Source of the DNA: Synechococcus sp. CB0101
GTDB lineage: Bacteria > Cyanobacteriota > Cyanobacteriia > PCC-6307 > Cyanobiaceae
DNA length: 64,000 bases
Assembly (NCBI RefSeq): GCF_000179235.2
Contig: NZ_CP039373.1
Coordinates: 186,032 to 250,031, forward strand
Direction: 5' to 3'
This document shows positions 1 to 64,000 of this stretch, piece by piece. Under the pieces are notes generated by a model. The model had not been told where the DNA came from and made no database searches. It saw only the letters and a program-made list of their open reading frames with translations. The first letter of the stretch is position 1, and each line of letters starts with the position of its first letter. The translations under genes and the position numbers were made by a program.

Positions 1-841
1 CCAGGCCGAGGCCCTGGTGGAAACCGATCGGCAGGGTTTGGCGGAAGCCCGTTCGCAGCGCACGATCGCCCTCAGTGCCCTGGCTCGCCAGCTCGATCTA
101 CCGCCGGAGCAAGCGGTGAGCATTGAGGATCCACTGTTGCCCGGCCCGGCCTGGACGCTCGGTTTAGATCCCACGCTGCAACGGGCGTTGCAGGACAGGC
201 CAGCTCTTGAAGCCCTCGATCAGCAGCGCCAGGCCAACCTCGCCCGCATCCAGGTGGCGCGTGCCTCGGGCCTGCCCCAGCTTGGGTTGTTGCTGGGTGG
301 GGGCATCAGTGGCGACTGGCTCAACGTGCCTGTGCTCAACACCAGCCCCCGGGTTTCGGTGAACGGTGCCGCAGGCCCTGACCTCCCCACCGTGAACACC
401 AGCGGCAGCGTGTCCGGCAGCTTCTACGACTGGGGTGCGGTGCTGGGGCTGCGCCAGCCTTTGTTTGATGGCGGCCTCACCCGTGAAGCCGTTGCGTTGG
501 CCAAGCGCCGCGCTCAGCAGAGCGAGCTGGCGATCGAGATCGCGGAGCAGGCCATTACCCAGCAGGTGGAAACCTTCTATGCCAGCCACCAGGCAGCAGG
601 GCCGCAAATGCGAGCCGCGGCGGCTGCAGCCGCTGCCGGTGCCGAGGCTGTGCGCGATGCACTGCTGCGCTACAGGGCGGGCGTCGCGCCGATCACCGAG
701 TTGTTGATCGCGCAACGCAACCTCCAGGCGGCCCGCTCCGCCGAAGCGGTGGCGATCCACCGCTGGAATCTCAGCCGCGCTGGCTTGGAGCTGGAAACCG
801 GCACCACGGCTGCGGAGAGCGGCTCCCCCGCCTCTCTTTAA
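1..841 (+). CDS. TolC-type outer-membrane efflux protein, C-terminal part (5' truncated)
   Basis: The frame is open to the left edge, so the N-terminus lies outside the window. What remains (about 280 residues) is an alanine- and glutamine-rich helical protein in the pattern of the outer-membrane factor family: helices broken by strand-like segments (around 'GSFYDWGAVLGLRQPLFDGG', then 'VETFYASHQAA'), and the repeat-end signature 'RYRAGVAPITELLIAQRNLQ', where such proteins usually read 'Y.aG..s..dll.aq..l'. Family members form trimeric channels for tripartite efflux or type I secretion across the outer membrane. The partner pump is not visible here. A 61-codon ORF starts 9 bases downstream and probably shares the transcript. 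The family call is firm; the substrate is unknown. Confidence 0.85.
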   Translation, partial: QAEALVETDRQGLAEARSQRTIALSALARQLDLPPEQAVSIEDPLLPGPAWTLGLDPTLQRALQDRPALEALDQQRQANLARIQVARASGLPQLGLLLGGGISGDWLNVPVLNTSPRVSVNGAAGPDLPTVNTSGSVSGSFYDWGAVLGLRQPLFDGGLTREAVALAKRRAQQSELAIEIAEQAITQQVETFYASHQAAGPQMRAAAAAAAAGAEAVRDALLRYRAGVAPITELLIAQRNLQAARSAEAVAIHRWNLSRAGLELETGTTAAESGSPASL

Positions 842-850
842 AGTGGTGGG

Positions 851-1036
851 ATGACCGACCAGGCCCAGCCCTCTTCCACGCCGCCAGCCAGCGAGCGGAT
901 CACCGAGCAGCTCGGCCGATTGATCCCATTGGTGAACGGCCGATCCAGGGTGGCCCGGGTGGGCTCGTCCCATGGCCGTGATGGCTTGCCTTCCCTGCTC
1001 AGTTGGGATGACGACGGTCACCTGAACGTGGACTGA
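851..1036 (+). CDS. Small hypothetical protein (61 aa)
   Basis: A 61-residue soluble, polar protein with no transmembrane segment and no motif I recognise. It starts with ATG 9 bases after the TolC-like stop and ends 3 bases before the start of the SelD fusion. This tight same-strand spacing makes it a plausible operon member. The mid-protein stretch 'EQLGRLIPLVNGRSRVARV' looks amphipathic and the C-terminus is acidic ('SWDDDGHLNVD'). A long antisense frame (164-1021) covers the same DNA but reads through the clear TolC-like gene and is treated as a shadow. Function unknown. Confidence 0.55.
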   Translation: MTDQAQPSSTPPASERITEQLGRLIPLVNGRSRVARVGSSHGRDGLPSLLSWDDDGHLNVD

Positions 1037-1039
1037 GCC

Positions 1040-3136
1040 TTGCGCTCACCGCATCGGCAGCCACCGGCTCGATCCTTGCTGGTGCTTGCCGGTGGCGGCC
1101 ACACCCATGCCTTGCTGTTGCGCCGCTGGATCATGCGGCCGCGGCTGAAGCCTGAGGCGGTGGCGGTGTTCCTGGTGAATCGCAGCAGCACCGCGCTCTA
1201 TTCCGGGATGGTGCCGGGCCTGGTGGCCGGCCTCTATCCGCATGAAGACTGCGCCATTGATCTGCGCGATCTGTGCCGGCGAGCGGGGGTGACCTTTCTC
1301 CAGGCGGAGATCAGCGGTGTGGATCTTGAGGGCCAGCTGCTGCGCTTGGCGGATCGCCCGCCCCTGCGCTTTGACGCCTTGAGCCTGAATGTGGGCTGCC
1401 AGACCCGCTGGCGTGATCCCAGCTCGAGCGCTGTTGTGCCGGTGAAGCCCCTCGAGCCGTTTCTGGCTTGGCTGGAGCAGCGTTTGCAGATGCCGCAGAG
1501 CCCCCCCGTGCGCATTCGTGGGGGCGGGGCCGCGGCGGTGGAAGTGGCGATGGCGCTGCGGGCCCGCGGTTTGGCAGCGGAACTGCTCGTGCGCGCCCGG
1601 CAGCTGCAGCTCGGATCACCGGCGGCGAATGCCGCTGCTCTGCAGTGCCTCACCCGTGCCGGGATCCCGATTCATTGGGGCACCGATGATCAGGCACCCG
1701 CCGACCTCGCCTGCACCGGCAGTGAAGCGCCGCCTTGGTTGGCGGCCAGTGGCCTGCCTGCGGAGGCGGAAACGGGCCGGGTGCTGACCGAGGCCAGCCT
1801 GCAGGTGCAGGGGCTCCCGCAGCTGTTTGCCAGCGGCGATTGCGCCGTGATCGCGGCTGACCCCAGGCCTGCAGCTGGCGTTTGGGCCGTGCGCTCCGCG
1901 CCTGTGCTCGCCGACAACCTGTGGCGCCACTTCAGCCGGCCTCAACAGCCGCTGCGGGTCTGGAAGCCCCAGCGATGGGCTCTGCAGCTGTTGGGCGATG
2001 GCAGCTTGCAGGCGCTGGCGTTTTACGGGCCCTTCAGCGTTGGCCCTGCACGTTGGTTGTGGCGCTGGAAAGACCGCATCGATCGCCGCTTCATGCAGGG
2101 CTTCCTGCCAGCGGCGCCCATGGCGGCCGCCGAGGCGCCGATGGCCTGCCGCGGTTGCGCCGCCAAGCTGCCGGCTGCTCCCTTGGAGGCGGCTTTGATG
2201 CGCCTCGATCCGGAAGGCATCGCGCCAGCACCCCAGGATGCCGCCTGCCTGGATCGCAATGGGCACGGTGAGCTGCTGCTGCAAAGCGTGGATGGCTTTC
2301 CGGCCCTGCTCGATGACCCCTGGCTCAATGCCCGCCTCACCACCCTGCATGCCTGCAGTGATCTCTGGGCCTGCGGGGCGCGGCTCCACAGCCTGCAAGC
2401 GGTGGTGACCCTGCCGGAGGCGGCGCCGGCGCTGCAGGAGGAGGTGTTGCTCCACACCCTGGCGGGCGTGCGCTCGGTGCTCGAGCCGGAGGGGGCAACG
2501 CTGCTGGGCGGCCACACCCTCGAGGGGCGCGATGGGGCGGGGCTGGGGCTCACCCTGGCGGTGAATGGGCTGGTGAGGCCAGAGCGTCAGTGGCCGAAGG
2601 GCCCCCTGGCGGAAGGCCAGCGGTTGTTGCTCACCCGCCCGATCGGCACGGGGGTGCTCTTTGCGGCGGCGATGGCGGGAGCAGCGCGGCCCGCCTGGCT
2701 CGATGCTGCCCTGGAGGTGATGCAGCAAAGCCAGGCGCCCTTGGTGGATCTACTGGCCGCCCATGGCTGCCAGGCCTGCACGGACGTGACTGGTTTTGGC
2801 CTGCTCGGCCATCTGGGGGAAATGCTCGGATCTGCTCTGCAGGTGCTGTTGGATCCAGAGGCCATCCCTGCCCTGCCCGGGGCCTTGGAGCTGTTGGAGC
2901 AGGGGCTGAGCAGCACCTTGGCGCCCGCCAATGCCCGGGCCCTGGCTTTGCTGGAGGCTTCCGGCTCGGTGCGGCTCAGCGGCGCCGCCACGGCAGCCCA
3001 GCAACAGCTGTGGATTGACCCGCAGACCTGCGGCCCGTTGCTCGCGGCGTTGCCTGAGGCTTCAGCCCCGGCTGCCCTGGCGGCGATTCAGGCGGCTGGC
3101 TTTTACCAGGCCGCCCTGATCGGCCGGGTGCTCTAG
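1040..3136 (+). CDS. selD: Selenide, water dikinase fused to an N-terminal FAD/NAD(P) oxidoreductase
   Basis: The protein is 698 aa in two parts. Residues 10 to about 340 form a pyridine nucleotide-disulfide oxidoreductase/NDH-2-like domain: the FAD site begins 'LVLAGGGHTHALLL' and a second 'GDCAVI' box follows near residue 275. Residues 365-698 are SelD, which makes selenophosphate from selenide and ATP. The catalytic Cys/Lys pair sits in 'GCAAK' (C373, K376) with the usual three-residue spacing. SelD boxes follow: 'QSVDGFPALLDDPW', 'GGHTLEG', 'TDVTGFGLLGHL'. Fused SelD proteins of this kind are known in cyanobacteria, where selenophosphate is thought to serve tRNA 2-selenouridine. The start used is TTG at 1040; no better start is visible. 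The 3' end overlaps the convergent gene by 4 bases. Confidence 0.93.
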   Translation: MRSPHRQPPARSLLVLAGGGHTHALLLRRWIMRPRLKPEAVAVFLVNRSSTALYSGMVPGLVAGLYPHEDCAIDLRDLCRRAGVTFLQAEISGVDLEGQLLRLADRPPLRFDALSLNVGCQTRWRDPSSSAVVPVKPLEPFLAWLEQRLQMPQSPPVRIRGGGAAAVEVAMALRARGLAAELLVRARQLQLGSPAANAAALQCLTRAGIPIHWGTDDQAPADLACTGSEAPPWLAASGLPAEAETGRVLTEASLQVQGLPQLFASGDCAVIAADPRPAAGVWAVRSAPVLADNLWRHFSRPQQPLRVWKPQRWALQLLGDGSLQALAFYGPFSVGPARWLWRWKDRIDRRFMQGFLPAAPMAAAEAPMACRGCAAKLPAAPLEAALMRLDPEGIAPAPQDAACLDRNGHGELLLQSVDGFPALLDDPWLNARLTTLHACSDLWACGARLHSLQAVVTLPEAAPALQEEVLLHTLAGVRSVLEPEGATLLGGHTLEGRDGAGLGLTLAVNGLVRPERQWPKGPLAEGQRLLLTRPIGTGVLFAAAMAGAARPAWLDAALEVMQQSQAPLVDLLAAHGCQACTDVTGFGLLGHLGEMLGSALQVLLDPEAIPALPGALELLEQGLSSTLAPANARALALLEASGSVRLSGAATAAQQQLWIDPQTCGPLLAALPEASAPAALAAIQAAGFYQAALIGRVL

Positions 3137-3942
3137 TCGCGCACCAGCCAGCCGGCGGTGAGATCGTCTGGATCGCGCTGCAGGTAGAAGTAGCCGCGGG
3201 CACCGGAGCGGCCCTTCACCAGCAGCGCGCGGTAGTTGTAGCCAACGCCCTTGGCGTCGGTCTCGCTGAGGCTGCCCCAGCAGCTGGCTGGATCCAGCTT
3301 CAGTTGGCCGCTGTAGCTGGCGGTTTCACCCACGCCGCCGTAGCTGGACAGCGCCAGGCCACGCACCGCACCATCGCGCCATTGCTCCCGTTGCACCACG
3401 GCGTTGGGGCTCCAGCCGCCATTGCGCCAGGTGAGCCCCACTTGGCTGCTCAGCACCAGGCCATTGAGATCCGCCGCCTGGCAGGTCCCGGGCGCCATCG
3501 GCAGCCAGCGGCTGGTGATCACGCTGCCGGTGTTGCGGTTGAGGCTGTAGAGCGGGCGGCCTTTGCCATCCAGTACCACTTCACTGCGCTCGCGGCCCCA
3601 CGGCAACGTGCGCTCCAGCTGCAACACGCATCCCGCCGCCATGCGGGCTGTGCCGCTGTAAGTGGCCTGGCGCTCGCTGCGGCCGAGCCGCTCCACCACC
3701 GTTCCTTGCAGCTTGCCGCCAGCCAGCCAACGCTCCTCCAACACATGCGCCGTGGGGGTGTTGCGCTCCTTGCCGCTCTGCACCCCCATGCCCATCACGG
3801 CGTAGCGCCCGAGCATGGGGGTGGGGCAGCTGCTGGGTGCTGCCTGGGCCGGAGCAGCCAGTGCGGCGATGGGCAGGCTCAGGCCCAGGGCCGCCACAGG
3901 GAGTAGAGCCGACAGACGAGGCGCCATGGGCTGTTGCTGCAT
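3133..3942 (-). CDS. Secreted hypothetical protein
   Basis: A 269-aa protein with a clear Sec signal peptide: a hydrophobic stretch 'LLPVAALGLSLPIAALA' ends in AxA-type sites ('APAQA-AP'). The mature part is rich in Trp, Gly and Arg with alternating strand-like patterns ('LQGTVVERLGRSERQATYSG', 'TASYSGQLKLD') and three Cys, suggesting an all-beta periplasmic or surface protein. I do not recognise the family. The ATG at 3942 is used; a second ATG at 3927 ('MAPRLSALLPV') would give a more typical signal-peptide length. It is convergent with selD (4-base overlap) and about 50 bases beyond the 3' end of the same-strand LuxR-type gene. Confidence 0.7.
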   Translation of the reverse strand: MQQQPMAPRLSALLPVAALGLSLPIAALAAPAQAAPSSCPTPMLGRYAVMGMGVQSGKERNTPTAHVLEERWLAGGKLQGTVVERLGRSERQATYSGTARMAAGCVLQLERTLPWGRERSEVVLDGKGRPLYSLNRNTGSVITSRWLPMAPGTCQAADLNGLVLSSQVGLTWRNGGWSPNAVVQREQWRDGAVRGLALSSYGGVGETASYSGQLKLDPASCWGSLSETDAKGVGYNYRALLVKGRSGARGYFYLQRDPDDLTAGWLVRD

Positions 3943-3994
3943 GCATCGACCCGCAGTATGGGCGTGTTGTGCAGGTCTGCGTTCGGGAGCGGGT

Positions 3995-4681
3995 TCAGAT
4001 CTGAACCATGCCGCAGCGCATCCCTTTGAGCACCGCCTGCACGCGGTTGTTCACCTCCAGCGTTTTGAGCAGCCGTTTGGTGTAAGTGCGCGCCGTTTCT
4101 TCGCTCACCACCAGTTGTTCGGCGATTTCGCGGTCGGTGAGACCGCTGGCGAGCAGATCGAGCACCTCGTATTCGCGCGGCGTCAGCCGCGGGCAGCTCA
4201 GATACGGCAGTTGGCCGGAGCGCAACGAGGGGCTCCGGTAGGAGTGATGACCCATCACGGCCATCACGGCCGCCTCCAGCGGTTTCTGGTCTTCGATGAA
4301 ATCCGCTTCCGCCACCACCGCCTCCAGCCAGCTGGCTTCGGCGTATTCCACCGGGATGGCATCACCGAGGGCCAGCACCACCACCTTCAGTTGGGGTTGG
4401 CATTGACGCGCCTTGCGGGCCAGTTCAAAGCCGTTGCCGTTTTCCAGAAAGTCGGTGCAGATCAGCAGTTCGTAGGGCTCCTGCTGGAGATAGCTGAGGC
4501 AACTCTGCTCATCGGTGACGGCGCAACCGATCAGGGTGGATGAGCTGAAGCTTTCGCAGAGGCAACGCAGAAAAAAACGCCCCTTCAGGGCCAGTGCCAC
4601 CTTGCCTTGCACCGCCACCGACAACAGCACCTCATCGAGATTGCCGTTGCTGAGGCTGTCGAGATACGGCGTGAAGTCCAT
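3995..4681 (-). CDS. LuxR/NarL-family response regulator
   Basis: A 228-aa protein with an N-terminal receiver-like domain (about 30-155) and a C-terminal LuxR-type helix-turn-helix (about 163-225). The HTH is clear: 'LTPREYEVLDLLASGLTDRE', then 'IAEQLVVSEETARTYTKRLL' and 'KTLEVNNRVQAV'. The receiver keeps an Asp in 'LICTDFLENGNGFELARKA' in the phosphoacceptor position, but the rest is divergent and I do not see the conserved Lys-Pro pair ('EADFIEDQKP' is the nearest), so phosphorylation is uncertain. No histidine kinase lies next to it. The start is ATG at 4681. The N-terminal 30 residues before the receiver are longer than usual. Confidence 0.85.
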   Translation of the reverse strand: MDFTPYLDSLSNGNLDEVLLSVAVQGKVALALKGRFFLRCLCESFSSSTLIGCAVTDEQSCLSYLQQEPYELLICTDFLENGNGFELARKARQCQPQLKVVVLALGDAIPVEYAEASWLEAVVAEADFIEDQKPLEAAVMAVMGHHSYRSPSLRSGQLPYLSCPRLTPREYEVLDLLASGLTDREIAEQLVVSEETARTYTKRLLKTLEVNNRVQAVLKGMRCGMVQI

Positions 4682-4733
4682 CGCGCAGCCCCTGGCGAGT
4701 GGTCATCATCGCGCCCAGCCGAGCTGGATGGGC

Positions 4734-4964
4734 TCAGGTCGCAACCTTTTTTTCCTCCCGAGTCAGTTGGGCGTAGAGATATTGCGGCGATTTGTAGTGT
4801 TTCGGTAAGCAATGATGCAATGTCTCGAGTCGTCCCCAACAGACCGTGCGCTGAATCTTGTTGAGGGTTCGCTTCTCAGCGATCAACATCTTCAGGGCTT
4901 TGCAATACAGCTGGTAATTGGCTTCGAGCTCGCCAATCGTGATGCGGGCTTCCTGGGGGCTCAT
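4734..4964 (-). CDS. Small basic hypothetical protein (76 aa)
   Basis: A 76-residue, lysine-rich, helical protein with no signal or membrane segment. The first half ('ITIGELEANYQLYCKALKML') looks like a helical hairpin; the second half carries conserved-looking 'VCWGRLETLHHCLPKHYKSP' with two Cys and two His. It begins 4 bases after the stop of the CP12-like gene on the same strand, so the two are almost certainly cotranscribed. The LuxR-type regulator follows 52 bases downstream on the same strand. I do not recognise a named family. Confidence 0.6.
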   Translation of the reverse strand: MSPQEARITIGELEANYQLYCKALKMLIAEKRTLNKIQRTVCWGRLETLHHCLPKHYKSPQYLYAQLTREEKKVAT

Positions 4965-4968
4965 GGTT

Positions 4969-5187
4969 TCAGTCGTCGTAGACGAGGCACTCAGGGGCTT
5001 GTGGATTGAGGTCGCAATACACCTCGAGCGGTGAGGGATCTTTCTGCTCGCCGGGGTGGTGCTGCTGGTAGGTCTCCAGATCCTTGAGCTCGCCTTCGAG
5101 GTGGTTGATCTTGGCGGTGTCGCCGCTCTGGCGGGCCTGATCGAGCTCAGCCTTCAGCTTGGCCAGGTGGGCTTCGATGTTCTCCAA
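4969..5187 (-). CDS. CP12-like peptide (C-terminal CP12 motif only)
   Basis: A 72-aa charged protein. Residues 1-45 are helical and coiled-coil-like ('HLAKLKAELDQARQSGDTAK'). The last 20 residues, 'PLEVYCDLNPQAPECLVYDD', match the C-terminal half of CP12, including the spaced Cys pair (C-x7-C) and the terminal acidic Tyr tail that inserts into GAPDH. The central CP12 hallmark AWDxVEEL is absent; the region before the motif reads 'ELKDLETYQQHHPGEQKDPS'. In standard CP12 the peptide bridges GAPDH and phosphoribulokinase in the dark. This form keeps only the GAPDH-side loop, so PRK binding is doubtful. It starts with TTG at 5187; no ATG is available. Followed after 4 bases by the gene at 4734-4964. 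Confidence 0.6.
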   Translation of the reverse strand: MENIEAHLAKLKAELDQARQSGDTAKINHLEGELKDLETYQQHHPGEQKDPSPLEVYCDLNPQAPECLVYDD

Positions 5188-5310
5188 GGATCGATGGTGA
5201 TCGGCTGGGTACAGCTACGAACGGTGCCCAGGCCGTCGCTACCCCCATATGGGGGCAACCCGTCAGCCCTGCGCTTCTCCTGTCAGAGTGGTTTGAGCCC
5301 CAGGGTTCGT

Positions 5311-5832
5311 GTGATCCGCCGATTCCGGCTGTTGCCCTTGTTGGCTGTGCTGTTGCTGGCGAGTTGTCGCTCGAATGCACCCTCGCCCCAGGAGCGTGAG
5401 CGGCTGGCTGAGCAGCAGCGTTTGCTCAGCTTGTGCAAGCGCCATCAGGAGCGGCTGCCGGCTTTGGTGGAGCGCTTCAACACCGCCCAGGCCCAGCTGA
5501 CCGCGGTCCGTGCCAAGGCCTACGTGCCTGGCCCTGCCCCCCAACCCCTCGATCCCGAGGAGCAGCGCCGCCTCACCATCTACGACCAGCAGGCCGAGCA
5601 AGACCTCTACGAGCAGGCCGTGGATGCCTGGCGGCGCCAGGAGGCGGAGCGACGGGAGCGCTGGGAGCGCCAGCAGACCAGCGAAGAGGCCACAGCCGCT
5701 GAAGCGTTGAACCGTGCGGCAGCCGCCCTGCGCCAGGTGTATCCCGAGCTGTTGCTGGCTGGTGCCGAGCCTCGACTCAACCAACCCGAGCTGGAACGCT
5801 TCAGCCGCTGCCAGCCGGAGCAGTTTCGGTGA
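5311..5832 (+). CDS. Predicted lipoprotein, helical
   Basis: A 173-aa protein starting at GTG 5311, chosen because it puts a textbook lipoprotein signal at the N-terminus: basic 'VIRRFR', hydrophobic 'LLPLLAVLLLA', then the lipobox Cys in 'LLASC'. The mature part is strongly charged and helical (Glu/Arg/Gln-rich, 'EQDLYEQAVDAWRRQEAERR'), likely a periplasmic coiled coil. The frame stays open upstream to 5056, but that stretch lies antisense to the CP12-like gene and is not needed. The gene overlaps the next by GTGA (5829-5832), so the two are translationally coupled. Family not recognised. Confidence 0.7.
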   Translation: MIRRFRLLPLLAVLLLASCRSNAPSPQERERLAEQQRLLSLCKRHQERLPALVERFNTAQAQLTAVRAKAYVPGPAPQPLDPEEQRRLTIYDQQAEQDLYEQAVDAWRRQEAERRERWERQQTSEEATAAEALNRAAAALRQVYPELLLAGAEPRLNQPELERFSRCQPEQFR

Positions 5833-6206
5833 GTAGCGGCTGGTGGCGATGGGGTTGCTGTCTGGCGCTCCTCCCTGGCCTCAAGGCTCCGGCGCTGGCC
5901 CAGCTGCCGGAGCCGCCGCCCTTGCCTGCCGTGCCGGTGAACCCAGAGCTGGCCAATTGCGTCACCCGCTATGGCCACACCGGCTGTGCGGCGCGGTTGT
6001 ACGCCCAATTGCTGTGCCGCTCCGTTGGTGATCCGGCGATCAGCGAGCAGCTGGAGCAGCAGTTGGCCGAGCAATACGAACAGGCGGCGATCGACTTCCG
6101 CGGCATCACCCCCGAGCAGGTGGAAACAGCGGCGGTTCGCTACTACAGCCCGATGCTGTGTCCTGAGAAGAGTCCTCAAATTCGGCAGTTGTTCAATCCG
6201 TCTTGA
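5829..6206 (+). CDS. Exported small hypothetical protein
   Basis: A 125-aa protein starting at GTG 5829, which overlaps the stop of the lipoprotein gene. The N-terminus is a signal peptide ('WWRWGCCLALLPGLKAPALA'). The mature part has a proline-rich linker ('LPEPPPLPAVPV') followed by a domain with four Cys ('LANCVTRYGHTGCAARLYAQ', 'LLCRSVGD', 'PMLCPEK'), which suggests two periplasmic disulfides. Coupling to a lipoprotein gene suggests that the two act together in the periplasm. Not recognised beyond that. Confidence 0.65.
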   Translation: MSSGWWRWGCCLALLPGLKAPALAQLPEPPPLPAVPVNPELANCVTRYGHTGCAARLYAQLLCRSVGDPAISEQLEQQLAEQYEQAAIDFRGITPEQVETAAVRYYSPMLCPEKSPQIRQLFNPS

Positions 6207-6310
6207 TCAAGGCGGTGAACCGCACCGAAGCAAAAGGTTGGCTGGCCGCTGATCTGTTTTGAATTGAGACAGGCTTTTGGCGGCTGCCTCTCATTCATCC
6301 TCCCCTGGTT

Positions 6311-6883
6311 TTGGTGCATGGCCTGCTCGACACCCCTGCGGTGTTCGGGCGGTTGCGGCAACAGCTTGCGGGGCGTCGTGAGCTGTTAATCAGCCCAGCG
6401 CTCCCCCTGCGATTAGGCCGCACGTCGGTGCAGGAGGCGGCTCGCTTGCTCGATCGCGAGCTGGAATGGATGGCGCCCCGTTTTGGGGTGATGGATGTGT
6501 TGGGGTTTTCGATGGGTGGGGTGATCGCGCGCACCTGGATTCAGCGGCTGGGTGGTGAGCGCCGCACGCGCCGCTTCATCAGCCTGGGCAGTCCGCAGCA
6601 GGGCACCTGGACGGCGCAGCCCTGGTCGAGCCGGCTTTTCCCTGGGTTGGCCGATCTCAAGCCCGGCAGCCCTTTGCTCCAGGGGCTCAACAGCGATCTC
6701 GAGGGGTTACGCCGGGTGGAATGCCACAGCTTTTATTCCGCCCTTGATCTGGCGGTGGTGCCGGCCTGGAGCGCCGTGTTGCCCGTGGGCAGCCAGCGGG
6801 TGTTGCCTGTCGCCACCCACCCTCAGCTGCTGCGGGATCCAGCCGCGTTGGCACCGTTGGTGGCTGAATTGCTGCGCGATTGA
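6311..6883 (+). CDS. Lipase-like alpha/beta hydrolase
   Basis: The protein has alpha/beta-hydrolase features: an oxyanion segment 'LVHGLLDTP', a nucleophile elbow 'GFSMGGVIART' (Ser in GxSxG), 'SLGSPQQGTWTA' as in triacylglycerol lipases of the LipA/PGAP1-like kind, and a late 'VATHPQLLRDP' that could supply the His. It is about 190 aa and has no signal peptide. The start is odd. The first canonical start in frame is TTG 6311, but the codons before it read 'HPPLV', completing the first beta strand ('PLVLVHG'). The only start-like codons further up are ATT at 6293 or 6263, then a stop at 6260. The true start may therefore be ATT 6293. Confidence 0.78.
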   Translation: MVHGLLDTPAVFGRLRQQLAGRRELLISPALPLRLGRTSVQEAARLLDRELEWMAPRFGVMDVLGFSMGGVIARTWIQRLGGERRTRRFISLGSPQQGTWTAQPWSSRLFPGLADLKPGSPLLQGLNSDLEGLRRVECHSFYSALDLAVVPAWSAVLPVGSQRVLPVATHPQLLRDPAALAPLVAELLRD

Positions 6884-6945
6884 TGCACGGCAGCTTGGCT
6901 GCTTGTGGGTTGCATAGGGAGTGAAATCAGTGGGCTGACGCAACG

Positions 6946-8040
6946 GTGGATGGGCTGGGCCTTTCTGTGGGGTTGCGTTGGTTGCTGGGTTGGTGGTTGT
7001 CGTGGCATTTATGCCCCTTACCGCTCGGCCAGTTGGAGCACAGCCCAGCGGTTTCGGTGTTGATTCCGGCCCGCAATGAGGAAACAACCCTGGGCAACTT
7101 GCTAAGTGCCTTGCAGGCGCAAAGGCTCAAACCGTTGGAGGTGATCGTGATCGACGACCACTCCACCGATCGCACCGCTGCGGTTGCTGCTGCCGCTGGC
7201 GGCGAACTGCCCTTGCTGTTGATCCAGCCACCCCCCTTGCCGCCGGGTTGGTGCGGCAAAACCTGGGCCTTGCACAACGGCGTGCGAGCCAGCTCCGGGG
7301 AGGTGTTGGTGTTTCTTGATGCCGATACCGAACCGGCTCCGGGCTTCTTGCACAGCCTGGTGGTGCAGCAGCAAGCCCTGGGCGGATTGGTGTCGGTGCA
7401 GCCGTTTCACCGCACGGAACGGTTGTATGAGCAGTTGTCGTTGTTGTTCAACCTGGTGGGCCTGATGGCGGTGCCGCTGGGGGTGCGCTGCGGTGTGGCC
7501 TTCGGGCCGGCCATGGCCACCAGCCGCGAGCACTACCGCCGCAGTGGGGGCCATGCCGCGGTGGCCGGCAAGGTGGTGGAGGACTGGTTTTTGGCCCATC
7601 GCTACGAGCAGGCGGGCTTGGCCGTGAGCGCCTTCATCGGCGACGGCCTGATCGCCTACCGCATGTATCCCGGCGGTCTTGGCGATCTGGTGGTGGGCTT
7701 CGACAAAAACTTCGCCACTGCAGCCGGGGAAGTGCGCTGGCCCTGGATGCTGGCGGTGGTGCTCTGGCTCTCGGGCTTGTTCTGGGCCGCCTGGTGTCTG
7801 CCAGCTTCTCTGTTGGGTTGGCCGCTGGTGGGTACCGCCGATGTGCGCCTGCATGCGGCGGTGTATGCGGCCTACGCCCTGCAGCTGCTGGTGATCACCC
7901 AGCGGGTCGGGCGCTTTCGCTGGAGCCCTTTGATCTTTCCGATTCCCGTGCTGTTTTTTTTGGTGGTGTTTGTGCTGGCCATCGTCAATCTCGAGCGCGG
8001 CTCCGTGCGCTGGAAAGGCCGCACGGTGAGCACCCGTTGA
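6946..8040 (+). CDS. Family 2 glycosyltransferase, carotenoid-type (CrtQ/CruC-like)
   Basis: A 364-aa membrane glycosyltransferase. The GT2 domain starts near residue 35: 'VSVLIPARNEE', 'VIVIDDHSTDRT', then the metal-binding 'FLDADTEP' and a later 'VEDWFLAHRYEQAG' acceptor-site motif. One hydrophobic segment precedes it and three to four follow at the C-terminus. The downstream gene, which overlaps its stop codon, resembles CrtO of staphyloxanthin synthesis. Together the pair fits CrtQ-CrtO (or CruC-CruD of green sulfur bacteria), adding a sugar and then a fatty acyl chain to a carotenoid. Cyanobacterial CruG is an alternative for this GT2 protein. The GTG at 6946 is the start used. The substrate is inferred only. 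Confidence 0.8.
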   Translation: MDGLGLSVGLRWLLGWWLSWHLCPLPLGQLEHSPAVSVLIPARNEETTLGNLLSALQAQRLKPLEVIVIDDHSTDRTAAVAAAAGGELPLLLIQPPPLPPGWCGKTWALHNGVRASSGEVLVFLDADTEPAPGFLHSLVVQQQALGGLVSVQPFHRTERLYEQLSLLFNLVGLMAVPLGVRCGVAFGPAMATSREHYRRSGGHAAVAGKVVEDWFLAHRYEQAGLAVSAFIGDGLIAYRMYPGGLGDLVVGFDKNFATAAGEVRWPWMLAVVLWLSGLFWAAWCLPASLLGWPLVGTADVRLHAAVYAAYALQLLVITQRVGRFRWSPLIFPIPVLFFLVVFVLAIVNLERGSVRWKGRTVSTR

Positions 8041-8531
8041 TAGCGGCCTTGAGTTCGGCCTGCCTTTGGCTGGTGGGAGCGTTGTTGGTGGGGGCGCTGG
8101 CCAATCAGTTGCCGCTGGCTTGGTTGAACGCCCCCTTGGGTGTTGCGTCGCCCGAGAAAGCCACCCGCTGGCTGGCGATCTATGAGCAGCGCCTGGGCAT
8201 TCGCAGCTGGAAGCGTTGGATTCCCGATGCCGGTCATGCCCTGCCCGGTGGCATCCGCAAGGCCAGCCTGGCGCGCCGCGACCCCGCTGCCTTGCAGCGG
8301 TTGGTGGCTGAAACCCGCCGCGCCGAATGGGTGCATGGGCTGCTCTGGCCCCTGTGGCTGCTCACCCTGCTCTGGCTTCCGGCCAGTGGCGTGCTGATCA
8401 ACCTGCTGTTTGCCACGGTGTTCAACCTGCCCTGTCTGCTGCTGCAGCGCTACAACCGCTTGCGGTTGCGCTTGCTCCTGGCCCGCACACCCGCGCGCCT
8501 CAGCGCTCCAACCAGCCGCCTTCCAGGTTGA
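8037..8531 (+). CDS. CrtO-like glycosyl-carotenoid acyltransferase family protein
   Basis: The gene starts at TTG 8037 inside the stop of the glycosyltransferase gene (TTGA overlap), giving 164 aa, close to the usual length of glycosyl-4,4'-diaponeurosporenoate acyltransferases. An N-terminal membrane segment is followed by 'GIRSWKRWIPDAG', 'FRK'-like 'GIRKASLARRDP', 'ETRRAEWVHGLLWPL' and the strongly diagnostic 'NLPCLLLQRYNRLRLRLLL', which closely resembles the end of CrtO. CrtO esterifies the sugar of a carotenoid glycoside with a fatty acid at the membrane. The frame upstream of 8037 lies inside the glycosyltransferase gene and is ignored. The 3' end overlaps the convergent GH3 gene by 32 bases. 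Confidence 0.72.
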   Translation: MIAALSSACLWLVGALLVGALANQLPLAWLNAPLGVASPEKATRWLAIYEQRLGIRSWKRWIPDAGHALPGGIRKASLARRDPAALQRLVAETRRAEWVHGLLWPLWLLTLLWLPASGVLINLLFATVFNLPCLLLQRYNRLRLRLLLARTPARLSAPTSRLPG

Positions 8532-10677
8532 GCTCGGCGACTAGGCCCGTGTCATCGCTGTGGCGGGCCACCACCAGGCGATGCAGCCCTGGCTCCAGCA
8601 CCCAGCCATCCTGCTGTGGATCAAAGGTGGCGAGCTGCCGCAGGGGCACCTGCAGCTGCAGCCGCCGCCGCTCGTTTCGGCGCAGTTCGATCCGTTGAAA
8701 CGCCACCAGCGTGCGCCCGGGCCGCTCCACCCGCTGCCCCGGCGGCTCGAGATACACCTGCACCACCTCCGCCGCAGGCCAGCTGCCGCAGTTGTGCACC
8801 AGCAGACTGAGGTCGATCGCTCCCTCGGAGCGCTGCAGGCTCAGTTCCGAGCAGGCAAAGGCGCTGTAGGAGAGGCCAAAGCCAAAGGGATAGGCCGCGG
8901 GCCGCCGCTGGTGTTGCAAGCAGCGGTAGCCGTGCCAGAGGTCGTAGTGCACCTGTTGGGCGTGGGGATTCAGCCTGGGCAGATCGCTGCTGTTCTGCGG
9001 GATCGCAAAGGGCAAGCGGCCCGATGGAGAGGCGTGCCCCAGCAGCACATCCGCCAGGGCGTGGCCTCCCTCCTGGCCCGGATACCAGAGCAGCAGCAAG
9101 CCAGCCACCTGCTGATCCCAGGGCTGCGTGATCACCACCCCTCCCCCCATCAGCGCCACCACGGTGTGGGGATTGGCTGCGGCCACGGCGTTGATCAGGG
9201 CGATCTGATCGGGGGGAAGCTGCAGGTCGGTGCGATCACCACTGGCGAAGTTGCCGCCGGTGGGGGGAGAGGCATGGCTGGTGATCCAGGCCATGCTTTG
9301 GGCGATTGGCGTCCACCACGGCTGCAGCCGGCGCCAGTCGATGAGCCGCAGCATCCACTCCGGCGGCGGCACCGAGGCCAGGATGGGGGCGATGTCGCCG
9401 GGGTGGATGTGTTCTCCCTCCAAGCGCCAATCCAATCCCACCACCAGCAGCGCCGCATCACAGCGGGATGCCACAGCTGCGGCGTGGGATGGGTGGGTGC
9501 CTGGGTCGGTGTGGATGGCGAGCTGGGGCGCGGCATGGCGCAGGCCCTCCAATGGCGTGACCACCTGCCCCGGTTGCGGCCGTGTGTCGGAGGAGCCGTG
9601 ATCCCCCAGGTTGGGCTGCATCGCCAGCCGTCCGATCACAGCTAACGAGCGCAGCTGCTGCCAGGGCAGCTCTTGATCGCGGTTGCGCAGAAGCACGATC
9701 GATTCCCGCGCCGCCTGCCGTGCCAGCCGGCGATGGGCCTTGCAGCCGCGCACGCTGGCGGGCGGCGCCGTGGCGGGCACGCTCAGCTGCTGGATCAGTT
9801 GGCGCCGCACCGCATCGTTGAGGCGCTGCAGCGCAATATCGCCTTGCTCGATGGCGCTTTCGAGGCTGTGGCGCCAGAGCATGCGAAACGGCATCTCCAG
9901 ATCTTGTCCGGCCTGGAGCGCGGTCACGCCATCTCGGATCCCGAAGATGAAATCGCTCACCACAACACCCTCAAAGCCCCAGCGCTGCTTGAGGATCTGC
10001 TGCAGCAACAGCGGATGTTGGCCGCACCAGGTGCCGTTCACGCGGTTGTAGGCGCTCATCACCGAACCCGCTCCCGCCTCCACGCAGGCCCGAAATTGCG
10101 GCAGAAACAACTCATGCAACACGCGGGGGTTGATCTGCACATCCACCACGAAGCGTGAGCTGTCGATCGAGTTGAGGGCCAGGTGTTTCACGCAGGCCAT
10201 GGCGTGGCGTTGCAGGCCGCGCGTGCAGGCTGCGCCCATGGCACCCACATGCAGCGGGTCTTCGCCATAGGTTTCCTGGGCCCGGCCCCAGCCGGGGTAG
10301 CGCAGCAGATTCACGCACACAGCTGCCACCCAGTTCGCCCCGAAGCTGCGGGCCTCCAGGGCAATGGCTGCACCGATCTGCGCTTCGAGCTCAGGGTTCC
10401 AGCTGGCGCCCCTGGCCATCGCCACCGGGAAGGTGGTGGCACCACCTTCGAGTACCACCCCCCTGGGGCCATCCACAAACTGCAGCCCGTTCAGCCCCAG
10501 CCGCGGCAGCACGCCCGCGGGCCAGGGGTGTTGATGGGGGGCATCCCGGAAGGCAATCGCGGCCATGCCCGGCCAGAAGGCTGTGGAACCACTGATCAGA
10601 GCCAGCTTCTCCTTAAGACTCAGCTGTTGCAGCAGTGCTTCAGCTTGGGCCTGGAGAGCGGCACGGAGGGGATCCAT
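8500..10677 (-). CDS. Glycoside hydrolase family 3 beta-glucosidase-like protein
   Basis: A 725-aa GH3 enzyme. The N-terminal barrel carries 'WGRAQETYGEDP', 'ACVKHLALNS' and the catalytic nucleophile Asp in 'GVVVSDFIFGIRDG'. The second domain has 'RESIVLLRNRDQELPW' and 'WYPGQEGGHALADVLLGHAS', and a C-terminal fibronectin III-like domain ends with 'PGLHRLVVARHSDD'. This is the bgl/BglX-type order. No signal peptide is visible (it starts 'MDPLRAALQAQAEAL'), so the enzyme is probably cytoplasmic, acting on short beta-glucosides. ATG at 10677 is used. It converges on the CrtO-like gene. Substrate specificity cannot be read from the sequence. Confidence 0.9.
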   Translation of the reverse strand: MDPLRAALQAQAEALLQQLSLKEKLALISGSTAFWPGMAAIAFRDAPHQHPWPAGVLPRLGLNGLQFVDGPRGVVLEGGATTFPVAMARGASWNPELEAQIGAAIALEARSFGANWVAAVCVNLLRYPGWGRAQETYGEDPLHVGAMGAACTRGLQRHAMACVKHLALNSIDSSRFVVDVQINPRVLHELFLPQFRACVEAGAGSVMSAYNRVNGTWCGQHPLLLQQILKQRWGFEGVVVSDFIFGIRDGVTALQAGQDLEMPFRMLWRHSLESAIEQGDIALQRLNDAVRRQLIQQLSVPATAPPASVRGCKAHRRLARQAARESIVLLRNRDQELPWQQLRSLAVIGRLAMQPNLGDHGSSDTRPQPGQVVTPLEGLRHAAPQLAIHTDPGTHPSHAAAVASRCDAALLVVGLDWRLEGEHIHPGDIAPILASVPPPEWMLRLIDWRRLQPWWTPIAQSMAWITSHASPPTGGNFASGDRTDLQLPPDQIALINAVAAANPHTVVALMGGGVVITQPWDQQVAGLLLLWYPGQEGGHALADVLLGHASPSGRLPFAIPQNSSDLPRLNPHAQQVHYDLWHGYRCLQHQRRPAAYPFGFGLSYSAFACSELSLQRSEGAIDLSLLVHNCGSWPAAEVVQVYLEPPGQRVERPGRTLVAFQRIELRRNERRRLQLQVPLRQLATFDPQQDGWVLEPGLHRLVVARHSDDTGLVAELNLEGGWLER

Positions 10678-11050
10678 TCCGTGAAGCTATGGCGCTCCAA
10701 CGTGATCCGATGCCTCAACACAAACAAGGCGCAGCCTTGCATCAGCTGCGCTCAGGCTGATGACTGAATGCTCCACTTGGTGTTGATCAATCCTGCAGCG
10801 AGTTGCCAACAAATTGCCGTGCATCCGAGCGGGAGCACGCACGCTGGTTGTCGCCGCTTTAGGCCATGAGCAGCACATGCTGAAGGGCCATGAATCCCAC
10901 CTGCAAGCTCTGGCATCGCTTGCCTTCGGGTTTATTATTGCCCTACGTGATCTGTGCTTTTCAGCGGCTCAAGCCAGAGCGATCTCGCCGAGATGAAGGA
11001 GCATCAAGGCGATCCATCTCGCTGAAATGACCGCATCCATGGCTGTTCTC
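10678..11050. other. Intergenic stretch with no supported gene
   Basis: This stretch lies between the GH3 start and the end of the RHH cluster. It should hold the GH3 promoter. A 60-codon plus-strand frame at 10814-10996 has no recognisable domain or convincing start context and is not called. Composition is less GC-biased than the neighbouring genes, with the AT-rich run 'gggtttattattgcc' around 10928. I see no RNA gene. Confidence 0.5.
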
Positions 11051-11278
11051 TTAAGCCTTGGCAGTGGCTGATGACTCTGGGGGCATCGGCTGGTTCAGAC
11101 TTCGTTCAATCAGGTAGGCGGCAAGGTTGCTGAGGGATCGCCCCTCTTGAAGGCTGCGTTGCTCGAGGGCGCTAAAGACAGTGTAGGGGAGGGTGATGGT
11201 GAGCCGTTTCGGGGCGCGGCTACGAAATGAGCCGGCATTGGGACTGGTGCTGTCGCTGGTCCTGTTCGCATATGCCAC
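11051..11278 (-). CDS. Ribbon-helix-helix DNA-binding protein (orphan antitoxin-like)
   Basis: A 75-aa protein whose core reads 'KRLTITLPYTVFSALEQRSL' followed by 'QEGRSLSNLAAYLIERSL': a short beta strand, then two helices with the 'GRSLSNLA' turn typical of CopG/Arc-type RHH proteins, which dimerise and bind operator DNA. It starts at GTG 11278 with a GAGG box about 6 bases upstream, which supports that start over the ATG at 11271. It is the most downstream of three RHH genes on this strand and is separated from the middle one by 165 bases with no toxin-like frame I can support. Confidence 0.7.
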   Translation of the reverse strand: MAYANRTSDSTSPNAGSFRSRAPKRLTITLPYTVFSALEQRSLQEGRSLSNLAAYLIERSLNQPMPPESSATAKA

Positions 11279-11443
11279 GGATGACCTCGGTGGCGGACAA
11301 CTTCAGTATCTCTTCAGATTCTCTGGTTCGCCAGGATCGCCTGGTCACGTTCTGTGATGCTTTGTTCTGACATGTCACGCTTTCGCTGGTTGGGGCCATG
11401 AGCGGGCAAGCCTTGCAAAGGCTGGAGTTTTCTCGGAGCCTGC

Positions 11444-11653
11444 TTAGTTGGTGCCGCCGCTGGCATCCTCTTGAGCGGCATCGCGTCGCTGCTGGAGTCC
11501 TTGATCGATCAGCTCGAGGATCAATTCGCTCACCGACCGTCCGCTCTGAGCGGATCGCTTCTGGAGCCAATCCATCACCTCAGCCGGTAGATCCAGTTCC
11601 ACTTGCTGCGGCAGGCGGGTTTGATCGATCTCCCATGGGCCTGCAGGATTCAT
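11444..11653 (-). CDS. Ribbon-helix-helix DNA-binding protein
   Basis: A 69-aa protein with an RHH core: 'LPQQVELDLPAEVMDWLQKR' then 'SAQSGRSVSELILELIDQGL', followed by a polar tail. The 'GRSVSELI' turn and beta-strand residues VELDL fit CopG/ParD-like proteins. Its ATG at 11653 lies 6 bases beyond the stop of the upstream RHH gene, so they are one transcript. No toxin gene follows directly. RHH proteins act as autorepressors, antitoxins or plasmid copy regulators; which applies cannot be decided here. Confidence 0.7.
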   Translation of the reverse strand: MNPAGPWEIDQTRLPQQVELDLPAEVMDWLQKRSAQSGRSVSELILELIDQGLQQRRDAAQEDASGGTN

Positions 11654-11659
11654 GGCTCG

Positions 11660-11830
11660 CTACGGGTTGGTCTCTGAATCGGAGATGCGTAAAGTATAGG
11701 CTCCAGCACTTTCTAGGTAGCGCTTGACTGCCTCATCCACAACTTCATTGAGGCGTTTGCCATCACGTAAGGCGAGAAGTCTTAGGGCTAGGTGATCTCG
11801 ATCCTCGAGCGCAATTGTGAGTCGAGGCAT
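11660..11830 (-). CDS. Ribbon-helix-helix protein (56 aa)
   Basis: A short gene read directly from the sequence on the minus strand: ATG at 11828-11830, stop TAG at 11660-11662, 56 aa. The product begins 'MPRLTIALEDRDHLALRLLA' and continues 'LRDGKRLNEVVDEAVKRYLE': a beta strand (RLTIAL), helix, the 'GKRLNEVV' turn, and a second helix, all as in RHH proteins. It is the first gene of a three-gene RHH run. The repeated TGCAC/TTGATGC array lies 34-109 bases upstream of its start, where an autoregulatory operator would be expected. Confidence 0.68.
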   Translation of the reverse strand: MPRLTIALEDRDHLALRLLALRDGKRLNEVVDEAVKRYLESAGAYTLRISDSETNP

Positions 11831-11863
11831 CGGCGGTGAAAGGAGGAGCGTCTGTCCTTTGAG

Positions 11864-11939
11864 TTGATGCTACTCATCTAACGGTGCACTCTTGCACTGA
11901 TTTGATGCTGCACTTTTGTGCAACGCTGCTTTGATGCAC
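11864..11939. repeat. TTGATGC/TGCAC repeat array upstream of the RHH genes
   Basis: Within 76 bases there are three TTGATGC copies (11864, 11902, 11931), four TGCAC copies (11885, 11893, 11909, 11935) and one inverted GTGCA (11918) that forms the perfect inverted pair TGCAC-TTTT-GTGCA at 11909-11922. The array lies just upstream of the first RHH gene, so operator sites for one or more of the RHH proteins are the natural reading. The rest of 11831-12188 holds a short GC hairpin (12001-12017), a terminator, and no supported gene. Confidence 0.55.
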
Positions 11940-12126
11940 CTTTGTGTGTCTGTTTTGAGCGTGATGCGGTGAAACTTTGGCCGAAGTCTGTTGCGGAATT
12001 GGGGTCTTGCTGACCCCACCGCGCGCTCCGCGCTCGAGATCGGTGCCGACAACGTCTGGTCGACCGCATGCAGCCTGATGCCAATCGCGGCTCGATCAGC
12101 TGGCTCTCGTCCGCATGCGGCGCACG

Positions 12127-12154
12127 AAAAAGGGGTGCGAGCTTGTCGCACCCC
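12127..12154 (-). terminator. Rho-independent terminator of the anchor-I gene
   Basis: Read on the minus strand, GGGGTGCGA (12154-12146) pairs with TCGCACCCC (12140-12132) around a 5-base loop. It is followed by TTTTT (12131-12127). It lies 35 bases after the stop codon of the gene at 12189-13811. Confidence 0.8.
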
Positions 12155-12188
12155 GTTGTGATCGGAGCAACTGGAAGTAAGGGCAGCG

Positions 12189-13811
12189 TCAAGCCATCCC
12201 GAGGTTGAATCGGAAGGAATCCAGCGTGCCGCTCACCTCATTCGCGACCAGTAGGTAGCCGCCGCGCTTGCCATCACCCACCCAGCTGAGCCCTTCGGGC
12301 GAGAGCGATCCAGCGCCGCTGAAAGCGCCCAGGTAAGTGGGTGCAGAGGGTTGGGTGATCTCGAACACGGGGATGAACGTGCCCAGCTCGTCGGGGTCGT
12401 TCTGGTTGAAGGGCCGCTCCAGGCCGATGAAGGCAAAGCGGCGGTTTTTGATGGTGGCCACCGCAACGCCTTCGGGCTCGATGCTCTTGTCGTCGCTGCG
12501 GCCATCGTCGTAGAAGCCCGCTGCGTTGGTGATTTGGTCGAGCAGGTTGCCCGAGTCGTACACCACCGATCCTTTGGAATCGAAGATCGTGAAGGAACGC
12601 CCGCCGAAGCTGCGGATGCCGGTGACAGGGTCGTTGCTGTCGCTCACCGTTTTGATTCGGCCTTCGCTAAGGAGCGTGGGATCTCCCTCGGTGAGTTTGC
12701 CGGCTCTTTTCTCATCAGAGTAGAAGCCGTCATCGCTGACAGCGCCATATTTGAGGGTGATGAACAACTCATCCCCTTGATCGGCCTCAAAGTTGCCACG
12801 GTTGCCAACGTCGGCCGATCCGTACACATAGATCGATGCACCCGTCAGTTCGTCTTCAAGGGTGGCGAGCACGCCGTCGGTGAGGTTGTCGCCGAAGGAG
12901 TAGGTGGTTTCATCGCCGAGGATGGCCTCAAAGTTCACATCATCCGGGCGAACACGGCTATCGCCTTCATCGGCCGTGATCAGATAGGTCTTGCCTTTGT
13001 GCTGGAAGGTCTCGATTCCATCGGCCATGCGTAGACCGAAGAGAGTCTTGATGCCGGGGGCGTAGACCCCATCATCATCCGTGCTGTCGATGGCGATGCC
13101 AGACCAGCTCTTCTCGCCCTGGCTGAAGATTGAGTCGATTTTGCGTCGTTTCAGATCAACCTGAGCAATGCCATTGTTCTCTTGCAGGGTGATGTAAGCC
13201 TTGCGGCCGTTGGGGCTGATGCTCACGTATTCCGGCTCAATATCGAGCCGCGGCGTGGGATTCTCGCCACTAATCCGAATGCCCAAGCCGCGCAAGGCTT
13301 CGGTGCTGTATGCGCCAAAGCCGAGGGTGGTCACCTTCGAAGCACCGGGCTTGCCATCACGAATTCGGATGACGGAGATGCTTCCCTCAGGATCGACACC
13401 GTCTTCCGTGCCATAAAACTTGCTGGGTTCGCCTTCATTGGCACTCACCAGCACTGAGCCGTCGGGGCTAAAGCTGATCGAATCGGGCAGGTTGCCAACC
13501 GCCACGCTTCCCTTCTTGACAGCTTTGTTTTTGTCATTCAGCTGGTAGAAGGCAATGCGTCCATCATTGTTGTCGTTCACCGACAGTGCGACGGCAATCA
13601 GCCCCTGATCGTTGATGGCTACGCTCTGGGCATCGCCCTCGAGCTCCAGCTCACGCAGTAGCTCAGGCTGGTCAAATCCTTTGGCATAGCTCACCAGGGA
13701 GAGGTTGGAGCCACCGGTGATCACGGCGGCAATCTTGCGGCCAGGGTGGTAGTCAAGGATCTCGGCCCCACCCAGATCGATGCTGGATTGTGCCTCGCGC
13801 AGGAATGCCAT
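12189..13811 (-). CDS. Choice-of-anchor I domain protein (atypical alkaline phosphatase-related)
   Basis: About 540 aa forming a beta-propeller-like protein of the choice-of-anchor I type. Features are repeated blades ('SISFSPDGSVLVSANEGEPS', 'YVSISPNGRKAYITLQENNG'), 'LITADEGDSRVRPDD' and the C-terminal 'SIEPEGVAVATIKNRRFAFI' and 'LSPEGLSWVGDG' blocks. The same domain forms part of the large atypical alkaline phosphatase PhoA of Synechococcus PCC 7942, hence a possible role in phosphate release. Many Asp-rich turns ('NDNNDGR') could bind calcium. No signal peptide is visible. ATG 13811 is chosen over TTG 13835. A Pho-box-like repeat lies 50 bases upstream and a strong terminator follows. Confidence 0.78.
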   Translation of the reverse strand: MAFLREAQSSIDLGGAEILDYHPGRKIAAVITGGSNLSLVSYAKGFDQPELLRELELEGDAQSVAINDQGLIAVALSVNDNNDGRIAFYQLNDKNKAVKKGSVAVGNLPDSISFSPDGSVLVSANEGEPSKFYGTEDGVDPEGSISVIRIRDGKPGASKVTTLGFGAYSTEALRGLGIRISGENPTPRLDIEPEYVSISPNGRKAYITLQENNGIAQVDLKRRKIDSIFSQGEKSWSGIAIDSTDDDGVYAPGIKTLFGLRMADGIETFQHKGKTYLITADEGDSRVRPDDVNFEAILGDETTYSFGDNLTDGVLATLEDELTGASIYVYGSADVGNRGNFEADQGDELFITLKYGAVSDDGFYSDEKRAGKLTEGDPTLLSEGRIKTVSDSNDPVTGIRSFGGRSFTIFDSKGSVVYDSGNLLDQITNAAGFYDDGRSDDKSIEPEGVAVATIKNRRFAFIGLERPFNQNDPDELGTFIPVFEITQPSAPTYLGAFSGAGSLSPEGLSWVGDGKRGGYLLVANEVSGTLDSFRFNLGMA

Positions 13812-13860
13812 GCCGGATGAAATAGGCTCAGTCAATCCTTGCTTTCTCAGCTCGTAGCCT

Positions 13861-13899
13861 GGTTATCAGTCGCTTAAGGAAGGTCAATCACTGGATTAA
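13861..13899 (-). promoter_or_regulatory. Candidate Pho box upstream of the anchor-I gene
   Basis: On the minus strand four degenerate heptamers, TTAATCC, ATTGACC, CTTAAGC and GATAACC, follow one another at 11, 10 and 11 bases and resemble CTTAACC. The 3' end of the array lies 50 bases before the ATG at 13811, a spacing similar to the clearer Pho boxes in this window. It is weaker than those at pstS, sphX and ptrA. Confidence 0.45.
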
Positions 13900-13912
13900 C
13901 ACAAACCTGGTT

Positions 13913-15181
13913 TTAGCTTGTTGGCGTGGCGTGTACGGCCGGCAGTCTTGTGCTGCTCGCAAACGCCAGTGCCACCAAGGCACACGACATCCACAGGCAG
14001 GCTTGCATCCCGCCGGCCAGAAACAGTGCCCCAGAGAGCAGCGTGCCGGTGAGCCGCCCGGCGGCATTGGCCATGTAATAGAAGCCCACATTCAGGCTCA
14101 CCGATTCGGTATCGGTGTAAGCCAGCACCATGTAGCTGTGGATCGAGGAGTTCATCGCAAACACCACCCCGAAGGCCGCTAACCCCACCACCACGGCGAC
14201 CCCGGGATGGGCCACCTGTCGCCAGAGGGCGATCGCGATCAAGGCCGGAATCGCGGTGAGCACGCCGCTCCAGAACTCCACGGCTGAAACACCCGGCGGC
14301 TTGCTTTGCCCCCAGCTGCGCCTCAGTGCCGGTGCCGAGGCTTGCACGATCCCATAGCCGATCACCCAGAGCCCCATGAAGCCGCCCACCTCCCAGAACC
14401 GCCATCCCAGGGCGGCCTGAAGAAACACTGGTAGAGCCACCACGAACCACACATCCCGGGCGCCAAACAAGAAAAATCGCGCCAGCGAGAGCACGTTGAT
14501 GCCCCTGGATTTGGAGAGCAGAGCCGTGAATTTGGGCTTCTCCTTCATGCGGCCGATGTCGGCCGGCAGCACCAGGGTGAGCAGAAAGGCCAGGAATAAA
14601 CCAGCGGCCATTGCTCCCACAGCGGCGTTGAAGCCGATGCTGGTGAGAAGTAGGCCACCGAGGAAGAAGCCCACACCCTTGAGCGCATTTTTGGAGCCGG
14701 TGAGGATCGCCACCCAGCGGAACAACTGCTGCTCACCGCGGCTCTGATCATCCGGTGTGTCCGGCACCACCGTTTTGATCGCGCTCTTGGCACTCATCTT
14801 GTTGAGATCTTTGGCAATGCCACTGATCGCCTGCGCCACCATCACGTAGGCCACGCTCCACCACTTCGGCCAGGTGTCGGCCACGGGGATCAGCATCAGC
14901 AGTGCGGCCACCTGCATCAAGGTGCCGCTCCAGAGGGTGAGCCTCAGGCCGAAGCGGGCCCCCAGCCAGCCGCCATAGAGGTTGGTGAGGATGCCAAAGA
15001 ATTCGTAGAAGAGAAAGAGAAAAGCAATCTCCAGGGTGGTGTAACCCAGCGCGTGGAAGTGAAACACCACCAACATGCGCAAGGCGCCATCGGTGAGGGT
15101 GAAGGCCCAATAGTTGGCTGTCACCACCGCGTATTGCTGCAGCGCCGAGAGGGGGCGCCGGGCCAAGGCAAGGATGCCCAT
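13913..15181 (-). CDS. arsJ: ArsJ organoarsenical efflux permease (MFS)
   Basis: A 422-aa MFS carrier with about 12 membrane segments. Its motifs match ArsJ: 'ANYWAFTLTDGALRMLVVFH', 'GIAKDLNKMSAKSAIK', 'GSKNALKGVGFFLGGLLL' and 'SRGINVLSLARFFLFGARDV'. ArsJ exports 1-arseno-3-phosphoglycerate, the unstable product made when GAPDH uses arsenate instead of phosphate, so the pair removes arsenate. The gene's ATG (15181) overlaps the last base of the gap stop codon (TGATG), giving translational coupling. Starting further upstream (15244) would put the N-terminus inside gap. Carriage next to phosphate-uptake genes makes sense, since arsenate enters through phosphate carriers. Confidence 0.92.
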   Translation of the reverse strand: MGILALARRPLSALQQYAVVTANYWAFTLTDGALRMLVVFHFHALGYTTLEIAFLFLFYEFFGILTNLYGGWLGARFGLRLTLWSGTLMQVAALLMLIPVADTWPKWWSVAYVMVAQAISGIAKDLNKMSAKSAIKTVVPDTPDDQSRGEQQLFRWVAILTGSKNALKGVGFFLGGLLLTSIGFNAAVGAMAAGLFLAFLLTLVLPADIGRMKEKPKFTALLSKSRGINVLSLARFFLFGARDVWFVVALPVFLQAALGWRFWEVGGFMGLWVIGYGIVQASAPALRRSWGQSKPPGVSAVEFWSGVLTAIPALIAIALWRQVAHPGVAVVVGLAAFGVVFAMNSSIHSYMVLAYTDTESVSLNVGFYYMANAAGRLTGTLLSGALFLAGGMQACLWMSCALVALAFASSTRLPAVHATPTS

Positions 15182-16206
15182 CAGCGTGCATCCAGCTTGG
15201 CGATATGGCAGGCCAGATCCGCCATGCGCGAGCTGTAGCCCCACTCGTTGTCGTACCAGGCGTAAACCTTGAGTTGGCTGCCGTTCACCACCATCGTGGA
15301 GAGGGCATCCACAATCGCGCTGCGGCTGTCGTTGACATAATCCACCGACACCAGCGGCCGGGTTTCGTAGCCCAGGATTCCCTGGAGTGCTCCGTTGGCA
15401 GCCGCCTCAAAGGCTGCATTCACCTCATCAACGTTCACGCTGCGCTGCAGCTCGAAGACGGCATCGGTGAGGGAGGCATTCAGTAGTGGCACGCGCACGG
15501 CGTGGCCGTTGAGCTTGCCTTGCAGTTCGGGGAAGATCATCCCGATCGCTTTGGCTGATCCGGTGGTAGTGGGGATCAGGCTCTGCATGCAGGAGCGGGC
15601 CCGACGCAGATCGCTTTTGAAGGCATCCACCACCACCTGGGTGTTGGTCACGTCGTGCAGGGTGGTGATCGAACCGTGCTTGATGCCGAAGCTCTCGTGC
15701 ACCACCTTCACCACGGGGGCCAGACAGTTGGTGGTGCAGGAGGCCGCCGTGATCAACCTGTGCTGATTGGGTTCGTAGAGGTGATGGTTGATGCCGTAAA
15801 CGATGTTGAGGGCTTCGGCTCCCGCGATCACGCCCTTCACCGGGCACGCCACCAGCACACGGGAGAGTCCGGCGCTGTCGAAATACGGCTGCAGGGTTTC
15901 AGGTGTTTTGAGCTTGCCGCTGCACTCGAGCACCAGCTCCACGCCGGCTTCGCGCCAGGGCACAGCCGTGGGATCGCTGTCTTGGCTGGTGCTTACAGCC
16001 AGGCCGTTGATCGCAAAGCCTGAAGCGCTGGCCTCAACCGTGTGCTGCCAGCGGCCATGCACTGAATCAAAGGCCAGGAGATGGGCCGCTGCGGCTGCGT
16101 CAGCAGCGTTGTCGTTGACATGCACCAACTCGATGCCGGGCCTCCCCCAGAGGGCGCGGAACACCAAGCGGCCGATGCGGCCAAAGCCGTTAATGCCAAT
16201 GCGCAT
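15181..16206 (-). CDS. gap: ArsJ-associated glyceraldehyde-3-phosphate dehydrogenase
   Basis: A 341-aa GAPDH. The Rossmann start is '[18 protein letters not shown]', the catalytic Cys is in '[11 protein letters not shown]' (C157) and the substrate segment '[16 protein letters not shown]' follows near the C-terminus with '[12 protein letters not shown]'. Next to arsJ and divergent from arsR it is best read as the arsenate-using isozyme, making 1-arseno-3-phosphoglycerate for export, rather than the Calvin-cycle or main glycolytic enzyme. ATG 16206 is chosen over ATG 16245: it gives the standard N-terminus and leaves the palindromic operator (16245-16266) outside the coding region. Confidence 0.9.
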
Positions 16207-16244
16207 GGGACCGACGCCGTGCCAAGGGAGCAATGCGCGGACCA

Positions 16245-16283
16245 TAGATCAACTGATGTTGATCTACCAAGTCTTGTTGATCT
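16245..16283. promoter_or_regulatory. ArsR operator between gap-arsJ and arsR
   Basis: A perfect palindrome, TAGATCAAC-TGAT-GTTGATCTA (16245-16266), is followed by a third half-site GTTGATCT at 16276-16283. It sits 39 bases before the gap start and 86 bases before the arsR start, where an ArsR dimer could repress both directions and release on binding arsenite. Confidence 0.75.
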
Positions 16284-16309
16284 GGGTTGGGCGAGGCGGC
16301 GTTGTGATG

Positions 16310-16326
16310 GGTTAAGCCCCTTAACC
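16310..16326. promoter_or_regulatory. Inverted pair of Pho-type half-sites before arsR
   Basis: GGTTAAG (16310-16316) and CTTAACC (16320-16326) form a perfect inverted pair 26 bases before the arsR start. CTTAACC is exactly the heptamer of the Pho boxes in this window, but here the copies face each other rather than repeat directly every 11 bases, so PhoB binding is uncertain. Confidence 0.35.
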
Positions 16327-16351
16327 TTGCCCTGATCCAAGCCGTTGTGCC

Positions 16352-16684
16352 GTGCCGCTGCCCGCCTTGGTTGCAGTTGAGCCGCTGGAGCGGGAGCAGG
16401 CCCGTCAGCTCCTCAAGGCTCTGGCTGACCCCCTGCGCTTGGACGTGGTCCAGGCCTTGGCGGGCGGTGAGCGCTGCGTTTGTGATCTGGTGGCCGACCT
16501 CAACTTGGCGCAATCGCGGCTGTCGTTTCATCTCAAGGTGATGCGCGAAGCCGGATTGATTGAGGCGCGCGAGGAAGGCCGTTGGGTTTACTACCGCTTG
16601 CGTTCTGGAGCGCTTGAGCAGCTGCAGGCCTGGCTGGCAGCGTTGGCGACCGATTGCCAGGCCCCGGCGCGTTGTTGCTCTTAA
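16352..16684 (+). CDS. arsR: ArsR-family metalloregulator
   Basis: A 110-aa winged-helix repressor. The core is typical of ArsR/SmtB: '[17 protein letters not shown]', then the metal-site helix '[20 protein letters not shown]' with Cys42 and Cys44 (the CVCD motif of arsenite sensors), then '[20 protein letters not shown]' in the wing. The C-terminus adds further Cys ('[11 protein letters not shown]') that may complete the arsenite site. It is divergent from gap-arsJ with a palindromic operator between, so it should repress those genes and itself. The start is GTG 16352. The stop overlaps the convergent speD by 4 bases. Confidence 0.92.
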
Positions 16685-17097
16685 CCCGCGGGTAGGGCCG
16701 TGTCTCTCAGGAAGCTGCTCAGCTTGTAGTGGCCTGCTGCCAGGGCCTCTACCAGGGCCAGGCAGGCGCGATCCGGCATGGTGTGATCCCCGCAGGTGAA
16801 CACGTCCACGGCGGCGTAACCCGATTCCGGCCAGGTGTGAATCGAGAGGTGCGATTCAGCCAGCAGCACGAGCCCCGTCACGCCCTGGGGCTGGAAGTGG
16901 TGGCTGATCAAATGCAACACCGTTGCACCGGCTTCTCGGGCGGCGGTGGCAATGGTGGTGCGGATGAAGGCTTCGTCGTTGAGCTTGTCTGGATTGCAGT
17001 CGTAGAGCTCGAGGATGCAGTGCTTGCCAACGGGCTGGCTGGAACTGCCGCCAGCCCATCCAGGATTGGGATGCAGGCTGGAGAGGGAATTGTTCAT
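16681..17097 (-). CDS. speD: S-adenosylmethionine decarboxylase proenzyme
   Basis: A 138-aa prokaryotic-type AdoMet decarboxylase, making decarboxylated SAM for spermidine synthesis. The self-cleavage motif is clear: '[20 protein letters not shown]', with cleavage expected between E81 and S82 so that Ser becomes the pyruvoyl group. Other family marks are '[17 protein letters not shown]' and '[14 protein letters not shown]' with the catalytic Cys. ATG 17097 is used; ATG 17121 would add eight non-conserved residues. It runs convergent to arsR and divergent from pstS. No polyamine partner gene lies beside it. Confidence 0.93.
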
Positions 17098-17221
17098 CGC
17101 GAGGATGTGAACTGGGCTCAACCTAGACCCACTGGATGCCGCAGAATCTGGAGTTGGTATTTGTCTTCAGCCATTGGAAATGCGGCGGTCTCGGTATTCG
17201 CCCATACGCGCAGTTGTGGTT

Positions 17222-17261
17222 CACAACCAAACATTCACGCACTCTTAACCAATCGCTAACC
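17222..17261 (+). promoter_or_regulatory. Pho box upstream of pstS
   Basis: Four heptamers repeat every 11 bases: CACAACC (17222), ATTCACG (17233), CTTAACC (17244) and GCTAACC (17255). The last two are strong. This matches the cyanobacterial PhoB site of direct repeats with an 11-bp period. The array ends 53 bases before the pstS ATG. Confidence 0.75.
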
Positions 17262-17314
17262 TCCCGGTCTGCTCGGCTGCTTAGACGTTGGGGGCTCCTG
17301 AACGGTTGCTCTCC

Positions 17315-18292
17315 ATGTCCTTCGCGAAGAAGGCTCTCTGCTTCGGCGTGCTCTCCAGCTTCGGCATCGCTGCAGCCGCCACTGCACAATCCGTGATCAA
17401 CGGTGCCGGTGCATCCTTCCCGGCTCCCTTCTACCAGCGCGCTTTCGCTGGTGCCGCATCCAAGGGCGTCAAGGTGAACTACCAGTCGGTGGGTTCTGGC
17501 GCTGGCGTGCGCCAGTACGTGGCTGGCACTGTGGATTTCGGCGCCACCGACGAGCCGATCAAGGCTTCTGAGGCTGCCAAGGTGAGCCGCGGTGTGGTGC
17601 AATTCCCCGCTGTGGGTGGCACCATCGCCATTGCTTACAACAAGCCTGATTGCAAGGGTCTGAAGCTCAGCCAAAAGCAGGCTGTCGACATCTTCCTGGG
17701 CAAGATCAAGACCTGGGATCAGCTGAAGTGCGGCAAGGGCCCCATCACCGTGGCGCACCGTTCTGACGGTTCCGGCACCACCTTCGCGTTCACCAACTCC
17801 CTGAGTGCCTTCTCCTCCGAGTGGAAGAGCAAGGTGGGTGAGGGCAAGAGCGTGAAGTGGCCTGTGGGCGTGGGCGGCAAAGGCAACGAGGGTGTGGCCG
17901 GCGTGCTCAACAACACCACCGGTGCCATCGGCTACGTGAACCAGAGCTATGTGAAGGGCAAGCTCCAGGCTGCTGCTCTGCAGAACAAGGCTGGCAAGTA
18001 TGTGCTTCCCACTGAAGCCAGCGGTGCTGCTGCTCTGAACAACATCAAGCTGAATGCTCAGCTGGCTGGCGAGGATCCCAATCCCGCTGGTGCTGGCAGC
18101 TACCCCATTTCCACCCTCACCTGGATTCTCGCTTACGAGAAAGGAAATGGTGCGAAGGCCGGCAAGATCCGTGAGGCCATGATGTATCTGCTGGGCCCTG
18201 CTCAGAATCAAGCCAGTGGGCTGGGCTATGTGCCCCTCAAGGGCGACATCCTGAAGCGCGCTAAAGCAGCTGTCGCCAAGATCGGCGCCTGA
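17315..18292 (+). CDS. pstS: Phosphate-binding protein of the Pst transporter
   Basis: A 325-aa periplasmic phosphate-binding protein. The signal peptide ('MSFAKKALCFGVLSSFGIAA') ends at an AxA site ('ATAQS'). Phosphate-contact segments follow in the usual order: 'NGAGASFPAPFYQ', 'GSGAGVRQYVAGTVDFGATD', 'HRSDGSGTTFAF' and 'NTTGAIGYVNQSYV'. It delivers phosphate to PstCA. ATG 17315 is chosen because it gives a clean signal peptide; the frame upstream to 17288 adds nothing. Codon use is markedly GCT/AAG-rich compared with its neighbours, in keeping with high expression. A Pho box precedes it and a strong terminator follows, so it is probably monocistronic. Confidence 0.95.
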   Translation: MSFAKKALCFGVLSSFGIAAAATAQSVINGAGASFPAPFYQRAFAGAASKGVKVNYQSVGSGAGVRQYVAGTVDFGATDEPIKASEAAKVSRGVVQFPAVGGTIAIAYNKPDCKGLKLSQKQAVDIFLGKIKTWDQLKCGKGPITVAHRSDGSGTTFAFTNSLSAFSSEWKSKVGEGKSVKWPVGVGGKGNEGVAGVLNNTTGAIGYVNQSYVKGKLQAAALQNKAGKYVLPTEASGAAALNNIKLNAQLAGEDPNPAGAGSYPISTLTWILAYEKGNGAKAGKIREAMMYLLGPAQNQASGLGYVPLKGDILKRAKAAVAKIGA

Positions 18293-18315
18293 TCTGAGAC
18301 AAACCTGGATTGATC

Positions 18316-18343
18316 GGGGGGCTGTTTCAGCCCCCCTTTTTTT
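18316..18343 (+). terminator. Rho-independent terminator after pstS
   Basis: GGGGGGCTG (18316-18324) pairs with CAGCCCCCC (18328-18336) around a 3-base loop, followed by seven T (18337-18343). It lies 24 bases after the pstS stop and separates pstS from the regulator gene at 18373. Confidence 0.92.
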
Positions 18344-18372
18344 GCCTCAGACCCTTCATCACCGCTGAATTA

Positions 18373-19116
18373 ATGGCTGCCACTCCCCAGCCGGCCTGGA
18401 TCCGGCTCGTGGCTGATGATCCAATTTGGAGAGAGCAGTGTCACCTGGCACTCCTGCAGGAGGGCTTTCGGGTTGACCAGCAACCCGCTCCCCAACAGTT
18501 GAAAGACTTGCTCAGCGCTCCAGGGCTGGGCGATCGTCCGGCCCTTTGGGTGGTGAATCTGCCCAGCGAGCGCCACGATCTGGTGGCCACGTTGGCGTTG
18601 CTGCAGCGCTGGCGGCGGCGCGATCTGCTCACTCCGCTGCTGCTTTTGGCCGATGCGGCAACGGAAGAGGAGCGTGTGGAGTTGTTGGATACTGGCGCCG
18701 ACGACGTGCTGGTGCGTCCGTTTGGGTTAAGGGAGTTGGTGGCCCGTTGCCGGGCGATGCTTCGGCGGGTGCGGCGGATGGAGCAGAGCGCCCGTTTGGC
18801 TCAGGCGGGCACGGTGCTTGAAGCCGGAGCGCTGCAGCTGTTTCGCGAGCAGTGCCGCGTGTGTGTGCATGGTGCGGAGGTCAACCTCACGCCGCGGGAG
18901 TTTCGCCTGCTGGAGTGCTTCATGCTCCAACCCGGCCGGGCCCTCAGCCGCGATCAATTGATTGAGCAGGTGTGGGGCGCTGATTATTGCGGCAACAACA
19001 AAAGCGTGGATGTGCACGTGCTCTGGCTGCGGCGCAAGCTCGATCAGCCGGGGCAGCCCTCGTTGTTCGTTACTGTTCGCGGTATTGGTTATCGCTTTGC
19101 GCCTCCCCCTCAATAG
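18373..19116 (+). CDS. OmpR/PhoB-family regulator with degenerate receiver
   Basis: A 247-aa protein with a receiver domain (10-125) and a winged-helix DNA-binding domain (about 150-245). The latter is clear: 'LTPREFRLLECFMLQPGRAL', 'SRDQLIEQVWG', 'KSVDVHVLWLRRKL' and 'TVRGIGYRF'. The receiver has lost the phosphorylation site. Where PhoB has D61 in 'VVLDLMLPG', this protein has Asn62 in 'WVVNLPSERHD'. The conserved Lys is Arg115 in 'VLVRPFG', and the Thr/Ser position is Ala ('LLLLADAA'). It therefore probably acts without phosphorylation. ATG 18373 is used; upstream codons run through the pstS terminator. Its position between pstS and sphX suggests a phosphate-linked role. Confidence 0.88.
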   Translation: MAATPQPAWIRLVADDPIWREQCHLALLQEGFRVDQQPAPQQLKDLLSAPGLGDRPALWVVNLPSERHDLVATLALLQRWRRRDLLTPLLLLADAATEEERVELLDTGADDVLVRPFGLRELVARCRAMLRRVRRMEQSARLAQAGTVLEAGALQLFREQCRVCVHGAEVNLTPREFRLLECFMLQPGRALSRDQLIEQVWGADYCGNNKSVDVHVLWLRRKLDQPGQPSLFVTVRGIGYRFAPPPQ

Positions 19117-19449
19117 AAAGGGAGGCGAGGTAGCGCTGCCGCTGGCGCGAGATCAGCGCTTCATTGCAGGGATGGCTGTCAGCTGTTGTGGAGTCGGCCG
19201 GCTTGGGAGTCTTGGCCGAATCGGTTCTGGGAGGATTGCTCATGTTGCTGGTGGCGCAGAGGAGGTGGCTTGATCACGGAGTTCACCCAGCAGCAACCGG
19301 CCACAAAACTGATGCTGCCGTGGCCTGTTTTCACCAACATGGTCTTTCCTTCGAATCAAGCCAACCTAACGCTCGACAAGCGGCTTCAGGTAGCAACGCG
19401 CACCTTTTGCGGCGGATTCGCGTGATCCTGTCGTCTGCGACACCTTGCA
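19117..19449. other. Intergenic stretch with no supported gene
   Basis: This 333-base stretch separates the degenerate regulator from sphX (convergent). Frames of up to 115 codons exist (for example 19164-19511) but lack conserved features and continue antisense into sphX, so none is called. No terminator hairpin with a T-tract is visible, although two genes converge here. Confidence 0.45.
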
Positions 19450-20502
19450 TCAGCGATATTGCGGCCGCTTGTGCTCATCGAAGCTGCGTTCCAGCACCTG
19501 CCCCACGGTGAGGCCAATCGGAAGTTTGCCGGCAAAGGCGCTGCCGAGCACATTGCGGTAGAGCTTGTTGGTCACCAGCCGGTAGGTGGAATCCTGCAGT
19601 GGGATCACTCCGGCCTGCTGGGCAATTTTCACACCGCGCTGCAGGGTTCCGCTCACCATCGAGCGAATGGCAGTGTTGCTCTTCAGGGCCTGATCATTCA
19701 CGTAAAAGAACAGCGGCCGCGAGAGTGGCAAATAGCGGGAACTCTGAACCGATTCCACGCTGGGGAGCACCGTTCCCCGCGTTCCCTGCACCGCCAAGGC
19801 GCGCAGTTGGCTGCGGTTCGCTTGGTAATAGTCGTAGCCGAAATAGCCCAGGGCTCCTGGTTGGCTGGCCACGCAATTCACCAGCACGTTGTCATCCTCG
19901 CTGGCGGTGTAGTCCTGCCTGGAATCCGTGGTGCTGCCGTTGATCGCCTTGTTGAAGGTGTCGTAGGTGCCGGAATCGGTACCAGGGCCGCACAGTTTGA
20001 TCGGTGTGTTGGGCCACGCCGGATTCACCTGGTTCCAGCGCTGGATCTTGCCTTGGGCCTTGCGGTTCCAGAGCGTGCGCAGCTGGGCGGTACTGATCTC
20101 CTTGGCAAAGCTGTTTTTGGGGTTGACCACCACCGTGATCGCATCAAAAGCCACCGGCAGCTCGATGAAACGCACGCCAGCGGCTGCACAGCGCTTCAGT
20201 TCATCGCTGTTGATCGGCCGCGAAGCAGCGGCAATGCTGAGCTTGCCGCTGCAAAACTCACGAAAGCCAGCACTGGTGCCCACCGACCGGGCTTTGAACG
20301 TCACTCCTTTGGGGATTTGGCCTTTGGTGTTGGCGATGGCGGCCACGCTGAAGGGGTAGACCGTGCTTGATCCCGAAATCCAGATGGTCTTGTTGGGGCT
20401 GGCCCCCTGTTGAGCCAAGGCAGTACCGGTGACCGCCACCACGCTTACGGCGAACAGGGGGGCAACCAAGCGGGCAGCGATCACGGATGGAAAGGAACGC
20501 AT
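19450..20502 (-). CDS. sphX: SphX phosphate-binding protein
   Basis: A 350-aa periplasmic substrate-binding protein of the PstS-like SphX type. It has a signal peptide ('LVAPLFAVSVVAVTGTALA') then 'IWISGSSTVYPFSVAAI', 'SVGTSAGFREFCSGKLSIAA' and 'CGPGTDSGTYDTFNKAI' as phosphate-binding segments, followed by 'GALGYFGYDYYQAN'. SphX is a second high-affinity phosphate-binding protein in cyanobacteria, working with PstCAB. ATG 20502 is chosen over TTG 20523 because it starts a normal signal peptide. It is divergent from pstC; a Pho box for each direction lies in the 161-base gap between them. It differs clearly in sequence from PstS in the same window. Confidence 0.92.
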   Translation of the reverse strand: MRSFPSVIAARLVAPLFAVSVVAVTGTALAQQGASPNKTIWISGSSTVYPFSVAAIANTKGQIPKGVTFKARSVGTSAGFREFCSGKLSIAAASRPINSDELKRCAAAGVRFIELPVAFDAITVVVNPKNSFAKEISTAQLRTLWNRKAQGKIQRWNQVNPAWPNTPIKLCGPGTDSGTYDTFNKAINGSTTDSRQDYTASEDDNVLVNCVASQPGALGYFGYDYYQANRSQLRALAVQGTRGTVLPSVESVQSSRYLPLSRPLFFYVNDQALKSNTAIRSMVSGTLQRGVKIAQQAGVIPLQDSTYRLVTNKLYRNVLGSAFAGKLPIGLTVGQVLERSFDEHKRPQYR

Positions 20503-20534
20503 GGCGCCACTCTGACCAGCCAAAGGAGTCGCCT

Positions 20535-20561
20535 CGTTAAGTCCTGGTTAATGAATGGTTG
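20535..20561 (-). promoter_or_regulatory. Pho box upstream of sphX
   Basis: On the minus strand, [..]CAACC, ATTAACC and CTTAACG follow with an 11-base period (plus-strand starts 20535, 20546, 20557). The array ends 32 bases before the sphX ATG. Confidence 0.75.
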
Positions 20562-20596
20562 AAGCCCCAGGTTCGATAAACAACTGAACTCGTGCT

Positions 20597-20614
20597 CTTA
20601 ACCACCTCTTAAAA
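20597..20614 (+). promoter_or_regulatory. Pho box upstream of pstCAB
   Basis: CTTAACC (20597-20603) and CTTAAAA (20608-20614) are spaced 11 bases apart, 49 bases before the pstC ATG. A further GGTTAAG lies at 20647-20653, reading the other way. Confidence 0.68.
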
Positions 20615-20663
20615 CCAGCTGTGCTGATGCGTGGGAGCTTGGGATGGTTAAGGCCTGTTGCCG

Positions 20664-21620
20664 ATGCCGCTTGCCGAACCTAGCGATCTCTTTTCCCTGC
20701 GGCGTCGGCCGCCCTCGGAGAAGCTGGTGGACCAAGGCTTTCGCCAGCTCTCAGTGCTGCTCGCCTCGATTGTGGGGTTGGTGCTGGTGGGCATCCTGCT
20801 CACGGTGCTGACAGGGGCCCATCAGGCCATCGGCGCCTTTGGCCTGCGGTTCATCACCACCTCCGATTGGGACCCGATCGGCAATAGCTACGGTGCTTTC
20901 ACGGCCATCTACGGCACGCTCATCACCTCGATCCTGGCGCTGGTGATTGCCGTACCCCTGGGTGTTGGCACGGCGATCTTCATCACTGAAAACCTGATTC
21001 CCCGTTGGCTTCGCCAGGCCCTTGGATTGATGGTGGAGCTCCTGGCCGCGATCCCATCGGTGGTGCTCGGTCTCTGGGCCATTTTTGTGATGGAGCCTTT
21101 CCTTCGCCCTCTGCTGGAAGCCCTGCACGTTTATCTCGGCTGGATTCCCTTCTTCTCCACCACGGCTCAGGGCCCCGGCGTGGCGCCGGCGATCTTGATT
21201 CTCGTGGTGATGATTCTGCCGATCATCACAGCCATTTCTCGGGATTCGCTTCAACAGGTGCCGCCTGAGCTTCGCCAGGCCGCCTACGGCGTGGGCACCA
21301 CGCGCTGGGGAGCCATCCTGCGGGTGATTCTGCCGGCGGCCGTTTCGGGCATTACCGGCGGAGTGATGTTGGCGCTGGGCCGAGCGATGGGTGAAACCAT
21401 GGCCGTCACCATGATCATCGGCAACTCCAACAATTTCAGTTGGAGCCTGCTAGCCCCGGGCAACACCATCTCCTCGATGCTGGCCAACCAATTCGGTGAA
21501 GCCGATGGCTTCCAGGTGTCGGCCCTGATGTATGCCGCTTTGGTGCTGATGATCCTCACCCTGGTTGTCAACATCCTGGCGCAGTGGATCGTGCGCCGTC
21601 TGAGCCTCAAGTACAGCTGA
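20664..21620 (+). CDS. pstC: Phosphate ABC transporter permease PstC
   Basis: A 318-aa inner-membrane permease with six predicted segments. The motifs are those of PstC: 'TSDWDPIGNSYGAFTAIYGT', 'EAAA-loop'-type 'LRQAAYGVGTTRWGAILRVI' followed by 'LPAAVSGITGGVMLALGRAM', and 'GETMAVTMIIGN'. It pairs with PstA to carry phosphate from PstS or SphX into the cell. ATG 20664 is used, with an AAGG about 10 bases upstream; TTG 20658 is less likely. pstA starts 5 bases after its stop. Confidence 0.95.
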   Translation: MPLAEPSDLFSLRRRPPSEKLVDQGFRQLSVLLASIVGLVLVGILLTVLTGAHQAIGAFGLRFITTSDWDPIGNSYGAFTAIYGTLITSILALVIAVPLGVGTAIFITENLIPRWLRQALGLMVELLAAIPSVVLGLWAIFVMEPFLRPLLEALHVYLGWIPFFSTTAQGPGVAPAILILVVMILPIITAISRDSLQQVPPELRQAAYGVGTTRWGAILRVILPAAVSGITGGVMLALGRAMGETMAVTMIIGNSNNFSWSLLAPGNTISSMLANQFGEADGFQVSALMYAALVLMILTLVVNILAQWIVRRLSLKYS

Positions 21621-21625
21621 CCACG

Positions 21626-22540
21626 ATGACTTCAACAGCTCCTTCGATGGCTCCCCTGCAGCCAGGCTTCGCTCGCTCATCACTGCGTTTCAACAGCTCC
21701 CTCTCGCGCAATCGCTGGAATCTGCTGTTCACGGTGGTGGCCGCAGCCTTCGCCTTGATCGCCGTGCTTCCGCTGCTGCTGGTGTTGGGCTATGTGCTCG
21801 TCAAAGGCGGATCTCTGCTGAGCTTTCGCTTGCTCACGGAGTTGCCTCCGCCCCCAGGCCTAGACGGTGGTGGCATCGGCAACGCCATCATTGGCACGAT
21901 TGTGGTGACCTTGATCGCCAGCTTGATCGCCATCCCAGTAGGCGTTGGCGGCGGCATCTACCTCGCCGAGTATTCGCGCTCCGGCTGGTTTGCCCAGTTT
22001 GTGCGGTTCGGCACGAACGTGCTTTCAGGTGTGCCCTCGATCATCTGCGGCGTGTTTGTTTACGGCCTGATCGTGAGCACCCGCCTCTTCTTTGATCAGA
22101 GCTACAGCGCGATGGCCGGCGGTGTGGCCCTGTCGGTGCTGATGCTGCCCACGGTGATCAAAACCACCGACGAAGCCCTCAAGCTCGTTCCTCAAGAGTT
22201 GCGCTGGGGAGCTGTTGGCATCGGCGCCTCCCGTTTCGTCACCATCACCCGCATCACCTTGCCAGCGGCGTTCACACCGATCGCCACTGGCGTGGTGTTG
22301 GGGATTGCCCGCGCGGCCGGCGAAACAGCTCCGTTGATCTTCACCGCCCTGTTCTCGCCCTTCTGGCAGGAGGGCTTGTTCAATCCGATCGCCACCATGT
22401 CGGTGTTGATCTTCAATTTCGCCATCATGCCTTACGACGCACAGATCGCCCTGGCCTGGGCTGCCTCGTTTGTGTTGGTCGTGATGATTCTCGCCGCCAA
22501 CCTGTTCGCGCGCTGGTTGGGTCGGTTCGCTCGCGCCTGA
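21626..22540 (+). CDS. pstA: Phosphate ABC transporter permease PstA
   Basis: A 304-aa inner-membrane permease. PstA marks are 'GGIGNAIIGTIVVTLIASLI', 'IPVGVGGGIYLAEYSR', 'VLSGVPSIICGVFVYGLIV' and the ABC-contact loop 'ELRWGAVGIGASRFVTITRI', then 'ARAAGETAPLIFTAL'. Six membrane segments are predicted. ATG 21626 is chosen because it lies just beyond the pstC stop; the frame's earlier start at 21584 is inside pstC. The pstB start follows 39 bases after the stop. Confidence 0.95.
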   Translation: MTSTAPSMAPLQPGFARSSLRFNSSLSRNRWNLLFTVVAAAFALIAVLPLLLVLGYVLVKGGSLLSFRLLTELPPPPGLDGGGIGNAIIGTIVVTLIASLIAIPVGVGGGIYLAEYSRSGWFAQFVRFGTNVLSGVPSIICGVFVYGLIVSTRLFFDQSYSAMAGGVALSVLMLPTVIKTTDEALKLVPQELRWGAVGIGASRFVTITRITLPAAFTPIATGVVLGIARAAGETAPLIFTALFSPFWQEGLFNPIATMSVLIFNFAIMPYDAQIALAWAASFVLVVMILAANLFARWLGRFARA

Positions 22541-22579
22541 TTGTCCCCTTTCCTCTCGCTCCGTCACCAAACCTGTGCC

Positions 22580-23404
22580 ATGACCACCTCCATGCCTTCT
22601 CCGTCTCACCTGCAGCAATCCGGTTCTGAGTTCTGCATGGAACTCGAGAACGTCGGCATCAGCTACGGCGGCAATGAAGCCGTTAAGGGTGTGTACATGC
22701 AAATCCCCCGCGGTCAGGTCACAGCTTTCATCGGCCCATCCGGTTGCGGCAAGAGCACGGTGCTGCGGGCCCTGAACCGAATGAATGACCTGATCGAGGG
22801 ATGCACGATCAAAGGTCGTGTGATTTTTGATGGTCAGGATCTCTATGCGCCGCAGGTTGACCCTGTGGAGGTGCGCCGCCGCATCGGCATGGTGTTCCAA
22901 AAACCCAATCCCTTCCCCAAAAGCATCTACGAAAACATCGCCTTCGGTGCCCGCATCAATGGCTACCGCGGTGATATGGACGAACTGGTGGAGCGCTCTC
23001 TGCGCAAGGCTGCCATCTGGGATGAGACCAAGGACAAACTCAAGGAAAGTGGCTATGCCCTCTCCGGTGGTCAGCAGCAGCGTCTGTGTATTGCCCGCGC
23101 CATTGCGATTGAGCCTGAGGTGATCCTGATGGATGAGCCTTGCTCGGCTCTTGACCCCATCTCAACCCTCAAGATCGAGGAGATGATGCATGAGCTCAAG
23201 AAGAGCTACACGATTGTGATCGTGACCCACAACATGCAACAGGCTGTGCGCGTGAGCGACATGACCGGCTTTTTCAACGTCACCCCCAAGGCTGATGGCG
23301 ACGGCAAGGTGGGCTGTCTTGAGGAGTTTGCGGCCACGGAAACGATCTTCAATGCTCCAACGCAGCAGGCCACCCAGGATTATGTCTCGGGCCGGTTTGG
23401 CTGA
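22580..23404 (+). CDS. pstB: Phosphate ABC transporter ATPase PstB
   Basis: A 274-aa ABC ATPase. Walker A is 'GPSGCGKST' (about 52-60), the Q-loop is in '[20 protein letters not shown]', the signature is '[16 protein letters not shown]', Walker B is '[13 protein letters not shown]' and the switch His is in 'VTHNMQQA'. The 'QKPNPFP' Q-loop is characteristic of PstB. ATG 22580 is used; the TTG at 22541 would add 13 unconserved residues. It completes the sphX / pstC-pstA-pstB transport block. No phoU gene follows. Confidence 0.96.
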
Positions 23405-23467
23405 TCATGGTGAACACCAAATCGCTCTCCATGGCGTTAGCTTGTTGCATCACTGGTTGTTCCCTGT

Positions 23468-23725
23468 ATGACTGAGTCTCCTGGGCCACTGTCGGGTGGG
23501 GAGGGGACCCACTCGCCCCTGGAGGGATTCAGCCATTACCGCGGTGACAACTGGACCCCTGAGCGGGTTGCTTTTCATCAGAACCTTGAACAATTCGCCG
23601 ATCGTGTGGGCTTGATTGTTGGTCTCCAGGGCAATGGCAAGATCAGCCAAGAAGCCGCCTACGACGAAATCAAACAATTGTGGAATAGTCTGCGTGGTAG
23701 CCGCTCGTCTCTGCTTGAGCGCTAG
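23468..23725 (+). CDS. Small conserved cyanobacterial protein
   Basis: An 85-aa soluble protein. After a polar leader the core reads 'FSHYRGDNWTPERVAFHQNL' and 'EQFADRVGLIVGLQGNGKIS' then 'AYDEIKQLWNSLR'. I recall this pattern from a small cyanobacterial family (I believe DUF7219), with no known function; this is from memory. It starts with ATG 23468, 63 bases after pstB. Its stop codon TAG is the last three bases of the CTAG target site of the insertion sequence that follows. The element thus landed exactly at the gene's end, and the duplicated CTAG leaves the reading frame unchanged. Confidence 0.75.
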   Translation: MTESPGPLSGGEGTHSPLEGFSHYRGDNWTPERVAFHQNLEQFADRVGLIVGLQGNGKISQEAAYDEIKQLWNSLRGSRSSLLER

Positions 23726-24945
23726 GGAAACTCTGGACAAGCGGTGTTTGAGCGGCGGCAGCGAGCAGAAAGAGTGGTTTTGGCTGCAAATTGCCTCTGA
23801 GGCCATTTTTTGATGACCTTGGCTCACATATCCAGCCACTTTCGGCTGGTTTTGAGGCTAAATAGAGGTGTGCAGGCACACCAAGTCCCTGTTCACACTG
23901 TCGCGAGTAATTGTCGTCGGGCCTGGTACAGATTCGACAGTGCCGCAAGCACGTTGATTTTGCAGCGGTTCTTGGCCAAGCCTCGCAGCCGGGTCTTTTG
24001 AAAGCCGAACTGCTGCTTGATCACACGGAAGGGATGCTCAACCTTGGAGCGGATGTGAGCTTTGGCCGTCTCGATCAGATCCTGCACCCTCCCATCCGGG
24101 GTGTCAGGAAGAGCCCTGCGCGTGCCGGGCCGCATCGCCACTCTGAACTCCGCTGTCTTGCCAGCCATTTCTGGTCTCTTGGCGATGCCCTGGTAGCCAG
24201 CATCGCCGTACACCACCTCCTCATCTCCATGCAGTAGCTCAGCTGCCGGGGTGAGGTCGTGCACGTTGGCGGCGGTGACGACAACCGAATGGATCAGGCC
24301 TGAGTCCTTGTCAACGCCGGCGTGGACCTTCATGCCGAAGTACCACTGGTTGCCCTTTTTGGTCTGGTGCATCTCCGGATCCCGCTTCCCATCTTTGTTC
24401 TTGGTGGAGCTGGGCGCTGCGATCAAGGTGGCATCGACGATCGTGCCCTGACGCATGGTTACGCCCCGAGCGGCCAGGAGCGCTTTGACGGTGTCAAAAA
24501 TCTGCTCACCCAGCCCATGCTTCTCAAGCAGATGGCGGAACGTGAGGATCGTGGTCTCGTCCGGGATCCGATCGCTGATCAGCTCGATGCCGGCAAAGCG
24601 GCGCATGGTGGGCACCTCGATCAAGGCCTCTTCCATGGCCGGATCGCTGAGGGAGTACCACTGCTGCAGCAGATGAATGCGCAGCATCGTTGCCAGCGGA
24701 TAGGGAGGCCTGCCGCCTTTCTTGCTCGCCTTGGGGTAGTGCGGCTCGATCAGATCGATGAGTGCCTGCCAAGGCACCACAGCCTCCATCTCGGAGAGAA
24801 ATTTCTCGCGCTTGGTGCGCTTCTTGGCCGTGGTCAGCTCATAGTCCGTGAAACCGAGCTGCTTGCCGCCCATCAACCCAGTCCTGGTCTGCGATTACAG
24901 GTTCATTTTCGCGCAGACGGGCTGGGTTTTCCAGAATTTCCCTAG
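23722..24945 (-). mobile_element. Complete IS5-family insertion sequence with CTAG target duplication
   Basis: The element proper spans 23726-24941 (1216 bp) and is flanked on both sides by CTAG (23722-23725 and 24942-24945). Its ends are imperfect inverted repeats: left GGAAACTCTGGACAAGC, and right (read inward) GGAAATTCTGGAAAACC. The single transposase gene fills most of it; about 165 bases of non-coding sequence lie at the left end. A small hairpin CCAGCC...GGCTGG followed by TTTT lies at about 23832-23853, within the left end. Intact ends and ORF suggest a recent, possibly active, copy. Confidence 0.88.
23893..24873 (-). CDS. IS5-family transposase
   Basis: A 326-aa DDE transposase of the IS5 group. 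An N-terminal helical domain ('MEAVVPWQALIDLIEPHYPK', 'RPPYPLATMLRIHLLQQWYS') is followed by the catalytic core: first Asp in 'GTIVDATLIAAPSS', second in 'EEVVYGDAGYQGIAKRPE', and the Glu in 'IRSKVEHPFRVIKQQFGF' with the Y-(x2)-R-(x3)-E-like C-terminal pattern. No frameshift or internal stop is seen, so it appears intact. ATG 24873 is used; TTG 24876 immediately precedes it. Confidence 0.95.
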   Translation of the reverse strand: MGGKQLGFTDYELTTAKKRTKREKFLSEMEAVVPWQALIDLIEPHYPKASKKGGRPPYPLATMLRIHLLQQWYSLSDPAMEEALIEVPTMRRFAGIELISDRIPDETTILTFRHLLEKHGLGEQIFDTVKALLAARGVTMRQGTIVDATLIAAPSSTKNKDGKRDPEMHQTKKGNQWYFGMKVHAGVDKDSGLIHSVVVTAANVHDLTPAAELLHGDEEVVYGDAGYQGIAKRPEMAGKTAEFRVAMRPGTRRALPDTPDGRVQDLIETAKAHIRSKVEHPFRVIKQQFGFQKTRLRGLAKNRCKINVLAALSNLYQARRQLLATV

Positions 24946-25168
24946 GTCTGGGTTGTCTGGCCCGCTACATCACGGTGTACTTGCTTCGATCGCTTTCCCG
25001 GTAGCAGAGTTGCGCTATTCCCTGCCAGTCCTGGCGTGACGGATCACGTTCGCTTTCTGTTTGCGCTGGCTTCGGCCACCTGCATTCATGTCGCTGCACT
25101 CAGTCAGGGATTTGGCCTATCCAGCTTCGTCACCGGTGATATTCACCCCCATTTGCGTCCATTGATCG

Positions 25169-26947
25169 TTGCTCAGCCGTAATTCATTCCCCTGGTGGGG
25201 TGTAGCCCTGTTGGCTGCACTGCTCAGTGCGCTGTTGTTTGTCTGGGATCTCGGTGGGATCGGCTTGGTGGATGAAACACCGCCGCTGTTTGCCGCCTCA
25301 GCCCGCGGAATGGCCGAGAGCGGGGATTGGTTGATCCCCCAGGTCAACGGATTACCCCGCTACGACAAGCCCCCCTTGGTCTATTGGCTGATGGCTGCGC
25401 TCTATAGCCTTCCGGGCCAGGCGCGTTGGGATGCGCTGGGGTCTTGGTCGGCGGGATTGCCGTCCGCATTGGCATCGGCTGGCACGTTGCTGCTGGTGTG
25501 CCTGATGACGGCATGGTGGGAGCGCCGTGTTCTCGCTCGCACTCAGGGCCTCTGGTTGGTGGCGGGCCTGTCGTTTGGCCTGAGCCCTTTGGTGCTGCTC
25601 TGGAGCCGCATCGGTGTGAGCGACAGCCTGCTGACGGCCCTGGTGGCGTTGGCGATGTTGAGTTCCTGGTGGTCGTGCCATAGCACTCGGGTGCCCTGGT
25701 GGCTGTGTTGGTTAGCCCTTGGGCTCGCCACGCTCACCAAGGGGCCTGTGGCCTTGGTGCTGTTTGGCCTGGCTTGGGCTGGTTGCGCGCTGTTGGACCG
25801 CAACCCCGCTCAACTTTGGCGGGGTTTGCAGCCGCTACGGGGCCTGTTGATCACCGTGGTGGTGGCTGCCCCTTGGTATGGCGCCGCCCTCTGGCGAGAG
25901 GGATCAGCCTTTGCTCAGAGCTTTTTTGGCTACCACAACCTGCAGCGTTTCACCGAGGTGGTGAATCGCCATGCGGCTCCGTGGTGGTTCTACGGCGCGA
26001 TGCTGCTGGTGGCCAGCCTTCCCTGGAGCCCGTTGGTTGTGCTCGGCCTATGGCGGGGCCTGCGCCGTGGGCCTGGGCTGCCTCGCTTTGCGGCCTGCTG
26101 GTTGTTGGCGGTGTTGCTGCTCTTCAGTGTCTCGGCGACCAAATTGCCGAGTTACTGGTTGCCAGCCACGCCCGCTGCGGCCTTGTTGGCCGCTTCGGTT
26201 TTGGCAGATCGCGATGCGGCTGTGCGCTGGTGTGTGCGCTTGGGTGCGCTGTGTTCCCTCAGCTTGGGCCTGGCTTTGCTGTTCACCCCGCAATGGCTCT
26301 CTGCGGTTGGCGATCCCGATCTGGTGGGTCTGGAGCAGGCGCTTTGGGCGTCTGGCGTGATCGCTCCGGCGCTGGTTTTGCTGGTGGCGGGAGGCTTGAT
26401 CGCCCTTTGGTTCACGATGCCGACGCGAGCAGATCGGTGGGCCACGCCTGTGTTGGCTGTGCAGTTGAGTTGGCTGTTGCTGGTGCCGGCTCTGTATTGG
26501 CCACTGCTGCGTCTGGGTGATGGCTTGCGCAGCCAACCGCTCCGCTCCCTCGCGCTACAAGCCCGTGATTTGCAGGCTGCGGAACAGCTGCACGGGCAAC
26601 CGATCGCGATGTTGGGAGTGATCCGGCCGAGCTTTCACTTCTATTCCCGGTCGCGGATCGCCTACGAAGGCTTCTCCGGCCAGGCGCTGGTGAATCTCGA
26701 TGACCGCCTGCGTCGGGAACCCAGATTGCAGGCGCCTCACCCCAGCGACCGCATTCTCGTGGCAGCCCCGCTCAGCCTTGCCCAGCACCGCAACTGGGCG
26801 GCTCTGCTCAGTCGCCGGCTTGCACAACAGGGGCGCTTTGGGCTGTGGTGGTTGGATCGTCGCCAACTGGAGCGGAAGGCACAGGTGTTGGCACAGCGCC
26901 AGGGCTTGATTCCCACTTGGCAAGTGCCTCAGCCGGAGCGCTTCTGA
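25169..26947 (+). CDS. ArnT/PMT-type membrane glycosyltransferase
   Basis: A 592-aa integral membrane protein with about 12 hydrophobic segments. The first periplasmic loop carries the acidic family motif 'GLVDETPPLFAASARGMAES' and 'NGLPRYDKPPLVYWLMAALY', as in ArnT and other GT39/GT83-type enzymes that move sugars from polyprenyl phosphate carriers to lipid A or proteins. The C-terminal soluble domain includes 'LGVIRPSFHFYSRSRIAYEG'. The substrate is unknown. The start is TTG 25169, the first start after an in-frame stop. It lies 224 bases beyond the insertion sequence. Its last 140 bases overlap the 3' end of ppk on the opposite strand, an unusually long convergent overlap. Confidence 0.85.
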   Translation: MLSRNSFPWWGVALLAALLSALLFVWDLGGIGLVDETPPLFAASARGMAESGDWLIPQVNGLPRYDKPPLVYWLMAALYSLPGQARWDALGSWSAGLPSALASAGTLLLVCLMTAWWERRVLARTQGLWLVAGLSFGLSPLVLLWSRIGVSDSLLTALVALAMLSSWWSCHSTRVPWWLCWLALGLATLTKGPVALVLFGLAWAGCALLDRNPAQLWRGLQPLRGLLITVVVAAPWYGAALWREGSAFAQSFFGYHNLQRFTEVVNRHAAPWWFYGAMLLVASLPWSPLVVLGLWRGLRRGPGLPRFAACWLLAVLLLFSVSATKLPSYWLPATPAAALLAASVLADRDAAVRWCVRLGALCSLSLGLALLFTPQWLSAVGDPDLVGLEQALWASGVIAPALVLLVAGGLIALWFTMPTRADRWATPVLAVQLSWLLLVPALYWPLLRLGDGLRSQPLRSLALQARDLQAAEQLHGQPIAMLGVIRPSFHFYSRSRIAYEGFSGQALVNLDDRLRREPRLQAPHPSDRILVAAPLSLAQHRNWAALLSRRLAQQGRFGLWWLDRRQLERKAQVLAQRQGLIPTWQVPQPERF

Positions 26948-29060
26948 GCGACCACAACTCCATCAGCTCCTGCTGCGCCACGGGGCCCTTGGCTTCGGCA
27001 TCACGCTCGATGTAGCTGCCGTCAGGTTGCATCAGCCAGCCATGGGCATCGTCGAGATAAAGCTGCAACAACCACTCCAGTTGCAGGCTGATGTTGGGAT
27101 CAAGCACCGGCACCACCGCTTCCACCCGGCGATCCAGATTGCGGGGCATCCAGTCGGCACTGCCGAGGAACAGCTCGGCTTCGCCGTTGTTGGCAAACCA
27201 GAAGAGGCGTGAATGCTCGAGCAGTCGTCCGATCACGCTGATCACGCGAATGTTCTCGCTCACTCCGGGCAGGCCGGGGCGCAGGCTGCACATGCCCCGC
27301 ACCACCAGATCTACGCTCACCCCAGCTTGAGAGGCTTCATAGAGCAAGGCGATGATGCCTGGATCCACCAATGCATTCATCTTGGCTTTGATGGCGGCCG
27401 GCCGACCGGCGCGCGCGTGCTCGATCTCCCGCTGAATCAATTCCTGCATGCGCCGCCGCAGGGTCACGGGGGCCACCAATAGGCGGCGGAACTCCTGCTG
27501 CTTGGAGAAACCGGTGAGGTAGTTGAACAGATCCACCAGGTCGCTCACCAGCTCGTTGTTGCAGCTGAGGACGCCGAGATCGGTGTAAAGACTGGATGTT
27601 TTGGAGTTGTAGTTGCCCGTTCCGATGTGGCAGTAGCCCTGCAGGTTCTCCTGCTCGCGTCGCACCACCAGGGTGATTTTGGTGTGGGTCTTCAGGCCTA
27701 ACACGCCGTACACCACATGCACACCGGAGCGCTCCAGTTGCCGGGCCCACTGGATGTTGTTGTCTTCGTCAAAGCGGGCCTTGAGTTCCACCAGGGTCAT
27801 CACCTGCTTGCCGTTCTCGGCAGCGCGAATGAGGGCGGCAATGATCGGTGAGTTTTTCGACACGCGATAGAGCGTCATCTTGATCGCCAGCACGTGGGGA
27901 TCATCAGCGGCTTGGTTGATGAACTCCTCCACGGAGGTGGAGAACAGATCAAACGGGTGATGCAGCAACACATCGCCGCGGCGGATCACGCGGAAGATGC
28001 TTTCAAAATCCTGGTATTGCAGCGAGCCATCCTCCAGCTGGCTGCTTTGGGTGGTGCGCAGCTGCTTGGGGGTTCGGCCCCGAAAAGGGGCGTCTTTGAG
28101 GTGGGGCGCGTTGATCGCCAGAAGGCCCATCAGATCATCCAAGCCGAGTGGGCCATTGATCCGGTACACGTCAAAGTCGTCCACCTCCATGCCGCGCATC
28201 AGCTGCTCCACCAGTTCAGCTGGCATCTCGTCGGCCACCTCCAGGCGCACCACTTCGCCCCCCATGCGCCGCTTGCGCAGGCCTTGCTCCAGAGCCTCCA
28301 TCAGATCGTCGGCTTCGAGCTCCCGCAGCTCCAGATCGGCGTCACGGGTGACCCGGAAGAAGTGATGGCCTTCGATCAGCATCCCCGGGAATAGGCGCTG
28401 CAGGTTGAAGGCCACCAGCTGCTCCAGTGGCAAGCCCATGAACAGAGGTTGGGGTGTTCGCCCACCATGCAATTCAGGCGGGATGCTCACAAAGCGCGGC
28501 AGGTTTTTCTGGGGAACTTTGATCCGCGCGAATTGTTGTTGTTGGGTGTTGGGGTCACGAATGGTGACCGCAATGTTCAAGCTGAGATTGCTGATGAATG
28601 GAAATGGGTGGGCTGGGTCAACCGCCAGTGGGGTGAGAACGGGGAAGACACTGGTGTGGAAGTAGCTGTTGGCCCAGTCTTTCTGCTTGCGGGAGAGATC
28701 GTCGTAATCGAGCAGAAGAATGCCTTGCTCGGCCAGGCTGCTTTTGAGGCTGTGGCGGTAGTGATCCTGCTGCCGAAGCAGCAGAGGCTCGAGCTGCTCG
28801 CGGATCGCATCCAGTTGTTGTCTTGGCGTGCGTCCATCTTCACTAAGGCTTTGCACGCCTGCATGCAGCTGCGACTGCAATGAGGCCACCCGCACCATGA
28901 AGAATTCATCAAGGTTGTTGCTGAAGATGGCGCTGAACTTGGCCTGCTCCAGCAGAGGTGTGCGTGGATTCAGGGCCTGCGCCAGCACACGCTCGTTGAA
29001 CTTGATCCAGCTCAGCTCACGGTTGAGATACAGCTCGTGGGCCAGCTGAGCGGAAGTCAT
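26808..29060 (-). CDS. ppk: Polyphosphate kinase
   Basis: A 750-aa PPK1, which polymerises the gamma phosphate of ATP into polyphosphate. The N domain begins 'YLNRELSWIKFNERVLAQAL', the head contains 'PVLTPLAVDPAHPFPFISNL', and the catalytic His is H459 in 'GLKTHTKITLVVRRE'. Later come 'GTGNYNSKTSSLYTDLG', 'IREIEHA'-type 'LIQREIEHARAGRPAAIKAK' and 'SADWMPRNLDRRVE'. The last 45 or so residues ('SSPGAVPTPVPSAPVGDD...') form a Pro/Ala-rich tail beyond the conserved end and lie antisense to the arnT-like gene. It starts at ATG 29060. No Pho box is seen upstream. Confidence 0.95.
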   Translation of the reverse strand: MTSAQLAHELYLNRELSWIKFNERVLAQALNPRTPLLEQAKFSAIFSNNLDEFFMVRVASLQSQLHAGVQSLSEDGRTPRQQLDAIREQLEPLLLRQQDHYRHSLKSSLAEQGILLLDYDDLSRKQKDWANSYFHTSVFPVLTPLAVDPAHPFPFISNLSLNIAVTIRDPNTQQQQFARIKVPQKNLPRFVSIPPELHGGRTPQPLFMGLPLEQLVAFNLQRLFPGMLIEGHHFFRVTRDADLELRELEADDLMEALEQGLRKRRMGGEVVRLEVADEMPAELVEQLMRGMEVDDFDVYRINGPLGLDDLMGLLAINAPHLKDAPFRGRTPKQLRTTQSSQLEDGSLQYQDFESIFRVIRRGDVLLHHPFDLFSTSVEEFINQAADDPHVLAIKMTLYRVSKNSPIIAALIRAAENGKQVMTLVELKARFDEDNNIQWARQLERSGVHVVYGVLGLKTHTKITLVVRREQENLQGYCHIGTGNYNSKTSSLYTDLGVLSCNNELVSDLVDLFNYLTGFSKQQEFRRLLVAPVTLRRRMQELIQREIEHARAGRPAAIKAKMNALVDPGIIALLYEASQAGVSVDLVVRGMCSLRPGLPGVSENIRVISVIGRLLEHSRLFWFANNGEAELFLGSADWMPRNLDRRVEAVVPVLDPNISLQLEWLLQLYLDDAHGWLMQPDGSYIERDAEAKGPVAQQELMELWSLRSAPAEALAKWESSPGAVPTPVPSAPVGDDPTTTAQSAPVVQAGD

Positions 29061-29110
29061 GGATCGCCTGAGGGATGAATCTTTTGTAGGGGGCGAAGGT
29101 TGCGGTCAGG

Positions 29111-29485
29111 TTATGGCTTGGTTGGCTGGAGCAACCGCCTCAGTCGAACGGCCACATCCCAGCAGCGGGTGGATTCCGGGTGGTCGATCTCTTCACTCAC
29201 CACGCTGATGTGGCAGAGGTTTGTGCGTGAATTCTTCCAGTGCATCGTCACCACAACAGCTTCAGCCTGGCAATGGCGCGGCAATCCCGCCTCCCGCAGC
29301 AGGAGGTAGCCATCGCGGCAATGTCGTTGCTGCAGTTCAAGGTCCAGGCTGCTGGCGATCAATGAGCGCAGGCGCAGGATGCTCGCCTGGTGCACCTTGG
29401 TCGTCCAAGCGAGTTCGGGCATGGCGAACGAGAGCCGGCCCCACTCACTCTCTCGCTGTCCTTGGCCGATGGGTGGTGTCGCCAT
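29111..29485 (-). CDS. Hypothetical protein
   Basis: A 124-aa basic protein with six His and three Cys and no membrane segment. The C-terminal half, 'HISVVSEEIDHPESTRCWDV' then 'AVRLRRLLQP', and the helix 'HQASILRLRSLIASSLDLEL' look ordered, but I recognise no family. The start may be ATG 29485 or the internal ATG at 29422 ('MPELAWTTKVHQ'). It lies 50 bases upstream of ppk on the same strand, so it may share its transcript. An overlapping plus-strand frame from 29221 belongs to the upstream, probably untranslated, part of the phosphatase frame. Confidence 0.55.
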   Translation of the reverse strand: MATPPIGQGQRESEWGRLSFAMPELAWTTKVHQASILRLRSLIASSLDLELQQRHCRDGYLLLREAGLPRHCQAEAVVVTMHWKNSRTNLCHISVVSEEIDHPESTRCWDVAVRLRRLLQPTKP

Positions 29486-29565
29486 GCACGTTGGCGTGTC
29501 GCCACCGTGATGGTGGATCTGCGGTTGTGCACCACACTGGCGGTGTCATTTGCAGTGCTCTCGGC

Positions 29566-30174
29566 TTGCGCGCGCATGCTGCCCTGCTCAGCGTTTGTGG
29601 CCTGGTCTTGGTGCTGTGCGCCGGGGGTGATCGGCCTGTGTGGTCGCTACCGGCCCAGGTGCTGTTGATGCGCCATGGCCACAAAGATCCCTCTGCCACG
29701 TCCTACAACCTTTCGCCCGCTGGTTTTCAGCGTGCGATCGCGTTGGCCAACGTGATCCCCGCTTGTTTTGGCGCGCCCACGCAGATCACCACCTATGCCC
29801 TCGATGACGAGACCAGCAAGAACGCCCGCAGCTATCAAACGGCCGTGCCGCTTGGTGTGGCCAGCGGTGTGAACATCCGGATTGATCGCACGTCGCTTCA
29901 GGATTCACGGCGCTCCGGCGAACAGATGCTCCTTGATCCATCCCTCCAGGGTGGTCTGCTGGTGCTTTTTTGGGAGCATCGGCATCTGCCTCTCTTGGCC
30001 GCTGGCCTGGGCTGGGCTGGGATGCCCCCGATTGCCGACGACGATTTCGACACCCTGTATCGATTGACCTACGCCAACAATTCCGCCACACCCTTGGTGA
30101 GGCGTTACAGCCAAGTTGCACTGCTGGATGGTTCGCAGCGCTGCTCCGCCCTCACTCCACGCATTCGGCCATGA
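29566..30174 (+). CDS. Exported histidine phosphatase-like protein
   Basis: About 202 aa. The RHG motif of histidine phosphatases is present in 'VLLMRHGHKDPSATSYNLSP', followed by 'AGFQRAIALANVIPACFG' and later 'LLVLFWEHRHLPLLAAGLGW', where a second His would complete the site. The N-terminus 'LRAHAALLSVCGLVLVLCAG' is a good signal peptide, so TTG 29566 is proposed as the start; GTG 29527 is the alternative. The open frame runs up to 29221 but is antisense to the previous gene. The stop overlaps the start of the acid phosphatase gene (ATGA at 30171-30174), so the two are coupled. Confidence 0.7.
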   Translation: MRAHAALLSVCGLVLVLCAGGDRPVWSLPAQVLLMRHGHKDPSATSYNLSPAGFQRAIALANVIPACFGAPTQITTYALDDETSKNARSYQTAVPLGVASGVNIRIDRTSLQDSRRSGEQMLLDPSLQGGLLVLFWEHRHLPLLAAGLGWAGMPPIADDDFDTLYRLTYANNSATPLVRRYSQVALLDGSQRCSALTPRIRP

Positions 30175-30932
30175 CTCCCGTTCCTGCTCGTTGCTTCGCC
30201 CCCCGTCGGCTAATCGCCTCCTTCACTGTGCTGGCCGGTTTGGCGGCACCGCTCACGGCTCGAGCTGAATCGGGGGCCTTGTCAGTGCCAACGCTCACCG
30301 CCGATCCCCTCAGCCGTGTGGTGGGGCTGCCGCCTGCTGCAGGAAGTGCAGCGGCACGGGAGGATCTGGCCATTCTGCTTTGGCTGCAACAGGCGCGTAC
30401 TCCAGAGATTGTGAGTGGCAGTTGGGCGCTGCTGGAGCGCAATCCCACCGCCTTCAGCCGTGCTCTCGGTGTCGACATGGTGCGCACCACCCCTTTGCTG
30501 AATGCCGCACTCAAAGCTTTTCTCAAGCCGGTGGATGGCCTCAAGGATCAAATCAAGGACCGCGTGAATCGGCCCCGTCCATTTGTGAGTCATCCCCAGA
30601 TCATTCCCTGCTTGCCTTTGGAGTCGAGTGCGTCGTTCCCCTCAGGACACTCCACCTGGTATCGCGCTGCCTCAGAGCTCTTGGCTGATCTGTTGCCCGA
30701 GCGGCGCTCCAGGCTGCTTGAGCTTGGGCGCCATGGCGGCAACAGCCGTGTGCTGTGCGGGATGCACTACCCCTCAGATGTGGAGGCCGGTCAGCGTCTC
30801 GGTGCTGCCGCGGCCAACCAGCTGATTCAGTCGCCCCAGTGGCGCGCGTTCAAAGCTGATCCAGCCGTGCAGGCTGAATTGGATCAGGTGCGCAAGGCGC
30901 CGGCTTCAGCTTTACCCGTGCTGGTGCATTGA
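30171..30932 (+). CDS. Class A-type acid phosphatase (PAP2 superfamily), exported
   Basis: A 253-aa protein with an N-terminal signal peptide ('LIASFTVLAGLAAPLTARA') and the three PAP2 signature motifs: 'KDRVNRPRPF' (K-x6-RP), 'SASFPSGHSTWYRA' (PSGH) and 'NSRVLCGMHYPSDVEAG' (SR-x5-H-x3-D). These residues form the vanadium-chloroperoxidase-like active site of non-specific acid phosphatases such as PhoN. Expected role: periplasmic release of phosphate from organic esters. ATG 30171 is chosen over the open upstream frame because it opens the signal peptide and overlaps the preceding stop. Confidence 0.9.
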   Translation: MTPVPARCFAPRRLIASFTVLAGLAAPLTARAESGALSVPTLTADPLSRVVGLPPAAGSAAAREDLAILLWLQQARTPEIVSGSWALLERNPTAFSRALGVDMVRTTPLLNAALKAFLKPVDGLKDQIKDRVNRPRPFVSHPQIIPCLPLESSASFPSGHSTWYRAASELLADLLPERRSRLLELGRHGGNSRVLCGMHYPSDVEAGQRLGAAAANQLIQSPQWRAFKADPAVQAELDQVRKAPASALPVLVH

Positions 30933-31014
30933 TGCGTCGCTGAGGGCGTGTGTTGCACAGCACAGGACAACACAGAAGCCCTCAATACCTTCGGCGTATC
31001 TGCCAACGCGCACC

Positions 31015-32472
31015 ATGGCCGAGCGCTTTTTTCTAGAGCTTGAGTCACCCGAAACATCCTCATGGCCCCATGTGGTGGTGGTGGGAGGAGGTTTTGCTGG
31101 GTTACGGGTGTGCCGGGCACTCAAAGGCGCCAAGGTGCGTGTCACCTTGATCGACAAGCGCAACTTCAATCTCTTCGCACCGTTGCTGTATCAGGTGGCC
31201 ACGGGATTGGTCTCCCGCGGTGATGTGGCGATCCCGCTGCGGATGCTCGTGGGTGATCAGGCCAATCTGCAGATCCTGTTGGGGGAGGTCACGCAGATTG
31301 ATCCAGCTGAACGCAGCATTGCCTTCAACGGCACCCATCTGCGCTACGACCACCTGGTGCTCGCGACCGGTTCCGGCAGCACCTATCTCGGCCATGAGGA
31401 ATGGCGGGCTTTAGCTCCGCCCATGAAAATTCTGGAGCACGCCGAGGAAATTCGCCGCCGTTTGCTCATGGCGCTTGAAGAAGCGGAGCGCACGGTGGAT
31501 CCGAAGCAGCGCCAGTTTTTGCAAACCGTGGTGGTGGTGGGCAGTGGCCCCTCCGGCTGCGAATTGGCGGGCTCGGTTGCTGAGCTGATGCGGCGTGCAT
31601 TGGCGAAGGATTTTCGCCGTGTCGATCCTGAACAGACCCGTGTGGTGCTGGTTGTCTCCGGTGGGCGTGTGCTCAAGGAGCTGCCCGAGTTGTTGTCGGA
31701 GGCTGCATCGGCAGACCTGCGCGCCAAGGGCATCGAGCTGGTTCCTGGCCGTGTTGTGGCCATGCAACCCGGCGAGGTGGTGATCCGCTGCGCTGATGAA
31801 CAGGAGCTCCCAGTGCAGGCGGCCAATGTGTTCTGGACGGCTGGTGTGCGGGCTTCGAAGCTGGGCCAGCGCTTGGCGGATGCCACCGGTTGCGCGCTGG
31901 ATCGTGGCGGGCGGGTGATCGTGGAGCCTGATTTCTCCATTGCCGGCTATCCCGACATCCGTGTGGTGGGTGACCTCTGCCACTACGCCCACGCCAGCTC
32001 AGACGGCCAAGCCATCCCCGGGATGGCGGGGCCTGCCACACAGATGGGCCAATGGGTGGGCCGGGAGATCCGCGCCCAGCTCGAAGGGCGCGCTCACGCC
32101 CCCTTCCGCTACGTGGATTTCGGCAGCATGGCTGTGCTGGGCCGCCTGAGTGCTGTGGCCAACCTGCGGGGCATCAAGCTCGCAGGCTTTCCGGGTTGGG
32201 TGCTCTGGGCCTTGGCCCACCTCGCGTTTATGCCCGACGACGAAAACCGCATCACCCTGCTGGTGAAGTGGCTGTGGGCGATCGTGAGTGAGCAGCGCAG
32301 TTCGTTGCTGATCACGGGTCTGCCCAATGATGTGCAACCAGGCCAGGGCACGGCTCCCTTCCCGATGGGCTGGGACAACGAACCTTCATTCGCTGATCTA
32401 CTGGGTCCGATGGCGGAGGCGGTGGAGCAGTTCCAGCAGCGAGAGCAACAAAAAGCCTTGAGCGAATGTTGA
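31015..32472 (+). CDS. ndbB: Type II NADH dehydrogenase
   Basis: A 485-aa NDH-2 flavoprotein, which passes electrons from NAD(P)H to plastoquinone without proton pumping. The FAD fold starts 'VVVVGGGFAGLRVCRALKG', with 'LVLATGSGSTYLGH'. The NAD fold is 'VVVVGSGPSGCELAGSVAEL', and the late FAD box is 'IRVVGDLCHYAHASSDGQ' then 'MAGPATQMGQWVGR'. A hydrophobic patch near the C-terminus ('AGFPGWVLWALAHLAFMPDD') fits membrane attachment. Start ATG 31015. The choice between ndbA, ndbB and ndbC is tentative. The stop overlaps the first repeat of a possible Pho box for the MFS gene. Confidence 0.9.
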   Translation: MAERFFLELESPETSSWPHVVVVGGGFAGLRVCRALKGAKVRVTLIDKRNFNLFAPLLYQVATGLVSRGDVAIPLRMLVGDQANLQILLGEVTQIDPAERSIAFNGTHLRYDHLVLATGSGSTYLGHEEWRALAPPMKILEHAEEIRRRLLMALEEAERTVDPKQRQFLQTVVVVGSGPSGCELAGSVAELMRRALAKDFRRVDPEQTRVVLVVSGGRVLKELPELLSEAASADLRAKGIELVPGRVVAMQPGEVVIRCADEQELPVQAANVFWTAGVRASKLGQRLADATGCALDRGGRVIVEPDFSIAGYPDIRVVGDLCHYAHASSDGQAIPGMAGPATQMGQWVGREIRAQLEGRAHAPFRYVDFGSMAVLGRLSAVANLRGIKLAGFPGWVLWALAHLAFMPDDENRITLLVKWLWAIVSEQRSSLLITGLPNDVQPGQGTAPFPMGWDNEPSFADLLGPMAEAVEQFQQREQQKALSEC

Positions 32473-32485
32473 CCTTGCCTTAACG
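32468..32485 (+). promoter_or_regulatory. Candidate Pho box upstream of the MFS gene
   Basis: GTTGACC (32468-32474) and CTTAACG (32479-32485) are 11 bases apart and end 47 bases before the MFS ATG. A third copy (CTTGATG, 32491) is off register by one base. Plausible but weaker than the pst and ptrA sites. Confidence 0.4.
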
Positions 32486-32532
32486 CAGAGCTTGATGATG
32501 CTTGCCATGGTCGAAGGGTCACGTCCCTTCCC

Positions 32533-33969
32533 ATGGGCCACCCCAAGACCGTTCAGGCGTTCATTGAGGAAATACCCAGCTGGGACGACGGCGACCATCT
32601 GGCTGGTCCGCCGCTTTCCTCGATGCAGTGGCTGGTTTGGGGGCTCGCCACCGCTGGCAAGTTTTTCGAGGGCATGATCGTCTTCATGCAAGGCGTCGGC
32701 CTGCCCCTGATCAGTGAGGAGTTTGCGCTCACCGATATCGATAAGGGATTGATCACGGCGGCCACCCTGGCGGGAATCCTGTTTGGTGCCCTCTTCCTCG
32801 GTGGGCTCGCGGATCGGCTGGGCCGCAAACCTGTCTTCATCGGCGAGATGGTGTTGCTGTTGATCGCCTTGCTTGTGGCGGCCTTTGCGCCGTCCAAGGA
32901 GGTGTTGATCGGCAGCCTGTTCGTCACCGGCCTCGCTCTCGGTGCTGATTACCCCACGGCGCACCTGGTGATTTCGGAGAGCATTCCCGCCTCCATTCGT
33001 GGTCGGCTGGTGCTGGGTGCCTTCAGTTTTCAGGCCGTGGGTGCTGTACTCGGCACGGCCATCGCGGCCGTGATCTTGGGCGCGAAACCCGATCTCGATG
33101 CGTGGCGCCTGTTTTATCTCGTGCCGGTCATCCCGGTGGCAGCCGTGATCTGGGGGCGTCTGTTCCTGCCCGAAAGCAGTCATTGGTTGGTGACGCGCGG
33201 ACTCACCGCCAAGGCTGAGAAGCAGTTGCGCAAGTTGCTCAACCGGCAGCATCTCCAACTCAAAAGCGTTCAAGTGGAGAGCGAGTCTGGGCGCCCTCAG
33301 CGCAAGGGTTCCTGGGAGCAGCTGTTCATCGGCAAGTATCTGCGGGGCACGATCCTTACCTCGCTTCCCTGGTTCCTGCAGGATCTGTCCACCTACGGGA
33401 TCGGCATTTTCACACCCGTGATCATTGGCCTGGCCTTTGGAAAAGCCAGCCATGAACACAACGTGGCTTCCGTCATCCACGCCGATCTGATCGGTGCACG
33501 GGGCACCGCTCTGATTGATGTGGGCTTCCTCGTGGGAATTGCGGTGGCCATTGTGCTTGCCGATCGCTGGGGGCGTATCCCGCTTCAGGTGATCGGATTC
33601 ATCGGCTGCGCCGTTGGCTTGTTGTTGGCGGCACTGGGTGGGGGAGGCAACCAATCCACGGATCATCTGGTGTTGATCGTGGCTGGTTTCTTGATCTTCC
33701 AGTTCATGACCAACTTCGGCCCCAACGCCACCACTTATCTCCTGGCTGGAGAGGTGTTCCCTACCCGCATCCGCGGCCTGGGTGCTGGCTTTGCTGCCGC
33801 GAGCGGCAAGGTTGGTGCAGTGCTCACCGCTTTTTTCTTCCCCACGTTGCTGAAATCCTGGGGCACGGAGCGGTTGTTGATGGTCCTGGTGATCACCTCC
33901 TTGCTGGGAGCGGTTGTGACCTGGCTCTACCGGATTGAAACCAAAGGTCTGGATATGGAAACGCTCTGA
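32533..33969 (+). CDS. MFS transporter, sugar-porter-like
   Basis: A 478-aa carrier with 12 predicted membrane segments. The loop 2-3 motif is 'GGLADRLGRKPVFIGE' and the later counterpart 'VLADRWGRIPLQVIG'. 'LGADYPTAHLVISESIPASI' then 'RGRLVLGAFSFQAVGAVLG' and 'GEVFPTRIRGLGAGFAAASG' mark it as a metabolite:proton symporter of the sugar/phosphate-ester type. The substrate is unknown; an organic acid, sugar or phosphate compound are all possible. Start ATG 32533. It lies between ndbB and glycogen phosphorylase, and a possible Pho box is upstream. Confidence 0.85.
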   Translation: MGHPKTVQAFIEEIPSWDDGDHLAGPPLSSMQWLVWGLATAGKFFEGMIVFMQGVGLPLISEEFALTDIDKGLITAATLAGILFGALFLGGLADRLGRKPVFIGEMVLLLIALLVAAFAPSKEVLIGSLFVTGLALGADYPTAHLVISESIPASIRGRLVLGAFSFQAVGAVLGTAIAAVILGAKPDLDAWRLFYLVPVIPVAAVIWGRLFLPESSHWLVTRGLTAKAEKQLRKLLNRQHLQLKSVQVESESGRPQRKGSWEQLFIGKYLRGTILTSLPWFLQDLSTYGIGIFTPVIIGLAFGKASHEHNVASVIHADLIGARGTALIDVGFLVGIAVAIVLADRWGRIPLQVIGFIGCAVGLLLAALGGGGNQSTDHLVLIVAGFLIFQFMTNFGPNATTYLLAGEVFPTRIRGLGAGFAAASGKVGAVLTAFFFPTLLKSWGTERLLMVLVITSLLGAVVTWLYRIETKGLDMETL

Positions 33970-34006
33970 ATCGCGTCATCCCGTTCTTCTCCTCTTTGCC
34001 ACTGCC

Positions 34007-36544
34007 ATGACCATCTCCCCTCAAGTTGCGCTGCCAGCCAGTTATGGCGATGCCCAGCGCACCGGTCTGACCTCGGATGACCTATTCGACGGCATTACCG
34101 AGCATCTGTTCTTCAGCCAGGGGGCGAGCACGTCGTCTCCCAGCGATCACGACCTGTACATGGCGCTGAGCTACGCCGTGCGTGATCGCCTGATGGCACG
34201 GCATCTGGCCTACAAGGATCTGCAGCGCCAACATCCCACCAAATCGGTGGCCTATCTATCGGCCGAATTCCTGATTGGCCCCCAGCTCGGGAACAACCTG
34301 CTGATGTTGGGGATCCGGCAGGAGGCCCAAGACGCGATGGCCCGTTTTGGGGTGAGCAATCTCGACCGCATCCTGGCGGTGGAGGAGGAGCCGGGTCTGG
34401 GCAACGGAGGGCTTGGCCGGCTGGCTGCTTGTTATGTGGAGTCGCTGGCCAGCCTGGAGATTCCGGCGACGGGTTATGGCATTCGCTACGAATTCGGCAT
34501 CTTCGATCAGCTGATTGAAAACGGCTGGCAGGTGGAGATCACCGATAAGTGGCTGAAGGGCGGTTGGCCCTGGGAGGTGGTGTATCCCTACAAATCGTGC
34601 CGTGTTGGTTTCGGCGGCAGCACCCGCACCTTTCACGACAGCGACGGTCGGCTGCGGGTGCGATGGGAACCAGCGGAGCAAGCCCTGGGGATCCCTCACG
34701 ATGTGCCCGTGCTCGGCTATGGGGTGAACACCTGCGGGCGGGTGCGGCTGTGGCGGGCCGTGGCTACGGAGAGCTTTGATTTCCGTGCTTTCAACAGTGG
34801 TGATTATCACGCTGCTGTGGAAGACAAGGTGAATAGTGAAACGCTCTCCAAGGTGTTGTATCCCAACGACGGCACCGACGCGGGGCGCCGCCTGCGGCTC
34901 AAGCAGCAGCATTTCTTTGTGAGCTGTTCGCTGCAGGACATGTTGCGCAGCCTGCAGGAGCGGGAGATCCCCATTGCCGAGTTTGAGCATCACTGGACGG
35001 TGCAGCTCAACGACACCCACCCAGCGATCGCGGTGGCTGAATTAATGCGATTGCTGGTGGATGAGCATCAGCTGGATTGGGATCAGGCCTGGGGGATCAC
35101 GACCCGCTCGCTGGCTTACACCAACCACACCCTGCTACCAGAGGCTCTGGAGTGCTGGGGCTTGGGCCTGTTCGCGAGTTTGCTGCCGCGGCATCTGCAG
35201 ATCATCTTTGAACTCAACAGCCGATTCCTGCAACAGGTGCGGCTGCGCTATCCCGGCCGCGACGACATCCTCAGCCGTGTATCGCTGATTGATGAGCGTG
35301 GCGGTAAAGCGGTGCGGATGGCTCACCTGGCTGCGCTTGGCTCCCATCACATCAACGGTGTAGCGGCATTGCACAGCCAGCTGGTGCAGCGTGATCTCTT
35401 CCCGGAGTTTGCGGCTCTATGGCCTGAGAAATTCACCAACGTCACCAACGGTGTGACGCCGCGCCGGTGGCTGGCTCTGGCCAATCCGCCCTTGGCTGCT
35501 CTGCTTGGCGAGTGTTTGGGGCAGGGCTGGCCCGTGCAGCCGCAGCGCTGGAGCGAGCTGGAGCGGCTCGCTGATGATTCGAGTTTCCTGGATCGTTGGG
35601 GGGCCTGTAAGCTGGCGGCCAAGCGCCAGCTCTCGAGCTTGATCGCCGAGCGTCATGACTTGCTGGTGGATCCCACCTCACTGTTTGATGTGCAGGTGAA
35701 GCGGATTCATGAATACAAGCGTCAGCACCTCAACGCTCTGCAGGTCATTGCTCGCTATTTGCGCATCAAGAAGGGCCTCACCGAAGGAATGGTGCCGCGC
35801 ACGGTGGTATTCGCCGGTAAAGCGGCTCCTGGTTACTACTTGGCCAAGCTGATCATCCGCCTGATCAACGGCATTGCGGATGTGGTGAACCGCGACCCGG
35901 ATTGCAAAGATCTGCTGAAGGTGGTGTTCCTTGCTGATTTCAATGTGAAATTGGCAGAGAAGATCTATCCGGCCGCTGATCTGTCGGAGCAGATCTCCAC
36001 CGCTGGCCTTGAAGCCTCCGGTACCGGCAACATGAAATTCATGATGAACGGTGCTATCACCCTGGGCACCCTCGATGGCGCGAATGTCGAGATCCTTGAG
36101 CAGGTGGGCCATGAACACTTTGAGTTGTTCGGGCTGAGCACCGATGAAGTAGCTGCCTGGCGTGATTCGGGCTATCGGCCCTGGGAGGTGCTGCAGGGTT
36201 TGCCGATGCTGCAGGAGGTCGTTGAACTGCTCTATTCCGGTCACTTCAGCGAGGGCGACCGTGGCCTGTTTGCCCCCTTGCTGGATGGCCTTCTGCACTC
36301 GGATCCCTTCTTTGTGCTGGGTGATTTCGATGCTTATCAACAGGCGCAACAACGGATCGATGGCCGTTGGCTGGATCCGACCGGTTGGCGGCGATCATCC
36401 CTGATGAACACGGCGCGCAGCGGCTTCTTCTCCTCGGATCGCTCCGTTCAGGAGTATGCCGACCGTGTTTGGAAGGTGAAGCCTCTGCCCGTGGAGCTGG
36501 CCTGCTCCTTGGCGGAACAGCCCGCTGCATCGACATCCGACTGA
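34007..36544 (+). CDS. glgP: Glycogen phosphorylase
   Basis: An 845-aa GT35 enzyme that releases glucose-1-phosphate from glycogen using free phosphate. Early motifs are '[20 protein letters not shown]', '[20 protein letters not shown]' and '[12 protein letters not shown]'. Mid-protein are '[20 protein letters not shown]' and '[12 protein letters not shown]'. The PLP lysine is K677 in '[20 protein letters not shown]'. ATG 34007 is chosen because the residues before it lie inside the MFS gene. The length is typical. The consumption of phosphate links it to the surrounding theme, but no Pho box is seen in front. Confidence 0.96.
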
Positions 36545-36554
36545 TCCTGAGACC

Positions 36555-37394
36555 ATGGCAGCTCAAGACAGCACCCGCGCCTGGCTCGATGCCGTCGGCC
36601 GCTTGCCCCAGGGATCGTCGCGGCTGGTGATCAGCCGCGGCCAGCAGATTCGGGCGGCCGACGATCCCCAGGCCACCCCAGCCCAGCGCCGTGCGGCTGC
36701 CAGGGCACGCAGCCGCATGATCAAAGAGAACCTCCGCCTGGTGGTGTGTATTGCGAAGCCCTATCACGCTCGCATTCAGAGAAGTTCAGCGCTTGAGTTT
36801 TCGGATCTGCTTCAGGCCGGCACGATCGGTCTGATTCGTGCCGTGGAGAAATTTGACCCCGCCTTGGGCTATTCCTTTTCCACCTATGCCAGCTGGTGGA
36901 TTCGCCAGGCGATTCGCCGTGAGATTGAGGCGAGCGAGAGTTCCATCCGCCTCTCAGCACGTCAGCAACAGATGCGGCTCAAAGCCCACTTTGCGCCGCC
37001 GGGCCTGAGCCACGATGAACTGGCTGAGTATCTGGGTGTGGAGCCGCGCCAGCTGAAGGAGCTGCAGGAGGCCTGGCGTGCATCGCAGGTGGATAGTCTC
37101 GATCGCCCGATCGAGATGGGGAACGACCAGCTCAAGTTGAGTGATTCTCTTGCGGCGCCCCTGAATCGTTCGCTGGATCATCAGGATCTGCAGGATGTCG
37201 CTGCGCGGTTTCGCCGCAAAGCACCCAGTGAGATCGCCGTATTCGATCGGTTGGCGCAGGGCGAAAGCCAGAGTGAGGTGGCCCGCAGCATGGGCATCAC
37301 CCGTCAGGCATTGAATCGCCGCTTGGAGCGGGCCAGCAAACGTCTCCGCTTGGTGGATCCTTCTGCCCGCGAGTTGCTCGCCGATCTGGCCTGA
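36555..37394 (+). CDS. Sigma-70 family RNA polymerase sigma factor (alternative type)
   Basis: A 279-aa sigma factor. Region 2 is well kept: '[15 protein letters not shown]', '[20 protein letters not shown]' then '[20 protein letters not shown]'. Region 3 is shortened ('[20 protein letters not shown]') and region 4 is divergent, though it keeps a helix-turn-helix ('[20 protein letters not shown]'). Region 1.1 is absent. This is the layout of non-essential group 2/3 sigma factors of cyanobacteria. ATG 36555 lies 10 bases after glgP, so the two are probably cotranscribed. The stop (37392-37394) is one base from the frameshift-corrected stop of phoX on the other strand (37396). Confidence 0.9.
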
Positions 37395-37439
37395 ATCAGC
37401 CCTGCGGCAGCAAAGGCCCACCCCCCAGGCGCCGCACGC

Positions 37440-39551
37440 TCACGATCGCGGGCCTTGGCGCGCGGCCCGGCACCCCGAAGGCCAGTTCGACCCCAGTGGC
37501 ACCGTTCGTAGCTGATCAAAGCGTTGACCCGAACGATCTTCCAAGGTGAAGGCTTGGTGTTCGATCTGCTGACGTTGGTGACAGCCGTGTTGTTCGCCTG
37601 GATGCTGCACCGCCAGGAACAGCGTGTGTTCCTCGGGGTCAAAACAGGGCCCGCAGAGCTCGGCTTCGATCGGACCGTTGGCAAACAGCACAGCTTCCTG
37701 TTGTGCTGATGCAGTTCGGGGGAGGATCCAACAGGCGTTCTTGCCAAAGACGTCGCTTTGAGCACTGCTAAAGGATCGATCAGTCACCATCCAGACATTG
37801 CCCTGACGATCGATGGCCAGGTTGTCGGGGTTGGCAAATCCCAGGCCTCCCTCCCACGGCGTTCCACCGGTGGCGGCCATCCGCCATTGCAGGCTGCCGC
37901 CGGGTTTGGTGTTGTCGGCTGGAGCGTCGGTCATTCGCATCACCCAACCGAATGGCCAGGGCGTTTCACCCTTTGGACCACGGAAGATGGCGGGGTCAGG
38001 ATTGCCCGTTTCATCGGATCCACCCATGGTGAAGGTGATCAACAGATCGCCGCTGATGGGATCGAGGTCGGTATCTTCCGGCCGGGCTGTCGGGGTGGCA
38101 CCGATCGCGTTGGCCGCCAGATGGGCATCGATCAGGATCGCCCCCTGCTGTTCATCGCCCTCGCCGCTGTAGAGATCAGCCAATGTCTGGAATTGGGCGC
38201 AGTAGCGCTGTCGATCGGCGTCTGTGCGTAGACGTTCGGCTCCGGCACGGCTGCGATCACGGTGGGGAACCTCCACGCTGGATGGACTGCCGAACCGTTC
38301 GTAATGCGAAGGGTTGAGGGGGGCAACCGCCGTCTGCGGAGCCAGCAGCAGCCAGCGTCCTGTGCCATCCGCAGCGAGCTGCGCCACCTCCAGTCGTCCG
38401 TTTTCCAGGAGCCGTGAGTTATCAGGATCCTGGGGATCGAACACCCGCTCGCGGCTCACGAAGCGGTAGAGGTGCCCGCTGTGCCGATCGCAGGCTGAGT
38501 AGACGATCAGCGGCTCACCGGCCTTGGCGCGTACGGCCACCGCTTCATGACGGAAGCGCCCCAGCCAGGTGTGCTTGATCGCTGGTTGGTTGGGATTCTG
38601 GGGATCAACTTCCACCATCCAGCCGTATTTGTTGCCGGCCAGTCCAAAGGGATTCCCCAGGCCCCCAATGCGTTGGCGACTGAATTGGAAGGGGCATCCC
38701 GCTGGGTCTGCCGAGCTGCCATCGGCGTATACCGCTTCGGGCACCTGGGTTTGGAAATTTTCTTCGGCCGATAGCACGGTTCCCCAGGGTGTTTGTCCTC
38801 CGGCGCAGTTGGCGAAAGTGCCGATGATCTGATCGCCGAGGCCGTCGTCGTAGCCCAGGCGATTGCGCCGGCGAAACACCGCCGCTGCCGGCCCGGTGCT
38901 GCGCAATCTTTGGCTTGGATTCTTCAGGCCGCTCAGGCCATGGATCCGTCGCTCCAGCGCTGTGGGTTCATGGCGCCAACCCCCGCCTGTTTCGCGCCGC
39001 AGGCTGGCCACACCAATTCCGAGATCTTCGAGAGCGGCCGAGGCCACTTGCACCGCCAGGGTGCGCAACGCGGCATCTGCCGGAAGCGCGGGGATGTGGG
39101 CTCGACCACCGGCCTCCTTGAGACGTTCCTCCAGTGCTGCAAACGGCAGGTTGGTGCCATGGGCGTCGAGATAGCCCTCGCGCCAGGTCAGTGCACTGAT
39201 GTATTCGAAGTTGATCGTGAGCAAAGCACGATCTGGATTCAAGGGCGTGAAGGCGAGGTAGTCGTTGTTGAAGCCCATCACGCCCTCGCCAAGCGGATCT
39301 CCCCAGCTCAGCAACACATCGGCGCGGAATCCGGCGGGTACGTCGACCCGGTCGTGGAGTGTGGTGCGTTGATAGCTCAGGCGTTGCTGGGCGGCATCGA
39401 GCCCATCGCTGGGCAACGGGATTGGCCCTCGGATCGAGGGCCATCGCGCGGTTGGGCCTGGCCGGGCTGAAACAGGGTGATGGCCCCCTGTCCCTACGGC
39501 AGCGCCTGCCGCGCTGAGGCCTAACAATTCGAGCAGCGTCCGCCTCTTCAT
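37440..39551 (-). CDS. phoX: PhoX alkaline phosphatase, 3' end frameshifted
   Basis: A 703-aa PhoX (DUF839) phosphatase that releases phosphate from organic esters in the periplasm. ATG 39551 opens a Tat-type signal: 'MKRRTLLELLGLSAAGAAVG'. Core motifs include 'FNNDYLAFTPL', 'GTFANCAGGQTPWGTVLSAE', 'EDTDLDPISGDLLITFTMGG', 'NLAIDRQGNVWMVTDRS' and 'LFLAVQHPGEQHG'. PhoX enzymes use calcium and iron. As written the protein ends 'SNWPSGCRAARQGPRS'. Shifting frame at the CCCC run (plus 37473-37476) gives 'VPGRAPRPAIVSVRRL' and a stop at 37396, the normal family ending. Its ATG overlaps the stop of the upstream phytase-like gene (ATGA). Confidence 0.92.
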   Translation of the reverse strand: MKRRTLLELLGLSAAGAAVGTGGHHPVSARPGPTARWPSIRGPIPLPSDGLDAAQQRLSYQRTTLHDRVDVPAGFRADVLLSWGDPLGEGVMGFNNDYLAFTPLNPDRALLTINFEYISALTWREGYLDAHGTNLPFAALEERLKEAGGRAHIPALPADAALRTLAVQVASAALEDLGIGVASLRRETGGGWRHEPTALERRIHGLSGLKNPSQRLRSTGPAAAVFRRRNRLGYDDGLGDQIIGTFANCAGGQTPWGTVLSAEENFQTQVPEAVYADGSSADPAGCPFQFSRQRIGGLGNPFGLAGNKYGWMVEVDPQNPNQPAIKHTWLGRFRHEAVAVRAKAGEPLIVYSACDRHSGHLYRFVSRERVFDPQDPDNSRLLENGRLEVAQLAADGTGRWLLLAPQTAVAPLNPSHYERFGSPSSVEVPHRDRSRAGAERLRTDADRQRYCAQFQTLADLYSGEGDEQQGAILIDAHLAANAIGATPTARPEDTDLDPISGDLLITFTMGGSDETGNPDPAIFRGPKGETPWPFGWVMRMTDAPADNTKPGGSLQWRMAATGGTPWEGGLGFANPDNLAIDRQGNVWMVTDRSFSSAQSDVFGKNACWILPRTASAQQEAVLFANGPIEAELCGPCFDPEEHTLFLAVQHPGEQHGCHQRQQIEHQAFTLEDRSGQRFDQLRTVPLGSNWPSGCRAARQGPRS

Positions 39552-40564
39552 CTGCGCTCGCTTCCTGCCTGCTCCGGCGTGCACTGGCTGGAGCGACGTG
39601 GCCGTAGGAGTGCCAACCGGGTGGTCTGGAAGGGATTGCGATTGTCGTCGCTCACCAGCATCAGGCTCGGTTGTCCAGGCGACAGCGTGGGACCCATGCT
39701 GAGGCCTTCCCAGTTTTCCGGAGTCAAGCCGCTCGTTTGCAGATCCCACTGCTGCAAGGGCTGCTCCAGATTTTGTGCCCTGGGGAGCCGATACAGGCGC
39801 AGTTGATTGCTCCATTGCAAGGGGTCTTGGTAGCGGCGCCAGAGGGTGAGCAGCAGGGGTGGCTGTGGCCCAGCCGGATGCAGCACCACAAGATCGGTCA
39901 GCCCCCAGTCGCCCCCCGCCGGCGCGGCCAACGCGCCCTGCTCGCTGGTCTCTGGCGGATCTCGCTGTGGGTCGCGGCCGGCGGGCCAGTGCCAGCGCAG
40001 CAAGCGAACCTGATTCGCAGGGTCCTGGCGGAGCGGTCGCTCCGCGGCCATCAGCAGGGCCAGGGGTTCGCTGGAGCGGCTGAGCCGTGCCAATGACTCC
40101 GGACCTGCATTGCTTTCTAGGCCTTGTTGCCAGGCTGGGGGCAGGGGGAATGAGGCCTGGAGGTTTCCGTTGCTGAGGGAGAACCGCAACAGCTGCGGTT
40201 CGCGCTCAGGGCTGCGCCGGCCTTCGGTGGCGATCCAGGCCTGATCAGCCTCGATCACCAGGCCTTCGCTATCCAATTGTTGGGTCACCGATGGCGGCAC
40301 TTGGAGTTGCAGGCTCCTGATGCGGCGGGGTTGGCGCCCTTCCAATGGCAACGTCCAGGAGCTGAGCTCGCCTTCCGGCAGGTCGCTCAACAGCCAGACG
40401 CGATGCGTGGCGGGTTCGATTTGGATTGCGGAATAGCCGCCACCTGGAGCCGGCAAGGGCAGATCCTGCTGAACAGTCCAACCCGCTGCCAATGGGCAGG
40501 GCAGAAGCTGGCTGATCAGTCCCCAGCCGGGCCCCAGCAGCAGTGGCGGCAGCCAGTCAGTCAT
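39548..40564 (-). CDS. Phytase-like (esterase-like) beta-propeller protein
   Basis: A 338-aa protein of the 'esterase-like activity of phytase' family. The diagnostic end is 'TPENWEGLSMGPTLSPGQPS' followed by 'LMLVSDDNRNPFQTTRLALL'; earlier blades include 'YSAIQIEPATHRVWLLSDLP', 'DSEGLVIEADQAWIATEG' and 'LTDLVVLHPAG'. A hydrophobic N-terminus ('WLPPLLLGPGWGLISQLLPC') could act as an export signal. Related proteins are thought to act on phosphate esters; activity here is inferred. It overlaps the gene before it by 8 bases and phoX by 4, so the three form one translationally coupled unit, which supports a role in phosphate acquisition. Confidence 0.8.
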   Translation of the reverse strand: MTDWLPPLLLGPGWGLISQLLPCPLAAGWTVQQDLPLPAPGGGYSAIQIEPATHRVWLLSDLPEGELSSWTLPLEGRQPRRIRSLQLQVPPSVTQQLDSEGLVIEADQAWIATEGRRSPEREPQLLRFSLSNGNLQASFPLPPAWQQGLESNAGPESLARLSRSSEPLALLMAAERPLRQDPANQVRLLRWHWPAGRDPQRDPPETSEQGALAAPAGGDWGLTDLVVLHPAGPQPPLLLTLWRRYQDPLQWSNQLRLYRLPRAQNLEQPLQQWDLQTSGLTPENWEGLSMGPTLSPGQPSLMLVSDDNRNPFQTTRLALLRPRRSSQCTPEQAGSERR

Positions 40565-42398
40565 GGCTGCTGCCGGGATGACTGGGGGCGTCGGCTCGGC
40601 ACAGTCGCGTTTGCACCCGCAGGCGTTGCAATTCCCGTTCCATCAGCTCCGCCAGATCGCGATCGAGGGGTTTGCTTCGTTTCCAGTGGCCGTCGAGCCA
40701 GCCTTGCACTTGTCCAGGTGCCAGATCGAGATAGCGGGCGAGACATTGCTGCACCACAAAGCGCTCATGGGGATGGGGCTGGCAGCGCAGCTCCACACAC
40801 CACTGCGGCGGTTCGCGATCACCGCACTCCACGCGCCGGAGGCTGTCGAGGGTGGCGAGCACGGTGATGGCATCCCCCGCCAACAACGACCAATCCAGGG
40901 GCGGAATCGCGCGGGCCTGTGGACGATGCTGGCGCTGGTGACGCAACACCGTCATGCCGTAGCCGTTTTCCACCCGCGCGACTGTGAGCCCGCACAGCTG
41001 ATCATCCGGCTCAATCCTGTAGCGCACCACCAGGTGGTTCACGCCTTTGATCTGCAACACCCGCTCAACGCGTTCACCAAAGGCTGTTGCCACCAGTGCG
41101 TCAGCGGCCAGATCCACCGCCGAGATCACCGTGACCCCACCGAGCATTTGCCCGAGTTGATCGCTCGCTTCCATCGCATGGGCGAGCACGGCGAGCCTGC
41201 ATGTTGGATCCTTCTGTTGCAGGGCCAGGGCAGCATGCACGTTGCTCAGCAAGTGGTTGCTCAGCAGTCCAATCCCCACCACCTGGCTGTTGTTCAAGCG
41301 CTCCAGTTCACGATCGAGAGCGGTCATCCCCTCGCTGAGGCTGGCGGTTTGAACACCGATGCGTTCGCTTCCCAGCAGCGTTCGAATCGGCTCCACCACC
41401 TCTGGCCCATCCACGATCACCACCTGTCGGCTGCCGCCTTTGACACGGTCCCGGCGGCGTAAGCCCAAGCGCTCTGTGAGCAGGCGCTCGAGGATCAGGG
41501 CCACCAGGGCCGATGTGAGCAGGGTTCCCAGGAGGGCATAACTGAGCCCAGCCAGCAAATGCCACAGGCTGCGCTGACTCAGCAGCATCACGGGGTCAAC
41601 GAATTCACCCTGCAACAGCCCCAGGGTGATCAACAGCGCCCGCTGCCAACTCCCCGCCTGCCCGGAGAACAGGGCCAGGCCCAGCACGATGGCGGCGAGA
41701 ACGAGTGGAGCCACCCAGCTCATCGGTTGCCACGCCAGGGAGCGCCAGCGCGGTTGCCAGCGCAGGATCTTGATTGGCAGTTGCCACCAGTTGGAGCCTT
41801 TGGCGTGTTGCACAGCGCTGCCCCTTTGGCGCACGGTGATCCAGAGGTCGGATGGGGCACCGCCGTTGGCGCGCATTCGCCTGCAGGCCAGGGCAGTCGC
41901 TGCTTCCGCTTGGCTCACCACGCTGATGGTTTCGTCTTCGCCGTGGGTGTCGAGCTGAATCAATCCCTCATGGGGTTGCACAGCACTCGCCACGGCTCCG
42001 GCGGTGAGCACCAGGGGGTCGACAACCGCCACTTTGGGGAGCCGTTGCTCCAGAAGCTGGCCGATGGATTGCTCACCGGATCTGGAGCGGACCACCACGT
42101 CGGCATCCGGATTTAAAACGCGCACCTGCAGGGCGGCCTCAAGATTCACCTGGCTATCGGCGCTGAGCAGCAACACGGATCGGCACTGGCGCACCCCCGC
42201 GCGCTCGAGCACCTGGGCCTGGCGCATATCCCCTTGCACCACCAGGCTGATCCGTTGGCTGAGGTCCGCTCGCCGCCATTGAGGAGAGTGCAAGTCAACC
42301 GCCCTCAGCGGCACGTCGAAGGGCAGCAGACGTTCCAGACAAGCCTGACCCAGCGCACCCAGCCCGCAGATCAGAACAGCCCCATCCCCGATCGACAC
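40557..42398 (-). CDS. Tandem RCK-type NAD-binding membrane protein
   Basis: A 613-aa protein with an unusual order: an N-terminal TrkA/RCK-type Rossmann domain ('VLICGLGALGQACLERLLPF'), 'SRSGEQSIGQLLEQRLPKVA', then three hydrophobic segments around residues 225-315 ('APLVLAAIVLGLALFSGQ', 'LLAGLSYALLGTLLTSALVA'), then a second RCK pair ('RQVVIVDGPEVVEPIRTLLG') and a TrkA-C-like end. It resembles Kef/Trk or CASTOR-like potassium channel regulators, but I do not see a potassium selectivity filter (TVGYG). The start is GTG 42398. First gene of the coupled operon ending in phoX, which is surprising for an ion-transport protein. Confidence 0.78.
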   Translation of the reverse strand: MSIGDGAVLICGLGALGQACLERLLPFDVPLRAVDLHSPQWRRADLSQRISLVVQGDMRQAQVLERAGVRQCRSVLLLSADSQVNLEAALQVRVLNPDADVVVRSRSGEQSIGQLLEQRLPKVAVVDPLVLTAGAVASAVQPHEGLIQLDTHGEDETISVVSQAEAATALACRRMRANGGAPSDLWITVRQRGSAVQHAKGSNWWQLPIKILRWQPRWRSLAWQPMSWVAPLVLAAIVLGLALFSGQAGSWQRALLITLGLLQGEFVDPVMLLSQRSLWHLLAGLSYALLGTLLTSALVALILERLLTERLGLRRRDRVKGGSRQVVIVDGPEVVEPIRTLLGSERIGVQTASLSEGMTALDRELERLNNSQVVGIGLLSNHLLSNVHAALALQQKDPTCRLAVLAHAMEASDQLGQMLGGVTVISAVDLAADALVATAFGERVERVLQIKGVNHLVVRYRIEPDDQLCGLTVARVENGYGMTVLRHQRQHRPQARAIPPLDWSLLAGDAITVLATLDSLRRVECGDREPPQWCVELRCQPHPHERFVVQQCLARYLDLAPGQVQGWLDGHWKRSKPLDRDLAELMERELQRLRVQTRLCRADAPSHPGSSHD

Positions 42399-42502
42399 CC
42401 TGGCTCAAACCCGTCGCCATCACCGTAGAAACCGCCTCAGCGGCTGTCCTTCACCGTCCCTTTATCAAAAGTCGGCAAGGTGGTGCAAGGTGCATCAGTT
42501 GC

Positions 42503-42874
42503 ATGAACTCTGGTCTGCTTCACACCATGCAGGCCCTGGCCAGCAGCTTGCCCCTGCGTGTTCTGGCGCCGGGCGAGCTGTTGTTTGAAGCGGGTGAACC
42601 GGGTGATTCGATCTTCTGTGTAATCAGCGGCTCGGTTGAGCTGCGTTGGGGCGCTGATGGGATGGAGCAGTTTGGTCCGGGCGAGGTGGTTGGGGTCGGT
42701 GCTTTGGTGAGCGACAACCATCGCCGGCACGGCACTGCTCGGGCATTGGAGGCCAGCGAGCTGATCGAAATGGGCCGTGAGCAGTTTTTGTTTGCGGTGC
42801 AGGAAACGCCCATGTTTGCCATCGAACTGATGGCCAGCCTCGAGCGCCGTTTGCACCGCTTAGAGGATGAATAG
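42503..42874 (+). CDS. Single-domain cyclic nucleotide-binding-type protein
   Basis: A 123-aa protein that is just a cNMP-binding (CAP_ED) beta-roll: 'LRVLAPGELLFEAGEPGDSI' then 'FCVISGSVELRW', 'FGPGEVVGVGALV', and a C-helix 'AIELMASLERRLHRLEDE'. The phosphate-binding cassette (normally with an Arg after E-a-A) is not clearly kept ('ALVSDNHRRHGTARA'), so nucleotide binding is uncertain. There is no DNA-binding domain. It is divergent from the RCK-type gene across 104 bases and convergent with corA (12 bases between stops). Confidence 0.8.
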   Translation: MNSGLLHTMQALASSLPLRVLAPGELLFEAGEPGDSIFCVISGSVELRWGADGMEQFGPGEVVGVGALVSDNHRRHGTARALEASELIEMGREQFLFAVQETPMFAIELMASLERRLHRLEDE

Positions 42875-42886
42875 GTCGGCCGTGGT

Positions 42887-44005
42887 TCAACGCCGCGGTG
42901 CGGTCCAATCCTCAAACCAGCCGCGCCGCCAGAGGTAGAGCGCCTGGATCGTGGCAATCGCACCCATGAGCACGAGTGAGGCGATGTAGCCGTAACGCCA
43001 GTGCAGCTCGGGCATGTTGTCGAAGTTCATGCCATAGATCCCGGCGATGAACGTGAGCGGGGCAAAGATCGTGGAAACGATCGTGAGCGTTTTCATGATC
43101 TGGTTCATGCGATTGCCGGTGCTCGCCATATGCGCCTCGGTCACCGCATCGCACTGATGGCGCAGGATTTCACAGCTGTCAAAAATCTGCTCCACGTTTT
43201 GGGCCATCTCCTGGAACCCCAGCAGGCCATCGGGCCCCATCACCGGTTGGTTCTGGCGTAAAAACAGCAGGATCTGATGGCGCAGCGGCCACAATTGCTG
43301 GCGGATGCGCCTCAGGTTCGTTCGCAGTTGGTAGGCGCGCGTTAACACCCGAGGCCGGGGATCGCGCAGGGCCGCCTCTTCCAGGTCATCCAGCCGGTTA
43401 GCCATCTGCTCGAGCATCGGGAAGATGCCATCGAGGATGTTGTCCACCATGTAGTGGAGCAGATCGTCGAGGTCTTCAGCGGCGGCCACTGGCGTTTTGT
43501 GCATCAGCCAATCGGTGAGCGAGGCAAATGGTTCACCGCTTGGTGCCTCTTCAATCGAAATCAGGCAGTTGTGGGTGAGCAGCATGCTCACTTGATCACT
43601 CACAAGGTTGAGGGGATCTCTGGAGAAGCGCAGCCGGTGCAGCACCACGGCGATCACATCGCCCATGGAATCCACTCGGGTGGATTGTGGGGTGTCGAGC
43701 ACCAGCGGGCTGAAGGCTGAGGGGATCCGGCATAGCTCGAGGGCCTCGCGGATCAGGTGCGGTTGCCCCATGCCAGTGATCCGCAGCCAGATCGGCACCC
43801 GTTGGCTGAGGAGATCCTGCAGTTGCTGTTGGCTGATCAGCCGGCAGAGCTGTGGACCCTCTGGCCACAGCACCAAGGCGGAGAAGCTCGTGGGTGCGCG
43901 CCCGCCGGCCAGGTACAGGCTGTTGGGCATCTGGCCCGGTCGCTCTTCCAGCCGCCGTGAGTCGAGCGAGCCCGGCGTTGGCCTCAGTTGGGGGAGGCTT
44001 TGCAT
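42887..44005 (-). CDS. corA: CorA-family magnesium/cobalt channel
   Basis: A 372-aa CorA-type protein. The large N-terminal cytoplasmic domain is followed by a long stalk helix ('EALRDPRPRVLTRAYQLRTN') and two C-terminal membrane segments with the universal 'YGMNFDNMPELHWRYGY' loop (GMN) between them. The last helix is 'SLVLMGAIATIQALYLWRRG'. It forms pentameric divalent-cation channels, importing Mg2+. ATG 44005 is used; 'MPNSLYLAGG' at residue 26 is an alternative start. Confidence 0.93.
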   Translation of the reverse strand: MQSLPQLRPTPGSLDSRRLEERPGQMPNSLYLAGGRAPTSFSALVLWPEGPQLCRLISQQQLQDLLSQRVPIWLRITGMGQPHLIREALELCRIPSAFSPLVLDTPQSTRVDSMGDVIAVVLHRLRFSRDPLNLVSDQVSMLLTHNCLISIEEAPSGEPFASLTDWLMHKTPVAAAEDLDDLLHYMVDNILDGIFPMLEQMANRLDDLEEAALRDPRPRVLTRAYQLRTNLRRIRQQLWPLRHQILLFLRQNQPVMGPDGLLGFQEMAQNVEQIFDSCEILRHQCDAVTEAHMASTGNRMNQIMKTLTIVSTIFAPLTFIAGIYGMNFDNMPELHWRYGYIASLVLMGAIATIQALYLWRRGWFEDWTAPRR

Positions 44006-44148
44006 GGGGTCGTTCGCTCATCCATCGGCAACGGTGCCAGCTGCTGTGAACCGCTGGATGTGAGCGTCCACACGGGTGGGCGGTGTTGTCTGCCACAGCC
44101 CACCCCGCTCCAATCCATTCGAATCAGGTGGCAACAGCCAGCCTATTG

Positions 44149-44331
44149 ATGGACAGCGTTTTGAACTGGCTTCCCTCAGTGGCCAGTTGCATGGCGATCC
44201 AGGCCTTCTGCCTCGGTGTGTTGCACGTGTTGGATCCCGCTCATCCGCCTTCAGATCTTCAGAATCTGCACCGAATGAGTGGCAAAACCTCGCCTACTGT
44301 GGTCAAGAGTGGTTTGAAGCCCCGTGTCTGA
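44149..44331 (+). CDS. Possible small membrane peptide (60 aa)
   Basis: ATG 44149 opens a 60-residue frame with one hydrophobic stretch ('LNWLPSVASCMAIQAFCLGV') followed by a polar tail with basic residues near the C-terminus. Its stop overlaps the GTG start of the next small ORF by 8 bases, the arrangement of a coupled pair. No family is recognised and the frame is short, so this is tentative. The sequence between 44006 and 44148 shows nothing else beyond the presumed corA promoter. Confidence 0.4.
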   Translation: MDSVLNWLPSVASCMAIQAFCLGVLHVLDPAHPPSDLQNLHRMSGKTSPTVVKSGLKPRV

Positions 44332-44509
44332 ACGGCCCGGTCTGCAAGACGATCTCCAGAGCCTGGAGCGTTTTCGCGACTGGCTTCAGAGCCTTGTTGC
44401 GGCGCAGCAACCGCTTGAAGAATGGTCGATGAGTCGGGAGCAGTTGCGTGAGCGCTGGCTCCCTCGCTTGCAGGAGCGCGACCACTTCGCGAGCAGCCTC
44501 TACTTCTGA
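44324..44509 (+). CDS. Small acidic/helical hypothetical protein (61 aa)
   Basis: A 61-residue protein rich in Leu, Arg and Glu ('DDLQSLERFRDWLQSLVAAQ', 'QLRERWLPRLQERDHF'), most likely two amphipathic helices. It starts at GTG 44324 inside the end of the preceding small ORF and ends 10 bases into the convergent gene at 44500. No named family recognised. Confidence 0.5.
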   Translation: MSERPGLQDDLQSLERFRDWLQSLVAAQQPLEEWSMSREQLRERWLPRLQERDHFASSLYF

Positions 44510-44748
44510 GGTTTGGCGAGGCCTTCCGCCAGCGACTGGCTCAGTTGGCGGTGAAACTGCTGGTAATCACCGCTGCTGAGCAGCGTGCGTCGTGTGGCCT
44601 CATGCCGGCAGGCCGCTTGCAGTAAGCCAAACAGCATCAGTGCCTCCTGTTGGTTGAGGCAGAGGAGATGTTGTGTGGATGGCTGATCGGCGATGCGGCT
44701 GGCGTTGTCCGCTGCCAGTGGTTCTCGGATCAGTGTGGACAGCTTCAC
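44500..44748 (-). CDS. Small hypothetical protein (82 aa)
   Basis: An 82-residue soluble protein, probably helical, with 'LCLNQQEALMLFGLLQAACR' then 'HEATRRTLLSSGDYQQFHRQ'. The gene is divergent from the CHAD gene; the CHAD Pho box lies in the gap, 53 bases from this ATG (44748), so this gene might respond too. No function can be assigned. Confidence 0.55.
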   Translation of the reverse strand: MKLSTLIREPLAADNASRIADQPSTQHLLCLNQQEALMLFGLLQAACRHEATRRTLLSSGDYQQFHRQLSQSLAEGLAKPQK

Positions 44749-44800
44749 GCAGGAAGACTTTTTCCAGGAACGTAGCAGCGCTCGTGTTCACCTCCGAAGC

Positions 44801-44826
44801 CATAACCTCCTCTTAACTCCTTAACC
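44801..44826 (+). promoter_or_regulatory. Pho box upstream of the CHAD gene
   Basis: CATAACC (44801-44807) and CTTAACT (44812-44818) are 11 bases apart. A third perfect CTTAACC (44820-44826) follows after only 8. The three together resemble the Pho boxes of pstS and ptrA. The end lies 41 bases before the proposed CHAD start. Confidence 0.65.
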
Positions 44827-44867
44827 TCTTGATTGTGTTCAGAGTGAGCCTTTCGCAGCTTTGCGCG

Positions 44868-45785
44868 GTGGGCGATCTCGATCACGCTGTGCTGTCCGGT
44901 GGAGAGAGTTGTGGCGCCTATGCGTCGTTTCTGCTCGAGCAACGGGCGCGCCGTTTGGTGGCCTTGCAGCTGGATGTGCTGGCTGACCGCGATCCTGAGC
45001 CGCTGCACCAACTGAGGGTGTGCTGCCGTCAGATCCGCAGCACGGTGGAGCAATTCCAGGCCGCCCTGGAGTTGCCCGAGCAGGTGAGCGCCCAGCGCCT
45101 AGCCCGGATCGGTTCCGATCTCGGCCTGGCCCGCGATCTCGATGTGATGCGCGATCAGCTGCAGCAGCGCTGGTTGCCTCTGCTGCCGGAGCGGGAGCAG
45201 GCCCCCCTGCGCAAAGTGCTCAAACAGCTGAAGCGCGAACGCAAGCTGGCCTTCGCGATCACCACCGACACCCTCAAAGGGCGCCGCTATCTGAAGCTCC
45301 TGGCCCGGCTGCAGGCCTGGTTGCGAGAGCCTTCGATCACCCCGATGGGTGCTGAGCCGATCGCGGATTGGATGCCTGAGCTGCAGCAGGTGGTGTTGGC
45401 TGGCCTGTTCACGCTTCCCGGCTGGTGGGTGGAGCGACCCCACGAGGAGGAGGGGGCCCAGGCCTTGCATCAGCTGCGGCGCCGCATCAAGCGTGCTCGC
45501 TATGGCCTGGTCAATCTCAGCGCGTTGGCCCCGGAGCTTGATGAGCCCTGGCTACATCAGCTCAAGCAGATGCAGACCACCCTCGGTGAGCTGCAAGACC
45601 TGCGCGTGCTGATGCACGCCCTCGAGCGCCTGCTTGAGGAGCGCCCGGATGCGGCGCTGCCCAGCCTCTGCAGCCTGATCCTCGAGGCCCGTGATCAGGC
45701 TTGGAGCAGCTGGCTGGCTGCCTCGGCTGAGCTGCGCACGGCACCGGGGCGGCACCGCCTGCTGAGCCTGGCGCTCAACCGCTAA
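44868..45785 (+). CDS. CHAD-domain (polyphosphate-binding) protein
   Basis: About 305 aa, a helical CHAD protein. The signature begins 'CGAYASFLLEQRARRLVALQ', 'DVLADRDPEPLHQLRVCCRQ' and 'IRSTVEQF', then 'RDLDVMRDQLQQRWLPLLPE' and a second half with 'HQLRRRIKRARYGLVNLSAL', the conserved His/Arg/Lys-rich helices that bind polyphosphate in characterised CHAD proteins. No CYTH domain is fused. The start is uncertain: the frame opens at TTG 44829, but that lies 3 bases after the Pho box, where the promoter should be; GTG 44868 is proposed. It sits between a Pho box and ptrA and is likely phosphate-controlled. Confidence 0.85.
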   Translation: MGDLDHAVLSGGESCGAYASFLLEQRARRLVALQLDVLADRDPEPLHQLRVCCRQIRSTVEQFQAALELPEQVSAQRLARIGSDLGLARDLDVMRDQLQQRWLPLLPEREQAPLRKVLKQLKRERKLAFAITTDTLKGRRYLKLLARLQAWLREPSITPMGAEPIADWMPELQQVVLAGLFTLPGWWVERPHEEEGAQALHQLRRRIKRARYGLVNLSALAPELDEPWLHQLKQMQTTLGELQDLRVLMHALERLLEERPDAALPSLCSLILEARDQAWSSWLAASAELRTAPGRHRLLSLALNR

Positions 45786-45809
45786 CCCAGCCTTAACCCA
45801 GCCTCTACC
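45781..45809 (+). promoter_or_regulatory. Pho box upstream of ptrA
   Basis: Three copies with an 11-base period: GCTAACC (45781), CTTAACC (45792) and CTCTACC (45803). The first overlaps the CHAD stop codon. The array ends 65 bases before the chosen ptrA start and supports control of ptrA by PhoB. Confidence 0.75.
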
Positions 45810-45874
45810 CGAGCTTTGCTCAAGGGCTGGTGATGCTCCATACAGTCCGCGGGTCCCGTCGGCACAACAGCTCG

Positions 45875-46495
45875 ATGGTTTACACGCCAAGCGGTCAGCA
45901 AGGTCTTCGCAGCTCGCTCGAAGATGTTTATCAGCGCCGCGATCTGGTGCATCTGGGAGCCGGTAGCAAGGTTCCTCTGCTGCGCAATCACGTGTGGTTG
46001 GTGACCCGCGGCATGGTCAAGCTCAGCTGCATGAATGAGCAGGGCGACGACCTGCTGCTGGGTCTGGCTGGCCCCAACGAGATCTTTGGTGAACCCCTCA
46101 CCAACATTGATCTCTATGAGGCCACCACCATCGGCGACAGCGATCTGCTCTGTCTGCCGATGGATGAGATCGAATCCACGCCGCATCTGGCCATCACCCT
46201 GGTGAAGGCGATGACCAGCCGCATGCGTCAGTCGGAAGCGCTGATTGCGCTGCTCGGCCTGCGCCGCATCGAAGAGCGGGTGCGCGGATTCCTTGAGCTG
46301 CTCGCCCAGGATTACGGCCAGCCCTGCGATCAGGGTCTGCTGCTCAACCTGCGCCTCACCCATCAGGACATCGCCAATGCCCTGAGCACCACCCGCGTCA
46401 CTGTGACCCGGGTGCTGGGGCTGCTGCGGGAAGAGGGTTGGCTGCAGCTCGACGACCAGCGTCAGCTGGTGGTGAGCCACCTGCCGCGGGGCTGA
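45875..46495 (+). CDS. ptrA: PtrA-like Crp/Fnr-family regulator
   Basis: About 206 aa. The N-terminal cNMP-type beta-roll ('DLVHLGAGSKVPLLRNHVWL', 'GPNEIFGEPLTNIDLYEATT') is joined by a dimer helix to a Crp-type winged helix: 'LLNLRLTHQDIANALSTTRV' then 'TVTRVLGLLREEGWLQLDDQ'. In marine Synechococcus, PtrA is a phosphate-stress regulator under PhoB and is encoded beside phoBR, as here. ATG 45875 is preferred to ATG 45830/45833 because the Pho box ends at 45809 and its promoter would fall between. It is convergent with phoR (4 bases between stops). Confidence 0.85.
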   Translation: MVYTPSGQQGLRSSLEDVYQRRDLVHLGAGSKVPLLRNHVWLVTRGMVKLSCMNEQGDDLLLGLAGPNEIFGEPLTNIDLYEATTIGDSDLLCLPMDEIESTPHLAITLVKAMTSRMRQSEALIALLGLRRIEERVRGFLELLAQDYGQPCDQGLLLNLRLTHQDIANALSTTRVTVTRVLGLLREEGWLQLDDQRQLVVSHLPRG

Positions 46496-46499
46496 TCGC

Positions 46500-47639
46500 T
46501 CAGGCGGCGCGCGGCACGAGCAATTCGAGCAGCGCGCCGCCCTCGGGGTGGTTACTGGCCCGCACCATCCCTCCTTGGGAGAGGGCAATCTGTTGCACGA
46601 TTGCCAGGCCGAGCCCGCTGCCACTGCGCGGTGAACGCGCCCGGGAGGGATCGCCGCGGTAGAAGCGCTGGAACATCCGCTCCAGATCGGTGTCGCTCAG
46701 GCCAGGGCCGTGGTCGCGCACCGACACCATGCACCAGCGGTTGCGGGCGCTGATCTCCACTTCAATCGCCGCCTGATCGGGGCTGTAGCGCAGGGCGTTG
46801 TCGAGCAGGTTGAGCAGGGCCTGATGGAAGCGGGCCGGATCGATCGCCGCCTGGGCACTGTTGTCTGCTGCCGCGGGGCTCAGCTTCAGCGCCACGCCGC
46901 GTTCGCAGGCCATGGGCTCGAGGGTGCTCCACACCTGGCTCAACAGCGCTGCTGGATCCACCACCGCCTGCGGGTTGGATTCGGTGAAAGGGGTGTTGTC
47001 GAGGCGGGAGAGGTCGAGCAGATCGCTCACCAGCACCTGCAGCCGCTCCAGTTCCCGCTGCAAGCGTTGCACCAGCACCGCTTGGCGGCCGTCGGCCTTG
47101 ATGGCCAGGCTGTCGCCCACCAAGCGCAGGGCGGTGAGGGGGGTTTTCAATTCGTGGGCCACATCGCTCACCCACTGCTCCTGGCGCTCGAGCTGGCTCT
47201 CCAGTGGGTTGCGCCCCTGCAGCACCACGGCCACCCAGCCGGCGTCGCCCGGCATCACCCGCACATCCAGATTGCTGCTGCGCAACGGCCAGGAGCTGCG
47301 CTGGGCCACCCCTTTCTCCCGTGCCAGGTTCACCAGGTGCAGCAGCTCATCGGAGGGATCGAGCAGCGCAAACGGTTCACCCCGCAGCCCCAGGCCGGAA
47401 TCCTCGAGTTCGAGGAGCCATTCGGCGCGGGGATTGAGACCGCCGATGCGGTTATCGCCGTTGATCAGCAACCATCCCTGCGGCATCTCCTCCATCCACT
47501 CCCGGAGCTGAGCGTCGGGTGGATCGAGGGGGCTTCTGCGGCTGCGCCGCTTCAGGCGCGGCTTGCGTTTCAGCCAGAGGGCCAGGCCGGCGCCAGCGCC
47601 GCCGCCGATCAGGAAGGCCAGGGCATGGGTTGCGCTCAC
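46500..47639 (-). CDS. phoR: Phosphate sensor histidine kinase PhoR
   Basis: A 379-aa kinase. One N-terminal membrane helix ('ALAFLIGGGAGAGLALWL') is followed by a PAS-like domain ('MPQGWLLINGDNRIGGLNPR'), the HisKA box with His162 in 'VSDVAHELKTPLTALRLV', and the HATPase: N box 'LLNLLDNALRYSP', G1 'VRDHGPGLSD', F box 'MFQRFYRG', G2 'GSGLGLAIVQQI'. With no periplasmic domain, phosphate status is probably sensed through the Pst system, as in other bacteria. The start is GTG 47639, 3 bases after the phoB stop, so phoB-phoR form an operon. Confidence 0.93.
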   Translation of the reverse strand: MSATHALAFLIGGGAGAGLALWLKRKPRLKRRSRRSPLDPPDAQLREWMEEMPQGWLLINGDNRIGGLNPRAEWLLELEDSGLGLRGEPFALLDPSDELLHLVNLAREKGVAQRSSWPLRSSNLDVRVMPGDAGWVAVVLQGRNPLESQLERQEQWVSDVAHELKTPLTALRLVGDSLAIKADGRQAVLVQRLQRELERLQVLVSDLLDLSRLDNTPFTESNPQAVVDPAALLSQVWSTLEPMACERGVALKLSPAAADNSAQAAIDPARFHQALLNLLDNALRYSPDQAAIEVEISARNRWCMVSVRDHGPGLSDTDLERMFQRFYRGDPSRARSPRSGSGLGLAIVQQIALSQGGMVRASNHPEGGALLELLVPRAA

Positions 47640-47642
47640 CGG

Positions 47643-48347
47643 TCAGCCGAAGCGGTAGCCAAAGCCGCGCACGGTCACCAGCTTGGCGGGGGTGGAGGGA
47701 TCGTCCTCAATCTTTTCGCGCAACCAGCGGATGTGCACGTCCACGGTTTTGCTGTCGCCGATGTAGTCCACCCCCCACACCTGCTCGATCAGTTGCTCGC
47801 GGCTCCACACCCGCCGTGGGTTCTGCATGAACAGCTCCAGCAGCTTGTATTCCTTGGGTGAGAGGCGAATCTCGATTCCGGCGCGGGTGACCCGGCATTC
47901 ACCGGGATAGAGCTGCAGATCCAGGTGCTCGAGGCTGCTGGTGGTGGGCAGCGGTGTGCGCTGGCGCCGCAGCAGGGCGCGGCAACGGGCCACCAGTTCT
48001 CGCATCCCGAAGGGTTTGATCAGGTAGTCGTCGGCCCCCACTTCAAGGCCGAGCACCCGATCGGTTTCGGTGTCGCGGGCACTCACCACCAGGATCAGTG
48101 GAGGCGTGCTGCCTTGGCGGAGCTGGCGGCAGAGATCAAGGCCGTTGATGCCCGGCAGCATCAGGTCGAGCACCACAAGGTCGTAGCTGTCACGGCTGAG
48201 CAGGTCCCAGGCGCTGCGGCCATTGGTGGCGGCCGTGACAGCGAAGCCTTCCATTTCCAGGGCCTCAGCCACGGTTTCCCGGATGGTGTCGTCGTCCTCC
48301 ACCACCAGCAGCCGCGCCATGGGGGTGGCGTCGTCAACCTGATTCAT
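47643..48347 (-). CDS. phoB: Phosphate response regulator PhoB
   Basis: A 234-aa OmpR-family regulator. The receiver has the acidic pair in 'LLVVEDDDTIRETV', phosphoacceptor D61 in 'LVVLDLMLPGINGLDLCRQL' and Lys111 in 'DDYLIKPFGMRELVARCRAL'. The winged helix follows ('LSPKEYKLLELFMQNPRRVW', 'SREQLIEQVWGVDYIGDSKT', 'VTVRGFGYRFG'). It activates the Pho regulon through the 11-bp repeats seen here. ATG 48347 is chosen; the open frame reaches 48668 but overlaps other DNA with no conserved sequence. ATG 48320 ('MARLLVVEDD') is a possible shorter start. No Pho box is evident in front of phoB itself. Confidence 0.95.
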   Translation of the reverse strand: MNQVDDATPMARLLVVEDDDTIRETVAEALEMEGFAVTAATNGRSAWDLLSRDSYDLVVLDLMLPGINGLDLCRQLRQGSTPPLILVVSARDTETDRVLGLEVGADDYLIKPFGMRELVARCRALLRRQRTPLPTTSSLEHLDLQLYPGECRVTRAGIEIRLSPKEYKLLELFMQNPRRVWSREQLIEQVWGVDYIGDSKTVDVHIRWLREKIEDDPSTPAKLVTVRGFGYRFG

Positions 48348-48414
48348 GCGCCAATTCTGGGCGTGACCCCCTGTGTTGCTCGATACCAAGCCAAGGGAAG
48401 ATCCCTCGCGTGCC

Positions 48415-48603
48415 TCAATCCGCGCTGGCGTCGGAGTGGAGGCTGCACTGGGTGAGCGAAGGATCGGTGAGGCGTTCCAGCACCCGCTGTAGATCAACCG
48501 GTGAGAGTTCACCGTTTTGACCCCATTTGAGGCTGGTGCTCGAGGCAGACACCTGGGGGTGGGCGTCAGCGGGCTGGTTGTTGGGGGTGAGATCGGCGTG
48601 CAT
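48415..48603 (-). CDS. Small hypothetical protein (62 aa)
   Basis: A 62-residue protein with a polar, probably disordered N-terminus and an ordered-looking C-terminal part, 'SPVDLQRVLERLTDPSLTQC'. It starts at ATG 48603 and lies upstream of phoB on the same strand, with 67 bases between. It could be the first gene of the phoB operon or independent. Not recognised. Confidence 0.5.
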   Translation of the reverse strand: MHADLTPNNQPADAHPQVSASSTSLKWGQNGELSPVDLQRVLERLTDPSLTQCSLHSDASAD

Positions 48604-48683
48604 GCCGCTCGTTCTGTGCTGGAACGCACACTAAGTCGGCTAGGGGCTGGTGGGGTTCTGTTAAGCACCAGCCCCGCACGGGT

Positions 48684-49397
48684 TCAGGCCGCCTGCAGTT
48701 CAGCGGGCCGATAGGGCATGAAGTTGGCCTTGCGGGTGCCGCAGATCGGGCAGGTCCAGTCGTCGGGGATGGCTTCAAAGGGGGTGCCGGCTGCCAGGCC
48801 CGAATCGGGGTCGGCCACGGCGGGGTCGTATATCACGCCGCACACCTTGCAGATCCAAAGGCCGCTCACTGGTGTTGCGGCCTCGCCGGCGCTGCCCTTG
48901 CCCTGCAGTGCTTCAAGGGCGACGCTGTAGCGATCGGCGTGATGGTGTTCCACCGGTGTGAGCAAGCCGAAGTTGCGCGCGGCGGTGCGGAAGATGCCGG
49001 CGTGCTCCTGCGATTCGCTGATCTGCTCGTTGAATTCCGCTTCAGCGCCGCTGTCGCGGTCGCTGCGGGCCTGGGCGGCGAACTCCGGGTACATCGTTGT
49101 GTACTCATAGGTCTCGCCCTCGATGGCCAGCTCCAGGCAGCGGCTGAGCACGGCTTGCTTTTGCTCGTCGCTCAGGGCAGCGGGGTCCTCCACCACCAGC
49201 TCGGGGTGCAGCAGGCGGAAGTGCGCGAAGGCGTGCTCGGTTTCCTGATTGGCGGTGTCGCGGAACAGCTTGGCCAATTCGCTGTTGCCGAGCTGTTTGG
49301 CCACATCGGCGAAGAACAGATATTTGCGGTTGGCCATGCTTTCGCCGCCGAAAGCAGCCTCGAGATTGGCCTGAGTGCCGGGTTTGGAGAGATCCAT
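48684..49397 (-). CDS. rbr: Rubrerythrin
   Basis: A 237-aa non-haem iron protein. The N-terminal ferritin-like four-helix domain carries diiron ligands ('[20 protein letters not shown]', '[18 protein letters not shown]', '[20 protein letters not shown]', 'VEHHHADRY'). The C-terminal rubredoxin-like domain has two CxxC knuckles, '[12 protein letters not shown]' and '[15 protein letters not shown]'. Rubrerythrins reduce hydrogen peroxide using electrons passed through the rubredoxin domain. It starts at ATG 49397 and is divergent from the SQR-like flavoprotein. Confidence 0.95.
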
Positions 49398-49545
49398 GGT
49401 TGGTGGTGCGCGCCTGGCGCGTGGGTCGATGCAGCGAGCATAACCCGCCTAAAGCGAAGTCGGTCCGACTTCGTGATCAATGGGGTCAGTGGTCAGCGTC
49501 GGCGGGCCTGGTTAGATCTGGGACAGCAATTCAGATCCCAGGGTC

Positions 49546-50775
49546 ATGGGTCATCACCAGGTGTTGATCGCGGGCGGTGGTGCGGGCGGCATCACCGTGG
49601 CCGCGCGCCTTAAGCGCTTCCGCCCCAGCCTGGATGTGGCGATCCTGGAGCCCTCCAGCGAGCACTACTACCAACCGGGTTGGACCCTGGTGGGTGGCGG
49701 TGTGTTCACCGTGGCCCAGACCCGCCGCCAGGAATCCGATCTCATCCCGGCGGGAGTCACCTGGATCCGCGAGGCCGTGGCCGGTTTCGATCCGGATCAC
49801 AACAGTGTGAGCACCAGCGGCGGCCAGGCCCTCACCTACGACGCCCTGGTGGTGGCCACAGGCCTGAAGCTGAACTGGGATGCGATTAAGGGCCTGCCCG
49901 AAGCCTTGGGCAAAGGCGGTGTGTGCAGCAACTACTCCAAGGATTTCGCTCCCTACACCTGGGAGTGCATTCAAAACTTCAAGGGCGGCAATGCGGTGTT
50001 CACCTGCGCGCCGATGCCGATCAAGTGCCCCGGTGCTCCGCAAAAAATCGCTTACATGGCCGACGACGCCATCAAGCGTGATCCGGCGGTGGCGGCCAAG
50101 AGCAAGGTGATCTATGCCACGGCTACCCCTGGCATCTTCGGCATCCCGGCCTACGCCGCACCGCTGCGCGAGGTGGTGGCGCGCAAGGGCATTGATGCTC
50201 GCTACAGCCACACCCTGATCGAGGTGCGGCCGCAGAGCAAAGAAGCGGTGTTCAAGGTGGCGAAGGAGGGCGAAGAGCCGCGCGAGGAGGTGATCAACTA
50301 CGAGCTCCTACATGTGACTCCGCCGATGGCGGCGCCGGATGTGGTGGCCCAGAGCCCCCTTGCAGCCGCCAGCGGTTTTGTGGAGGTGGATAAGCACTCC
50401 ACCCAGCATGTGCGCTATCCGAACGTGTTCGCCATCGGCGATGTGAGCGGCATGCCCAACTCCAAAACGGCCGCGGCCGTTCGTGGTCAAGCTCCGGCGT
50501 TGGTAACCAACCTCCTAGCCCAGCTCGATGGCGGCAAGGGCGACGGCTCCTACAACGGCTACAGCTGCTGCCCGTTGATCACCGGCTACGGCAAAACGAT
50601 CATGGCCGAGTTCAATTACGACGCCCAGCCCGAGCCGTCTTTCCCCCTCGATCCCACCAAGGAGCGCTGGAGCATGTGGGTGATGAAGACCACCATCTTG
50701 CCGTGGGTGTATTGGAACCGAATGCTGAAAGGCGCTGATCACGAGAAGCGCTTCATCCCCGGCGTGAAGCACTGA
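49546..50775 (+). CDS. Sulfide:quinone oxidoreductase-like flavoprotein
   Basis: A 409-aa FAD protein of the SQR/FCSD family. The FAD fold is 'HQVLIAGGGAGGITVAARLK', with 'SEHYYQPGWTLVGGGVF' and 'LVVATGLKLNWDAIKGL'. 'FTCAPMPIKCPGAPQKIAYM' carries two Cys that in SQR help handle sulfide, and the later FAD box is 'NVFAIGDVSGMPNSKTAAAV'. The C-terminus ('TTILPWVYWNRMLKGADHEK') is the SQR membrane-association region. It would oxidise sulfide or persulfide and reduce quinone. Start ATG 49546. It leads a run with a quinone reductase-like gene and a pirin. Confidence 0.85.
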   Translation: MGHHQVLIAGGGAGGITVAARLKRFRPSLDVAILEPSSEHYYQPGWTLVGGGVFTVAQTRRQESDLIPAGVTWIREAVAGFDPDHNSVSTSGGQALTYDALVVATGLKLNWDAIKGLPEALGKGGVCSNYSKDFAPYTWECIQNFKGGNAVFTCAPMPIKCPGAPQKIAYMADDAIKRDPAVAAKSKVIYATATPGIFGIPAYAAPLREVVARKGIDARYSHTLIEVRPQSKEAVFKVAKEGEEPREEVINYELLHVTPPMAAPDVVAQSPLAAASGFVEVDKHSTQHVRYPNVFAIGDVSGMPNSKTAAAVRGQAPALVTNLLAQLDGGKGDGSYNGYSCCPLITGYGKTIMAEFNYDAQPEPSFPLDPTKERWSMWVMKTTILPWVYWNRMLKGADHEKRFIPGVKH

Positions 50776-50834
50776 TCGCCAGGCTCGCCTGGATGCACGA
50801 CCATGGTTGAGACCATGGCCTTGCGTGATCTGCG

Positions 50835-51362
50835 ATGACACCAGCTCAAACCACAGATCTTCTGGTGATCGCCGCTAGCAACGGTGAGAACCTCAAGTTG
50901 GCCGAGCGGTTTGCAGCGGCAGGTCGTGCGCAGGGCCTCTCCGCTGCCGTCGTGGATCTCACCACTTTGGATCTGCCCCTGTTCACGCCACGCGCCATGG
51001 CCGCCGGCACTCCCGATGGCGTGGCTGCGCTGCAGGCCCAACTCAATGCGGCACCCCGCTGGGTGATCTGCGCGCCGGAATACAACGGCTCGATTCCACC
51101 GGTCCTCACCAGCGCGATTGCCTGGTTGTCGGTGCAAGGAGACGACTTTCGCGCCTTGTTCAACGGCCGGCCGGTAGCGATCGCCACCCACTCCGGCGGG
51201 GGTGGTCACACGTTGATGGCGGCCCTGCGGTTGCAGTTGGCCCACCTCGGGGCCCATGTGGTGGGGCGGCAGCTGGTGAGTAACGCCAGCCAGGGCGCCA
51301 GCGACGCCACCATCAACGACCTGCTTCAACGCCTGCAACGGCTGCAACCCCTCCCCGTTTGA
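50835..51362 (+). CDS. NADPH-dependent FMN reductase family protein
   Basis: A 175-aa flavodoxin-like reductase. It starts 'DLLVIAASNGENLKLAERFA', has the FMN-contact loop 'WVICAPEYNGSIPPVLTSAI' (P-E-Y-N-G, diagnostic) and 'GRPVAIATHSGGGGHTLMAA'. Such proteins reduce quinones, chromate or flavins with NAD(P)H. ATG 50835 is used, 59 bases after the SQR-like gene. The pirin gene begins 14 bases after its stop. Confidence 0.9.
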   Translation: MTPAQTTDLLVIAASNGENLKLAERFAAAGRAQGLSAAVVDLTTLDLPLFTPRAMAAGTPDGVAALQAQLNAAPRWVICAPEYNGSIPPVLTSAIAWLSVQGDDFRALFNGRPVAIATHSGGGGHTLMAALRLQLAHLGAHVVGRQLVSNASQGASDATINDLLQRLQRLQPLPV

Positions 51363-51376
51363 GCCATCCACGCGCC

Positions 51377-52135
51377 ATGACCACCACTCCCATCGCCATT
51401 CCCGCCAGCCATGGCGAGCTGGCGGCCGCTCTGTCTGTGGAGGCGCTGGTGCTGCGCCCTGCTGCCGAGCGTTTCCACAGCCAACTCGATTGGCTGGAGA
51501 GCTGGCACAGCTTTTCGTTTTCGAGTCATTACGACCCGGCCTGGATGGGTTTCGGGCCCCTGCGGGTGATCAACGACGACACCATTGCCGCCGGCCAGGG
51601 CTTTGGCATGCATCCCCACCGGGATATGGAAATCATCACGGTGATGGTGGAGGGGGAGCTGCACCACCGCGATTCGATGGGCCACGCCGAGGTGCTGCGC
51701 GCCGGCGAAGTGCAGCGCATGAGTGCCGGCACCGGTGTGGTGCACAGCGAGATCAATGGCGGTGAGCAGCCCTGCCGCTTGCTGCAGATTTGGGTGCAGC
51801 CCAGCTCCACTGGGATTGCGCCTGCCTATGAGCAGAAGCTGTTCCCTTCACAGCCTGGCTGGACGCCTCTGCTCGATCCGCAGCGCCGTGAGGGCGCCAT
51901 GGCGATTCATCGGCCTGTGCAGCTCTGGCGCGCCCGCTTGCAACCTGGCGAGGCGCTCCCCCTGCCCCCATTGGAGGGATCTGTCTGGCTGCAGATGATC
52001 GATGGTGAACTGATGGCCCCCTGGACGCTGCAGCGGGGTGATGGGCTGGGTTGGTCGTCGGTGAACGCTGACGCTGCGCCGCCTCTCAGCGCCTCGGCTG
52101 CTGGGGCAGATCTGCTGTTGTTTGCCTTGCACTAA
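51377..52135 (+). CDS. Pirin family protein
   Basis: A 252-aa bicupin. The N-terminal metal site is clear: 'GFGMHPHRDMEIITVMVEGE' followed by 'LHHRDSMGHAEVLRAGEVQR' and 'GTGVVHSEIN', with His, His, His and Glu in pirin positions. The second cupin is degenerate, as usual. Some pirins have quercetin dioxygenase activity and others act as redox-linked regulators. ATG 51377 is chosen; the TTG at 51359 overlaps the previous stop and adds six unconserved residues. Part of the SQR / FMN reductase / pirin redox cluster. Confidence 0.93.
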   Translation: MTTTPIAIPASHGELAAALSVEALVLRPAAERFHSQLDWLESWHSFSFSSHYDPAWMGFGPLRVINDDTIAAGQGFGMHPHRDMEIITVMVEGELHHRDSMGHAEVLRAGEVQRMSAGTGVVHSEINGGEQPCRLLQIWVQPSSTGIAPAYEQKLFPSQPGWTPLLDPQRREGAMAIHRPVQLWRARLQPGEALPLPPLEGSVWLQMIDGELMAPWTLQRGDGLGWSSVNADAAPPLSASAAGADLLLFALH

Positions 52136-52214
52136 CCCCGCACCCGCACGCAAGCCACCGGTGCCTGTGCTCCAGGGCACCGGGCGGATCGCGTGATCTC
52201 GCCAGGCTGGGGCC

Positions 52215-52502
52215 ATGGCTTTTGCCCCCAGCTCAGCGACCCACGTTCGCCTCTATCGCCTCACCGACCGCCAGGGGCAACCCCACCCGGTGCTCGATGA
52301 GTGCTTCGAGAGCCTCGATCAAGCGCTCGAGGCGGCTCTGGATTGGCTAGAGCAGGGCGGGCTGGTGGATGCCAGGGCTGATCAGCGTGAGCGCGAGCGC
52401 CAGCTGGCCCTGCAGGTGGGGGTGGAGATGAGCACGCCGAGTGGTTCCTGGCGCACCTTGCGCCATGCCGGTTTCATGGCTTGGCGTTCCCCGGGCGGCT
52501 GA
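52215..52502 (+). CDS. Conserved-looking hypothetical protein (95 aa)
   Basis: A 95-residue soluble protein: 'VRLYRLTDRQGQPHPVLDEC' then 'FESLDQALEAALDWLEQGG', a helix rich in acidic and basic residues, and a compact C-terminus 'PSGSWRTLRHAGFMAWRSPG'. The layout suggests a small alpha/beta domain. No family name recalled. The stop overlaps the ATG of the following membrane protein by one base (TGATG), so the two are coupled. Confidence 0.65.
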   Translation: MAFAPSSATHVRLYRLTDRQGQPHPVLDECFESLDQALEAALDWLEQGGLVDARADQRERERQLALQVGVEMSTPSGSWRTLRHAGFMAWRSPGG

Positions 52503-52888
52503 TGCGACCCAACGAAACCCTCGACCAGCGCCTGGCCTGGCTCGGGTTGCTGGTGAATGTGGCGGCCCTGCCTTGGCTGCTGCAGCTCTTGCTCAGCGGC
52601 GGATCGATGGCCGCGGCCAACTGGGCGGTGGGCTTGAGCGCGATCCTGCCCGCCTTGGTGCTGGGGTTGGTGGCCACCGCTGCCCTGCTGAAGCGGCGCC
52701 GTTGGGGGCGGGTTGTGGCGATCGTGGCCCTGGGGCTCTTGTTGGCGGTCACCCTCAGCTATGGCGTGGTGTGGTTGGCGCTGGTGCCGCTAGGCCGGGT
52801 CTGGGTGGCGGTGGCGTTGGGGAGCTTGAGCGTGGCTGAACTGCTCCTGCTCATCTATTGGTGCCTGCCTCGGCCCTGGTGGCGCTAG
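52502..52888 (+). CDS. Small integral membrane protein
   Basis: A 128-aa protein with four hydrophobic segments ('LGLLVNVAALPWLLQLLL', 'GLSAILPALVLGLVATAALL', 'VVAIVALGLLLAVTLSYGVV', 'ALGSLSVAELLLLIYW') and short basic loops ('KRRRWGR'). The start is ATG 52502, overlapping the previous stop. Function unknown. It lies 33 bases before the NtcA-type site of glnN. Confidence 0.65.
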   Translation: MRPNETLDQRLAWLGLLVNVAALPWLLQLLLSGGSMAAANWAVGLSAILPALVLGLVATAALLKRRRWGRVVAIVALGLLLAVTLSYGVVWLALVPLGRVWVAVALGSLSVAELLLLIYWCLPRPWWR

Positions 52889-52921
52889 GCACCGCCCCCA
52901 AACCAGCCAGCAGATCTCACC

Positions 52922-52943
52922 TTTGGTATCACCTGATACCAAA
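52922..52943. promoter_or_regulatory. NtcA-type site upstream of glnN
   Basis: A perfect 22-base palindrome, TTTGGTATCA-CC-TGATACCAAA, contains GTA-N8-TAC (GTA 52926-52928, TAC 52937-52939), the exact NtcA consensus. It lies 48 bases before the glnN ATG. I do not see a clean TAN3T -10 box at the usual 22-base distance. Confidence 0.8.
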
Positions 52944-52991
52944 TGTGGTTGCGTTGGCGCCTTGCATGGTTCCCATCGCTACCAATCGGCC

Positions 52992-55160
52992 ATGCCCAGC
53001 GCTGAGCGTTTCGCCGCCCTGCAGACCATCCAGCGGCGCAAGCCTGCCGCTGTTCAGGCTCCCTCCGCTCTTTCCGACATCTGGGCGAGCGATGTCTTCA
53101 CCCTGGATCGGATGAAGGAAGCGCTGCCCCGCAGCGTGTTCAAGTCGGTTCAATCCACGATTCGCGAAGGCGGCCGCCTCGATCCCTCCGTGGCCGATGC
53201 GGTGGCCAGCGCCATGAAGGACTGGGCCACCAGCCGCGGCGCCCTGTACTACGCGCACGTTTTCTATCCGCTCACCAACCTCACGGCGGAAAAGCACGAC
53301 GGCTTCATCGTGCCCAAGGGTGATGGGCGTGCCATCACTGAATTCACCGGCAAGCTGCTGGTGCAGGGCGAGCCGGATGGCTCCTCCTTCCCCAATGGCG
53401 GCCTGCGCTCCACGTTTGAGGCCCGCGGTTACACCGCCTGGGACGTGACCAGCCCTGCCTGGCTGATGCGCACCCCCAACGGCGTCACCCTGTGCATCCC
53501 CACGGTGTTCGTGTCGTGGACCGGTGAGGCTCTCGATAAGAAAACTCCGCTGCTGCGCTCCAATGCCGCGGTGAACGCCCAGGCGCGCCTCGTGCTCAAG
53601 CTGCTCGGCGAGAAGGAGATCGCGCCGATCAACTCGAGCTGTGGCGCTGAGCAGGAGTACTTCCTGGTGGACAACGCCTTCATGGCGCTGCGCCCCGACC
53701 TGCAGCTCTCCGGCCGCAGCCTGTATGGCGCTCCGCCGGCGAAGGGTCAGCAGTTTGATGACCACTACTTCGGCGCCATCCCCGAGCGGGTGCAGGTGTT
53801 CATGCAGGACGTGGAGGATCAGCTCTACCGCCTGGGTGTGCCCGCTAAGACGCGCCACAACGAAGTGGCCCCCGGCCAGTTCGAGATCGCGCCGGTGCAC
53901 GAGGCCGCCAACGTGGCCACCGATCACCAGCAGCTGATCATGACGGTGCTCAAGAGCACCGCCAAGCGCCACGGCTTCACCTGCCTGCTGCACGAAAAGC
54001 CCTTCGCCGGTGTGAACGGCAGTGGCAAGCACGTGAACTGGTCGATCGGGAACAGCACCCAGGGCAACCTGCTCGACCCCGGCAAGACCCCCCACGAGAA
54101 CATGCAGTTCCTGCTGTTCTGTGGGGCCGTGATCCGCGGCGTGCACCAGTACGGCCCGCTGATGCGCGCGGCCATCGCCACCGCCAGCAATGACCACCGC
54201 CTCGGCGCCAACGAAGCCCCTCCGGCGATCATCTCGGTGTACCTCGGCAGCCAGCTCGAGGATGTGTTCAACCAGATCAAGGCCGGTCAGCTGAAGAGCT
54301 CCGCCAGCGGCGGCGTGATGCAGCTCGGTGTCGACAGCCTGCCCGAGTTCCCCAAGGACGCCGGCGATCGCAACCGCACCTCGCCCTTTGCCTTCACCGG
54401 CAATCGTTTCGAGTTCCGCGCTGTGGGCTCCGGGCAGTCGGTGGCCGGTCCGCTGGTGGTGCTCAACACCGTGCTGGCTGATTCGCTCAGCTGGGTGGCC
54501 GATCAGCTGGAGGCTCGCCTCGCCAAGGGCGAAAGCATCGAGCAGGCCAGCTTCGCGGTGCTGCAGCAGATCACCCAGGAGAACGGCGCCGTGATCTTCG
54601 GCGGCGACGGCTACTCCAGCGCCTGGCATGAGATGGCGGTGAAGGAGCGCGGCCTCGAAAACCTGCGCACCAGTGCCGATGCGCTGCCGGTGCTCAAGCG
54701 CGAGGCGATCCGCGATTTGTTCTCCCGCCAGAACGTGCTCAGCCCCGTGGAGCTCGAGAGCCGTTTCGAGGTGTACGCCGAGCAGTACATCCTGGCGATC
54801 GAGGTGGAAGCGCGCCTGGCACTGCGCATCGCCCGCACCTCCCTCTACCCAGCCGTGAGCGCTTACCTCGGCGAGCTGGCCGGCTCCCTGCAGGAGCAGG
54901 AGGCCATCGGCCTGCAGCCCTCCAAGGCGATCGCTCAACAGATCGCCGGTCTGAACCAGCAGCTGCTGGATCGGGCCAATGCTCTGGAGGCCGCCCTTGG
55001 CTCCGCGCCCCATGGCGCTGAAGCCCACATGCGCCACTGCGCCGATCAGCTGATGCCGCTGATGGGTGAACTGCGCGCTGCCGCCGATGCCCTGGAGCTG
55101 TTGGTGGACGACGCTGCCTGGCCGCTGCCCACCTACCAGGAGATGCTGTTCGTGCGCTAA
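52992..55160 (+). CDS. glnN: Glutamine synthetase type III
   Basis: A 722-aa GSIII, the long form that makes glutamine from glutamate, ammonia and ATP. Motifs include 'FYPLTNLTAEKHDGFI', 'NSSCGAEQEYFLVDN', 'APPAKGQQFDDHYFGAIPER', 'TRHNEVAPGQFEIAPVHEAA' and 'FAGVNGSGKHVNWSIGNSTQ', then 'GSQLEDVFNQIK' and 'SPFAFTGNRFEFRAVGSGQS'. ATG 52992 is used; the frame upstream to 52923 crosses the NtcA site. In cyanobacteria glnN is induced under nitrogen starvation by NtcA, in agreement with the palindrome upstream. It overlaps the convergent monooxygenase gene by 4 bases. An 832-codon antisense frame is a composition artefact. Confidence 0.96.
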   Translation: MPSAERFAALQTIQRRKPAAVQAPSALSDIWASDVFTLDRMKEALPRSVFKSVQSTIREGGRLDPSVADAVASAMKDWATSRGALYYAHVFYPLTNLTAEKHDGFIVPKGDGRAITEFTGKLLVQGEPDGSSFPNGGLRSTFEARGYTAWDVTSPAWLMRTPNGVTLCIPTVFVSWTGEALDKKTPLLRSNAAVNAQARLVLKLLGEKEIAPINSSCGAEQEYFLVDNAFMALRPDLQLSGRSLYGAPPAKGQQFDDHYFGAIPERVQVFMQDVEDQLYRLGVPAKTRHNEVAPGQFEIAPVHEAANVATDHQQLIMTVLKSTAKRHGFTCLLHEKPFAGVNGSGKHVNWSIGNSTQGNLLDPGKTPHENMQFLLFCGAVIRGVHQYGPLMRAAIATASNDHRLGANEAPPAIISVYLGSQLEDVFNQIKAGQLKSSASGGVMQLGVDSLPEFPKDAGDRNRTSPFAFTGNRFEFRAVGSGQSVAGPLVVLNTVLADSLSWVADQLEARLAKGESIEQASFAVLQQITQENGAVIFGGDGYSSAWHEMAVKERGLENLRTSADALPVLKREAIRDLFSRQNVLSPVELESRFEVYAEQYILAIEVEARLALRIARTSLYPAVSAYLGELAGSLQEQEAIGLQPSKAIAQQIAGLNQQLLDRANALEAALGSAPHGAEAHMRHCADQLMPLMGELRAAADALELLVDDAAWPLPTYQEMLFVR

Positions 55161-56353
55161 GGCGCCAGCCTCTGCAGCGGTAGTGCTCCCGCCAGTCCCT
55201 CCCGCAAGGGGGTCTGGCGGGCCTGCCAAACCCGCTGGGCGATCGGCCCCAGCCAGGGAGCTCCCGCCGAGAGAACGCTCCTGATCAGCGCGGTGTGACC
55301 CACCAGATGGCCCTGCCGCGCTTCTGCGCTCTGCAGGGCCTGCATCCGTGTGATTTCTGGGCGCCGCTGCTGCTCGACCGCTGCGGCGGCCTGATCGAGT
55401 TGATCGGTTCTGGCCCCACTGAGCCAATGGGCGGCCACGAGGCTGTCACGCAGGGCCATGTTGATCCCTTGGGCCCGCACGGGGCTCATCGGGTGGGCGG
55501 CATCCCCCAGCAAGAGCAGCCCGGGTTGATGCCAACGCTCCGCCATCCCCACCTGCACGGAGACCCGCAGCGGCCCTTTCAGATCAGCGGCTCGCTGCTG
55601 CACCAGTGCCGCCAGAGGCGGCGGCAGCAGGGTTGCCCAGGTTTGTCCCCAGGCCTCAAGGCTTTGCGGTGGGGTGGGGCTGCCCTTGGACAGGAGCCAG
55701 GCCAGTTGCAGCTCGCCGCTGGCCCCCACGCAGCTGCTGCCCAAGGCCCCGCCGGCGAGGTGGGTGTTGAAGCTCCCATCCAGCTCTGTGGGGAGCGGGC
55801 CCGGTAGCTCAAACCAGAGCAGCTCAAGGCCCTGGCCCCTCTCGCCCATTGGAATCTCCGCATCGCGGCGGACCAGTGAGTTGCGCCCGTCGCAGCCCAC
55901 CACCAGATCAGCGTCCAGCGCGGTGCCATCGGCCAGCTGCACGCCGCTGATCCGTTGGCCCTTGCGCCGCAGTGCCTTCACGGCCTGCCCCGGATGCCAG
56001 TGCAGCGTTGGCTCCTGCAGGGCTTGATGCAGCAGCGCTTCAAGCAGGGCCTGCTGCGTCACCAAACGGCAGGGCTGCAGCGATCCCATCGGTTCGGCAA
56101 CGCTGAACAACCGGCGCTGGTTCACCCACACGCTCCAGCCCGTCAAAGGGCGCTGGGGAAGGGCGCTCAGCAGGGGCAGGAGGCCCATCCGCGCCAGGGC
56201 TTCCTGCCCGCAGGGCATCAGCGCATCACCCCGGAACGCGCGCGAAAACTGGCGGCTGGCCTCCACCAGGTGAACGCTGTGGCCGGCCTGGGCCAGCTGC
56301 AGAGCGAGGCTTAAACCAGCAGGACCTGCTCCCACCACCACGAACCGGTTCAT
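55157..56353 (-). CDS. FAD-dependent monooxygenase (UbiH/PheA/TfdB-like)
   Basis: A 398-aa class A flavoprotein monooxygenase. The FAD fold is 'FVVVGAGPAGLSLALQLAQA', the DG motif is 'DADLVVGCDGRNSLVRR', and the second FAD motif is 'LLLLGDAAHPMSPVRAQGIN'. Sequence between them is the aromatic substrate domain. Similar proteins hydroxylate quinone precursors or aromatic compounds; no neighbour indicates the substrate. ATG 56353 is used. It is convergent with glnN and divergent from the small gene at 56440. Confidence 0.88.
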   Translation of the reverse strand: MNRFVVVGAGPAGLSLALQLAQAGHSVHLVEASRQFSRAFRGDALMPCGQEALARMGLLPLLSALPQRPLTGWSVWVNQRRLFSVAEPMGSLQPCRLVTQQALLEALLHQALQEPTLHWHPGQAVKALRRKGQRISGVQLADGTALDADLVVGCDGRNSLVRRDAEIPMGERGQGLELLWFELPGPLPTELDGSFNTHLAGGALGSSCVGASGELQLAWLLSKGSPTPPQSLEAWGQTWATLLPPPLAALVQQRAADLKGPLRVSVQVGMAERWHQPGLLLLGDAAHPMSPVRAQGINMALRDSLVAAHWLSGARTDQLDQAAAAVEQQRRPEITRMQALQSAEARQGHLVGHTALIRSVLSAGAPWLGPIAQRVWQARQTPLREGLAGALPLQRLAP

Positions 56354-56439
56354 TAAGCGGTCTGCAGGTTGCGGGGGATGTGTTGGTCTGCGGCGGAGAT
56401 CGTGGCTAGAGCGTGGATGTTGCCGCGTCTCACGCTGAG

Positions 56440-56691
56440 ATGACCCTCAAGTTCTGGAGGCCCTGGATCGATCCCCATCGCTGCGGCGAAGGATCCCAGC
56501 CGGAGCGGTATGTGTTGCGCGCTGGCTGCGATGCCCAGTTCCTGGGAATTGCCACCCGCAATGAGCTGATCGAACCAGTGCCCGATCCCCACCGGGCTTG
56601 GGTGTTCCACACCCACGAACGGGCGGTGGCAGCCGCCCGTGACATTGCCAGCCTGTTTGGCCAGCCCGTGGATGTGGTGAAGCTGGAGTGA
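56440..56691 (+). CDS. Small hypothetical protein (83 aa)
   Basis: An 83-aa soluble protein, 'MTLKFWRPWIDPHRCGEGSQ' then 'YVLRAGCDAQFLGIATRNEL' and 'RAWVFHTHERAVAAARDIAS'. It looks like a compact alpha/beta fold. ATG 56440 is preferred to 56413, which would add nine unconserved residues. It ends 9 bases before the convergent DUF308 gene's stop. No family recognised. Confidence 0.62.
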   Translation: MTLKFWRPWIDPHRCGEGSQPERYVLRAGCDAQFLGIATRNELIEPVPDPHRAWVFHTHERAVAAARDIASLFGQPVDVVKLE

Positions 56692-56700
56692 TCCGGCGCT

Positions 56701-57201
56701 TCAGGCCTCAGCAGGGGCGGTGAGCAGGCGGAAACCGCTGAAGAACAGCGAAATGCCGAACAGGGTGCCCACAGCCCAGAGGCTGTCGGATGGCCATTCC
56801 GCTACCAGCAGGCCGCCGAGAATGGCGGTCACCACACCATCCATCAGCACCAGGCCGCGGGCTTCGCCCTGGCTGGCGGCGGCAGCGGCCAGTTCCATCA
56901 CGCCTTCGAAGATCAGCAGCAGACCCACAAACAGGGTGAGGCTGATCTCGCTTTCAATCGGGTAGGCCACTACCCAGATGCCGGCCACCAGATAGAAGAG
57001 ACCAGAGAGGGCCCGGAAGATTTTTCCCTTGGTGCCTTCGGCCTGCCCCAGGCGTAGCAGTTGGGTCACACCCGCCACGGCCGCGATCACACCGATGCTC
57101 AGGGTGAGCGCTGTGGCGGAGAGGAAGGGCAATGCGATCGATGCTGCGGCCGCCACGAAGAGCAGCACGGCCGTGATGCGACGCAGGGTTGTCGGATTCA
57201 C
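56701..57201 (-). CDS. HdeD-family membrane protein (DUF308)
   Basis: A 166-aa protein with six hydrophobic segments in three pairs ('[20 protein letters not shown]', '[20 protein letters not shown]', '[20 protein letters not shown]', '[19 protein letters not shown]'), the HdeD/DUF308 pattern. In enteric bacteria HdeD contributes to acid resistance; the cyanobacterial role is not established. ATG 57201. Divergent from cysK. Confidence 0.85.
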
Positions 57202-57299
57202 CGGGGAGAAGGCTGGAACGCAACAGGTTAGGTGCGTTTTGCCCGGCTGACGGAGCCCTCATTAGGGTGCGAGCACTGTCTGTCTTCACCCGCCGACCG

Positions 57300-58277
57300 A
57301 TGGCCGCGATCTTCAGCGACAACAGCCTCACGATCGGTCGTACTCCGCTGGTGCAGCTCAATCGCCTCACCGAGGGTTGCGGGGCGCGGGTGCTGGCCAA
57401 GATCGAGGGCCGCAACCCCGCCTATTCGGTGAAGTGCCGCATCGGCGCTGCCATGGTGGATGCCGCCGTGCGCGATGGGCTGCTCGGCCCCGGCAAGGAG
57501 TTGATCGAACCCACCAGCGGCAACACCGGCATTGCCCTGGCGTTTGTGGCGGCCAGCAAGGGCATTCGGCTCACCCTCACCATGCCGGAAACGATGAGCC
57601 TCGAGCGGCGCAAGCTGCTCACCGCCTTCGGCGCCCACCTCGAGCTCACCGAAGGCCGTCTCGGCATGACCGGCGCCGTGAACCGCGCCAAGGAGATCGC
57701 CGCCAGTGATCCCGATCGCTACGTGCTGCTGCAGCAGTTCGTGAATCCCGCCAACCCTCAGATCCACCACGACACCACCGGCCCAGAGATCTGGGACGAC
57801 ACCGACGGCCAGGTGGATGTGTTGGTGTCGGGTGTGGGCACCGGCGGCACGATCACCGGCGTGAGCCGCTACATCAAATCCACCCTCGGCAAGCCGCTGC
57901 TGAGCGTGGCGGTGGAGCCCTGCAACAGCCCGGTGATTACTCAGACCAAAGCCGGCGCCCCTCTGCAGCCCGGCCCCCACAAGATCCAGGGCATCGGCGC
58001 TGGCTTCGTGCCCGGCAACCTCGATCTCGATCTCGTCGACCGGGTGGAGCAGGTGAGCGATGAGGAGGCCGTGGCGATGGCCCGCCGCCTCGCGCGGGAG
58101 GAGGGCATCCTCGCGGGCATTAGTTGCGGCGCAGCCACCGTGGCGGCAGTGCGCCTGGCCCAGGAACCGGCGATGGCCGGCAAAACCATCGTGGTGGTGC
58201 TGCCTGATTCCGGCGAGCGTTACCTCAGCTCGGTGTTGTTTGAAGGCATCTTCAACGAGCGGGGCCTGCCGGTCTGA
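57300..58277 (+). CDS. cysK: Cysteine synthase A
   Basis: A 325-aa PLP enzyme making cysteine from O-acetylserine and sulfide. The PLP lysine is in '[16 protein letters not shown]', the substrate loop is '[20 protein letters not shown]', the phosphate-binding loop is '[19 protein letters not shown]', and '[17 protein letters not shown]' follows. ATG 57300 gives the standard N-terminus '[20 protein letters not shown]'; the open frame back to 57189 is antisense to the DUF308 gene. It is close to the SQR-like and rubrerythrin genes in this sulfur/redox-flavoured part of the window. Confidence 0.95.
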
Positions 58278-58301
58278 GGCGGGCCCTCAGGCTCGGTTGG
58301 C

Positions 58302-58529
58302 TCAGTCGGCCAGAGGGGTGACGCCCTTGAGGCGCTCGTTGAGTTGCATCGCCATCGACTGACGACCCACGGCCAGCACCTTCAAGGTGTCTTCGTGCAT
58401 GCGCAGCTGCGCATCGGCCACCTGCATGCCGCGCACCAGTTCCTTCAGGTCATCGGGCAGGGTGTTCAGGTCGTAGCGCTTGCCCTCGAAGGTGAGCACG
58501 GGGGGCTGCTGGGCGGCGGAGTCGGTCAC
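58302..58529 (-). CDS. Small conserved protein (DUF6447-like)
   Basis: A 75-aa protein with 'PPVLTFEGKRYDLNTLPDDL' then 'KELVRGMQVADAQLRMHEDT' and 'LKVLAVGRQSMAMQLNERLK', a short strand pair followed by a long helix. The pattern matches a small bacterial family I believe is DUF6447, with no known function. The start is GTG 58529. It lies between cysK (convergent) and the ABC exporter on the same strand. Confidence 0.68.
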   Translation of the reverse strand: MTDSAAQQPPVLTFEGKRYDLNTLPDDLKELVRGMQVADAQLRMHEDTLKVLAVGRQSMAMQLNERLKGVTPLAD

Positions 58530-58572
58530 AACACAGGTGTCAGTCGTGGTCAGCTTATGGGGCTTGCGGGAG

Positions 58573-60309
58573 TCACGCCCCGCGGATCAGCTGGCGTTCG
58601 CACAGGTCGCGGTAGCGGCCGGGGCGGCTGATCAAGAGGTCGTGGTTGCCCTGATCCACGATCTGGCCGTGCTCGAGCACCACGATCGAATCGGCTTCCT
58701 GCACGGTGGAGAGGCGGTGGGCGATCACCAGCACCGTGCGCCCTGCCATGGCCTGATCAAGGCCCCGCTGCACGGCTTCCTCCGATTCGGCATCCAGGGC
58801 GCTGGTGGCTTCATCGAGCAGCAACACCGCCGGATCGCCGAGCACCGCCCGGGCAATGGCGAGCCGTTGCAGCTGGCCACCGGAGAAGTTGCTGCCACGC
58901 TCTTCCACCCGCGCTTGGTAGCCGCCGGGCATCGCTTCGATGAAGCCGTCGGCATTGGCGAGGCGGGCAGCGGCGCGGATCTGCTCGAGCGTGGCGGGCC
59001 GGCCAAAGGCAATCGCCTCGGCCACGGTGCCCGAGAACACGGCGCTTTGCTGGGGCACCAGCGCCACGGCCTTGCGCAATTCACTGGCCTTGAGATCAGC
59101 CAGATCGCACCCATCCAGCAACACCCGGCCGCTCTGGGCCGTGTTGAAGCGCAGCAGCAGTGAAAACAGGGTGCTCTTGCCGGCGCCGGAAGGGCCCACC
59201 AAGGCCACCACCTGGCCGGGCTTCACCCGCAGGCTGAGGTTGCGCAGAACGGGTTGCTCGGCCTCGTAGCTGAAGTTCACCTGCTCGAGGGTGAGTTCGC
59301 CGGCAACGTGGTCGAGGGCCAGAGCCTGGGTCTTATCGGGTGGCTCAATCGCCTGGTGTTCGATCTCCCGCAGGCGCCTCAGGGAGGCCTGGCCCTGCTG
59401 GAACTCGTTGAAGTTGGTGGTGAGGTGGCTGATCGGATCGATCAGCATCAACAGGGCGGCCACATAGCTGCTGAAGCCCTGACCGTTGAGGTCGCCGCTC
59501 TGGATGCGGGCCGCGCCCATCAGCAGCACCGACAGGATCCCGGCCGCTTCCAGAAAGCCCACCACCGGATATTGCAGTGCCAGCAGCCGCTGGGTGCGGT
59601 AGCGGGCGCGGCGGTGCAGATCGATCTCCGTTTCAAAGCGCTGCTGCAACCAGGGTTCGGCCGCGAAGGCCCGCACCAGCGGCAGGCCGCCAATCGCCTC
59701 ACCGAGCAGGGAGGCCAGCTCACTCACCTGCTTCTGGCTTTTCTCGGCTGCCCCCATCACCTTGGCGCCGAACACGCTCACCAGCACCGCCACCAGGGGC
59801 GCCAGCAGCAGGGTGCCCAGCGATAGCTTCCAGTCGAGCCACACCATGTATCCGAACACCACCACCAGCTGCAGAGCAGAGGGGGTGGTGTCTTGGATCG
59901 TTTTGTAGATCACCTCGCCGACGCGGTCGGCGTCTTCGGTGAGGCGGTAGGTGAGATCGCCGGCGGAGAGCTTCTCCAGCACGCCGAAATCGAGCTTCTG
60001 CAGCCGCGCGAACAGGCGGCGGCGCAGCTCCTGGCTCACCTGCAACGCTGGGCCCGCTAGCAGGGTGTCCTGGCCGAACTGGGCCAGTTTCTGCAGCATG
60101 AACACGGTGAGGGCCAGGCCGATCACCTGCAGCACCCGGCCGAAATCCCCGGCGCCGATCGCTGGGATCAGTTGGCCCGCCAACCAGGCCAGCAGCGGCC
60201 AACAGGCCACAAACACGAGCATGCACACCCCACCGGCCAGGAGTGCGGAGCGGTAGGGCATCAGCAGCGGCAGGAGCCGCCGGAAGCCGGCCGAAGGGGG
60301 TGCGAGCAT
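58573..60309 (-). CDS. ABC exporter half-transporter (MsbA/ABCB type)
   Basis: A 578-aa protein with an N-terminal six-helix exporter domain (about 15-310, 'LLMPYRSALLAGGVCMLVFV', 'DLTYRLTEDADRVGEVIYKT') and a C-terminal ATPase: Walker A 'LVGPSGAGKSTLFSLLLR', Q-loop 'VALVPQQSAVFSGTVAEAIA', signature 'NFSGGQLQRLAIARAVL', Walker B 'AVLLLDEATSALDA' and H-loop 'VIAHRLSTVQEAD'. It acts as a homodimer exporting lipid, drug or peptide; the substrate is unknown. ATG 60309. It is divergent from the S4 protein gene by only 23 bases. Confidence 0.93.
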   Translation of the reverse strand: MLAPPSAGFRRLLPLLMPYRSALLAGGVCMLVFVACWPLLAWLAGQLIPAIGAGDFGRVLQVIGLALTVFMLQKLAQFGQDTLLAGPALQVSQELRRRLFARLQKLDFGVLEKLSAGDLTYRLTEDADRVGEVIYKTIQDTTPSALQLVVVFGYMVWLDWKLSLGTLLLAPLVAVLVSVFGAKVMGAAEKSQKQVSELASLLGEAIGGLPLVRAFAAEPWLQQRFETEIDLHRRARYRTQRLLALQYPVVGFLEAAGILSVLLMGAARIQSGDLNGQGFSSYVAALLMLIDPISHLTTNFNEFQQGQASLRRLREIEHQAIEPPDKTQALALDHVAGELTLEQVNFSYEAEQPVLRNLSLRVKPGQVVALVGPSGAGKSTLFSLLLRFNTAQSGRVLLDGCDLADLKASELRKAVALVPQQSAVFSGTVAEAIAFGRPATLEQIRAAARLANADGFIEAMPGGYQARVEERGSNFSGGQLQRLAIARAVLGDPAVLLLDEATSALDAESEEAVQRGLDQAMAGRTVLVIAHRLSTVQEADSIVVLEHGQIVDQGNHDLLISRPGRYRDLCERQLIRGA

Positions 60310-60332
60310 CGGGGCAAGCTATCAGCGCTTTT

Positions 60333-60557
60333 TTGGCCACCCCCCCTGCGGCTGAACCCATTCGCCTCGATCAATTCCTCAAATGGCAGGGGCTGGTGTT
60401 CACCGGCGGCGAGGCCAAGCAGCGCATCCAGGGTGGAGAAGTGCGGGTGAACGGCTTTCAGGAAACGCAGCGGGGTCGCAAGCTCAAACCCGGTGATCGC
60501 GTCGAGATCGACGGTCAGACCCATCTGGTGCCCCAGGACACGGCTGATCAGGCCTGA
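60333..60557 (+). CDS. S4-domain RNA-binding protein (YbcJ/RlbA-like)
   Basis: A 74-aa protein that is almost entirely one S4 domain: '[20 protein letters not shown]' then '[20 protein letters not shown]' and '[13 protein letters not shown]'. Small S4 proteins of this type bind RNA, probably in ribosome assembly. TTG 60333 is proposed as the start, giving a normal length; the frame remains open to 60243, but that part overlaps the ABC exporter gene on the other strand. The promoter region is therefore tiny and shared. Confidence 0.82.
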
Positions 60558-60601
60558 ACCGGGCAGCCTCTAGGTTGGTGGGTCGATTCGTTCAGGACGC
60601 T

Positions 60602-61342
60602 GTGGGTAAGGCCGTCATCGCAGGCAACTGGAAGATGCACATGACCTGCGCCGAAGCGCAGGCGTTTGCAGACGCCTTCAAGCCCCTGGTGGCCAACCTC
60701 CCGGCTGATCGCGAGGTGGTGCTGGCTCCCCCCTTCACGGCCATCCCCACCTTGAGCAGTGCGCTGGCCGGCAGCGGCATCCACATCGCTGCCCAAAACA
60801 TCCATTGGCAGGAGAAGGGCGCCTTCACCGGCATGATCTCGGCGCCGATGCTGATGGAGCACGGCGTCACCCACGCGATCGTGGGCCACAGCGAACCGCG
60901 CAAGTACTACAGCGAGACCGACGAGCAGATCAACCTGCGCGCCCGCAGCGCCCAGAAGCACGGCATCATCCCGATTCTTTGCGTGGGTGAAAGCGATTCG
61001 CAGCGCGAAGCCGGTGAGGCCGAGCGAGTGATCCGCCGTCAGGTGGAGCAGGGGGTGGATGGTCTCGATCCCGCCCGCTTGATCGTGGCCTACGAACCGA
61101 TCTGGGCGATCGGCACCGGCAAAACCTGTGAAGCCGCGGAAGCCAACCGCATCTGCGGTTTGATTCGCGAGTGGGTGGGCTACCCCGAGGTGGTGATTCA
61201 GTACGGCGGCTCGGTGAACCCCGCCACCATCGACCAGCTCATGGCCCAAAGCGATATCGACGGCGTGCTGGTGGGCGGCGCTTCGCTGGATCCCGAAGGC
61301 TTCGCCCGCATCGCCAACTACCAGGTTCCTGTCGCCGCTTGA
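60602..61342 (+). CDS. tpiA: Triosephosphate isomerase
   Basis: A 246-aa TIM-barrel enzyme interconverting glyceraldehyde-3-phosphate and dihydroxyacetone phosphate in glycolysis and the Calvin cycle. Catalytic residues are in '[10 protein letters not shown]' (Lys), '[20 protein letters not shown]' (His) and '[15 protein letters not shown]' (Glu), with the phosphate loop '[12 protein letters not shown]' and '[15 protein letters not shown]'. GTG 60602 is used as it gives the usual N-terminus; TTG 60575 would add nine residues. Its stop overlaps the folP ATG (TGATG). Confidence 0.96.
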
Positions 61343-62229
61343 TGGCTTGGCGCTGGGGTCAGCGCACCCATGTGATGGGGGTGATCAATGTCACCCCCGA
61401 TTCCTTCAGTGATGGCGGTCAGTTCGATCGGCCCGAGAGGGCCTTGGCTCAGGCGCGCCGGCTTGTGGCCCAAGGGGTGGAGATCCTCGATCTCGGTGCC
61501 CAGAGCACCCGTCCGGGTGCAGAAGATGTGGGCGCGGAGGTTGAGCAGCAGCGGTTACTTCCAGCCCTGAAGTTGATCAGCGAGGCGATTGCAGCCGGTG
61601 AGCTGCGCTGCCCAGCGGATGGCGTGCAACAGGCGCCTCAGCCCCCCCTGATCTCGGTGGACACCTTCCGTGCTCCCGTGGCCGAAGCGGCACTGGCGGC
61701 TGGAGCCGACTGGATCAACGATGTGAGCGGTGGCCGCCGTGATCCGGCGATCCTGCCCCTGGTGGCTCAGGCCGGATGCCCCTATGTGCTGATGCACTCC
61801 CGCGGCGACAGCCAGAGCATGGACGGCCTGACGGAGTACGGCGCAGCCGGGGTGGTGGATGGGGTGCTCCGGGAGCTGCAACACACCACTGAGCGCGCCA
61901 TCGCGGCAGGGCTGCAGCGTGACCAGCTGATCTGGGATCCCGGCCTCGGCTTCGCCAAAACCACCGAGCAGAACCTCGAGCTGCTGCGCGGCTTGCCGCG
62001 GTTGCGGGCGGAGGGGATTCCGCTGTTGGTGGGACCGTCGCGCAAGCGCTTTATCGGAGCGGTGCTCAACGAGCCACGGGCGAAGGCCCGGTTGTGGGGC
62101 ACGGCAGCGGTGGTGGCGCAGTGCGTCTCAGCGGGTGTGGACGTGGTGCGTGTGCACGATGGCGGCCCGATCGTGCAGGTGGCGCGGATGGCGGATGCGC
62201 TGTGGCGTTCAGGTCCCGTTAGCTGCTGA
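61342..62229 (+). CDS. folP: Dihydropteroate synthase
   Basis: A 295-aa TIM-barrel enzyme joining pABA to dihydropterin pyrophosphate in folate synthesis. Signatures are 'VMGVINVTPDSFSDGGQF', 'GAQSTRPGAEDVG', 'ISVDTFRAPVAEAALAAGAD' then 'WINDVSGGRRDP', and 'LLVGPSRKRFIGAVL' and 'VVRVHDGGPIVQVARMADAL'. ATG 61342 overlaps the tpiA stop codon, so it is coupled to it; the open frame before it lies inside tpiA. An insertion ('CPADGVQQAPQPP') before the 'ISVDTF' strand makes it slightly long. The stop overlaps the convergent GGDEF gene by 11 bases. Confidence 0.96.
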   Translation: MAWRWGQRTHVMGVINVTPDSFSDGGQFDRPERALAQARRLVAQGVEILDLGAQSTRPGAEDVGAEVEQQRLLPALKLISEAIAAGELRCPADGVQQAPQPPLISVDTFRAPVAEAALAAGADWINDVSGGRRDPAILPLVAQAGCPYVLMHSRGDSQSMDGLTEYGAAGVVDGVLRELQHTTERAIAAGLQRDQLIWDPGLGFAKTTEQNLELLRGLPRLRAEGIPLLVGPSRKRFIGAVLNEPRAKARLWGTAAVVAQCVSAGVDVVRVHDGGPIVQVARMADALWRSGPVSC

Positions 62230-64000
62230 TCGGCGACGGCGCAGTCGCGATGCGCGGCTCCTCCATCTGTTTGGCGCGATACATGGCGGTATCGGCTGCT
62301 TCCAGGAGGCCATCGGCATCGTCGGCGTGATCTGGCCAGCGCGCCACGCCGATGCTGGCGCTGATTCGGATGCCCTCGGGGAGTTCGGGCTGATCGTCGA
62401 AGGGTTGTTGAAGCGCTTGGTTCAGCTTGCTGGCGATCAGTTGCAGTTGCTCCAGGGATGGTGCATCTGGAATCAACAGCACAAATTCATCCCCCCCTTG
62501 ACGGCAGACGGTGTCGCTTTCACGCACACAGCTCTTCAATCGCTGGCCAACGGCCTGGAGCAGCACATCACCGGTTCCATGGCCATAGCGATCATTCACC
62601 GGTTTGAATGCATCAAGATCGAGAAACAGAAGGCCAACCCCATGCCCCTGGCGTTTGGCCAACGCCAGGCTGAGATTCAACTCCTCAATTAAGAGAGCAC
62701 GGTTGGCCAGGCCTGTGAGTGGATCATGGGTGGCCAGGTGACGCATTTGCTCCTGTTGGGTGTAGCGCTCACTCACATCACGCAAAAGTCCAACGAAATT
62801 GGTGATCTGCTGCTGTGGATCTAAGACGGCTGTGATGGCGAGTTCATGGCGCATGATCTGGCCATTGCGATGGCGATTCCAGATTTCACCATTCCAATAC
62901 CCCTTCTGGATAATGGCGCACCACATTTGCTCGTAAAAGCTACTTTCGTGGCGCCCGGAGCGCAGCAGATTTGTTTTTTGCCCCCGCGCCTCCAGTTCTG
63001 AATAGCCACTTAACTGGCTAAACGCTCCGTTCACTTGCAGGATCAAACCACTGGCATCGGTGACCACAATGCCAATGGGGCTGCTGTCGAACACCGTGCC
63101 CGCAAGAGCGCGTTCTTTGGACGCTTCAAGCTCTCGGGCCAGGGCTTGGCGCAGAGCTAAGTGGTTGTTTAACAACCCTTGGCTGATCAGGCCGGCCAGC
63201 GAACTGAGGCTGATCCCCAAGAAGGCCTGTAGCACGAGGCTTTGGGTCCAGCCGCTAGCACTGATCAATCGGTTGTCGAGCTGAATACCAATTTGCCAGG
63301 TTCGATTGGCAATCGTCACATCACGCCAGGTTGGGTGGGTGAGTCGATCACTGTTGGCTAGTTCAAGATTGTCAAATAGGAGATTGTCTGGGTTCTTGCG
63401 ATTGGTGTCATAGATCAAGACGCCCGCATCCTTTAACGCTGAGTGGCTCACGTTCGCCAGCGCCCCGTGGATCAGATCATCCATGCTTAGTGGTGAATAC
63501 GCCCATCCACGCAGCCTCCCGAAGCGTTCTTGGGGTGAGCTAAAGCTCACATTGGGATCTTTATAGATCGCTTGATACAGCAAGGCACCCACCTGGGGCC
63601 GTAGGGATGTTTCCTGCAGCAGTCGCACCGGTCCGCTCAGGGCTGGTTCGCCGTTGGATGCGGCCAGGTGCATCGCTTCACGGCGCGTGACCTGTGAATA
63701 CATGTCGAAGCCCAGCGCGCGTTGATTGCGCCAGTCGTTGGGCTCGAGATAGATGATTGCAGTGGTGAGTGCGCGAACACCCGGTGGTTTGATTTGAAAA
63801 TCGGGCAGGCCGTCGGCTCGAATGGTCTGCTCAAAGGCGGCGATGTTGTTATTCGGTACAACCGCGGCGAAGCCCACACCCTGAATGCCCTTGAGGGTGT
63901 TCCCTCCGCGGCTCAGGGTTTGATAGAAGGCCGAGAATTCCCTTCGGCTCACTTCACTGGAGGCGTTAAACAGCCCCACCACAGAATCGAGAACGGCGCT
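62219..64000 (-). CDS. CHASE-PAS-GGDEF diguanylate cyclase (N-terminus cut by window)
   Basis: The frame is open to the right edge, so the first part is missing. Visible order: a CHASE sensor domain ('VVGLFNASSEVSRREFSAFY', 'GFDMYSQVTRREAM'), a membrane segment ('SLVLQAFLGISLSSLAGLIS'), a PAS domain ('SSPIGIVVTDASGLILQVNG', 'AFSQLSGYSELEARG') with PAC, and a GGDEF domain: 'THDPLTGLANRALLIEELNL', 'LLFLDLDAFKPVNDRYGHGT' and the catalytic 'CRQGGDEFVLLIPD'. An intact GGDEF signature predicts c-di-GMP synthesis controlled by a periplasmic ligand. No EAL domain follows. Confidence 0.93.
   Translation of the reverse strand, partial: SAVLDSVVGLFNASSEVSRREFSAFYQTLSRGGNTLKGIQGVGFAAVVPNNNIAAFEQTIRADGLPDFQIKPPGVRALTTAIIYLEPNDWRNQRALGFDMYSQVTRREAMHLAASNGEPALSGPVRLLQETSLRPQVGALLYQAIYKDPNVSFSSPQERFGRLRGWAYSPLSMDDLIHGALANVSHSALKDAGVLIYDTNRKNPDNLLFDNLELANSDRLTHPTWRDVTIANRTWQIGIQLDNRLISASGWTQSLVLQAFLGISLSSLAGLISQGLLNNHLALRQALARELEASKERALAGTVFDSSPIGIVVTDASGLILQVNGAFSQLSGYSELEARGQKTNLLRSGRHESSFYEQMWCAIIQKGYWNGEIWNRHRNGQIMRHELAITAVLDPQQQITNFVGLLRDVSERYTQQEQMRHLATHDPLTGLANRALLIEELNLSLALAKRQGHGVGLLFLDLDAFKPVNDRYGHGTGDVLLQAVGQRLKSCVRESDTVCRQGGDEFVLLIPDAPSLEQLQLIASKLNQALQQPFDDQPELPEGIRISASIGVARWPDHADDADGLLEAADTAMYRAKQMEEPRIATAPSPISS

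Follow-up and report, generated by a model that had tools for sequence, protein, structure and literature searches.

A Pho-boxed CHAD gene and a second polyphosphate kinase in the phosphate gene neighbourhood of Synechococcus sp. CB0101

CHAD proteins bind polyphosphate and, in work cited by the same source, were found on its granules (PMC6537752). The closest described system is PptA of Streptomyces, a CHAD protein which is controlled by PhoR/PhoP together with ppk, and the loss of which leads to phosphate stress (PMC8003754). For cyanobacteria, one report states that most polyphosphate genes of Nodularia show no clear response to P limitation, with ppk rising after 14 days, that P-deplete filaments retain polyphosphate, and that those of Synechocystis are said not to belong to the P regulon (PMC9846622). 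The regulator gene ptrA is controlled by PhoBR (PMC11098088), and in Synechococcus WH8102 it is partly co-transcribed with pstS1a (PMC10846223). A 2007 definition of the Pho box requires two 8-bp repeats separated by a 3-bp linker (PMC1906773), and in PhoB assays on Synechocystis all three TTAA cores mattered (PMC11126600).

Our study reports on a CHAD gene of Synechococcus sp. CB0101, a picocyanobacterium probably of estuarine origin; the gene lies in a 64,000-nucleotide stretch of the genome, and the whole of the stretch analysed is referred to as the window. Like PptA, its product is a stand-alone CHAD protein tied to ppk and to control of the PhoP/PhoB type (PMC8003754). The arrangement is different: PptA belongs to a single ppk-pptA-nudix operon, whereas CHAD and a second ppk in the window have separate boxes, CHAD does not lie co-directionally behind ppk, and its partners are ptrA, pst and corA. 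A P gene stands directly upstream of ptrA in the pstS1a-ptrA unit of WH8102 (PMC10846223), and in the window CHAD fills this slot. The predicted cyanobacterial Pho regulons of Su et al. (2007, PMC1906773) use the same box definition as here; the word CHAD occurs 0 times in the text of that paper, and its Table 1 has no Vulcanococcus-like strain. We found no earlier print notice of a Pho-boxed CHAD gene in the searched literature, which comprised open papers. A paper on a CB0101 toxin-antitoxin system reports P-starvation RNA-seq (PMC5498466); the available portions of the open literature on phosphate starvation, PhoB and CB0101 yielded no expression record for this CHAD gene, and those of the P-starvation and PhoB papers leave CHAD unmentioned.

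The CHAD gene, its product and its neighbours

The CHAD gene and its surroundings comprise the following features.

42887..44005 (-): corA-type Mg transporter, a recurrent CHAD neighbour; TIGR00383 above cut-off; near CHAD in 44/79 loci
44500-44748 (-): ORF82, 82 aa, divergent from CHAD across the Pho box
44801..44819 (+): CHAD Pho box, CATAACCT-CCT-CTTAACTC; two half-sites at 11-bp spacing; highest pair score of the window
44820..44827 (+): third copy of the repeat, CTTAACCT; 8 bp on from the second and outside the 11-bp phase
44840..44845 (+): -10-like CAGAGT; the first half-site starts 39 nt before it
44868..45785 (+): CHAD protein, stand-alone, phosin type; 305 aa from the conserved GTG; PF05235 E 6.1e-39; fold match 6qva
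45781..45821 (+): ptrA Pho box GCTAACC, CTTAACC, CTCTACC, CTTTGCT; 11-bp spacing; overlaps the CHAD stop codon
45875..46495 (+): ptrA (Crp/Fnr family); the ORF opens at 45830; NF053664 above cut-off
46500..47639 (-): phoR-like histidine kinase; best NCBIfam matches PnpS and PhoR, both below cut-offs
47643..48350 (-): phoB-like response regulator; the ORF opens at 48668; best match TIGR02154, below cut-off

The protein encoded at 44868-45785 is the one CHAD match of the whole single-contig genome of 2,789,616 bases, with a PF05235 score of 134.8 bits against a gathering cut-off of 25.6, and its nearest named relatives come from Vulcanococcus metagenome genomes. Solved CHAD domains match the protein with a best E-value of 2.6e-12. 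A Foldseek search with a predicted model, which was built from six sequences and has a pLDDT of only 71, returned the CHAD-polyphosphate complex of Chlorobium tepidum CtCHAD (6qva) as the best hit (E 2.2e-07, TM 0.71), and the S. chartreusis PptA structure (6rn5) as the sixth of six significant matches. While identity to CtCHAD in the fold alignment is 22-23%, the two proteins have the fold and six checked contact positions in common: H47, R50, R54, R89, R211 and Y212 of the window protein correspond to His253, Arg256, Arg260, Arg296, Arg418 and Tyr419 of CtCHAD, as matched by counting along the alignment, where a single numbering offset (204) fits all six. These positions are kept in 69-70 of 72 orthologues, and mutation of the CtCHAD residues weakens polyphosphate binding (PMC6537752). 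From the fold and the conserved residues we infer that the window protein binds polyphosphate.

The start of the gene was taken as GTG 44868, which is conserved across congeners and by their comparison lies about 40 nt downstream of the repeats; an upstream TTG at 44829 was dropped in its favour. ORF82, across the box, is present in four other congeners and gave no match in Pfam or NCBIfam. The earlier note had ptrA as the next gene after CHAD with a Pho box of its own, and this is confirmed by a score of 345.6 bits against NF053664 (cut-off 300) and by repeats at 45781, 45792 and 45803 (pair scores 13.3 and 11.4); among correctly oriented ptrA genes in the comparison, four-repeat fronts of like form precede others as well. 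Translation of ptrA probably begins at ATG 45875, since a -10-like TACAGT (45841) falls inside the longer ORF. The phoR- and phoB-like genes do adjoin ptrA as was claimed; they are on the opposite strand and converge on it, and are thus not downstream in one operon.

Three further spots in the window bear Pho-like pairs. One (42449-42467, +; score 14.9) is found 36 nt before a 123-aa ORF with a cyclic-nucleotide-binding domain (42503-42874) that adjoins corA. The others are in the region 12189-16684, upstream of a choice-of-anchor I protein (13860, -) and at an ArsR-type regulator (16320, +); this region also holds an MFS transporter and a GAPDH gene, and may be a set for arsenate export within the phosphate island.

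The CHAD Pho box and its conservation

Three repeats stand directly before the CHAD gene, as first noticed: CATAACC at 44801, CTTAACT at 44812 and CTTAACC at 44820. Their reading as a Pho box is upheld for the first two, which form a pair of 8-bp repeats with a 3-bp linker at the 11-bp PhoB spacing; the third follows the second by 8 bp and not 11 bp, so that the three are not in phase, and is found at 5/10 congeneric CHAD loci of the family sample. A half-site matrix based on 27 Pho boxes published for other cyanobacteria (PMC1906773) gave the 44801 pair a score of 19.7, the highest of any pair in the window. The next three ranks are taken by the fronts of the pst genes (19.0 for one pstS, 18.5 for pstCAB and 17.7 for the second pstS), which serve as positive controls; ptrA (13.3) and ppk (11.4) score lower.

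17288-18292 (+): pstS, positive control; box 17244; pstS domain
19450-20523 (-): pstS, positive control; box 20534-20552; pstS domain
20658-23404 (+): pstCAB, positive control; box 20597; pstC, pstA and pstB named from ORF reading only

A 400-kb control from the same genome contained six sites scoring at least 15, one of them above the CHAD pair (22.0), and all six are confined to a single 20-kb stretch. That stretch (L183, G000:C1:980001-1000000) is AT-rich in a GC-rich genome and looks like a foreign island. A strict Pho pattern with at most one mismatch occurs four times in 2.79 Mb, at CHAD, at two sites in the pstS/pstC intergenic region and at one unknown site, against two matches for the reversed pattern; a pattern of CTTAACC, a gap of 3-5 bp and CTTAAC gave no match. 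The fourth site (L173, G000:C1:2735070-2735086, -) is an exact match just upstream of a 203-aa membrane-protein-like ORF and close to a purE-like ORF, identifications that come from reading the translations; the former is a possible new Pho gene.

The spacing of the box is specific: of the 15 loci from genera g1 and g18, 13 score at least 15 at 11 bp, and between 1 and 5 do so at spacings of 8-10 or 12-15 bp. Nineteen loci of g1, g18 and g30 reach a score of 7, and 16 of these have NANAGT at +38/+39, a motif that was picked after looking at the loci and has a background of 0.0008 per base; this -10-like element is absent from its place in G092, G115 and G189. The sequence between box and element varies from genus to genus.

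Conservation was assessed in 201 genomes of the family; 76 of them contain CHAD, in 75 cases above cut-off, and 100 have a PtrA match above cut-off. Besides the window we used 78 CHAD loci, 79 in total; two with an internal stop (G192:C10 and G182:C17) and one below the cut-off (G129:C27) were omitted from all counts. In a CHAD tree of 77 of these loci, 72 form one group (support 92/53) and five a second class, of which 0/5 have P neighbours; the group and two short loci outside the tree (G155:C4 and G168:C8) make up 74 first-class loci. An own box, reaching at least the 95th percentile of 416 control upstreams that had been cleaned of pstS and ppk genes beside CHAD, is found in 21 of the 74, where about two are expected by chance; 13 reach at least the 99th percentile, and one of the 21 (G183) is doubtful, with its match far upstream. 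In 29 loci CHAD lies directly behind a boxed pstS. Two further loci lie behind a pstS in which no box was detected and 22 have neither, giving 24 of 74 without either signal. Within the genus, own boxes occur in 8/10 loci of the family sample and in 6/9 further loci from a separate later draw (16.0-21.1; G201, G204, G205, G207, G208 and G210), with no box in G203, G209 and G212. Conservation of the repeats at orthologues had been named beforehand as a test of the idea, and it holds in 50/74 first-class loci, by own box or boxed pstS, and in those six congeners.

The gene neighbourhood tells of the same association. Within the fetched stretches, of about 6 kb on each side (less at contig ends and more in a few), a P gene (pstS, ppk, ptrA or phoB) is near CHAD in 56/79 loci, corA in 44/79, and none of these in 17/79. 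Seven of ten g6 loci have the order corA-pstS-CHAD-ptrA-phoB-phoR, all on one strand; corA-pstS-CHAD is found in most loci of g34, g45 and g47, CHAD-pstS-ptrA in four of five from g18, and corA-CHAD-pstS-ptrA in both from g51. In three congeners without CHAD beside ptrA (G009, G134 and G177), the slot is occupied by pstS.

The second polyphosphate kinase and the proposed role of CHAD

The ppk placed by the earlier note at 26.8-29 kb is present, and its link to CHAD proved firmer than had been claimed, as this gene is a second copy with a box of its own.

26808..29060 (-): second ppk of the genome; four PP_kinase Pfam domains
29097..29126 (-): Pho-box-like repeats of the second ppk, GCCAACC, CATAACC, CGCAACC; 11-bp spacing; pair scores 11.4 and 10.0

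The core ppk (G000:C1:1489925) is 74% identical to it. Among the 21 ppk fronts scored, of 35 matches, none of the 14 core copies exceeds 2.0, and all seven second copies score 10.0-15.4; the window's own box is weak, its 11.4 lying above the 95th control percentile and below the 99th. In G092 and G115 the second ppk is divergent to CHAD, with a pair score of 21.1, and that of G115 is about 60% identical to the others. A ppk is also close and divergent to CHAD in G201, G203, G205, G209 and G210; with seven such congeners, the distance of about 16 kb that separates the two genes in the window is not the rule. Of the 18 congeneric genomes in which CHAD and ptrA are no more than 3 kb apart, 16 have two ppk matches, against none of the five others (G009, G134, G177, G202 at 62% completeness and G211 at 86%). 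This tally covers 23 genomes from two draws, with G206 counted by a CHAD fragment, and its cases are not independent, since congeners are related. The two exceptions (G206 and G208), with CHAD beside ptrA but one ppk found, are both 84-85% complete. Two matches occur in 2 of the 190 remaining genomes of the family sample (G011 and G098), and G011 looks like an assembly duplicate.

Because CHAD proteins bind polyphosphate and Streptomyces PptA is under PhoR/PhoP control with ppk, we consider it likely that the window's CHAD protein is a Pho-regulated phosin which works with a Pho-regulated second kinase, regulation and granule role taken jointly. The CHAD promoter resembles a PhoB promoter: about 20 nt separate the end of the second half-site of its tandem Pho box from the -10-like hexamer. 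When phosphate is scarce, PhoR and PhoB would bind and switch on CHAD, pst, ptrA and the second, dedicated polyphosphate kinase together. The stand-alone phosin-type protein may coat or grip polyphosphate, and CHAD on the granules and the inducible kinase could then manage the store through starvation and when phosphate comes back, such that scavenged phosphate would be banked and released in a controlled way. Management of the granule store is thus the role that appears most likely for CHAD, and the Pho-wired CHAD genes of many relatives suggest that the phosphate store is run as part of the starvation response. Several observations weigh against this reading: the third repeat is out of phase, although each of the three TTAA cores counted in Synechocystis (PMC11126600); 24/74 first-class loci have neither signal, and three of the nine further congeneric loci have no box; three loci lack the -10-like element; the box of the window's ppk is weak; G206 and G208 have a single ppk match; and polyphosphate genes mostly give no clear P response in Nodularia and are placed outside the P regulon in Synechocystis (PMC9846622).

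Of the other readings, the one with most in its favour retains the same regulation and reverses its use: CHAD would present polyphosphate to exopolyphosphatases, and PhoB would induce release and not storage. We regard this mobilisation as a possibility to be taken seriously, if not the favoured one; against it, the partner gene with a box in the window encodes a kinase, though PPK can run backwards. Such a role has been proposed for PptA of Streptomyces lividans, the mutant of which suffers phosphate stress (PMC8003754), and the polyphosphatase ygiF gains activity from a CHAD domain (PMC6537752). The frequency of corA beside CHAD (44/79 loci) and a tie between CHAD proteins and copper resistance in acidophiles (PMC10892726) would fit a function in metal-phosphate balance, in which phosphate control comes second to the handling of Mg-polyphosphate, or of other metals, by CHAD and CorA. 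This seems unlikely, given that the Pho boxes and the pstS, ptrA and ppk links concern phosphate and that g18, without corA in the fetched stretches, retains the box in 5/5.

It is quite improbable that the box serves ORF82 or ptrA only, leaving CHAD as a bystander. ORF82 is divergent from CHAD across the box and ptrA adjoins, and pstS1a and ptrA are reported to be partly co-transcribed in WH8102 (PMC10846223), but ptrA has its own repeats. The orientation of the box and the -10-like element point to CHAD, and the box is kept with CHAD in g18 and g30, where tblastn found no ORF82; on these grounds ORF82 was rejected as its owner. The least credible reading, to which we give very little weight, is a fortuitous match of the repeats within intergenic DNA that is rich in AT: a higher control site and two matches of the reversed pattern would allow it, yet the six high control sites are all confined to a single AT-rich stretch, and the conservation, spacing and position of the CHAD box speak against it.

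Returning to the Pho-regulated phosin and kinase, we propose more tentatively that a starvation-inducible polyphosphate module has evolved, in which a Pho-boxed second kinase and a Pho-boxed phosin are set apart from the unboxed housekeeping kinase; in the boldest form of this proposal, a CHAD-polyphosphate complex would report the state of the store to the PhoR/PtrA circuit. With such a module, polyphosphate would be built or remodelled exactly when phosphate is scarce. A Pho-boxed, putatively polyphosphate-binding protein with a second boxed kinase would be the opposite of the case described for Nodularia and Synechocystis (PMC9846622). CHAD and kinase genes linked to ptrA and pst would tie phosphate storage to the switch that governs uptake, and provide a testable case in a culturable group.

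CHAD outside the family

CHAD is present in 163 of 195 genomes of the window's class, and the 20 listed of the 32 genomes without it are all from the window's family. In the fetched stretches around 40 CHAD loci from 32 other families, no pst, ppk or ptrA gene lies close to CHAD; what few matches there are near these loci are response-regulator, kinase, ABC or CorA-like, at 25-40% identity. Operon linkage of CHAD is special to the window's family. Pho-box-like repeats at or above the 99th control percentile, in either orientation, lie upstream of 11 of these first 40 loci, where about 0.8 are expected, and of 24/60 when 20 more loci, chosen partly after seeing boxes, are included. As the repeats are over-represented outside the family too, a Pho link of CHAD may be older than the family. 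The outside loci with repeats include L233, L243, L264, L265 and L301-L309, from families f16 and f4. In f4 (7/7) the repeats at CHAD are in reverse orientation, mostly with a co-directional upstream gene, while in f16 (6/6) a TATACT- or TATAAT-like element precedes them and the start codon follows, a position that would suit repression.
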